Assembly (NCBI GenBank): GCA_945921465.1
Contig: CAMEKS010000007.1
Span: forward strand, 1 to 43,239
Origin: an uncultured Clostridia bacterium
GTDB taxonomy: Bacteria > Bacillota > Clostridia > Christensenellales > UBA1242
Length of the DNA: 43,239 nt
Direction of reading: 5' to 3'
In this document: positions 1-43,239 of the stretch, piece after piece
Position numbering within the stretch: the stretch's first letter is position 1
Layout of the letters: every line of letters starts with the position of its first letter
Program-made: the position numbers and the translations under genes
Notes under the pieces: model-generated
What the model saw: only the letters and a program-made list of their open reading frames with translations
What the model was told of the DNA's origin: nothing
Database searches by the model: none

Positions 1-3000
1 TCTGTTAACTTTGATGCAAAGACACAGACAGAGCAAGATCTAAATATATATGCACACAATTACACATCTAGTGCTAATCGTACTACGCAACTATTTGGTA
101 CTTATGTAACTTCATCTAATGGTACTAGAAGTTATAAGGATGTGGTGGCAATAGGTGGTATTGCTGGATACAACCAAGGTGCTATCATAGATAGTTACAA
201 CAAGGTAGATGTTACCAATAACACAACCAATGGTGCTGCGTTAATTGCTGGAGGTATAATTGGTTATGCAGACCAGGGCACATATATTGGCTACACCTAT
301 ACTACTGCCAATGTAATTGCTAAGCAAATTATTGGTGGATTAATCGGTTACTATCGATTAATAGAGTTAAATAAGGCTATCAATAATGACATTACAATAG
401 AACATTGTATTGCACTTAACCAATGGGATGGTCAGGTAGAGGCTATAATCAAGAACAACCTAAAGGGAGTATTTGGCAATGACCCAGTCGTAGTGCGTAT
501 GCCAGAACTTGGCAACCAAATGATGACCGATATTTATAAAACTGAGACATTAGAGAATACTTATAAATATGTATTAAATGTAACCAATAATGTGGCATAT
601 AATGTAGCAGTTGGTTCTCTGATAGGTACTATTGGTGGCAACAAGAGTATTACTAATAATGTAGATTATTTCACTGGCAGCTTCTTTACTAATAATAAAT
701 TGGCATTTGACAATATTTCTGCTATTAGTACTACATATGCTACATTCTACAAGACTGGCGAAGCAGGGAATGAGGCTAATTATTACGACAAATATCACAA
801 CCTTGCTGGCGCAGATGTATATTCTAGTGGTGTTACTAAGTGGGATCTAGGCTCAATTGTTAAGACTGCGATATCCGTAGAAGAAGCGACATATGTCTTG
901 ATTGATGACAAAGAAGAAATGCTTCTAGAAGGTAGCGGATATGAAGATACCAACATTATAACTAAGGTAGAATACGAAGCAAACATTAGCAAGTTTAAGG
1001 AAGGATATAAATCATTGTCTGATATGCTTGCTAATAATAAGTTAGTAATCATATCTCCTGCAGATGGCTACAGTCCAACTGAAGTATATTGCGATTACAA
1101 GTTTGATCGAATGTTTGAGAAAACTCAACAATTGCAGTTGCAGACAATTATTGGCTATTTCAATAACTTGGAAGAAATTAATAATGGCCAAAATAGCCAA
1201 GAGATTATAGACAAGAACAATTCGGTTAACTTGTTTGATAATGAGTATAACCAATATCAATACAAAGAGAATGGAGATAGAGATTATTCTAAAGAAGTAA
1301 TTAATATTGATGCTCGATTGGTGGATAGTAGCGAGGTATGGAAGATTCAACGCAACGGGTTCTTGCCAGAATATATTCGTGGCAATTATGAGCGAATAGT
1401 AATTGTCGATAGCACCGAAGACTTGATTTCTATGCTAAGCGACAGCGGAACTAACAAGATTTATCATATTTACAAGAATGATAAGAATTTAGCTGACATT
1501 AATTACAATATATATATTAATAACGAAAATTACACCTATAATTATGCTATGTTCAATAGCGTATTTAAGGGACAAATGATTGGTTATTATTATGACAATA
1601 ATGGTAGCGATAAGCAATCGGATAACAAAGATAATCGTCCTACTATCAATATATATACTGGCAACTCTAAGGGCTTATATTCTCTAATAAGTAGACTAGA
1701 TAGTGCATTGATAGATGGCGTTAACTTCCAGTTCTATATTCAGTATAATGAAGAATATATCAATGTACACGGCAATAGCGCAGGAGCATTTGGCTTACTT
1801 ACTCCTACTATGATATCTACCGATATACACAATGTAGATATATCCATATCTTCAACTTCTAATATCGTAAATCAAAACAAATTGACTCTTGTAGACGATG
1901 TGTCAGAAGAAGGACTATATAATGTCAAGAACTTTGGCCTATTTGCAGGCTCGTCTATTAATGGAACAATTAATAATGTAAATGTTGATATAAATACCGA
2001 TTTGCATATCACTACGGGTATATCTAATACAATTGGCGGATTTGTTGGATATGTGTCTGGTAATATCGTAAAAGATCTACATATCAATAATAATTCAAAT
2101 GGTAAAATGTCTATAGAAATAGACAATCGTAGGGCAGGTACTGGCGAATACTTGTATGTATCTACAGCAATGCCTAAGAACTATTACAACTCAATAACTA
2201 ATATTTCTAGTACTTTGCCTATCGCGGTAGGATACTATGTAGACAATGAGATAGAGCTAAGCAGTTATGGTATCAATTTCGATATTTATGTAGGTGGATT
2301 ATTTGCCAATACAATTGCAGGTAATATCAATACTGCATCATATGTGGCTAATGTTGATATCAACCTGTATAGAACAAGTTCGTCATTATCTTATTATTAT
2401 CTATACCTTGGTGCAATCTCTGGCAAAACAGCTGAATGCAGTATGACTGACTTGACCACATCAGGTAATATAGCTAACAAAGTTAATTTTAATAAATATA
2501 ATATTACAGCACAATATATCAATGCATATATAGGTGGATTAATTGGTTACAATGGCTCTAATTCTCCTATTAATGGTAGCACCAATAAGATTTATAGCAC
2601 TATTACTATCAAGCCACTAGGCATAAGCAGATATTATGTAGGTGGTGCTATAGGTTATAATGCTAATGGTAATAATACTACTAATAATAATATAATTGCT
2701 ATGGGCGATATATTGGTCGATACCAAAGAAAACATTTCTGCAGCTCAATTATTCCTAGGCGGAATAGTTGGCTACTCTGCATCGGGTTCATTCGATAATG
2801 TAACAACTACTGGGGACATCAAGACATATAATTCGGTTAATTTAACTAATGTATCCAATGCAACATACTATGTAGGTGGTATAGTAGGTTATGCTCGCAA
2901 TTGTACTATTACAGACTTTGAAGTATTGGGCGACATCTATTATGTCGTAGGATCCAACAACTACTATGCAGGCGTTATTGGATATTCTAAGAACACAGCT

Positions 3001-6000
3001 ATCAATCTGCAAAGAGGCAAATCTATTGCTAGATTCTATGCTAATCAGCCAGCTCAGGAGACTAAATACAATGCCAACTTGTATTCTATAGCCGAGAATT
3101 GCGTACAGCAATATACTACTCAGATAGTAGAGGAAAATGGCCAGCAAGTAGAGAAACAAATAAAGAATCCTTACTATACTGAAAAGGTATATTATATAGA
3201 GGAATTCTATGCTAAGTATGCTGATTTATACAATTCTTACGAATACTCATCTTCATACAACGGCACACAAGTATATTCGTATTATAATTTAAGCAAAATG
3301 AATATTAATAGTTATGATGAGGCCTTATTATCCAACAACTTATATCAAAAATTAAATCCTACAACTGTAACTGAGAATTCAGGTGATATTACAGAAGATA
3401 AATATTATATTATTAATGGTACTATTAGTAGTATTAAGGATGATTTTAATGGCGTAATTGCTGCTGATCCTAATAATAATACTGCTGATCCTAATAATAA
3501 TAATATTCAATCTATTACTAGTGGCACATTTGCTAATTCTTTAGATAGCAATGCTATTATAAGCGGAATCAAATTAAATGTTAGCAATGCTAGTGATATT
3601 ACTTCCAACTTTATCCCATTTGTTGGCACTAATAATGGTAGAATTATCAATTGTGTAACATTTGGCGAAGTTAGTGGAACTATTAATCCAGAGACTGAAG
3701 AGAATAATATCAAAGTTGTTACTTTTGTCAATGATAACAAAGGCGACATAGTCAGATCTGGCTCGGTAGTTACATTCACTGGTGCCTTCGGTAACAGTAA
3801 TGCCGAGAATAATAAACTAAAAGTGAATTATACTTATGTTAAGGATGCTGAGGGTAAGGATACTTCCACGATAGAGACTATCACAGCTACTCTGTCATTT
3901 ACAGGGCTAGTATATAATAATAAAGGTATGATATCTGACTGCTACTCACTAGTCAATGTCAACCATATTAACAAATCAACTACTCAAGATAGAGACTTGT
4001 TATTTATTAAGGACGGAGGCACTATTAAGACTGCCAAGGATATTAAATCTAGTCAACTTAATATCGCGGGGTTGGTGTATAATCAATATTCTCCATCTAA
4101 TCCTAATGCTAGCATCGGAATTTCTAACTCCTTCCATGCGGGCAAGATATTTGACACTACTACCAGTGCAATCAAATATTCTTATACCAATACTGGAATT
4201 GATGGTACACCTAGTGATACTACATTATTATCAACCAATCCTACCAATGCAATTAATGTATATGCTAATTCGTACAAGGACGATATTGAGGACGGAACTA
4301 ACCAGTACTTTGCAAACAATTCCATAACTAGTTGGCAAAATACTGAGGGGAACAAACAAAATACTATCTATGGTATAGATAACTGCGTCATCCCTAACAC
4401 TTACACCGGCAACGCTATTTGGGTTAAGACCAACAGCCGTGATGTTAACTATAATATGTATTATATTAACAACATCGCTATATCAAGCAATCCTAATAAT
4501 GTCAATACTGGCATCTCAGCAAAATTCGGTATTGAGACTAATACCGCGCAGACTTCAGTAGGCTATATAGATTCTAATGATAAGACTACTAAAGACATTT
4601 TGGATCAGTCATCTAATCTATATTCAGTCCCTGCAAGGGAACAATCAACTAAAGATCCTAACTTTGTATTGTTCCAAGATAAGTCTGATGCTATTATTGT
4701 CGAGACTAGTAGGGATTTGGCTAGATTGCTAAGAGACTATGCTAATAAGCCTTTGGATAATTCGGTTTATATAATAGCTGACGAGTTGGATATGTCGGGA
4801 TTGACCAACAATGGAGCCGGATTCAGTATCGGAAGCATTAAAGAGGACTGCGGTATTTACGGCATAGGCGGAAACCCTATTAGTACTAAAGATAATAAAT
4901 TCTATAGCCAAGGTACAATTATTAAGAACTTGAGTATTGCAAATTCTTTGGTGGGTGACAATAATGGTACAATCACAGGTATAGTATTAGAAAATGCTAC
5001 AGTCGTTAATTCAGACAATGCAACTGCAGTATTGGTCAACAGTAATAATGGAAGAATCTCAGGTGTGACAATTACTGGTGCAAAACTTACTGGTGGCAAA
5101 AATGCTAAATCAGTTGGCTTGGTGGCAGGCATTAACAATGGGACTATAGACAACATATATATTGGCGACTCAACCATATCCAAGGAGTATGGAACAGACT
5201 CTGATGTGATGGGCGGTGCAGTAGGTATTAACTATGGCAAGATGTTATACATATTTGCAGGCACTAGTTCCGAAGCTGATGGCAAAGGCATTATAATGTC
5301 TTATGCTGGCAACTATTCACTTGTAGCAGTAGGTGGATTGATAGGCAAGAATATTAAGAATACAAATCAACCAGATTCCCCAGACCCAATAGTAGACCAA
5401 TTAGGAATACATTTCTCTACCATTACGGCCAATAACTGTAGCAATGTCGGCGGTATCGTAGGCTATGGTGACTTGGATAATGGTGCAGAGATAGAGACTG
5501 CTCGTGCATATGTGTATTCTTCGTCTATTACAGGTAGGCAATATGTAGGCGGCATTGCAGGTCAATCTGCCCAACTTAATGGTGGTGATACTAGCGAAGG
5601 CGAGTATACGCTATTTGTATATAATTCTACTATTACAGCTACTGGTATATCTGATAGTGGCGCGTATGTGGGTGGTATTGTTGGTTCTATGTCTAAAGGT
5701 GAATTATCCAATGCCTATCTACTTAATGTCACTGTAAATGGTATTGATAATTATATTGGTGGCGTAGTTGGTAGTGCAGAAAGAGAAACAAGAAGCATAG
5801 ACAATATCATACTTCACAATATTACAGTTAATGCTAGTGGTAGCTATGTTGGTGGTTTGGTAGGTTATTCTATGGCCAATATATCTAATTGCACTATCAA
5901 TATTGTTAACGTTTCTAATACTTCAATCTCTGGCCAATATACAGCTGGTGCTATTGGATCTAATAATGGTGGTGAATTATCTAGTATTGCTATTAATAAT

Positions 6001-9000
6001 CTTGGCTCTGCAACTAATAACTCTATTTCTTCTGTTTATGCCAACACAATTAATAGAGCATATGTAGCAGGATTGGCTGGATACAATAGCGGAGCAGTTA
6101 GCAATTGCTCGATAGCGAATACTAATGTTTCCGCCAATGATGAGTTTGTTGCAGGTTTTATAGCATACAATAATTCTGAATCTAATGAGATCGAATTAAA
6201 TTGTGTGGCAGCCAATAACGAAACACTTCCAACTCTATCCAATATCAATGTTACTGTTGAAGTAGTAAAAGTAGGGGAGTCATTAACCACTAATGACTAT
6301 GTTGGCGGACTTTTTGGATATTTTAATTCAGGTAAAGTTACTGGCTCAGCTTCAATCACAGACATCACAATTACTGGTGGTCAATTTGTAGGTGGTGTCG
6401 CTGGCGCTAATAATGCTGAGATTAGTCCTACTAACATCACTATTAAAGGTATTGATATCCGTGCTCACCAGTGTGTTGGTGGTGCAGTGGGACAAGCAGA
6501 TGCAACAGTCAAAAATATTACAGTATTGGGTAAAGACGCAAGTAGTTATGCTACAATCAATGCGAGTTGGTATGTTGGTGGTATAGTAGGAAAAGCAACC
6601 AATCAAGATAACGAAATTAGTAATTGCAAAGTACAGTTTGCGACGATTACTTCTACCAACACTACTATGAAAGAATCTAATACAGTAGTAGAGGCTTATG
6701 CAGGTGGTATCGTAGGATTATCAAACAGCTCTATCAAAAATTCAATCGTGTCAGATATCACAGTTGTCGCTAGCGGATATTGTGTTGGTGGAATAGCTGG
6801 TTTGAGCAAAAAAGAGATCACTAATTCATTTGTTGACTCATCCATTGGAACAATTAACAATATCATTTCGTCTAGCGCAGGCGACTTTGTAGGCGGTGTT
6901 ACTGGTTATGCTGAAGGCGAAATATCCAATAGTGGTGCATACAATATCACTGTTTCTGGATACGCTATTTACGAAGCTGCTACAGATGATAGGGCTGCTG
7001 GATATTCATCATATGTCGGTGGTATAGCAGGCTACTCTAAGGCAAAGATAAGTAATGTCGTTGTCAGCACCACATCTTGGTCTATTTCTAATATCATCAC
7101 CTCTACCAAGTCGGATAGCAGATATATCGGTGGTATTGTGGGTTATTATGAAAGGCCAACAGGTCAAAGTGATTCACAACTAACTCAAATTACCGTAGCT
7201 AATACATCGATTAATGGTAATGCCAGTCAATATATTGGTGGTGTTGTAGGTTTTTATAGGGTCAAAGACACGTCAAGTAGCGTCGCTGAATCCGATATTG
7301 GTTATTATAGTACTGTAAATACACCAGATAATCTTAAAGCATTTATTCCAAACACAAATAATAACAAACAAACCATATTTAATGTCACTGTAGACGGTAA
7401 TCAATATATCGGCGGAATTATTGGTTCGGTATACACCTCAATTCCATTTACCTTAAGTAATATGGATCTATATAGCATCCGTGTCTCAGCATCTGGCAGT
7501 TATGTAGGTGGAGTCGTTGGTAGATTAACAAACGAGACGAGAGATGCCAGCGGAAAAGTAACAACAAAAGGTACTTCGACTATCTACGGAATCACTATAT
7601 CTGGCGGAAATACCGAGTCTACCTACTCATCAGTATTCTCATCTACAACAACTGGCCAATATGTAGGTGGCGTGGCTGGTTATGCAGATACATTGCTAGG
7701 AGGAATCAATACATCAAAAGGAATAATTGGGCATCAAATACAGGTATCCAACACCAAGATAGAGTCTGGTGCCAAGTATACTGGCGGTATCGTCGGATAT
7801 ACTAATTCTGTAGCAAACGATTATGAAGGAATCTATTCAGGCAAAGAAACGAATCATAATAATTACCTATTTGTCCTAGACAATATTAATATGGTAGTAG
7901 GTAATAGCGTGGCAGGTGGCGTAGCAGGACACGCCGACTATGTCAAAGGAATATTCCTAATGGAAAACTCTACTATCACCGCCTCTAGTACCACATCGAT
8001 TTCTAGAATAGGTGGTATGTTCGGTGAAATTATCGGTTCCTTGTATAGTGGATTAAGCAGTGGCAGCGGCCCTGCAATGCTGGCCAATTATAACACCATT
8101 ACAGTGAACAATGGTAGTAATGTGATTGGTACAGATGGGGCTGGTATTGGTGGTATTGTTGGCTACTTGGTGTATGAACAAGGTAGTAATATGACTAGTA
8201 TACTTGCCCAACAAGCAATCAAGTCTAATCAACTTACCTTAAATGTTAGTGGTTGCTATGTAGGTGGCGTATACGGATATGTCAAATCAGAGTATGTTAC
8301 TGATGATTGCAATGTATATAGTGGATATACATATGCCAGCACAATCAATTGCTCAGGTGTTGCCGAATATGTAGGCGGCGTAATTGGTAAAGCAGACCAA
8401 GCAAACCTATATAGAATGCTTGTAAACGATGTAATTATTAATGTTTCTGGCACATATGGCCACTATGTCGGCGGAATTGTTGGCGAATTAACAGGTAATA
8501 TCGAAGAAGCCACAGTATCTGAATGGGGTAATGGGCTATCCATTACCACTACAGGTAGATATGTGGGCGGTATTGCCGGCAAAGTAAAAGGCAAAATCAC
8601 TGGCAATATTTATTTGCTTAGCCAAGTTAGTATTACTTCCACATTCTCTGGCAACTACACGGTGACCGAAAATGGTCAAGGTGTAGGATTGACCAAGGTA
8701 TATGATGTGTATCTTGGTGGTGTAGTAGGTTATATTAGTGGTGAACTTGGAAAGGCAAACAAAACATCTGATAACAATCTAGTCAAGATTAAAAATATGA
8801 ATATATCTGCTTTGCAGGGTGTAGTAGGTGGCGTTGCAGGTTGGGCTGATTATATTTATAGCAATATAGATATACAAGGTATCAATATCAACTGTGCAGG
8901 ACAATCAGTAGGTGGCGTTGTTGGTTACCTTAACAAAGAAATGAAAGGCACAGGAGATAATACCTACGCCGCAGTCAAAATTCGTGGTATTAAGAATTTT

Positions 9001-12000
9001 GAAACAATCACAGGAGATCAATTTGTAGGTGGCATTACTGGTGGTGGAACAGTCCTAAAATATTATGATGGTTCAAATATCCGAACAATAACTGATACGA
9101 GCAAAGAATATACTTATAATGTTGTTCCAACGCAGTATATATACGGCAGTGAAGATGAAAGCAAAAAATATTTTGGTAAATCTCTATTAACCGATAGTAA
9201 TTTCCAAACTATCAAAAATATATATAATGGCAAAACCGTTAACTTTACATTTATGAAATCTGATCGCACAGTACTTGCAAATAATGTTCCTGTTACTAAT
9301 TTGGATGGTACATATAACTCATATAAAAATGATATTTATTACATATTATGTAGTGATGGTACAGAATACTCCAATGCGTACTTCAAAATTAATGATATAG
9401 TATATAATGTTAATAGTTATGCCGATAATAGTGGAAACCCTAAGGACAGTAAACTAATATTATATACCAGTGTAGGTACATATAAATTTGAACATACTTA
9501 TGATACTGCTACAGGTAATTCTGTATACATAGACGTACAAAATATAGCAAAGTCTATATCATTAGACAATATCGAATATGCACAATTTACTGATGGAAGT
9601 GGTAAAGTAATAGAAACTTATGGAATGGAAAATGTGGCAGGCTCTATACAGGATGAGAATGTTACTAAGTCAATATTGTCATACTTGTCTGAATTGGGTG
9701 ATGGAACGCTTATTTTATATAACAAATATGATAAGGTTGTTGCGCAATACAGGCAAAGAGATTTCAAGGCCAATGTAAATGGTACAAAGGCTGTAATAGA
9801 CAATATTCAAAATACCAATTGTCAATATGTTAAATATGTGACTGATGATAGCAAAATCTATGTATTTGGGCAATCATACACATATTCTAAGAATCATATC
9901 TATAATATGTATCTTAGCCTTGCCGAAAGGTTGGGAAATAATATAATTATTACTATTAAAGGACCAAAAGATACTAGTCCCCGTACTGTTTATGGTAGTA
10001 AATACAAGGATATATTGCAAGAAGTCAGAGAAAATGGATTGGATAAATTTGAAATTAATAGTGTTACTATCAAAGAAATAGAGCAAGGGTCTTTAGGTCA
10101 AGGTGGCAATAATTATTTCATCTCTGTAGACAACCTTAATATCGAAGCTAGCAACTATGTTGGTGGCGTAATAGGTTACTCTGGCAACAACGATAATATA
10201 GTAATAGATAACCAAGGTCACGTGGTTGGTTGTACTATCTCTGCCACAGGCGACTATGTGGGCGGCGTAGTAGGATTTGCTGCAGGCACCAACGCTATTA
10301 TAAGTGGCGTGTCAAAGGCAAATACTGTTACTGGTAAAGATTATGTCGGCGGATTTGCTGGATTGCATACTGGCGGAATAATTAATTCTTCGCAATATAG
10401 CACCGAAAACAATATATCTGGTAATATGTACATCGGTGGTGTAGTAGGACATACATCTGGCAATATGTCAGCCAAGATTGGCAATAGCAATATATCTGGT
10501 AAATCTTATGTGGGTGGTATTGCTGGTAGAATTGCTTCAACTGACACAGTAGAGTTTGGTACAACCTTTGTTAAGTCTAGTACTATAGAGGGTGAGACAT
10601 ATGTAGGTGGTATTGCGGGAAGTATAGAAGTAAAGAATACTTCTCAAAGATTGGATCAATATATTGGTATCTACGATAGTACTGTTAAGTCTATACTTAA
10701 CTCATCCGATACTTATACCTATGTAGGTGGAATCTTCGGCTATGCTAGTAGTAGTATTACTGATGTAACAAAAGGTATATTTATTAACCAAATAGAGACT
10801 ATCAATACGCTAGTCAATGGTGTATCTGGCGTAGGTGGCGTAGTCGGCGTAATGGCAGGAACACTAACTAGCGCTAGAGATAGCATTAAAAAAATCGGTG
10901 GAATCTATGTAATAGGCGACAAGTTTGGTAAATATGCTATTACTGGCAACTCTGGTGTAGGTGGAGTAATTGGTATATTGCAGAATTATTCTAATACTAG
11001 AGCAGGTTGGTACAAATCTAGTTCATTTGTAATGGATTACAAGATCGGCGACTTGGCTGCCAATAATGTTGGCGGCATTATAGGTTTGGCAATCAATGCG
11101 GGCGGCGGAATGGATGGCAGTATGCGTGTAGTCAATGGGCTTAATACGTCTACTGCGGCAGGTGGTTTGAGTCTAGGATATGGCACAGGCTCAATATCTC
11201 ATAACAATGTTGTTAATAATAATATGCAATATTCTACCGCTCCATCTTCGGATAATTTCTACATCCAAGGTAACTCTAATGTCGGCTCATTGGTCGGCGG
11301 TATAGATAATTCTGATAATAGATCTAAGAGTATTACTGTACCAAGACTTACCGCTAGTACTATTAATAGCAATGTTATAGGCAATAGCAATGTGGGTGGT
11401 TGGTTCGGTAGTGTTACTGGAGCTGATGTTACTGTTGCAAATTACAATGCGTCTAAGTCACCAGCAACAGACTTTGAAGCTAATGGATACTATGCTACAT
11501 CTATTCAAGCAACTGGTAATAATATAGGTGGTGTATTCGGATATATGTCAGATAGTTCTACCAATGGCAATATGTTTGTATTACCTACGATCAATGCTAC
11601 TTCGTCTAACTACTTAGGTGGTGCAATAGGTTATGCTATTAATACTGATGTATCTAATATATTTATAAATGGTTCTGAATCGTCCAAAGTATTTATTACT
11701 GGGCAGAACTATATAGGTGGTATTGCTGGGTACTTTGGCAGAGATGATGCTGACAAGTCCGCTATCATGACTAATTGCGGTATTACATATACTGCGGTTA
11801 AGGGCGACTCTATAGTAGGTGGCATAATTGGTCAGTGCGTCAATGCAGGAGTATCTAATGTAACTAACGACACCAACTCTACCGTAGATGGTAACCAATA
11901 TGTAGGCGGTATTATAGGATACTTGTATTCTACTGATGAATTGCCTACCGCAACTACCGTATCTTCTCTTAATATTATAGAAGACGAGTTTACTCCGGTA

Positions 12001-14211
12001 ATTAAGACATCGGTACTTGCAGCTAGTACGAGTGCAAAACTATATGCACACGTTTCTAATGTTACTAACAATTCTAATGTGACTGGAAATAAATATATTG
12101 GCGGTATAGTAGGTTATACCAACAAGGCAGTATTAGATGCTGATAGCGTAAGTTGTAATATAGAATCAGAAATCAGATATAATGGAGCATTTACCAAAGA
12201 TACTTTAATTGAGCCAAACATAGGATTAGATGAGAAATATCCTATTCATGATGAAAATTATGATGTTATAGAAGAATTTTCAATAAAAGATTTCCTAGAT
12301 GGGATATGCACTATAACAATTTATTTCTATAATGCAGCTGCAGAAAACCAAGAGGAACCAAATATACCTACCCTAAGTCCATATTATCACGATTCTTATA
12401 AAAATACTTATAGCCAAAGTCCTAATAAGGTTGAAATTCAAGCAAGTAAATTAACACTATCACAACTAATTAAAATGCTTTATTCAACTTATATGAACAT
12501 AACTTATAAAAACAGTGCACGGAATGGAATAGCTGTTGGTTATATCAATAAAATTGAAGTTAAGAGAACATATACTTATAAATATAACGAGCTTGTAGAT
12601 ACTCTTGATTCAGAAGGAGATTGGCGAACTGCTTTACCTATTGGACCAATTATTGGCAATGCATTTAATGATTGCGATTTGGCAGAAAGTAATAAATACA
12701 ATTATAACAATATGATAACAGATGGAGATTTTGATAGTGAAAAAATTAATGTATATGACTCTAATAACAATAAGCCTTTAAGTGAAAATAGCTTAAAAGA
12801 TTATGATATAAAGATAAAACAATATGAAGTTAAAGAAAAAAGTTTTGAAGCATCATTAACGCTATTGCCACTTAGCACCTATATGAGCGCTAATGCATTA
12901 ACAAATCGAAGTGTAGACTTGTGGGGAATACAAGAAAATACTGATGGTTCTATAAACCATGGAGTTAAACTTGATTTACATATTAATGAAAGTGATTACT
13001 CAATGTATGTTTATAAGAATTTAGTTACCATTAGTGATTCAATCACTAAGATGTGTGGAATTTCCGGTATTAAAGCTGAAAATGATTTGTTGTTTATTCA
13101 TGAAACAAGCAATTCTTCATTATATTTGGCAGATAATAGTTGTTTAGTACATTTTGAGAATGTTAAATTGGAATCAGATCCAAATAATAGCATGTATTAT
13201 AATTATTTTCAAAGAATTCCAACATATACAAATTCTTTCAGTTCTGATTTTGTAGCAACATGCAATCTTATAGAAAAAATAAAGCTCTATCAAACAGAGT
13301 ATTTAGCTAATGGTTTTAATCTAAAACATAAATACATACAAAATAGTTATGATTCAGATTTATATAATTTCAAATATGCAGAGATTGAATTAATAAACGC
13401 AGATGTTTGGAATCCATTAAATAATGATTCTGCTGGTGGATGGTGGGTAAAGAGAATAAGCAATGCAACTATTAGTTGTAATACAGAAATGACTGTTGGT
13501 AATTATATATATAAATTAACATGGTCTACGGGGTCTAGGATACCATTACCTACTGATTTAATAATAAGTGACAAACAGTATACAGAAAGTAATATAGGTA
13601 ATATATTGAAATTACAACAAGGCAATAGTGATTGCGTGGCTACCTCGTTTGCAATAGCAACAAGCGCCTTAGCAACAAGAAACAGAGATCATTTTGATAT
13701 AACAAACCTAATTGAAGGTAATGAATATTGCGATGGAAAATTTGGAGATGGCAATACCAATTCTACGTTAAAAAATATTTGGAAACAGCAAGGATTTGTT
13801 TCTGGAGATAATGTATCCTATACAGGAACTCCAGAAAAATTAAAAAATTATTATAGTGTTTATTATGATCATTATGAAACCAATCCATATTTCCAAACAT
13901 TATTTGCAAAAGATAAGCTAAATCAAGGATGTGTATTGGTTTTGGTTTTCAAGTATAAACATAGCCCAACAACTGCTACATATGATGGTACTCATGCTAT
14001 AGTTATATATAAAAGTGTTGGTAATTATATTAATTATATAGATCCTTCAATGACATTATTTGCCAATAAAAATAAAGTAGATGGAACTATAAATTACAAT
14101 AAGCTTACACTAGATGACCTTTTAACAGATATTAGTACCCTAGTAAGATCTGAAAAAATTTATTACTATAATAGTCAATTAAAAGCTATAAATGTGTTAA
14201 GAGTGGCATAA
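1..14211 (+). CDS. Giant GLUG-repeat surface/secreted protein, 5'-truncated by window edge, with C-terminal C39/papain-like cysteine peptidase domain
   Basis: Frame 1 is open from base 1 (SVNFDAKTQTEQDLNIYAHNYTSS...), so the listed ATG at 142 is internal. Dozens of YVGGIVGY/YIGGIVGY-type GLUG motifs; TAA stop at 14209-14211, followed by a hairpin. Confidence 0.9.
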   Translation, partial: SVNFDAKTQTEQDLNIYAHNYTSSANRTTQLFGTYVTSSNGTRSYKDVVAIGGIAGYNQGAIIDSYNKVDVTNNTTNGAALIAGGIIGYADQGTYIGYTYTTANVIAKQIIGGLIGYYRLIELNKAINNDITIEHCIALNQWDGQVEAIIKNNLKGVFGNDPVVVRMPELGNQMMTDIYKTETLENTYKYVLNVTNNVAYNVAVGSLIGTIGGNKSITNNVDYFTGSFFTNNKLAFDNISAISTTYATFYKTGEAGNEANYYDKYHNLAGADVYSSGVTKWDLGSIVKTAISVEEATYVLIDDKEEMLLEGSGYEDTNIITKVEYEANISKFKEGYKSLSDMLANNKLVIISPADGYSPTEVYCDYKFDRMFEKTQQLQLQTIIGYFNNLEEINNGQNSQEIIDKNNSVNLFDNEYNQYQYKENGDRDYSKEVINIDARLVDSSEVWKIQRNGFLPEYIRGNYERIVIVDSTEDLISMLSDSGTNKIYHIYKNDKNLADINYNIYINNENYTYNYAMFNSVFKGQMIGYYYDNNGSDKQSDNKDNRPTINIYTGNSKGLYSLISRLDSALIDGVNFQFYIQYNEEYINVHGNSAGAFGLLTPTMISTDIHNVDISISSTSNIVNQNKLTLVDDVSEEGLYNVKNFGLFAGSSINGTINNVNVDINTDLHITTGISNTIGGFVGYVSGNIVKDLHINNNSNGKMSIEIDNRRAGTGEYLYVSTAMPKNYYNSITNISSTLPIAVGYYVDNEIELSSYGINFDIYVGGLFANTIAGNINTASYVANVDINLYRTSSSLSYYYLYLGAISGKTAECSMTDLTTSGNIANKVNFNKYNITAQYINAYIGGLIGYNGSNSPINGSTNKIYSTITIKPLGISRYYVGGAIGYNANGNNTTNNNIIAMGDILVDTKENISAAQLFLGGIVGYSASGSFDNVTTTGDIKTYNSVNLTNVSNATYYVGGIVGYARNCTITDFEVLGDIYYVVGSNNYYAGVIGYSKNTAINLQRGKSIARFYANQPAQETKYNANLYSIAENCVQQYTTQIVEENGQQVEKQIKNPYYTEKVYYIEEFYAKYADLYNSYEYSSSYNGTQVYSYYNLSKMNINSYDEALLSNNLYQKLNPTTVTENSGDITEDKYYIINGTISSIKDDFNGVIAADPNNNTADPNNNNIQSITSGTFANSLDSNAIISGIKLNVSNASDITSNFIPFVGTNNGRIINCVTFGEVSGTINPETEENNIKVVTFVNDNKGDIVRSGSVVTFTGAFGNSNAENNKLKVNYTYVKDAEGKDTSTIETITATLSFTGLVYNNKGMISDCYSLVNVNHINKSTTQDRDLLFIKDGGTIKTAKDIKSSQLNIAGLVYNQYSPSNPNASIGISNSFHAGKIFDTTTSAIKYSYTNTGIDGTPSDTTLLSTNPTNAINVYANSYKDDIEDGTNQYFANNSITSWQNTEGNKQNTIYGIDNCVIPNTYTGNAIWVKTNSRDVNYNMYYINNIAISSNPNNVNTGISAKFGIETNTAQTSVGYIDSNDKTTKDILDQSSNLYSVPAREQSTKDPNFVLFQDKSDAIIVETSRDLARLLRDYANKPLDNSVYIIADELDMSGLTNNGAGFSIGSIKEDCGIYGIGGNPISTKDNKFYSQGTIIKNLSIANSLVGDNNGTITGIVLENATVVNSDNATAVLVNSNNGRISGVTITGAKLTGGKNAKSVGLVAGINNGTIDNIYIGDSTISKEYGTDSDVMGGAVGINYGKMLYIFAGTSSEADGKGIIMSYAGNYSLVAVGGLIGKNIKNTNQPDSPDPIVDQLGIHFSTITANNCSNVGGIVGYGDLDNGAEIETARAYVYSSSITGRQYVGGIAGQSAQLNGGDTSEGEYTLFVYNSTITATGISDSGAYVGGIVGSMSKGELSNAYLLNVTVNGIDNYIGGVVGSAERETRSIDNIILHNITVNASGSYVGGLVGYSMANISNCTINIVNVSNTSISGQYTAGAIGSNNGGELSSIAINNLGSATNNSISSVYANTINRAYVAGLAGYNSGAVSNCSIANTNVSANDEFVAGFIAYNNSESNEIELNCVAANNETLPTLSNINVTVEVVKVGESLTTNDYVGGLFGYFNSGKVTGSASITDITITGGQFVGGVAGANNAEISPTNITIKGIDIRAHQCVGGAVGQADATVKNITVLGKDASSYATINASWYVGGIVGKATNQDNEISNCKVQFATITSTNTTMKESNTVVEAYAGGIVGLSNSSIKNSIVSDITVVASGYCVGGIAGLSKKEITNSFVDSSIGTINNIISSSAGDFVGGVTGYAEGEISNSGAYNITVSGYAIYEAATDDRAAGYSSYVGGIAGYSKAKISNVVVSTTSWSISNIITSTKSDSRYIGGIVGYYERPTGQSDSQLTQITVANTSINGNASQYIGGVVGFYRVKDTSSSVAESDIGYYSTVNTPDNLKAFIPNTNNNKQTIFNVTVDGNQYIGGIIGSVYTSIPFTLSNMDLYSIRVSASGSYVGGVVGRLTNETRDASGKVTTKGTSTIYGITISGGNTESTYSSVFSSTTTGQYVGGVAGYADTLLGGINTSKGIIGHQIQVSNTKIESGAKYTGGIVGYTNSVANDYEGIYSGKETNHNNYLFVLDNINMVVGNSVAGGVAGHADYVKGIFLMENSTITASSTTSISRIGGMFGEIIGSLYSGLSSGSGPAMLANYNTITVNNGSNVIGTDGAGIGGIVGYLVYEQGSNMTSILAQQAIKSNQLTLNVSGCYVGGVYGYVKSEYVTDDCNVYSGYTYASTINCSGVAEYVGGVIGKADQANLYRMLVNDVIINVSGTYGHYVGGIVGELTGNIEEATVSEWGNGLSITTTGRYVGGIAGKVKGKITGNIYLLSQVSITSTFSGNYTVTENGQGVGLTKVYDVYLGGVVGYISGELGKANKTSDNNLVKIKNMNISALQGVVGGVAGWADYIYSNIDIQGININCAGQSVGGVVGYLNKEMKGTGDNTYAAVKIRGIKNFETITGDQFVGGITGGGTVLKYYDGSNIRTITDTSKEYTYNVVPTQYIYGSEDESKKYFGKSLLTDSNFQTIKNIYNGKTVNFTFMKSDRTVLANNVPVTNLDGTYNSYKNDIYYILCSDGTEYSNAYFKINDIVYNVNSYADNSGNPKDSKLILYTSVGTYKFEHTYDTATGNSVYIDVQNIAKSISLDNIEYAQFTDGSGKVIETYGMENVAGSIQDENVTKSILSYLSELGDGTLILYNKYDKVVAQYRQRDFKANVNGTKAVIDNIQNTNCQYVKYVTDDSKIYVFGQSYTYSKNHIYNMYLSLAERLGNNIIITIKGPKDTSPRTVYGSKYKDILQEVRENGLDKFEINSVTIKEIEQGSLGQGGNNYFISVDNLNIEASNYVGGVIGYSGNNDNIVIDNQGHVVGCTISATGDYVGGVVGFAAGTNAIISGVSKANTVTGKDYVGGFAGLHTGGIINSSQYSTENNISGNMYIGGVVGHTSGNMSAKIGNSNISGKSYVGGIAGRIASTDTVEFGTTFVKSSTIEGETYVGGIAGSIEVKNTSQRLDQYIGIYDSTVKSILNSSDTYTYVGGIFGYASSSITDVTKGIFINQIETINTLVNGVSGVGGVVGVMAGTLTSARDSIKKIGGIYVIGDKFGKYAITGNSGVGGVIGILQNYSNTRAGWYKSSSFVMDYKIGDLAANNVGGIIGLAINAGGGMDGSMRVVNGLNTSTAAGGLSLGYGTGSISHNNVVNNNMQYSTAPSSDNFYIQGNSNVGSLVGGIDNSDNRSKSITVPRLTASTINSNVIGNSNVGGWFGSVTGADVTVANYNASKSPATDFEANGYYATSIQATGNNIGGVFGYMSDSSTNGNMFVLPTINATSSNYLGGAIGYAINTDVSNIFINGSESSKVFITGQNYIGGIAGYFGRDDADKSAIMTNCGITYTAVKGDSIVGGIIGQCVNAGVSNVTNDTNSTVDGNQYVGGIIGYLYSTDELPTATTVSSLNIIEDEFTPVIKTSVLAASTSAKLYAHVSNVTNNSNVTGNKYIGGIVGYTNKAVLDADSVSCNIESEIRYNGAFTKDTLIEPNIGLDEKYPIHDENYDVIEEFSIKDFLDGICTITIYFYNAAAENQEEPNIPTLSPYYHDSYKNTYSQSPNKVEIQASKLTLSQLIKMLYSTYMNITYKNSARNGIAVGYINKIEVKRTYTYKYNELVDTLDSEGDWRTALPIGPIIGNAFNDCDLAESNKYNYNNMITDGDFDSEKINVYDSNNNKPLSENSLKDYDIKIKQYEVKEKSFEASLTLLPLSTYMSANALTNRSVDLWGIQENTDGSINHGVKLDLHINESDYSMYVYKNLVTISDSITKMCGISGIKAENDLLFIHETSNSSLYLADNSCLVHFENVKLESDPNNSMYYNYFQRIPTYTNSFSSDFVATCNLIEKIKLYQTEYLANGFNLKHKYIQNSYDSDLYNFKYAEIELINADVWNPLNNDSAGGWWVKRISNATISCNTEMTVGNYIYKLTWSTGSRIPLPTDLIISDKQYTESNIGNILKLQQGNSDCVATSFAIATSALATRNRDHFDITNLIEGNEYCDGKFGDGNTNSTLKNIWKQQGFVSGDNVSYTGTPEKLKNYYSVYYDHYETNPYFQTLFAKDKLNQGCVLVLVFKYKHSPTTATYDGTHAIVIYKSVGNYINYIDPSMTLFANKNKVDGTINYNKLTLDDLLTDISTLVRSEKIYYYNSQLKAINVLRVA
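142..12130 (+). repeat. Degenerate GLUG-motif protein repeat region
   Basis: Recurring [YF][VI]GG[IVA][VIA]G[YX] motifs spaced about 30-70 residues apart, ending around NKYIGGIVGYTNKAVLD. Confidence 0.85.
13609..14208 (+). other. C39/papain-like cysteine peptidase domain at the C-terminus of the giant protein
   Basis: LQQGNSDCVATSFAIA (Gln codon 13618, Cys codon 13633), GTHAIVIYKSVGNYINYIDPS (His codon 13993, Asp codon 14041): the Q...DC / H / D layout of C39-like peptidases. Confidence 0.6.
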
Positions 14212-14230
14212 TTTTATGTTAGTCGCTTAA

Positions 14231-14270
14231 AAAAAATCTCATTGATGTATGTTCATCAATGAGATTTTTT
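14231..14270. terminator. Bidirectional intrinsic terminator between convergent genes
   Basis: Perfect 17-bp inverted repeat AAAAAATCTCATTGATG-tatgtt-CATCAATGAGATTTTTT. Confidence 0.9.
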
Positions 14271-14285
14271 TGTGAAAAGAAATTA

Positions 14286-14942
14286 CTACTTATTTATTTC
14301 AGATTCCATTTTGAAATCTTTGTAGTATTGAATTTTATCGCCGTTATATGGTGTATCTGAAGAATTAACTACGTCAAAGAATTGATCCTTATCTTTTTGC
14401 TCGTCAAAGCATTTATCACAAAAATAATAATCAGTATTAGATATTTGTTGAAAGGGTTGATCACAGAAAATGTAAAAGTGACTGTTGTTATAATCAACAT
14501 ATGTATTGGAAAAATTATCCATATTGTCATTATCTATTCCACAACCCAAAATCATTCTTAAGTTATTATCCTTATCTGTTTGAAAAATAGTGTTAAATTT
14601 ATGAATAACTGCGTTATTGATACTGTCATTATAAATGGCACAATAACTAAAGTTTCTCATTTTTTGTTCAGAGATAACATTATAAATTTTTCTAAAATCT
14701 AGTGGATTAGGGAAATCGAAATCGATATGTTTTTCGATGGTTGGCTCGCAGGTGCAAGCTGGTTGAACTGGCTCGGTTGTTTGGCTAGTGCTAGGTGCAG
14801 AGGTAATATCACTGACGCTAGTGCTAGGCTCTGTATTTGAGGTAGAGATTGTGGTCTCGGCTGGTTTGTTGCCCATACAAGATGTTAGCAACATAGTAGC
14901 AAGGCTTAGGGCAGATAATTTTGCTATTGTTTCTTTTTTCAT
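14286..14942 (-). CDS. Lipoprotein, Cys-signature family member 1
   Basis: Signal peptide with lipobox (LLTSC), Ser/Thr linker, LGCGIDND and YYFCDKCFD motifs shared with three neighbouring genes; AAAGGA RBS and sigma-A-like promoter upstream. Confidence 0.85.
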   Translation of the reverse strand: MKKETIAKLSALSLATMLLTSCMGNKPAETTISTSNTEPSTSVSDITSAPSTSQTTEPVQPACTCEPTIEKHIDFDFPNPLDFRKIYNVISEQKMRNFSYCAIYNDSINNAVIHKFNTIFQTDKDNNLRMILGCGIDNDNMDNFSNTYVDYNNSHFYIFCDQPFQQISNTDYYFCDKCFDEQKDKDQFFDVVNSSDTPYNGDKIQYYKDFKMESEINK

Positions 14943-15002
14943 AATTATTTTTTCCTTTGGATATATATTTATGGGTACTATACTCCCATATTTCTCATAG
15001 TA

Positions 15003-15030
15003 ATTGTACCACCGATTTTTTGTTTGTCAA
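15003..15030 (-). promoter_or_regulatory. Sigma-A-type promoter of lipoprotein 1
   Basis: Minus strand TTGACA (15025-15030), 16-nt spacer, TACAAT (15003-15008). Confidence 0.75.
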
Positions 15031-15206
15031 TACCTTGGCAAAAAATACCTTGTCACATTTTTGTTCAAAAACTCGATTATGTTAGTCGCTATTTTGTCGT
15101 ATTTTGTCGAAATTGACAAATATGGATGGTTTGCTTAGTAGTATCGACAGCTATTATGTTAACAGTAGGTTGACTGGTGTAAATTGGTTTTGGCGTGCAT
15201 AAATTA

Positions 15207-15243
15207 TAAAAGAATTCCCAACGTTAAGTTAGGAATTCTTTTT
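15207..15243 (-). terminator. Intrinsic terminator downstream of lipoprotein 2
   Basis: AAAAGAATTCC...GGAATTCTTTT inverted repeat just 3' of the 15254-15892 gene. Confidence 0.75.
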
Positions 15244-15253
15244 ATTATATAGT

Positions 15254-15892
15254 CTACTTTTCAATTTCAAGTTCAGATTCCATTTTGAAATCTATCTCAG
15301 GTGAAATATAATACCATTCTAAGTTTTTAGCACCTGCTTTTGATACTTCTTCTTTAAACTTTCTTATGTCATCTTCATTATTAAAACATGAATCGCATAG
15401 ATATACTTTATTACTAGGACATATACGGTCTATACTTGTGGATTGAGATGGAGCAAATTCAGATTTATATAGATTGTTTATTTCATCATTAGGTGTGTTG
15501 TCACGTCCACAAGCTAGAGTATAAACATAATGTGTTCTAAATTCAGAAATATCTTTACCATATGTGTCATAACAACATAAATCTCTAAATTTATGATAAA
15601 CAATACCTTCCTTTACGTTTTGATCAATTTTGAATCCAATAAATTCGTATGGTTCTACATGTTCTAATACATCTAAATTATGAATATTTTTATTATTTTT
15701 CATAATTTCAACTGGATCGGGATAATCAAAATCTATATGGTTAGTAGTTATTGGCTCGGTTGTTTGGCTAGTGCTAGGTTCTGTATTTGAGGTAGAGATT
15801 GTGGTCTCGGCTGGTTTGTTGCCCATACAAGATGTTAGCAACATAGTAGCAAGGCTTAGGGCAGATAATTTTGCTATTGTTTCTTTTTTCAT
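15254..15892 (-). CDS. Lipoprotein, Cys-signature family member 2
   Basis: N-terminal ~42 residues identical to lipoprotein 1 (MKKETIAKLSALSLATMLLTSCMGNKPAETTISTSNTEPSTS); LACGRDN and YLCDSCFN motifs. Confidence 0.85.
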   Translation of the reverse strand: MKKETIAKLSALSLATMLLTSCMGNKPAETTISTSNTEPSTSQTTEPITTNHIDFDYPDPVEIMKNNKNIHNLDVLEHVEPYEFIGFKIDQNVKEGIVYHKFRDLCCYDTYGKDISEFRTHYVYTLACGRDNTPNDEINNLYKSEFAPSQSTSIDRICPSNKVYLCDSCFNNEDDIRKFKEEVSKAGAKNLEWYYISPEIDFKMESELEIEK

Positions 15893-15952
15893 AACTATTT
15901 TTTCCTTTGGATATATATTTATGGGTGCTATACTCCCATATCTGTCGTAATA

Positions 15953-15980
15953 ATTGTACCACCAATTATTTGTTTGTCAA
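15953..15980 (-). promoter_or_regulatory. Sigma-A-type promoter of lipoprotein 2
   Basis: Minus strand TTGACA (15975-15980), 16-nt spacer, TACAAT (15953-15958); nearly identical to the lipoprotein 1 promoter. Confidence 0.75.
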
Positions 15981-16116
15981 TACCTTGGCAAAAAATACCT
16001 TGTCCCATTTTTGTTCAAAAACTCGATTATGTTAGTCGCTATTATGTCGTTTTTTTGTCGAAATTGACAAATGTGGATATGTTGTGGCAGTTATTGATGG
16101 AGAATAGTGGACAAAA

Positions 16117-16152
16117 AAATCTCTAATCAAAGTGTTAATTGATTAGAGATTT
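16117..16152 (-). terminator. Intrinsic terminator downstream of lipoprotein 3
   Basis: AAATCTCTAATCAA...TTGATTAGAGATTT 14-bp stem, T-run on the minus strand. Confidence 0.85.
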
Positions 16153-16159
16153 GAGTCTA

Positions 16160-16996
16160 TTATTCCATTTCTGGTTCTGCTGGTTCTACTTTTTCTTCTG
16201 ATGTTGCGTCAGATGTAGCAAAGTACGCCTCTTTGGCTTCTTTTAATTTGGCCAATTCCGAAGCATATTTTACCTTGAAATATTTATCTCTAAATTTTTG
16301 CTTCATAGGGGAATCGTTAATGTTACTAGCATATCCAAATAGGAAAATCATCATATTGTCATCCATACATTTGTCGCAGAAGTACATATAACTTTTGTTT
16401 GCGATTTCTTCAGGTATTTCGCAATAATCATAGATGCTGTTGTCATAATTAACATAAGTGTGCTCAAATTTATCCTTGTCGTCATTATCCAGACCGCAAC
16501 CTAGTACAAAGTGGTCAAACTTGGCATTAGGCGCTTCGGTGGTAGACTCTGTGGTAGACTCTGCAATTGATTCTTGTTCATTATCCTTGCCGGTAAAGAT
16601 AGTATTGTATGTATGTACAACTACGCTCTTCATATCTTTATCATATACTAGGCAAAATTTTATGCCCGAAGTCCTATATTTTACATACAATTCCTTTAGT
16701 TCGTCTAGATCTACTGGGTTAGGAAAGTTGAAGTCACTATAATCTGGTACTGTAATTTCTGTGGTTTCAGTGGTCTCAACTGGTTCAGTAGTTATGATAG
16801 GCTCGGTTGTGATAATAGCTTCACTGGTGGTCTCTACTGGCTCGGATGTATTCTTAGTAACTACTGTGGTCTTGGTAGGTTCGGTAATGGTTGTGTCGGT
16901 TGTGGTAGCATCATTTGGCTTGTGTTGATTGCACGCAGTTAGCAAAGCAGCAGAAAGCATTAGTGCAGATAGTTTAGTCAATGTTTCTTTTTTCAT
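16160..16996 (-). CDS. Lipoprotein, Cys-signature family member 3, with long Thr-rich linker
   Basis: Lipobox LLTAC; TTEPV/IITTEP-type Thr/Glu/Pro linker; LGCGLDNDDKDKFEHTYVNYDNS and YFCDKCMD motifs. Confidence 0.85.
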   Translation of the reverse strand: MKKETLTKLSALMLSAALLTACNQHKPNDATTTDTTITEPTKTTVVTKNTSEPVETTSEAIITTEPIITTEPVETTETTEITVPDYSDFNFPNPVDLDELKELYVKYRTSGIKFCLVYDKDMKSVVVHTYNTIFTGKDNEQESIAESTTESTTEAPNAKFDHFVLGCGLDNDDKDKFEHTYVNYDNSIYDYCEIPEEIANKSYMYFCDKCMDDNMMIFLFGYASNINDSPMKQKFRDKYFKVKYASELAKLKEAKEAYFATSDATSEEKVEPAEPEME

Positions 16997-17108
16997 AATC
17001 TATTCTTCCTTTCTTTATTTGGTGGTAATGATATCTAAGAAATTATATTCTGCTAATTTAATTATATCGGTAATTGCTAGATATCTATTGCCAATAATTT
17101 GTAATATG

Positions 17109-17136
17109 ATTGTATCACTGATTTTCAATTTGTCAA
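17109..17136 (-). promoter_or_regulatory. Sigma-A-type promoter of lipoprotein 3
   Basis: Minus strand TTGACA (17131-17136), 16-nt spacer, TACAAT (17109-17114). Confidence 0.7.
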
Positions 17137-17248
17137 TAGACGACAATAAAAAATCTCGTTATGATGGCCTATACATATAGTAATGTGGCTAATTTGCATA
17201 TATTATTAGAAGCACTACTATCGGTGATATTGATACACAAAACTTAAT

Positions 17249-17818
17249 TTATCTCTCTAGTTCGGATAGAGAGCGATAGCCTAGCGACTCGTGATTAACA
17301 ATATTTGATACAGGATAAATATTTTCTTCGGGGTAGCCATAGTTCATAGTGTGATAGTATTGTTGCACCTTGGCACTATCATTGATGTGGTTAGGCGATT
17401 GTATATCAAAACATTTATCGCAAAGATATAGGTTGAAATTAACCAAGTCATCTGCCGAAAAATGGAACATATCGCCGCATTCTTCTTTGTGTTGGTCTAG
17501 TATGTAAGTATTCTCGTACTTATCCGTTGGGTTATTGTCTAACTGACAGTCTAGGTTAAGATATTCTACATTGGGCACATTAACATTTTGTCTAATTGCT
17601 TTTGCAGAGTGAACAACAATATCACTAAAGCCATTGGTTACTATTCCGCAGTACAATTCTTTGCCTTGTTGTCTGCTAGCGATTGTGACCATAGATGGGT
17701 CTTGCACAGGTTCGTATTTAATTAGGTTGTCCTCATTGTTTTTGGTTGTGCTTTGACTAAGTAATTGTAGCAAGATTGCTGATGTAGCAATAGCTCCGAT
17801 TATTTTTGATTTTGTCAT
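17249..17818 (-). CDS. Secreted/membrane-anchored Cys-signature family member 4 (no lipobox Cys)
   Basis: N-terminal hydrophobic segment (IIGAIATSAILLQLL); LDCQLDNNPTDKYENTYI and YLCDKCFD motifs shared with the three lipoproteins. Confidence 0.75.
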   Translation of the reverse strand: MTKSKIIGAIATSAILLQLLSQSTTKNNEDNLIKYEPVQDPSMVTIASRQQGKELYCGIVTNGFSDIVVHSAKAIRQNVNVPNVEYLNLDCQLDNNPTDKYENTYILDQHKEECGDMFHFSADDLVNFNLYLCDKCFDIQSPNHINDSAKVQQYYHTMNYGYPEENIYPVSNIVNHESLGYRSLSELER

Positions 17819-17847
17819 GTTATTTATCTCCTATTATTGTTCAGAAT

Positions 17848-17875
17848 ATTGTACCACCGAATTTTTGTTTGTCAA
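17848..17875 (-). promoter_or_regulatory. Sigma-A-type promoter of family member 4
   Basis: Minus strand TTGACAAACAAAAATTCGGTGGTACAAT; TTGACA-N16-TACAAT, nearly identical to the lipoprotein 1 promoter. Confidence 0.75.
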
Positions 17876-17969
17876 GGGGATTAATTATGGAAACTGGCAA
17901 TCAAAAGTGCATATTATGCAAGGAAATAGCAGACAATAAATTAAAACCATAACAGAGAGGAGTGATATT

Positions 17970-19139
17970 ATGAGAAAAATATTATGTGCAATAATTGTTA
18001 TGTTGTTGATGTTGTCTGCCGTAGTTACTGGGCAGGTCAATGCCAGCACTAATGGTGCGACAATTGGGGCCTTTGATAATTTTTCCTCCACTAGTTATAT
18101 ACTAATGGATGCTGGCACTGGCAAAGTACTTGTCAATTTTAACGAAGAAGAGCGTGTGCCAGTAGCAAGTATTTGCAAACTTATGACTAGCCTACTTACG
18201 TTAGAAGCAATAGAGCGTGGTGACATTAGCCTAGAGACCATGGCTCTGGCCAGCGAACACGCTTGCGAGGTAGAGGGTAGTCAGGCATTCTTGGATGCGG
18301 GCAGTCAGTATAGTGTGGCGGACTTGCTTAAGAGTGTAGTAGTGGCATCTGCCAATGATAGTGCGATTGTATTAGCAGAACTGATTGGAGGTACCGAGGA
18401 GAGGTTTGTAGACAAGATGAATTTGCGAGCGAACGAGTTGGGGATGAACAATACTCATTACACCAATTCAACCGGCTTAACAACTATAGACCAATATAGT
18501 ACTGCCTACGACACATGCTTGATCCTTAGAGCAATCAATGGATATGCAACATATCAAGAATATGCCAAGATATGGATGGATAACCTTACTCATCCATCCG
18601 GTAGGGTAACCGAACTGGTTAATACCAATAGACTAATAAGATATTATCCGTATTGTGTAGACGGCAAGACTGGTTTTACAGACGAGGCAGGCTATTGCCT
18701 AAGTAGTGTAGCAGAAAAGGACGGTGTTAAGCTAGTTGCAGTAGCATTGCATTGCAAAGATGCCGCCAGTCGTTTTTTGGAAGTAAAAGACTTGTTTAAT
18801 TATGGGTTTGCTACATTTACTAATAGACTGGTATTGGCGGCTGATGACTACAATGCCGAAGTTGCTGTAACTGGCGGAGATATCAGTAAAGCAGCAATTG
18901 GATTATCTAATGACTTGAAGTATCTAGCCGATAAGTCAGATAATAGCGAATATAGTGTAGTATACAATATTCCTAATAGTATCGATGCCCCTAGGAGTTC
19001 AGGAGATGTAGTTGGTACGGTGGATGTGCTATTAGGTGATGAGGTTGTCTCAAGTGCCGACATTGTACTATTGCAAGACATATCTAAGCAAAATTTATGG
19101 AATGTTTTGCAGAAGATATTTGCTGATTGGGCTATTTAA
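17970..19139 (+). CDS. dacF: D-alanyl-D-alanine carboxypeptidase (peptidase S11, low-molecular-mass PBP)
   Basis: Signal peptide, SxxK (ASICKLM), SxN (SANDS), KTG (DGKTGFTDEAGYC) motifs; GAGAGGAG RBS. Confidence 0.88.
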   Translation: MRKILCAIIVMLLMLSAVVTGQVNASTNGATIGAFDNFSSTSYILMDAGTGKVLVNFNEEERVPVASICKLMTSLLTLEAIERGDISLETMALASEHACEVEGSQAFLDAGSQYSVADLLKSVVVASANDSAIVLAELIGGTEERFVDKMNLRANELGMNNTHYTNSTGLTTIDQYSTAYDTCLILRAINGYATYQEYAKIWMDNLTHPSGRVTELVNTNRLIRYYPYCVDGKTGFTDEAGYCLSSVAEKDGVKLVAVALHCKDAASRFLEVKDLFNYGFATFTNRLVLAADDYNAEVAVTGGDISKAAIGLSNDLKYLADKSDNSEYSVVYNIPNSIDAPRSSGDVVGTVDVLLGDEVVSSADIVLLQDISKQNLWNVLQKIFADWAI

Positions 19140-19223
19140 CCATGGGCAAGTAGTATTCTTATAATGAAATCTTAGATATTATATATAATTGATATGTTTA
19201 TATAGATACAACAAAACACATAA

Positions 19224-19258
19224 AGTCTAATGGCAGAAAATATGTCATTAGGCTTTTT
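19224..19258 (+). terminator. Intrinsic terminator after the D-Ala-D-Ala carboxypeptidase
   Basis: AGTCTAATG...CATTAGGCTTTTTT stem and T-run. Confidence 0.8.
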
Positions 19259-19399
19259 TAAGTAAGTATATTTCCTCAATCATCAAATATTTTCCAAAAA
19301 ATGTAAATTATTTTACATAATTTGGTAAAAGCTACGCATAGTAAACGTAACAAGCAGCAGAAGATTTTGTTAAAATGGCTTGATACCCGTTAATATTAG

Positions 19400-19426
19400 T
19401 TGACAATTAATTGAATTAAGTATAAA
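19400..19426 (+). promoter_or_regulatory. Putative promoter of the Ig-like surface protein gene
   Basis: TTGACA (19400-19405), 15-nt spacer, TATAAA (19421-19426), upstream of the AAGGAG RBS. Confidence 0.45.
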
Positions 19427-19476
19427 CTCTACTTGTTACAATACAACAATTATCTTTAAGGAGAATATTTACTATT

Positions 19477-22400
19477 ATGAAAGGCAACAAAGTAATAAAA
19501 CAATCATCTAAGTTATTAATTGCACTTTGTCTTATTTTTGCATTTCTAATCTCTCCAGTAACCAGATTATTTAGCAGAATTACTAAAGTTTTTGCTAGCA
19601 CATCTTATACTGATTTAGAGGGCAGTAATGTCAAGATAGAGGGCTTTAAGTCTAAAGGAACTGTTGGCGAAAAGGTGTATTTGCCAAAAGTTTATGTTGA
19701 TGGCAGTGTATATTATGCCAATACCACCAATACATCTATTGTGTATGACATCAAGACTCCTGTAGGCGTTAGCGGAGATGTAACAATTCAAGGCAACGAT
19801 TCAGAGGGTTACTATTTTATTCCCGCTGCCAAAGGCGTATACAAGTTGGATATCTACACCAAGATCAGCAATAAGTTGCAGACTGTGGCAACCGACCTGC
19901 AAATCAATGTAGGCACAACTACAGCAAGCTATACTGTCAACACTTCTGCAGTAGTTAAGGACGGCGATAATGCATATGTGTTGCCTAGCAAATTATCTAT
20001 CACTACACTTGCTAGCGATTCTTTTATGCTAGACGCTCCTACTATGGATGAAGATAGCGACATCAATAACGTTAGCCTAGTTTGTATCCCAGTAGGCGAG
20101 ACTAACGAAGCAAATTATTTGCAAATGGAATATGATGCGACAAACAAAGTGTTCAAATTTACTACCGAGGCTAAGGCAAAACTGGCTGATCTTAAGGAAA
20201 ACAACAAAATTGGTCAATATTCCTTTGTATATTCGTACAAAGTTAATGGCAAGAAGATTATCGATGATGTTATCAAGACTACTACAGTTGTAGCTGATGC
20301 TAGTTTTGCAGACGAATTAGATTTAAGAATCGGGACATTGTCTTCTTCTAGCGAATTAGACTCTAAGCAAATTGGCGAGTGGGTTACTTTACCTTCTGCT
20401 AATGTGTATGATGCCAAGACTGGTACTACCGATTCTATCCCAGCGATTGTTTCTATTAAGGTTACTCCTAGCACAACTATTACTGGGACACCAAATATCG
20501 AATACGACGGATATTCATTTAAGGCAGATAAGTTGGGTACTTATACTATCACATATACAGCAACGTATCCATTTACTAACAAGACTGCAGAGAAGACTTT
20601 TATAATAGAATTAAAAGATACAACCAACCCAGAGGTGTTGATTGTTGATTCTTACACCGCACGTAATGATTACTTCACTTCTAATACTGATGCGACTGAG
20701 GAAGATTATCTAGATACACTAGAAAATGCACGTATCAAGTCTATTTATGTATTAGGAGATGCTGCTGATGCTACTGTAGATATTACTATTCCAGCAATTT
20801 ATGCCAAAGATAATACAGCAGACGGCAATTATAAATTTGAGCGTACTTTGAAGAGAGGTAGCGAGGTATTACTTACTCTTAATTCTGAGTCTACTACCGG
20901 CAACAATGCTGCATATACTTATGCTGCTAACAAAGAGGGTGTGTACACTGTAGAATATAAGGCTACTGATTCTAACGGACATACCGGCAAGAAAACAGCT
21001 ACAATTGCAGTAGTTAAGGAGTCTACTATTAATGGTTTGGTAGAGTCTGGCAAGACTATTGCAGACTATCTTCCTTCTGTCACAACCGCTACTATGTCAA
21101 GGTATATTAAATCTGGCGAGACATTGACTTTTGCTATTCCTACAGCAACCGATTTGATGGCATCTAAGATTGCAGACTTGTCTCAATTTGATAGATTGAA
21201 ACTATCTTCTTATAATTGGTCTAGTTATGTAGAATTAACTACTGTTATTAAAGCGTATAAAGACGGAGTGGCTAATCCAGTAGCAAGTTATACATTCACC
21301 AAAGACGATGTCAAGAATGGTAAATACGAACTTGACCTAACCAAGCACAATGATTTGGTTGATAACCAAGTAAGTTACTTTGTAGTAGAGACTACTGCCA
21401 AGACTGATTGGATGGATGCATTGGGTCAATCTGCTAGTCCTGTTCTTTCTAAGCAAATTAACTTTATCAATACTGCATCAGATACCACTGCTCCTATAGT
21501 TGCTTTGGCGCAAGATGGTTCTTATACTGTTTTATCAGATATTATGCAAAATAAGAATTTGAGCCTAATTAAAGCCAATATTGCGGCTTATAATGAAACA
21601 AAAAATACTCATTATGATGTCAATACTTTCACATTTGGTGCTGATGGCTATATCACTTTGACTTCTACCGAGCCAGGAGAAGATGATGTTAAGATTGCTC
21701 CATTTAATCAACATTCTAATGAGGCTAGTCAGACTGTGAAGTTGCCTAATGTTACTATCACAGATGTAGAAGATATAGATGCTGTATCTATTACTGCAAC
21801 CATTACTGACTCTTTGGGTAATACTACTACTCTTAATACTAAGCGTGAATCGTCTACTACTAATTCTAGGGAAGTATCGCTAGGGGAAATTAGCGTGCTT
21901 ACTGCAGGTATGTATACTGTTAATGTCAAAGCGGTAGACAAGGGTGGCAATATCTCTTATTACAACTATGCATTTATGGTAAATGACACAACCAGTCCAT
22001 CAGACATTATATTGGATGAGGATATTATAGGTGAGTCCACTATTAATAAGACATATTATACTGGGGAATTTATCGAATTCCCAGCAGCGAAGGTAGAAGA
22101 TAACTCTGGCGCTGAGATTACTGTAGAATTGACTAACATTCCATACTTATACGGCTGTAGACAACAGTCCATTTAGCAATACTACTGTTAAGGAATATAC
22201 TATCCAAGTAACAGCTAAGAATCATAACACAATTGAGATTAAAGAAACCGATAACGCAAAATTCCCAGTAGCTAACAAATATGCTTGGGATACAGCATCT
22301 CTTGTAAATAACAAATTGCAAATTAATATCCCTTATGCAGAGATTCTTAACGAAGTAGATGCTACTATTAATGGTACTAAGGTTACTCCTAAGGTAACTA

Positions 22401-22963
22401 AGAACTCTGTCACAATGACTGTAACCGAAGGTAGTGATTATTGCACATTTGCAGCAACTCAGGGTACTTATACTATTACTTGGGCTGATTCTAAGAATAC
22501 TGTTTCTAAGTCTATTACTATCTATGTAGGTGACTGCGATGCTCCAGAACTTACTTGGAATGAAGAAGTTCCATCTACTATCAAGTTAGGTGAGAAATGG
22601 GGTGCTAACCTTAAAGATATGTATACAATCACAGATGTTAATAATGGCGTAACTTCTACTATTACCGCTAAGGAGATTAAGATTACTGCTCCAGACAATA
22701 CTAAGACAGTATTAAGTGGAAGCGAAAATTATACTTTCTCTCAAGAAGGTGATTATAAATTAACCATTACTTATACCGATGGTGTTAATGATCGTACAGA
22801 GACTAAGACTATTAAGGTAACTTCGGACACAACCGAGGCTGCTACTAATACTTCTAATGTAGTTGGTACTATATTGCTTATTGCATCAATCTTAGTAGTT
22901 GGTGGCGTAATAGTATACTTGATTGTTAGCAGCAGAAAGAAAGTGAATAAATCTAAGAAATAA
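19477..22963 (+). pseudogene. Ig-like-domain surface protein with C-terminal TM anchor, interrupted by a single frameshift
   Basis: Frame 1 ORF 19477-22176 (signal peptide, Ig-like repeats) ends abruptly. Frame 2, open from 22133, continues the same protein style to a C-terminal TM and KKVNKSKK tail at 22963. No RBS supports a separate start at 22316. Confidence 0.75.
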
Positions 22964-23068
22964 GCATTACTAATATCTTAGTTTGTTGTTTATTGCTATA
23001 TAATATTTTGATAATTTTGTTGGCTTATAATTAAATAAAAACAATAATTCTTTAATAAATTAAATTAT

Positions 23069-23104
23069 AAAAAATTGTGCGAAATCGCTTGCACAATTTT
23101 TTTG
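23069..23104 (+). terminator. Intrinsic terminator after the Ig-like surface protein gene
   Basis: AAAAAATTGTGC-gaaatcgctt-GCACAATTTTTT. Confidence 0.85.
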
Positions 23105-23707
23105 TCGTTTTTTTGCTATTTTGGCTTTTATACCAATTTACTTTACTAATAACTGTATTTTTAGTACAATACAAATGAGTAGTTATAAAGGTCTGTTTAG
23201 CGTTGTGAAGTATGTTTGTTAATAATTTTGTATTTGGTATATAGATAATTATTATGTTATATTTTTTTGACGAATATTTCTTTTGTTATTTTAATACATA
23301 ATATAACGCTTTTATCTCAACAATATATCAGCCAATCAACATAACTATTTGCAATTTGGATAAACTATTATTAGAACGTTTTATAAAAAATTTTGATCGT
23401 TGAATGCCTGATTTTACGTTCTATATTAGATGCTAATAATTATTATCAATTTGATACTTAATTAACTATTTTGTAGAATAATAATTGACAATGTCAGCAA
23501 CAAGTTTAAGCGAGGCAATACAATCTCTTAAGCTTATCTACTGCTAACACATCAAATTGTTTGCAAAGCATACTCATGGCTAATATTTTATTTCTACAAT
23601 AATCTAACAACGCTATAATTTTACATATTATCAATCTACATTTTGAATTAATATAGTTATATAAATACCTTAATAAGTCATCCAACATCTACTACTTCGG
23701 AGGAAAT

Positions 23708-26386
23708 ATGATTACAGCACTTTTAGTAACGCTTGTTGCAATTTTATCAATTACAGTGGTATTTGGTTCACAAGCAATAATGCAATTAATATTTAACTTT
23801 TTGTATTTTATATGCAAATGGTTCTTGGTGTTTATTGATTTTTGTCAGTCAATGTTTCGATCTCTTGTTGGATTGGGACCAGTCCCAGGCAGCGACGCGG
23901 GTTCTAAAAATATATTGTTTGATGGCGTACTAAATAATTCAATGGTAAGAGGTGCGTTCTTTGCAATTCTGGCTTTGTCATTCTTTCTTGTTTTTGGCTT
24001 CGCTTTAGTTCAAATTATTCGTACCGAATGGACAACAGAAGGAGGCAAGAATGCAAAAGGACCAATTATTAAATCTGCCCTTAAGTCTTTTTTCCTATTC
24101 TTCTTGATCCCATTTTGTAGTATGTTGGGTGTATATGTATCTAATATGTTGCTTGGTGTAGTAGACGTCGCAACGGCAGGCGGTACCGGTTCTTCTTCTA
24201 TAGCGGGAAAAATATTTAGATCTGCAGTTGATGATGCTAATCCAATTAGACGCCTCGAACAATTAAAGCAAGAAAATAAAACTTCCTACGAAGACCTTAA
24301 TGACAGTGTAGAATGGGTTAATGGGGGTTTTGGTACATTAATTGGTTATGGGATTATAGGTAGATACGATGTCAATACGGGCATTTATTGGTGGGAAGCT
24401 GATGGCGAGTATGGCCTATTGCACTCCAATCGTGGCGAAAAAAAAGTGTATTATGACAATGCAACCAAATCAATAAAGGGCTTTAGTTTGATTACTGTAT
24501 CAGATGGCTCAATACATGACGGAATAACTGCTGAGGCTCTGGATGAAGTTTTTAGCAGGTATACATATTCTGAGAATGTGGTAACAATTACTGGTAAGTC
24601 ATCTGAAGCCTCTGCCAACAACAAAGCAAGTAATTTATCTATCGGAATGATATTAAATTATACCAACCAAGATGCAGTTTACTTTTTCTATAATATGCAC
24701 AGTATTAATTATATTGTTATGATTGTGGCTAGTTGGTTCGCATTATCTGCATTGACAAGTACATTATTTGGGCTTGTTATGAGGATGTACAAGGTAGCAA
24801 TACTATTTATTATATCTCCATATCCAGTATCTCTATCCGTGCTAGATAATGGGTCTGCACTTAACAAATGGAAAGGCAAGTTTATTGGGGAATTATTCTC
24901 TGCCTATGGAGTCGTAGTGGGCTTAAATTTATTCTTCATTTTGCTGCCAGTATTTGATAATCTTGTTTTATTTGAGAATAATAATTTCTTCAACAGTTTA
25001 GCTCAAATGCTATTTGTCATCATTGGCTGCTATATGATTAAGGATATTGTATCGACAGTATCCGAATTCACTGGCGGTGGAGACGTATTGAAGACTGGTG
25101 AAGGTATGAAAAAGCAAGTAAGCAATGGAGTAGTGAGCGGAATATCTAAGGCTGTAGGAATCGCTACTGGTATAGGTGCAGGAGCGTCTGCTGCAGCTAG
25201 TGCTGCTAGTCAAGCCATTCATGGTGTAGGACAAGCAATGGACAACAAAAAAAGAGAAAAACTGGTTGAAAGCAATAGAGATATTGATGCACAATTATCG
25301 GATAAAAATCTAAGTGATGCTGATAGGCAAAGATTATTAGCAGAAAAGCAGAACAACAGCGCTAAAATAGATAATATAGATTCTAGACAAGAAGCTCGTA
25401 CTGCAAAGTTAGAGAGAGGTAGGTCAACTTATCTTAGAAGTAAACAATTGCTTGTTAACAAATTTACTGGCAATAAAGCATTCCAAACAATTAATAATGC
25501 TGCGGGAGGAATATTAACCGCAGACGGTAGAGCGAAGTTGGACAAGGCTGCTGCAGGTGGTTCGGAAGAGAATGCCAATATTATTAAGTCTGCGGACAAA
25601 GATAGGCAGTCTTATGGAGCGTGGGGCAGGCATTTGAATTCTAACTCTTTGCTTGGCAGGGGTGATGCTGCAGCACATCGTTTGGCGTATGAAAGAAAGA
25701 ATTTAGATGGCACTACATATCAAAGGCAGAAGGGTGATAGTATAGTTGGATTTGCGAGAAAAGGTGAATTAGATGCAACTAATAGGTCTGCATATAACGA
25801 AACTTACAAATTAGCTATGAATGCTGCACAAGAGAATAACAAAGCGGTAAAGCATGTAGATTCTGTGTTAAATTTAGATAATATTAGGCAAATGTCTAAT
25901 GAAGCCGCTGCGGAAGAAATCAAGCAGGCAAAGTTGGAGATAGAGTCTATTGATATTAGTGATGCAGCCAAAAAAGAGGCAAGGCGAGAACTAAGCGAAT
26001 TATCAGAAGCTGTAAAGTACGAAAAAGGCAGTGATAAGTATAATGAGGCTCTAGAAAGAGTGTCAAGGACTAGAGACGCAAGTGGAGTGTGGCATGATGA
26101 TGCCAATAAACAGGCACAAATTGCTAATCTAAGAGCAGAAGTTAGTTCTGCAACAGTATCTGCAGAAGACATCCAAAGGATGAAAAATAATAGAGATAAT
26201 AAAGATTATCAACGAATAGTAACAGATCCAGACTATGCAGACGGCTTTAAGAAAATCATTGCTAAAGCAAATGAAGAATCAATGACAAAAGCAAAGGCAA
26301 TGAAGGATGACCAAAAGACAGCAAACGTTGTTCCTGATATAATTAGACAAGTATTAACAGTATTGAAGGATGATAAGAAAAAATAA
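23708..26386 (+). CDS. VirB6/TrbL-like polytopic membrane protein with long charged C-terminal tail
   Basis: Several hydrophobic segments in the first ~460 aa; segment RMYKVAILFIISPYPVSLSVLDNGSALNKWKGKFIGELFSAYGVVVGLNLFFILLP resembles TrbL/VirB6-type proteins of Gram-positive elements; Ala-rich then charged tail. Confidence 0.55.
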   Translation: MITALLVTLVAILSITVVFGSQAIMQLIFNFLYFICKWFLVFIDFCQSMFRSLVGLGPVPGSDAGSKNILFDGVLNNSMVRGAFFAILALSFFLVFGFALVQIIRTEWTTEGGKNAKGPIIKSALKSFFLFFLIPFCSMLGVYVSNMLLGVVDVATAGGTGSSSIAGKIFRSAVDDANPIRRLEQLKQENKTSYEDLNDSVEWVNGGFGTLIGYGIIGRYDVNTGIYWWEADGEYGLLHSNRGEKKVYYDNATKSIKGFSLITVSDGSIHDGITAEALDEVFSRYTYSENVVTITGKSSEASANNKASNLSIGMILNYTNQDAVYFFYNMHSINYIVMIVASWFALSALTSTLFGLVMRMYKVAILFIISPYPVSLSVLDNGSALNKWKGKFIGELFSAYGVVVGLNLFFILLPVFDNLVLFENNNFFNSLAQMLFVIIGCYMIKDIVSTVSEFTGGGDVLKTGEGMKKQVSNGVVSGISKAVGIATGIGAGASAAASAASQAIHGVGQAMDNKKREKLVESNRDIDAQLSDKNLSDADRQRLLAEKQNNSAKIDNIDSRQEARTAKLERGRSTYLRSKQLLVNKFTGNKAFQTINNAAGGILTADGRAKLDKAAAGGSEENANIIKSADKDRQSYGAWGRHLNSNSLLGRGDAAAHRLAYERKNLDGTTYQRQKGDSIVGFARKGELDATNRSAYNETYKLAMNAAQENNKAVKHVDSVLNLDNIRQMSNEAAAEEIKQAKLEIESIDISDAAKKEARRELSELSEAVKYEKGSDKYNEALERVSRTRDASGVWHDDANKQAQIANLRAEVSSATVSAEDIQRMKNNRDNKDYQRIVTDPDYADGFKKIIAKANEESMTKAKAMKDDQKTANVVPDIIRQVLTVLKDDKKK

Positions 26387-27408
26387 TGTTAAAAGACAAA
26401 ATAAAATTTAGAAAAATTAGATATGATGTACTAGAATATTTAGATCAAGTTAGTTACATTAATCGAATAGACGACTACATTGCCAATAAGGAACTGTATG
26501 AGGGGAATTCCTCTCATGCAGAGTCTTTGTTGCGCGAAGCTCGATTAGATACCTCCAATCTAGATTACGACGTTGTAGCAAAGATATTGTCTGATTACAA
26601 GAATGAGTTGATGAGTATTGATTCTATTAACAAAGCAACAATGATGGAATATATTAACAATGTAGTTAAAGCAACTGGTATACCTAATGCGGAAGAAGAA
26701 TATAATTTGGCATATGATGAATTAGAGAATTTTCTGTTGCAATTTCTACAAATACAGACTCTTCAGAGCCAGATGATTAATTCCGTTACAAATGTATTAT
26801 ATATGGGTGACGACAATTGTTTGCATGATATCAAGGATGATTCTATTGTAATCAATGTCACTCAATACGCATCAGGTCTGAATGTAGAAGAGATAGAGAA
26901 TTATGATGAATTAGCTATTAATTATATTGCTGACAAAATAATAGGTAGACAGAGAGCATTGTTTACATCCTTTGATTATGATGATGATGGCTACTATTTG
27001 ACTGGCGATGGAGAAGAAGTATTTGTTGAAGATGTGAGGAAAGAATTGCTGCATAGAGCAGATGAGATATTGACTCAATTGTTGGATGTAGATGATCAAG
27101 GCGTAATTAATTCGCAAATAAATGATATTTATAATGATGGTACTGCAGATGCTAGCTTTGGCAATAGCAGCAATAGAAAGATTGGAAGAGCTGCATGGGA
27201 AGAGTCTAAGAAGAAGTTTAGTTCTAATAATCGAACAAAGAATCGTTTTGTAGATGACAATGACGAGGACGAGGAACAACTTGACAATTTAGAAAAATCT
27301 GATATAATAGATGATGTATCAGAAACATATAATAATGAATCAAAGACTAGACTTAATAATCTGAAAAAATCTCTAGGGGAACATAGCGTCAAGATAAATA
27401 AGAGATAA
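26386..27408 (+). CDS. Hypothetical acidic cytoplasmic protein
   Basis: 340-aa ORF whose ATG overlaps the upstream stop codon (TAATG), suggesting translational coupling. Confidence 0.75.
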   Translation: MLKDKIKFRKIRYDVLEYLDQVSYINRIDDYIANKELYEGNSSHAESLLREARLDTSNLDYDVVAKILSDYKNELMSIDSINKATMMEYINNVVKATGIPNAEEEYNLAYDELENFLLQFLQIQTLQSQMINSVTNVLYMGDDNCLHDIKDDSIVINVTQYASGLNVEEIENYDELAINYIADKIIGRQRALFTSFDYDDDGYYLTGDGEEVFVEDVRKELLHRADEILTQLLDVDDQGVINSQINDIYNDGTADASFGNSSNRKIGRAAWEESKKKFSSNNRTKNRFVDDNDEDEEQLDNLEKSDIIDDVSETYNNESKTRLNNLKKSLGEHSVKINKR

Positions 27409-27415
27409 AGGGTAG

Positions 27416-28888
27416 GTGAGTAAATTGGCTAATAACGGAAGCAATAATACACCAATAATAAGGGCATCGCAAGTAGATTTGAGCGGCAAAGAATATTTAT
27501 TTGATTGGGATAAGTGGACCAACAAAGGTTTTCGTAAAACTTTAGGAATGGAATATGAATATCTGGCAGATTTCTTCAGTCAGTTAAATGATATGATAGT
27601 TTTGAAAGGTAATAAGAAGACCAAACAGCCTATTAACAAAGAACCAGCTCCGTCCAAACCAGAGCCAAAGGGTAAGGAGCCCGAGCCAAAGGAAAAAGAT
27701 CCTGAGAAGAAGAAAAAAACTGAACACAAGACTACTAGAGAGCGAAAACCAAGACCAAAGGTCAAGATTCCTCCTATGCCAGCAATGACTCCACAGCAGA
27801 AAGAAAGAGAAACTGATAGAGTAATGCGTATGCACGGCGTCAATGTAAATAATTCTACACCTGAAAGAAGACAAGAAATATCTAATTTTTATGGACAATT
27901 TTTGGATAAAACACCTGATGAAATTAGCAAAATATTAAAAGACGCAATTGCAAAAGATAAAAGCCACAAACTTAATCCAGCGGTGCTTACTGCATTAGAT
28001 AGTGCTTTTACTGCATATAACCCAGATAGCAGAGTGGGCGGTACTCAGTCTAAAAATGCTAAAGATACTTTTCTTAAAATAATGGCAGAACTGGGAAGTG
28101 ACAATGACAAAGGTAGAAGAATAATGATGGATGTTATTCCTACCGAGCATATGAAAATTGTTCTTGACGCTGCTAGATCTATGGATCCTAATAATAGTAA
28201 TAAGGAATTTGTGATGCCTTACAAGTCTGATTTGCATAATATGGGGATAGATGGATTAGTTATTTTTGGCATACAACAAGCACTTGCCAAAATTGATGCC
28301 AACGATTTAAGTTCTGAAAAAGCTTCGAATATGTTGAAATCTGCAAGAGCGAACATCAAAGAAGTAAGAGAAGCATACCATGATACATACAAGGCCAATG
28401 GTCGTGCTACCAAGACTATTGGCAAAGAGGCAACTGAGGCTTCTAAATTTGTAGACAAAGAGCGAGAAAAAGTCAATAAAGAGCTCTATAAAGAATCGGT
28501 AGAAAAATCAATAGAAGAAGATAATTTGGCTAAAGAAACCGAAGGAATGAGCGACCACGAGAAGAAGAATTACGAGCATGATAAACAAGAGCGAGCCAAG
28601 TTATCAGAGACTAAGAAACGATTGCAAAGATCTAAGGAAGAGAGAGAAGGTGTAGAACAAGACGCGCCAGATCCTACTGTGCAAGAACCTATTAATGCCA
28701 AGAAGTATTACGAAGATAGATTGAAGAACTTGGAGGTTGAAGGTGAGATGGTGGTGCCAGAACAAACAACAGAAGTTGGTTTGCAGCCAAGACCTAGTAC
28801 AAGAGCACAACAACCAAAACCTAATACACCTAACCAAGATGCAAGAAAGAAACAAGAAGAATTGGAAAATGAAGAAAGGGACATGTAG
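27416..28888 (+). CDS. Hypothetical highly charged protein with Pro/Lys/Glu-rich segment
   Basis: 490-aa ORF starting with GTG a few nt after the previous stop; KPEPKGKEPEPKEKDPEKKKKTEHKTTRERKPRPK segment; terminator at the 3' end. Confidence 0.75.
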   Translation: MSKLANNGSNNTPIIRASQVDLSGKEYLFDWDKWTNKGFRKTLGMEYEYLADFFSQLNDMIVLKGNKKTKQPINKEPAPSKPEPKGKEPEPKEKDPEKKKKTEHKTTRERKPRPKVKIPPMPAMTPQQKERETDRVMRMHGVNVNNSTPERRQEISNFYGQFLDKTPDEISKILKDAIAKDKSHKLNPAVLTALDSAFTAYNPDSRVGGTQSKNAKDTFLKIMAELGSDNDKGRRIMMDVIPTEHMKIVLDAARSMDPNNSNKEFVMPYKSDLHNMGIDGLVIFGIQQALAKIDANDLSSEKASNMLKSARANIKEVREAYHDTYKANGRATKTIGKEATEASKFVDKEREKVNKELYKESVEKSIEEDNLAKETEGMSDHEKKNYEHDKQERAKLSETKKRLQRSKEEREGVEQDAPDPTVQEPINAKKYYEDRLKNLEVEGEMVVPEQTTEVGLQPRPSTRAQQPKPNTPNQDARKKQEELENEERDM

Positions 28889-28903
28889 ATATGTTCCTTT
28901 TTT
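28875..28903 (+). terminator. Intrinsic terminator overlapping the 3' end of the 27416-28888 ORF
   Basis: AAAGGGACAT-gtagat-ATGTTCCTTTTTT (one G-U pair). Confidence 0.7.
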
Positions 28904-29197
28904 GTATTAAATGATATAAAGAAGTTATTGAACAATATTATAGATATGTTGTTTCGACGAATTGTCATTAATTCTATAAAATCATTATTAAATAATATGA
29001 GTTAGCAATTAAATATTAATAAATATAATAATAGCAGCAATTTGTAATTACATTAGAATGTAGATAATTATTCTACTATGCAATCTATAATTAAGTTATA
29101 AAATATTGATATAGTAATTACTTTATTTGTTAGTCAAATTAGAAGCATATTTGTATCAATATATCCCAAAATGTTTGGGGATTCCTAGAGTTTTTGT

Positions 29198-29220
29198 TAT
29201 ACTAGTACCGAGTAGTGTGA
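29198..29220 (+). promoter_or_regulatory. Putative -10 and FapR-like operator upstream of plsX
   Basis: TATACT (29198-29203) overlapping CTAGTACCGAGTAG, which resembles the TTAGTACC-type FapR operator. Confidence 0.35.
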
Positions 29221-29333
29221 CAATTGTAATTTAAGTACGAAAGTTGGCTTAATATACGGATTTTTGACCAATACTGATTGAGATAATCTCTGAGGTTAAG
29301 TACGAGCAAATTAATAAAGAATTGGAGAGAAGT

Positions 29334-30353
29334 ATGACAAAAGTAATAGTAGATGCATTCGGTGGAGATTATTCGCCAGAAGAGATTATCAAAGGTGCTG
29401 GCGAAGCACTAAAAGATAATACAGAATTAGAAATCGTGTTGGTTGGAGAACCTAATAGAGTTGGTGAATTGATGACCGAATACAATGTAGATAAGTCAAG
29501 AGTAGAGATAATCGAGGCTAATGAGATTATAACCAACGATGAAGCACCAACTGTAGCAATACGAACCAAGAAAGACAGTACAATCGTTAAAGCATTTGAT
29601 GCTTTGCGTACTAGGGAAGATATCACTGGATTGGTTAGTGCTGGCTCTACCGGTGCTGTGCTGACTAGGGCTTTTCTAAAACTTGGTAGATTGCCTAATG
29701 AGAGGAGGCCTGCCCTTTGTACATAGTTGCCAACAGTGACTGGTGGTGTAGTGGGCATTGTAGATTGTGGTGCTAATATGGATTGCAAACCTATCAATTT
29801 GTTGCACTTTGCACTAATGGGTAATGCTTATCTTAAATCTGTGTATGGTATAGCAAATCCAAGAGTAGCTCTGCTTAGTGTAGGCGTAGAGGATCACAAA
29901 GGCAATGAATTGACCAAAGAAGTTTTCCACATGCTTCAGGATTCGCCCGAGATTAATTTTGTGGGAAATATGGAAGCAAGAGATTTGTTGACTGGTCAAT
30001 ATGATTTGGTTGTTTGTGACGGGTTTGCGGGTAATGTATTGCTAAAATCATCAGAGGGCGCTGTTTTGGCACTATTAAAGATGATGAAAACAAGTATAAT
30101 GAGTCATGTAAGCAGCAAAATAGGTGCCTTACTTATGAAGAAGACATTTAAGGAACTGAAAAACACAATGGACTTTAATAACAAAGGCGGATCGGTATTA
30201 TTAGGGACTAAGAAAATTGTAGTTAAATGTCATGGTGCTAGCAAAGCTACTAGTATCAAATGTGCTATTGAGCAAGTAATAGAAGCCAACAAATCAAATG
30301 TGTGCGAAATAATAGAAAAATCTATATCAGCGGCGGAAGAGACAAGTGAATAG
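29334..30353 (+). pseudogene. plsX: Phosphate acyltransferase PlsX, interrupted by an in-frame TAG at 29724-29726
   Basis: MTKVIVDAFGGDYSPEEI...GSTGAVLTRAFLKLGRLPNERRPALCT*LPTVTGGVVGIVDCGANMDCKP...GFAGNVLLKSSEG; both halves in the same frame. Confidence 0.85.
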
Positions 30354-31026
30354 TGATGATATTAATAAAATAGAACAGTCGATTGGATACAAATTTCATA
30401 ATAAAGATCTGATTATTACTGCTTTTACCCATTCATCATATGCCAATGAACATGATGTGACTGACTACGAGAGACTGGAATTTCTGGGAGATAGTCTACT
30501 TGGCGCTATTACTACAATATATTTGTATAACAATTCTGCTAAGTCCGAAGGTGACTTAAGTAAATTCAAAGCAAAATTGGTATGTGCCAAAAGTCTTAGA
30601 AATGTAATTGCTGAAATGGGACTTGATAAATATATTTTAGTAGGTCGTAGTATTAATCATAATGCAATTCCTGACAACATTATTGCGGATGTGTTTGAGA
30701 GTATTGTAGGTAGTATATATCTAGATGGCGGAGTAAAAAGTGCATGGGATTTTGTGCACTCTAAGTTGCTAATTAGTCCTGAAAATGTGAGGAAAATATA
30801 TTCGGAATTATTAGATTATAAAACAATGTTGCAAGAGAAATTACAGGCTAAGGGACTGAGTGCTGTGTATTTATCTGAAGATATCGGTACTGATCAGATG
30901 CCTAGATTTCATATTAGGTTAATGGTTGGCGGAAAGGTTTTAACTGAGGCAGAGGCAGAGTCTAAGAAAAAAGCCGAACAATACTGTGCAAAAACTATCC
31001 TGGAGAATAGTGGAGGTTTATTTTGA
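30346..31026 (+). CDS. rnc: Ribonuclease III
   Basis: RLEFLGDSLLGA signature, C-terminal dsRBD; GTG start overlapping plsX. Confidence 0.93.
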   Translation: MNSDDINKIEQSIGYKFHNKDLIITAFTHSSYANEHDVTDYERLEFLGDSLLGAITTIYLYNNSAKSEGDLSKFKAKLVCAKSLRNVIAEMGLDKYILVGRSINHNAIPDNIIADVFESIVGSIYLDGGVKSAWDFVHSKLLISPENVRKIYSELLDYKTMLQEKLQAKGLSAVYLSEDIGTDQMPRFHIRLMVGGKVLTEAEAESKKKAEQYCAKTILENSGGLF

Positions 31027-34000
31027 ATTTTAAGCAAATAGAAATGGTGGGTTTTAAGTCTTTTGCCGACCCTATCAAGATAATATTGCAGCCTGGCATC
31101 AATGCAATTGTTGGGCCTAATGGTTGTGGCAAGAGTAATGTTGCTGATGCTATTAAATGGGTATTAGGTGAGCAGAGCAGCAAGAACTTGCGTGGTGATA
31201 CAATGCAAGACGTTATATTTAAGGGTACTGAGAAAAGGAAAGGTACTAGTTTTTGTGAGGTGTCACTTACTTTTGATAACTCTAATAAGTTATTTAATAC
31301 ACCATTTGAAGAATTTACAATTACTAGGAAATTGTATCGAAATGGCGATAGCGAATATATGCTTAATCATACACCATGCAGGCTGAAGCAGATAGTAGAG
31401 ATTGTGCAAAACACAGGTATAGGCAAAGGTGGATATTCTATAATTAGCCAAGGTATGGTTAGTAAAATATTACAAAGCAAACCAGAAGAAAGGCGAGTAA
31501 TATTTGAAGAAGCCGCAGGCATAGCTGGCTACAAAGCTAAAAAGGTAGAGGCTGAGCGAAAACTAGAGCGAACTCAAGCCAATTTGGATAATATTCAGAA
31601 TATTTTGTCTGAGATAGACAGGCAGTTGACACCATTGCGTAAGCAGTCGGAGACAGCAAAAATATACTTGAAGCTAAAAGAAGAATTAAAGATATTAGAA
31701 GTCAATGCTTATATATATCAATATGATTCTGCAAGTGAGAACAAAGAAATAATACAAGCCAAAATAGACTCTATATTGAAGGATATGTCTGGTAAGCAGA
31801 AAGAATTGGATGAGGTAACCAGAAGATATAATGAAGGATTTGCCAAGTTTAACAATTTAGATGTTGATATCAAGGCAGTGCACGATAAGATTTTAGAACT
31901 GACAGTTAATCTAGAGAAACAATTTGGTCAAAGTAATTTGGTTAAAGAAAAGATAAAGAATTTGGTAGGAGAGGTGACTCGTGTAACCGAGGCCATAGAA
32001 AGCAACAAGGCGGCTATAGCAAAGATTAACGATCAGATTTACTTTACCAAGAATAACAAGATTGCCAAAGAGAATAATTTGTTTGTAGAGAAGAATAAAT
32101 TAAAAGAGTATGAGCATTCTTATATGGAGGTTTGTAGCGAGTTAAAGATAGGCGAAGAAGAAGCAATGGATATGCAAAAGAGTCTATTCGATTCGTTAAA
32201 CAAATTATCCGATGTCAAGGCTAAGGTAAGTGCTCTAAAAGTTGAGAAAGAGACATATAATAGCAGTCTAGAAGTTGCGTTGTCCGATAAGTCAGATTTG
32301 AATAAGAAGTTAATTAACTTAAAAGCAGTAGAAGAAGATAGTCTGGCCAAATTGCAACAAATGTCTAAGACCAAGAAAGAATTAGAGTTAGAAATAGGTG
32401 CATTGACCGACAAAAACAAAGAACTGAACGGAAATATCGCACTATATCAGTCTAAATTGCAAGATATTAACGCTAATAGAATATCTCTAAGACAACATCT
32501 TAACATATATCAATCAATGCAGAAAGAATACGAAGGCTTTGCGGGTGCTGTAAGAAAGTTATTGAAAGACTCGGAAAACAATGAAGAATTAAAGAAGAGA
32601 ATTGTTGGCGTAATTGCTAATTTAATTAAAGTCCCAGATAGATATCAGACGGCAATTGAGATGGCGTTGGGTAGCGCAGTTCAAAATATTGTAACTATGT
32701 CTGATGAATATGCTAAGTATTTAATTAATTATTTGAAGCAGCACGAATATGGTAGAGTCACATTCTTACCTATCAATACGGTCAAAGCCCGTTATTTAGA
32801 TAATAGATTCAGAAATAATCTTAAGAGTTCGGGCGTGTGCGGGGTAGCATCAGAACTGATATCTTATGATAAATCGATCGAGCCAGTAATATCATCATTG
32901 CTAGGCACAACAGTAATTGTTGATACAACCGACATTGCCGTTGTTTTGGCCAAAAATACAGGCTACAATTTCCGAATAGTTACGCTAGATGGCGACATAT
33001 TTTCAACTCAAGGCAGTATTACAGGTGGTAGCAAAAAGACACAAGGCACCAATATTTTAAGTAGAGAAACTGAAATAGAGCAAACTGCTAAGGCATTGGC
33101 AAAATCTGACATAGAATACAAAAATACAGCAGATATGTTGGCTGGCCTTAATGCAGAATATACCGAATTAAAGGGCAAAATTGATAATTTGTTGGATAAT
33201 CTGCATAATTTAGACATTGAGTATGCTAAACAAAATGAAATATATTCTAATCTTAATAGCACCAAAGTCGCTATGGAGAACGATATCTGCAAACTTGATT
33301 CGAATATTGGCAAGTTCAATCAAATGGTTCAGAGTATCAATGCTGAATTGGGTAGACTAGAATCCACAGAAGGTGAATTAAGTCAAAATCAGAATAGCAT
33401 CAATGACAATCAGAGCGAATTTGCTGTATTGAAAGCTAAGCGAGATGAATTAGTTAATGCAATGACCGAGACTAAAATAGTAATTGCTAGTGGTGACAGC
33501 GAAATTGCCGCTATCAATGCTGAATTGGATAGACTTAATGAAGAAATTGGGAAAATAACCGAGCAAAACATAGAATTTGGCAAGCAACTTGCATTAAACA
33601 AACGTATGCTAGAAGAATATGAGAAGACTAGCAATATCAATGGTCTAATGGCGATGAATGAGTCTAGCGAAAAAGAGATTAGTGACGCTAAGGCAGAATT
33701 AGACAATCTAGAGAGGTCGAAGGCAAGTTTGCAAGCTGACTTACGTTATTATGATGACGAGAGATTAAGATTGAGCGATGAAGTTAATAAGTTGCAAGAT
33801 CGTAAATATCAGCAAGACCTTAACTTAACCAAAGTTGATACGGATATTGAGGCAATGCAAGAGCGTGTATGGGAAGAATATGAGTTAACATATAACAGTG
33901 CTTTAGCATTTAAGCAAGATATATTTGATGTCAAGTCTGGTTTGCAAGAAATTAATAGAATTAAAAAGCAAATTCAAGGACTAGGCAATATCAATATCAA

Positions 34001-34601
34001 CGCGATAGAAGATTGTAAACTTCTTGAGGCAAGACATGGCAATATGTACGAACAAGCACAAGACTTGTTAAAAGCGGAGGCGGATATTAAGGAAATAATC
34101 AAATCTCTATCTGATGAGATGACTGATATATTCGTAACCGAATTTAACAAAATCAATGAGAATTTTGGCATTATATTTAAGGAATTGTTTGGCGGTGGTC
34201 ATGCATCACTTGAGTTGTTAAAAGCCGATTCTGTGCTTGACGCAGGTGTAGAGATTGTTGCTGTTCCACCAGAGAAAAAACTTAATAGTACCAAGTTGCT
34301 GTCAGGTGGTGAGCAAGCATTGGTAGCTATAGCAATACTGTTCGCTATACTAAAATTAAAGCCAATGCCATTCTGCTTATTAGATGAGATAGAAGCACCA
34401 TTAGATGAGGCAAATGTATATAGATTTGTGCAATACCTAAAACGATATGCAGGTGAAACACAATTTATAGTAATCACCCACAAGAAGCCAACAATGGAAT
34501 ATTCGGATTGTCTATTCGGCATTACTATGGAAGAAAAAGGTGTGTCAAAAGTAGTTTCGGTTAAGTTGAACGAAGCAGTTAGTATGGCAGAGGTAAAATA
34601 A
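31023..34601 (+). CDS. smc: Chromosome segregation protein SMC
   Basis: Walker A (IVGPNGCGKSNVADAI), hinge, coiled coils, signature LLSGGEQALVAIAILFAI, Walker B FCLLDEIEAPLDEANV. Confidence 0.96.
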   Translation: MNFKQIEMVGFKSFADPIKIILQPGINAIVGPNGCGKSNVADAIKWVLGEQSSKNLRGDTMQDVIFKGTEKRKGTSFCEVSLTFDNSNKLFNTPFEEFTITRKLYRNGDSEYMLNHTPCRLKQIVEIVQNTGIGKGGYSIISQGMVSKILQSKPEERRVIFEEAAGIAGYKAKKVEAERKLERTQANLDNIQNILSEIDRQLTPLRKQSETAKIYLKLKEELKILEVNAYIYQYDSASENKEIIQAKIDSILKDMSGKQKELDEVTRRYNEGFAKFNNLDVDIKAVHDKILELTVNLEKQFGQSNLVKEKIKNLVGEVTRVTEAIESNKAAIAKINDQIYFTKNNKIAKENNLFVEKNKLKEYEHSYMEVCSELKIGEEEAMDMQKSLFDSLNKLSDVKAKVSALKVEKETYNSSLEVALSDKSDLNKKLINLKAVEEDSLAKLQQMSKTKKELELEIGALTDKNKELNGNIALYQSKLQDINANRISLRQHLNIYQSMQKEYEGFAGAVRKLLKDSENNEELKKRIVGVIANLIKVPDRYQTAIEMALGSAVQNIVTMSDEYAKYLINYLKQHEYGRVTFLPINTVKARYLDNRFRNNLKSSGVCGVASELISYDKSIEPVISSLLGTTVIVDTTDIAVVLAKNTGYNFRIVTLDGDIFSTQGSITGGSKKTQGTNILSRETEIEQTAKALAKSDIEYKNTADMLAGLNAEYTELKGKIDNLLDNLHNLDIEYAKQNEIYSNLNSTKVAMENDICKLDSNIGKFNQMVQSINAELGRLESTEGELSQNQNSINDNQSEFAVLKAKRDELVNAMTETKIVIASGDSEIAAINAELDRLNEEIGKITEQNIEFGKQLALNKRMLEEYEKTSNINGLMAMNESSEKEISDAKAELDNLERSKASLQADLRYYDDERLRLSDEVNKLQDRKYQQDLNLTKVDTDIEAMQERVWEEYELTYNSALAFKQDIFDVKSGLQEINRIKKQIQGLGNININAIEDCKLLEARHGNMYEQAQDLLKAEADIKEIIKSLSDEMTDIFVTEFNKINENFGIIFKELFGGGHASLELLKADSVLDAGVEIVAVPPEKKLNSTKLLSGGEQALVAIAILFAILKLKPMPFCLLDEIEAPLDEANVYRFVQYLKRYAGETQFIVITHKKPTMEYSDCLFGITMEEKGVSKVVSVKLNEAVSMAEVK

Positions 34602-35488
34602 TGGGATTTTTTAGTAAAATATTTGCAGGACTAAAGAAAACAAAAGATGCATTATTTGGCAAAATTAGTGCTATATTTCACGGGGAATTGGATGATGAAT
34701 TCTTTGAAGATTTGGAATATTCGCTGATTTCATCGGACATTTCAGTCAATGCAACTACAGAGATTATAGATAATGTTAAGAAAATCTCGAAGAAGAAAAA
34801 GATTAAAACCATTGACGAATTTAAGGATGCCTTAAGAGAAGCTATGGCAGAAATCTTAGAAGTTGAAGATGAAGAAGAGTCTTATCCTTGTGCTTATACA
34901 ATTGTGGGGGTTAACGGGGTAGGCAAGACTACTGCTATTGGGAAATTATCCAAGAATTTTAAGTCGTTAGGCAAAAGCGTGCTTATGGTTGCAGGAGATA
35001 CATTCCGAGCCGCAGCTGCTGACCAGTTGACCGAATGGTCAAAGCGAGCAGGGGTAAGGATAGTTAAGTATCAAGAAGGTGCCGACCCAGGTGCAGTTGT
35101 GTACGATGGGCTGCTTAGTGCCAAAGCCAAACACGAAGATGTGGTATTGATTGATACCGCTGGCAGATTGCAAAATAAATCTAACTTAATGGAAGAACTG
35201 AAAAAGATTAATAAAGTAATCGACAAAACGTGGGATGGGGCGAGGAAAAATTATATAGTTCTGGATGCAACGACTGGACAAAATGCCCTTAGTCAAGTAG
35301 AAATTTTTAACGAGATTATACCGCTAGATGGCATTATACTGACCAAATTAGATGGTACTGCTAAAGGTGGGGTTGTATTCTCAATTGTTAAAGATTACAA
35401 TATTCCTGTTAAATATATTGGTATAGGCGAAGGAATAGACGATTTGCAAAAATTTGATGCAAAAGCGTTTATAGATTCTATTATATAA
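34601..35488 (+). CDS. ftsY: Signal recognition particle receptor FtsY
   Basis: GVNGVGKTTAIGKLS, DTAGRLQNKSNLMEEL, TKLDGTAKGG; follows smc with 1-nt overlap. Confidence 0.95.
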   Translation: MGFFSKIFAGLKKTKDALFGKISAIFHGELDDEFFEDLEYSLISSDISVNATTEIIDNVKKISKKKKIKTIDEFKDALREAMAEILEVEDEEESYPCAYTIVGVNGVGKTTAIGKLSKNFKSLGKSVLMVAGDTFRAAAADQLTEWSKRAGVRIVKYQEGADPGAVVYDGLLSAKAKHEDVVLIDTAGRLQNKSNLMEELKKINKVIDKTWDGARKNYIVLDATTGQNALSQVEIFNEIIPLDGIILTKLDGTAKGGVVFSIVKDYNIPVKYIGIGEGIDDLQKFDAKAFIDSII

Positions 35489-35721
35489 TATTTCAGTTGA
35501 TAAAATTTTACCAAATAGTATATTATTAAGACAAAAAAATTAAAATATTGTTAAATGTTATATCAAATTACTATTAATAAGTATTGTTATTTGGTATAAT
35601 AACTAAGCAGTGGCAAAATTGTTATAGATTATTTATGTGATGTTATTATGCATTTAGGCTGAATATTATAGAGTATAAATAATTGCAGAAAATATTTAAT
35701 AAAAAAATTAAGGAGAAAAAA

Positions 35722-36036
35722 ATGTTAAGTTTGTTAAACGCAAAAAGTATGCCAGTATGGATAGAGAATTCATTCCCTATTATTCAGATTATATTACTAG
35801 CTCTAATTTCATTATTTTCTATTGTTGTAATTATAGCAGTATTGAAGAATCCATCCAACCCAGAAGGTGGTACTAATGCTATTACTGGCATAAGTGACAG
35901 TTATTATATGCACAACAAAGCAGACACCAAAGAAGGCAGGCTAAAAAGACTAATTATTATATCGGTTTCTAGCATATTTGCTTGCACAATTGTATATTTT
36001 GTTTTGCAATTGATACTTAATTCTTTTGCTGCATAG
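35722..36036 (+). CDS. secG: Preprotein translocase subunit SecG
   Basis: Small two-TM protein with NPEGGTNAITG loop; ATG at 35722 preceded by AAGGAGA, better than the listed 35683 start. Confidence 0.7.
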   Translation: MLSLLNAKSMPVWIENSFPIIQIILLALISLFSIVVIIAVLKNPSNPEGGTNAITGISDSYYMHNKADTKEGRLKRLIIISVSSIFACTIVYFVLQLILNSFAA

Positions 36037-36253
36037 TAGAGTAATATTTGTATTATTTGTTGTGACTACATTATGACAAGCGATAGTATTAAACTAATAA
36101 ATAGTATTACAATATTAATACATTGATACTATAGACTATATTGTGTATAAGTTGCTTAATTTGCTTAGTTTCTAGTACTATGCATAATTAATATTTATGG
36201 CTAAAGATAGCCATAATTATTAAAACAATTATTTTAGAATAAAAGAGTAAATA

Positions 36254-36673
36254 ATGGTTGAATATTATAGGATAATGGCATTAGACTATGGTGATGTTAG
36301 GATAGGTATTGCATTGAGTGATTTAACTCGTACAATTGCCAATGGATATGAAAATTATACTAGAGTTAATGATGGTAAAGATGTGGAGCATATTGCTGAC
36401 ATTGCCAAAGCCAATAATGTAAAACTAGTTGTGTTTGGGTTGCCATACAATATGGACGGAACCGCCAGCAATCAAACAATTAAGACACAAAATTTTGCCA
36501 ATATGTTTGCAGAAAGGACAGGGTTAGAAATCAAATTTCTTGACGAAAGACTGACTTCGAAATTGGCTGAACGAATGTTGATTGATGCGGATATATCTAG
36601 AGCAAAACGAAAAAATGTTCTTGACAAATTATCTGCTACAATTATTCTGCAAGACTATTTGAATCAAATTTAG
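36254..36673 (+). CDS. ruvX: Putative pre-16S rRNA nuclease / Holliday junction resolvase RuvX (YqgF)
   Basis: MALDYGDVRIGIALSD, VFGLPYNMDGT, LDERLTSKLAE. Confidence 0.92.
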   Translation: MVEYYRIMALDYGDVRIGIALSDLTRTIANGYENYTRVNDGKDVEHIADIAKANNVKLVVFGLPYNMDGTASNQTIKTQNFANMFAERTGLEIKFLDERLTSKLAERMLIDADISRAKRKNVLDKLSATIILQDYLNQI

Positions 36674-36731
36674 TGAATTAATTGAATATAGTTAGTATAT
36701 TTTGAAAATTTGAATATAAGGAGAATAAATA

Positions 36732-37043
36732 ATGGAAGAGAAATCGCCAGTTGAGTTGTTGTTGGATGAGAACAACAACGACAATATCAAGCTATATGAT
36801 GAGAAAAATAATTGCATAGAGTTTGAGCAAATTGCTACTATCCCTATGGAGGAAAAGATTTATGTTATCTTAAAGCCTGTTACTCCTATGGAAAATGTTG
36901 CCGACGATGAGGCAATTGTATTCGAGATTCAAGAAATTGATGACGAAGATTGCCTGGTTGTTGTAACCGAAGATAAGGTGATTGATAAAGTCTTTGCCGA
37001 ATATTATGAGATGTTAAAGGCAGAGGGTATTGAGGTAGAATAG
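36732..37043 (+). CDS. DUF1292-family protein
   Basis: Acidic 103-aa protein with a Y-V-I-L-K-P / E-I-xx-I-D-D-E-D pattern, next to ruvX as in many Firmicutes. Confidence 0.75.
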   Translation: MEEKSPVELLLDENNNDNIKLYDEKNNCIEFEQIATIPMEEKIYVILKPVTPMENVADDEAIVFEIQEIDDEDCLVVVTEDKVIDKVFAEYYEMLKAEGIEVE

Positions 37044-37427
37044 GATATATTTATGCTATTCAACATTTACTGGTTTTAATTTAATAAAATTTATAAAAAG
37101 TCTATATAGGTCGTTTTAGAAAATTTGAGTATGGCAGTCAATTTTGGCACTATACAAGTTTTGTGGCGCGTTAATGGATAGACTTTTTTGTTTGTAGAAT
37201 CACTGATTAATAATAGTTAGAAGATAATAAATTATTTAGTCTAAAATTGCTGTCATTATAGATGGAGCGAAATTATTAATTATGATTAATTATATTGTAA
37301 ATGCAAATAATAAAAAATTTGGAAATTATGCACAAATATTTGGCGAATTAACATTATATGTTTGGCTAAAATAATATAATTTGTTATCATAATTAGGTAA
37401 ATAAAAAATCAAAACAGGAAGGTTATT

Positions 37428-37997
37428 ATGAACATTGAAGAAATAAATATGTATATGGACGATTATCGTGCTAGTCTAGACAAAGCATATGACCATTTGT
37501 TAGAAGATATGGCCACCATTCGTGCCGGCCGAGCTAATCCTAAATTGGTTGAGAAAATACTGGTAGATTACTATGGTGTACCTACACCTATCAATCAGAT
37601 GGCTACTATATCTGTACCAGAGGCTAGAATGCTGTTAGTGTCTCTATGGGATAATAGTATGCTAAAAGCTGTGACCAAGGCTATTAATGAGGCTAATATT
37701 GGTGTTACACCTAGTGATGATGGCAGAGTAATTAGGCTTGTCTTTCCACAACTAACCGAAGAGCGACGTAAAGAGTTTGCCAAAGAAATCGCTAAAATGA
37801 CAGAGGCGTGCAAGGTTGTGTGCCGTAATGCTCGTCGAGACGTGTTAGATGAATTTAAGAAAATGAAGAAAGACAACGAGTTGACCGAAGACGAGTTGGC
37901 GAAGTTGGAAAAAGATGTTCAGAAAGTTTTGGATGATATCACAGCCAAAATCGACAAATCTAGCGAACAAAAACAAAAAGAAATTATGACAACTTAA
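37428..37997 (+). CDS. frr: Ribosome recycling factor
   Basis: IRAGRANPKLVEKILVDYYGVPTPINQMATISVPEARMLLV; ATG preceded by AGGAAGG. Confidence 0.96.
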   Translation: MNIEEINMYMDDYRASLDKAYDHLLEDMATIRAGRANPKLVEKILVDYYGVPTPINQMATISVPEARMLLVSLWDNSMLKAVTKAINEANIGVTPSDDGRVIRLVFPQLTEERRKEFAKEIAKMTEACKVVCRNARRDVLDEFKKMKKDNELTEDELAKLEKDVQKVLDDITAKIDKSSEQKQKEIMTT

Positions 37998-38158
37998 GTT
38001 TTTGTGCATATATTATACTAAGAATTAAGTAGTTATTATTTTTTATGACACAACCAAGTAGTGATATGGCATATGTCATAATCTATATGTCGCACTAGTT
38101 AAGGTGATTATTAACTGTTATGAATTAATTAGTCTAACTACATAATTATCAATTTTAT

Positions 38159-38908
38159 TTGGATGTAGGTGCAGATTTGAAAAACGAAACAACTAAGATG
38201 CCTATTCATATAGCATTTATAATAGACGGCAATGGCAGATGGGCGAAAAAACGTGGTTTGCAAAGAAGTGTGGGACACAAAGCGGGATTCAATAGACTAA
38301 AAAAAGTAATTAGAAGATGTTTTGAATTAGGTATTAAATATGTATCAATTTATGCTTTTAGTACCGAAAATTGGAATAGGCCCAAGGCAGAAATTGATGG
38401 ACTAATTAATATTTTTAAGAAATACTTTGACTCTAAAAGTTTTATTGCAAATTATCCCGATACTAAGGTTAATATAATGGGAGATTATTCTGTTTTTCCT
38501 CAAGATTTAGTGGATACAGCAGATGACTTGGTAGCAAGGACCAAACAAAATGACAAATTTATATTAAATATTGGTGTTAATTATGGCGGCAAAGACGAAC
38601 TAGTAAGAGCAGTTAATAATATAATTGCAGATGGTCTAACTAAGGTAGATAGAAATGTAATTGACAGATATCTATACACTGCAGGACAGCCAGAACCAGA
38701 TTTTATCATTAGGACTAGTGGCGAACAGAGACTAAGCAATTTTATGTTATGGCAATGTGCTTATAGCGAATTATATTTCCCAAAAGTCTTGTGGCCTGAT
38801 TTTGATAACAAAGAATTACAAAAAGCACTAGAAGTGTATAGCAAAAGGGTACGCCGATTTGGCAGTATCAAAGAGGAGAATACTAATGAAACAGAGGTTA
38901 ATATCTAG
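38159..38908 (+). CDS. uppS: Isoprenyl transferase (UppS family); start codon uncertain (38159 TTG or an internal start)
   Basis: HIAFIIDGNGRWAKKRG, YAFSTENWNRPKAEID, DFIIRTSGEQRLSNFMLWQCAYSELYF. Confidence 0.93.
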   Translation: MDVGADLKNETTKMPIHIAFIIDGNGRWAKKRGLQRSVGHKAGFNRLKKVIRRCFELGIKYVSIYAFSTENWNRPKAEIDGLINIFKKYFDSKSFIANYPDTKVNIMGDYSVFPQDLVDTADDLVARTKQNDKFILNIGVNYGGKDELVRAVNNIIADGLTKVDRNVIDRYLYTAGQPEPDFIIRTSGEQRLSNFMLWQCAYSELYFPKVLWPDFDNKELQKALEVYSKRVRRFGSIKEENTNETEVNI

Positions 38909-39845
38909 CATATTTATTGTATTATATATGGTAGCTGCTGTGGCTGGCAGACTGATTTCGCCATATATATTTGATGTTCTAGTACTACTAGCAGGAACGG
39001 CTGCGATTGTAGAGATGACCAAAGCATATGCTCATTCTAGGAGATATGTTAACGAATATATTGCAACTTCATATATTTTTATGTTGTATATAGGTGTAAT
39101 GTATGCAGTTTTCTGCAAAGGAAGTATTGGACAAGTACTACTATATTTCTTAATTTTGGGTGCAGCATACTATCTATTGCAATTATTGATTGCTTTAATT
39201 TTCAAAGAGAACACCAAGAATGAAATGTTAAAAGCAAATTGCAATATGGGATATGTGAAATATAGTTTTCGCAAAGCAGGTTATGGGATGCTAATTTATT
39301 TGTATCCTAGTGTTCTGATGGGATTGCTATTTGTAATTAATCATTTTAACAATTTCTTTGTATCTACTCTTACATCTACCGAGGGTATTCAGTCAGTTGC
39401 GATTATTGTAGACTTTATTGTTATTTCTTTGTTTGTTGCAACAACATTTACTGACACATTTGCTTTGCTAGTAGGCAGCCGAGTCAAAGGCCCTAAGTTG
39501 TGCCCAAGAATAAGCCCTAATAAGACTATTAGTGGAGCTATTGGCGGATTCTTATTTGGTCTTATTGGTGTATTGGGAACATATATGTTGTATACAACCA
39601 ATTCAGACTTCAATACTTTGATTGATGGCCTAAAAATTGGATGGGCACCTATAATTGTGTATGCTGTACTGGCACCTATCGTGGCAATCTTGGGCGATAT
39701 GTTAGCAAGTGTAGTGAAGAGAAAGATGGATATAAAGGACTATGGCAGCGTCTTTCCTGGTCACGGCGGAGTAATGGACAGGGTGGATAGTCTATGTATG
39801 GTAGGTGCGCTTGCATTTATGATTGGTTGGATAATTATCTTCTAG
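38886..39845 (+). CDS. cdsA: Phosphatidate cytidylyltransferase
   Basis: Polytopic membrane protein with C-terminal signature KDYGSVFPGHGGVMDRVDSL; ATG at 38886 after GAGGAG, overlapping uppS. Confidence 0.93.
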   Translation: MKQRLISSIFIVLYMVAAVAGRLISPYIFDVLVLLAGTAAIVEMTKAYAHSRRYVNEYIATSYIFMLYIGVMYAVFCKGSIGQVLLYFLILGAAYYLLQLLIALIFKENTKNEMLKANCNMGYVKYSFRKAGYGMLIYLYPSVLMGLLFVINHFNNFFVSTLTSTEGIQSVAIIVDFIVISLFVATTFTDTFALLVGSRVKGPKLCPRISPNKTISGAIGGFLFGLIGVLGTYMLYTTNSDFNTLIDGLKIGWAPIIVYAVLAPIVAILGDMLASVVKRKMDIKDYGSVFPGHGGVMDRVDSLCMVGALAFMIGWIIIF

Positions 39846-39985
39846 GATATACGCATATCAATCAATATGCCAGTAATACAATATTAATATAGTAGTAGTT
39901 AACGGATTTGCTATCGATATACTATAGTTAATGACATAATAGATATTGAGATAGAATTTTTTGATTATTAGTTTACAATATGGCT

Positions 39986-40121
39986 GTTAGCGTCTTTGCT
40001 TGCCACTGTTTGATAGCAGTGGCAAATTGCAGTCTGCTACTAGTTCGTGGCGACTGCATTACAAGCCGTCTGCCTTGGCAAAGACAGCATAACTCAAATA
40101 ACATTGTGCGGCTACGCTGCA
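39986..40121. other. GC-richer multi-hairpin intergenic element (candidate structured RNA or repeat)
   Basis: Nested inverted repeats: outer GTCTTTGC (39992-39999)/GCAAAGAC (40078-40085); TTGCCACTG (40000-40008)/CAGTGGCAA (40017-40025); TGCAGTC (40028-40034)/GACTGCA (40052-40058); downstream TGCGGC-tac-GCTGCA (40107-40121). Confidence 0.6.
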
Positions 40122-40151
40122 GTACAAATACCAAGTAAATAGGAGATTACA

Positions 40152-41222
40152 ATGCTTAGTTTACTTAATAGTTTTGCCAGTGTAATGACAACAATTGGAT
40201 ATATAATATTGGCTATAATAATGTTTGCGATTCTTATATTCATCCATGAGTTAGGGCATTACACGGCGGGCAAAATTTTCAAATTCAAAATTAATGAATT
40301 TTCGCTAGGGTTTGGTAAAGCAATTTATTCTAAAAAAAGAAAAAATGGTGAAGTTTTTTCTATCCGTATAGTACCTCTTGGGGGATATTGTGCCTTTGAG
40401 GGCGAAGAAGGCGGAAGCGATGTAGAAGGTGCTTTTAATAAGCAAGCTTGGTGGAAACGCTTAATAGTGTTATTTGCAGGCGTATTTTTCAACTTCGTTT
40501 CAGCAATTAATGTGGCTATTCCGCTACTTATGGTATGCGGCAATGCAATACCTAGGATAGTCAGTTTTACGGATGATTGTCCTAATCATATAGAATATAA
40601 TATGGAGACTTTGCAGCAAGGTGATATTATAACTGCAGTTAATGGCGTCAAGCCTACATATCTTAATGGTGGCATTGTTGGATTAACTAGAGAACAGAAA
40701 GATAACCCTTATACACTAACAGTATCTAGAGATGGTGTAACAGTAGATATAGATGTAACTAATATGCTTTTGACCGATGCTGAGGGAAATGAATATTATG
40801 GCATAGGTATGAATGTAGAAATGGTAAAATATTCGTTCTTCGAAGCATTGGGAATGAGTATTCCATTTTGTTTTGAAATTGCAGGAGAATGCTTAAGGAT
40901 ATTGTGGTTCCTAATTACAGGCAGACTAGACCTCAAACAGTTAGGTGGCCCAATAACAGTTATTAGTCAGGTTGCTAATGCGGCAAGTGTATCACTACTG
41001 TACTTGCTACTATTCTTCCCTGTTATTGCAATTAATTTGGCTGTATTTAATTTCTTACCACTGCCAGCGTTGGATGGTGGCAGATCGGTCTTTGTGTTGA
41101 TAGAGGCCATCCGAGGTAAACCAATCAAACCAGAGATAGAGAATAAAATACATTCTATCGGACTTTTGATATTGTTTGGCTTTGTTGTTGTGGTGGATTT
41201 CTTGCAAGTATTTGTGTGGTAA
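40152..41222 (+). CDS. rseP: RIP metalloprotease RseP (site-2 protease family)
   Basis: FIHELGHYTAGKIF (HExxH), PDZ-like region, NLAVFNFLPLPALDGGRSVFVLIEAIRGKP. Confidence 0.93.
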   Translation: MLSLLNSFASVMTTIGYIILAIIMFAILIFIHELGHYTAGKIFKFKINEFSLGFGKAIYSKKRKNGEVFSIRIVPLGGYCAFEGEEGGSDVEGAFNKQAWWKRLIVLFAGVFFNFVSAINVAIPLLMVCGNAIPRIVSFTDDCPNHIEYNMETLQQGDIITAVNGVKPTYLNGGIVGLTREQKDNPYTLTVSRDGVTVDIDVTNMLLTDAEGNEYYGIGMNVEMVKYSFFEALGMSIPFCFEIAGECLRILWFLITGRLDLKQLGGPITVISQVANAASVSLLYLLLFFPVIAINLAVFNFLPLPALDGGRSVFVLIEAIRGKPIKPEIENKIHSIGLLILFGFVVVVDFLQVFVW

Positions 41223-41223
41223 A

Positions 41224-42813
41224 ATGAACAATTTATTAAATTATCTTTATACACAAGATGAAATATTTAAGCAAATAGTAATCACAAGTGTAGAGTATCA
41301 ATTAACTTCCAATATTTTGGTTGTTAAGGCACAATACACTTGCGATACTTTTTCTGATGTGTCCAAAGAAAAATTAGCAAGTAGCATTTCAGAGTTTTTT
41401 GGCAGAACAATGCGTGTAGAGATTAAATGCAAGAAATATTACGTAGACGAAGATGTAATTACGCAATATATCACTGATTATATTGTTACAAAACTACCTA
41501 GTGTAGATTTGAATACTGATAATCAACATATTGATGTTGCAATCAGTGGCGATAATATGTACATTGTTAATATTTACCTTGCTGCAGATAGTTATGCTTA
41601 TCTAGACAAACTTAACTTTGTGGACACAATTCGTGATTATTTGCAATTAATTACCAAAGAGGAATATACTATTAATCTAATCTCAATAGATACTTCCTCA
41701 CACAATGATGACATTTTGACAGAACGAGAACATGTAGTTAAATCATCGGATATTGCCCAAATAATTGATTACGAGCCAATAGAAGTGAATAACATAACTA
41801 ATATTATAGGAGATATAAGTGCAGATTTTGTCTACCCTATTGCTAGCATTGTGGGGCAAGAAAAAGCCATATTTTGTGGAACAATTAAGTATTATAGGGT
41901 GACAGAATACGAGAGTAGGTTTAAGTCAAAAGATGGCACCGTAAAGAAAAGTCAGAGAGCAAACTTTGTTTTATTTGATGGTAGTGGCAGAATAAATTGT
42001 GTATTGTTTCCTAAGCAATCGGATATTGAAAAATTAGAAGATTTGTCGGATGAAGAACAGGTTATTGTGGCTGCAGACATCGAAGACAACGAAGAACGCG
42101 GACTTAGTTGTAAAATAAAATCTATTGCCAAGTGTACTTTTTCGCCATATCAAGAGCCTGTCAAAGAAATTAAGAAAAAATCCGTTAATGCAGATTATAA
42201 ATACATATTTCCTAAGCCATATATTGTCAAAACTCAAAGTGATTTGTTTACTGAGGCAGAAGTAGTAGATGAGTATTTGCTTAATAATGAGATTGTTGTC
42301 TTTGACTTAGAGACCACTGGATTAAACGTTAACGAATGTGAAATTATTGAGATAGGTGCAGTGAAGATGCGTGGCGGACAAATTGTGGAAACATTTGATA
42401 CATTGGTCAAGCCTAAATTACCTATTCCAGCTGATGCAACTAAGGTTAATAATATCACTAACGAAATGGTTGCTGACTGCTTAGATATAGACAAGGTTTT
42501 TCCGGATTTTTATAAGTTTATAGATGGCACGGTATTAGTGGCCTATAACATTGCATACGACTGTGGTGTATTACAAGCCTATGGTGATAAGAATGGATAC
42601 GATATCAATAATAAACAATTGGATGCTTTGAAACTGGCAAGAATAGCATTGCCTGGATATAAGAGTCACAAGTTGGGCAAAGTGGTAAAGTTATTAAATA
42701 TAAAATTAGATAATGCACATAGGGCACTATTTGATACGATCGCTACGGCTGAGGTGTTGAAGGTAACATTGAATATGTTGACGAAGGAAGATAAGGAGGG
42801 GATTCTCCCATAA
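41224..42813 (+). CDS. PolC-like N-terminal/OB-fold protein with DnaQ-type 3'-5' exonuclease domain; no PHP or polymerase domain
   Basis: OB region (IFCGTIKYYRVTEYESRFKSKDGTVKKSQRANFVLFDGSGRINCVLFP) followed by exonuclease (VVFDLETTGLN...NNITNEMV...LVAYNIAYDCGVL...AHRALFDTIATAEVL). Located after rseP, a usual polC position. ATG at 41224 adjoins the rseP stop. Confidence 0.75.
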   Translation: MNNLLNYLYTQDEIFKQIVITSVEYQLTSNILVVKAQYTCDTFSDVSKEKLASSISEFFGRTMRVEIKCKKYYVDEDVITQYITDYIVTKLPSVDLNTDNQHIDVAISGDNMYIVNIYLAADSYAYLDKLNFVDTIRDYLQLITKEEYTINLISIDTSSHNDDILTEREHVVKSSDIAQIIDYEPIEVNNITNIIGDISADFVYPIASIVGQEKAIFCGTIKYYRVTEYESRFKSKDGTVKKSQRANFVLFDGSGRINCVLFPKQSDIEKLEDLSDEEQVIVAADIEDNEERGLSCKIKSIAKCTFSPYQEPVKEIKKKSVNADYKYIFPKPYIVKTQSDLFTEAEVVDEYLLNNEIVVFDLETTGLNVNECEIIEIGAVKMRGGQIVETFDTLVKPKLPIPADATKVNNITNEMVADCLDIDKVFPDFYKFIDGTVLVAYNIAYDCGVLQAYGDKNGYDINNKQLDALKLARIALPGYKSHKLGKVVKLLNIKLDNAHRALFDTIATAEVLKVTLNMLTKEDKEGILP

Positions 42814-42940
42814 AACGCCGCTCATTTCTTCAAGGCTGATGTTATGAACAAAAAAATAGAGACAAGAGGGTTAGATTTATTCTAGTCGTCAAATATATTA
42901 ATTTCTCCGCTGGTGACGGCAAGGTCAAGGCGTTCGAAAT
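42814..42940. repeat. GC-richer intergenic repeat, copy A
   Basis: AACGCCGCTCATTTCTTCAAGGCTGATGTTATG...ATTTCTCCGCTGGTGACGGCAAGGTCAAGGCGTTCGAAAT; ends AACGCC/GGCGTT complementary. Confidence 0.7.
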
Positions 42941-42992
42941 TAACATATTTTCCTCCTAGAATTATATGCGTAATCTTAGTCTCTATTTTTTT
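42850..42992. repeat. Perfect 14-bp inverted repeat spanning the 3' part of repeat copy A
   Basis: AAAAAAATAGAGAC (42850-42863) and GTCTCTATTTTTTT (42979-42992); extra AGATT/AATCT pairing inside. Confidence 0.6.
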
Positions 42993-43119
42993 ATTCAATC
43001 CACCTCAGTTGAAATTATTCGCTCTTAGAATAATAAGGACGAGAGATAAGTATAGGGGAATAATTGCCGAGATGTGCCCGTAATGAGAGAGTGTAGATAT
43101 ATACTATATTCACAAGTCT

Positions 43120-43239
43120 AACGCCGTTCATTTCTTCACGGCTGATGTTGTGCCGGCGTGTCCATAATTTTTGGTTAACGCAATTAATAAAATACCTATA
43201 TTTCTCCACTGGCAGCGGCGAGGCTGAGGTGTTCGAAAT
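43120..43239. repeat. GC-richer intergenic repeat, copy B (reaches window edge)
   Basis: AACGCCGTTCATTTCTTCACGGCTGATGTTGTG...ATTTCTCCACTGGCAGCGGCGAGGCTGAGGTGTTCGAAAT; same ends as copy A with a diverged centre. Confidence 0.7.

Follow-up and report, generated by a model that had tools for sequence, protein, structure and literature searches.

The window, a stretch of 43,239 nucleotides from contig CAMEKS010000007.1 of an uncultured Clostridia bacterium, carries four small genes, w1 to w4, which are genuine open frames on the minus strand spanning 14286-17818 (Table 1). They lie between the 3' part of a giant surface-protein gene with GLUG motifs and a PF00768 carboxypeptidase gene, dacF, as an earlier sequence-only reading of this DNA had correctly described. 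Since the frame of the giant is open to the first base of the contig (1-141), its true start cannot be the GTG listed at 142. Downstream of dacF, large plus-strand frames of 899, 892, 340, and 490 aa occupy 19477-28888 and have little or no Pfam support.

Table 1. Positions of the genes, domains, and regulatory elements at the w1-w4 locus in the window.
Feature	Position	Strand	Description
Giant GLUG surface protein, 3' part	142..14211	+	Convergent with the cluster; start beyond the contig
Giant C-terminal domain	13558..14205	+	Invariant Cys and Asp, nearby His; no Pfam match
w1	14286..14942	-	218 aa; lipoprotein (LTSC lipobox), Ser/Thr/Pro linker, His-Cys3 domain
w1 promoter, signal peptide, and linker cassette	14817..15128	-	96% identical to 15767-16078 (w2)
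w1 promoter	15003..15030	-	TTGACA-16-TACAAT with TG (11/12)
Terminator-like hairpin	15208..15242	-	After w2, before w1
w2	15254..15892	-	212 aa; lipoprotein (LTSC), export cassette as in w1, diverged His-Cys3 domain
w2 promoter	15953..15980	-	
Terminator-like hairpin	16117..16152	-	After w3
w3	16160..16996	-	278 aa; lipoprotein (LTAC lipobox), long Thr/Glu/Pro linker, His-Cys3 domain
w3 promoter	17109..17136	-	
w4	17249..17818	-	189 aa; secreted or membrane-anchored, hydrophobic N-terminus, His-Cys3 domain
w4 promoter	17848..17875	-	
dacF, D-alanyl-D-alanine carboxypeptidase	17970..19139	+	PF00768 and PF07943; conserved neighbor

By direct reading of the N-termini, w1, w2, and w3 each have a signal peptide with a lipobox ([LVI]-x-[SAG]-C), and no lipobox cysteine was found in w4. 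This agrees with the three lipoproteins and one hydrophobic N-terminus reported earlier and supports the cell-surface location suggested there, from which we infer surface exposure. The cores of the four proteins are 30-42% identical over their aligned parts, the w1 core being closest to that of w3 (42%). Compared with shuffled controls, the w1-w3 pair gave the strongest relatedness (Z = 26), four other pairs gave Z = 8-12, and the w2-w3 pair alone was marginal (Z = 3.5); w2 is tied to its paralogs via w1 and w4 (Z 8). The Cys signature claimed to be common to the four minus-strand paralogs was thus recovered, with L-x-C, D-N, and Y-x-C-D-x-C invariant in all four window proteins; the pair previously written CDxC is the CxxC referred to below. 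As had also been noticed, the upstream Cys within [YF]C-x-[IV]-[YV] is found in three proteins only, w1, w3, and w4. V-x-H is likewise among the invariant core residues of the four-sequence alignment, and the w3 domain carries a Thr/Ser-rich insert.

Each of the four genes has its own near-consensus promoter, TTGACA-16-TACAAT with a TG before the second hexamer, and the region originally singled out ends at 17875, the first base of the w4 -35 box. The perfect pattern TTGACA-N12/13-TGnTAnAAT occurs 14 times in the 1.17-Mb genome, and 4 of these 14 are the w1-w4 promoters. In the window, five TTGACA/TAnAAT pairs were seen versus 0.34 expected. Promoters of this kind would be expected to give strong expression. 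The gap separating w1 from the convergent giant (14212-14285) contains a hairpin with A- and T-runs on its two sides, probably a two-way terminator. The stretch of identity shared by w1 and w2 extends over 312 bases, starting in the promoter region and reaching codon 42; 125 of 126 coding nucleotides are identical in this 5' part, but the cores are only 35% identical. Since a near-identical export cassette is joined to diverged domains, the cluster is mosaic, a pattern that would be expected from gene conversion or cassette exchange.

To locate the locus in relatives, nearly all of which are metagenome assemblies, dacF was used as an anchor. Among the 26 loci scanned, the giant together with a lipoprotein gene was found in two sister species of the same genus only, G003 and G007. 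Both have one family gene, at the same spot and in the same direction as the window cluster, and in both the order is the giant GLUG protein, the convergent small gene, and then dacF, with a transketolase-like gene upstream of the giant. The place of the family between the giant and dacF is therefore fixed in three species. In the other relatives read, which are Clostridia or Clostridiales bacteria, many of them from ruminant gut, dacF is preceded by other genes (by inspection, a recN / spoIVB-like / spoIIM-like group, large lipoproteins, or a phosphorylase-like gene), with neither giant nor family gene. With a single gene in either sister, the cluster of four is a local expansion.

The G003 protein (361 aa) has an SSC lipobox and two tandem copies of the domain, and the G007 protein (185 aa) has a single one. 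Their genes have promoters similar to those in the window, TTGACAAATGAAAAAACTGTGATAGAAT in G003 and TTGACAAACTAAAAATCCGTGTTACAAT in G007. Scored with the profile of the four window proteins alongside 20,000 shuffles, the sister domains ranked 3rd-5th; profile-profile alignment of the sister and window domains gave a probability of 89 and a P of 2e-6. The kinship is moderate by sequence alone, and strong when synteny, orientation, lipoprotein-type N-termini, and promoter are taken together. Between species, dacF is 61-63% identical, the giants about 31-36%, and the family cores about 17-29%; the fast divergence of the cores shows weak constraint or diversification. A contaminant origin of the contig in its bin was rejected, since its dacF shows this identity to same-genus genomes and its giant has same-genus orthologs.

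Seven domains were available for alignment, four from the window, two in tandem from G003, and one from G007. Since MAFFT, given only the sister domains, put the Cys residues of G007 wrongly, a joint alignment was used. Only four columns were invariant, one His and three Cys, giving the signature H-x15-38-C-x27-45-C-x2-C, an invariance read from few sequences and from an alignment made partly on the Cys residues. The invariant His, within [VT][IVY]H, had been overlooked in the sequence-only reading. This pattern lies in the right range in all seven sequences, versus 1-10% per sequence by shuffling, a figure that is indicative only because the pattern was picked after the sequences had been viewed. 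The expectation that all Cys residues would be conserved did not hold, since three Cys persist in the sister-species homologs and the fourth invariant residue is His; in these wider homologs, conservation extends to the LxC and CxxC cysteines but not to the upstream Cys.

All four invariant residues are typical zinc ligands, and the metal site raised earlier as a possibility gained support, as three conserved Cys with a His would fit a metal better than a disulfide network. That extracellular thiols are open to oxidation could count against a metal. The competing view is that these are disulfide-stabilized secreted domains, in which the cysteines pair with each other, no metal is bound, and the His is incidental. 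The proteins are indeed exported. Moreover, a loop Cys accompanies the upstream Cys in w1, w3, and w4, and both are absent from g3b of G003 and from the G007 domain (g7), while g3a has the upstream Cys without the loop Cys; the co-occurrence suggests that this pair probably forms a disulfide. However, three universal Cys would leave one unpaired, g7 contains exactly three Cys, and the His is no less invariant than the universal Cys. The odd number of conserved Cys argues against a pure disulfide network, and we regard such a network as rather unlikely.

Neither Pfam nor NCBIfam gave any family member a match above a curated cut-off, and searches of PHROGs, PADLOC, and PDB sequences gave scattered weak single-member matches only, which support no known family. 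The proposal of an undescribed family is borne out by these searches. The matches to Pfam DsbG_N (0.005) and zf-MYST (0.037) and to PADLOC ThsB (6.5e-4, 17.7 bits; w3 only), each low-scoring and confined to a single member, were rejected because none was common to the paralogs. In 309 other genomes of the same taxonomic family and a sample of 395 from the order, only chance matches were found once they were read. The best of the weak HMM matches in other genomes (E 0.0004-0.06) likewise proved on reading to be due to chance, falling in non-coding frames or in unrelated genes that lack the motif. Pattern scans yielded 72 candidates in GTDB genomes and 13 in IMG/VR, none of which was confirmed. 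Homologs beyond the three species were thus not found in the same-family and order genomes, in GTDB (about half of its species were covered), or in IMG/VR. None of the protein databases searched contains the family, which is confined to three related species as far as these searches reached. A literature search returned nothing relevant on GLUG proteins with lipoproteins or adhesins, nor on extracellular zinc fingers. Decaying or spurious reading frames without function might be suspected from the failure to find homologs outside the three species in the genomes and databases searched; but the frames stay open in all three, where they also retain separate promoters, signal peptides, and the invariant residues, and this explanation is highly improbable.

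AlphaFold2 models were of low confidence, both for full w1 (pLDDT 47) and for the first G003 domain (pLDDT 63). Both place a beta-hairpin first and a helix directly after the CxxC, and neither contains a metal; in the low-confidence G003-domain model, the His lies within the beta-hairpin and the CxxC just ahead of the C-terminal helix. Foldseek with the low-confidence model gave nothing significant in PDB (E <= 0.001) or BFVD. In treble-clef fingers, the knuckle and the helix start supply two ligands each (PMC4999995). The beta-hairpin and the C-terminal helix with CxxC at its start, as seen in the low-confidence model, are like a treble clef, whereas the family lacks the CPXCG knuckle, its first two ligands are H and C at 15-38 residues apart, its domains are exported, and no fold match was obtained from that model. 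Since the helix half would fit, going by the low-confidence models, and the knuckle half does not, we suggest that the module may act in the way of a zinc finger but do not class it as one.

Two other H...C...CxxC arrangements were compared. The repeat proteins of Arthrobacter phages (for example, Pureglobe5 gene 107) share the H-C-C-x2-C order and occur in tandem copies as in G003, but they are intracellular-looking and have shorter spacers, and no profile similarity to the family was found (P 0.03-0.06). Gene 107 itself (L092 371-902), annotated as hypothetical, carries tandem H...C...CxxC repeats, which are a possible undescribed zinc-finger repeat family. DUF3039 (PF11238) is an H...C...CxxC finger; none of the 13 genomes of the genus contains it, and no family member matched it. 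The CPTC/CDKC at the predicted helix start also resembles, by inspection, a thioredoxin-type motif, as a thiol-disulfide oxidoreductase using its CxxC would have. However, the CxxC lies about 20-31 residues before the domain end as cut here, so the strands and helices that follow CxxC in thioredoxin folds are missing, and neither profile searches nor Foldseek of the low-confidence model returned a thioredoxin match. An oxidoreductase is scarcely probable.

The giant is complete in the sisters, with 8,428 codons in G003 (L114 2232 to L038 11512) and 9,182 in G007 (L115 12864 to L039 2336). Both start with lipoprotein-like signals (GIGC and LVGC), and the giant gene alone takes up more than 2% of genomes of about 1.1 Mb. 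In the three species, its C-terminal domain has an invariant Cys, an Asp-Pro, and a nearby His; by inspection it looks papain-like, and no Pfam or PDB match was found. Weak matches to this domain in G201, G091, and G135 were unrelated. The domain and the small genes co-occur in 3/3 species having either, among about 310 genomes of the taxonomic family, so that the association with a GLUG giant proposed earlier extends to every species that has the small family. Since this is one locus in three relatives, it probably reflects one evolutionary event.

The small proteins could then be accessory, inhibitor, or immunity proteins for the cysteine-peptidase-like domain, since a giant with this Cys...His...Asp C-terminal domain adjoins the family in all three species, giant and small genes both evolve fast, and gene number varies as in immunity arrays. 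An immunity gene would be looked for downstream in the transcription unit of the giant, but w1-w4 are convergent to it and have separate promoters, unlike toxin-immunity operons. Furthermore, a locus shared by three related genomes may reflect common descent only, and the peptidase assignment comes from three residues without a family match. A role of this kind seems quite unlikely. We also regard as unlikely, to a slightly lesser degree, a clade-specific system in which a giant lipoprotein (about 8,400-9,200 aa in the sisters) with a peptidase-like tip is bound or regulated by an array of small, rapidly diversifying, metal-centered lipoproteins, and in which the small domain would represent a new exported His-Cys3 fold.

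The reading we favor, and hold to be somewhat probable, is that w1-w4 are small surface proteins, each with an exposed domain that a single metal ion, probably zinc, would hold together. Three of the four would be lipid-anchored on flexible Thr/Ser/Pro stalks, and the metal, as predicted from the invariant residues, would be bound by the His, a Cys, and the CxxC. With constraint on the metal core alone, the domain would serve as a fast-changing display or binding module, and candidate partners lie on the host-gut side (host glycans or proteins), in other microbes, in phage, or in the adjoining giant. The cluster resembles rapidly diversifying arrays of surface lipoprotein paralogs in that its export part is constant and its exposed part variable, and in its local duplication and mosaic history. 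It differs in that the exposed part is a probable metal-centered mini-domain, and no phase-variable switch or silent cassettes, as in such arrays, were seen here.

The locus shows that unannotated surface proteins in gut Clostridia with small genomes can part with almost all of their sequence similarity and still keep the locus, the promoter, the export cassette, and four putative metal ligands, which accounts for the orphan status given to such genes by similarity searches. Should the metal site prove real, it would be unusual for an exported His-Cys3 mini-domain to serve as a variable display module.
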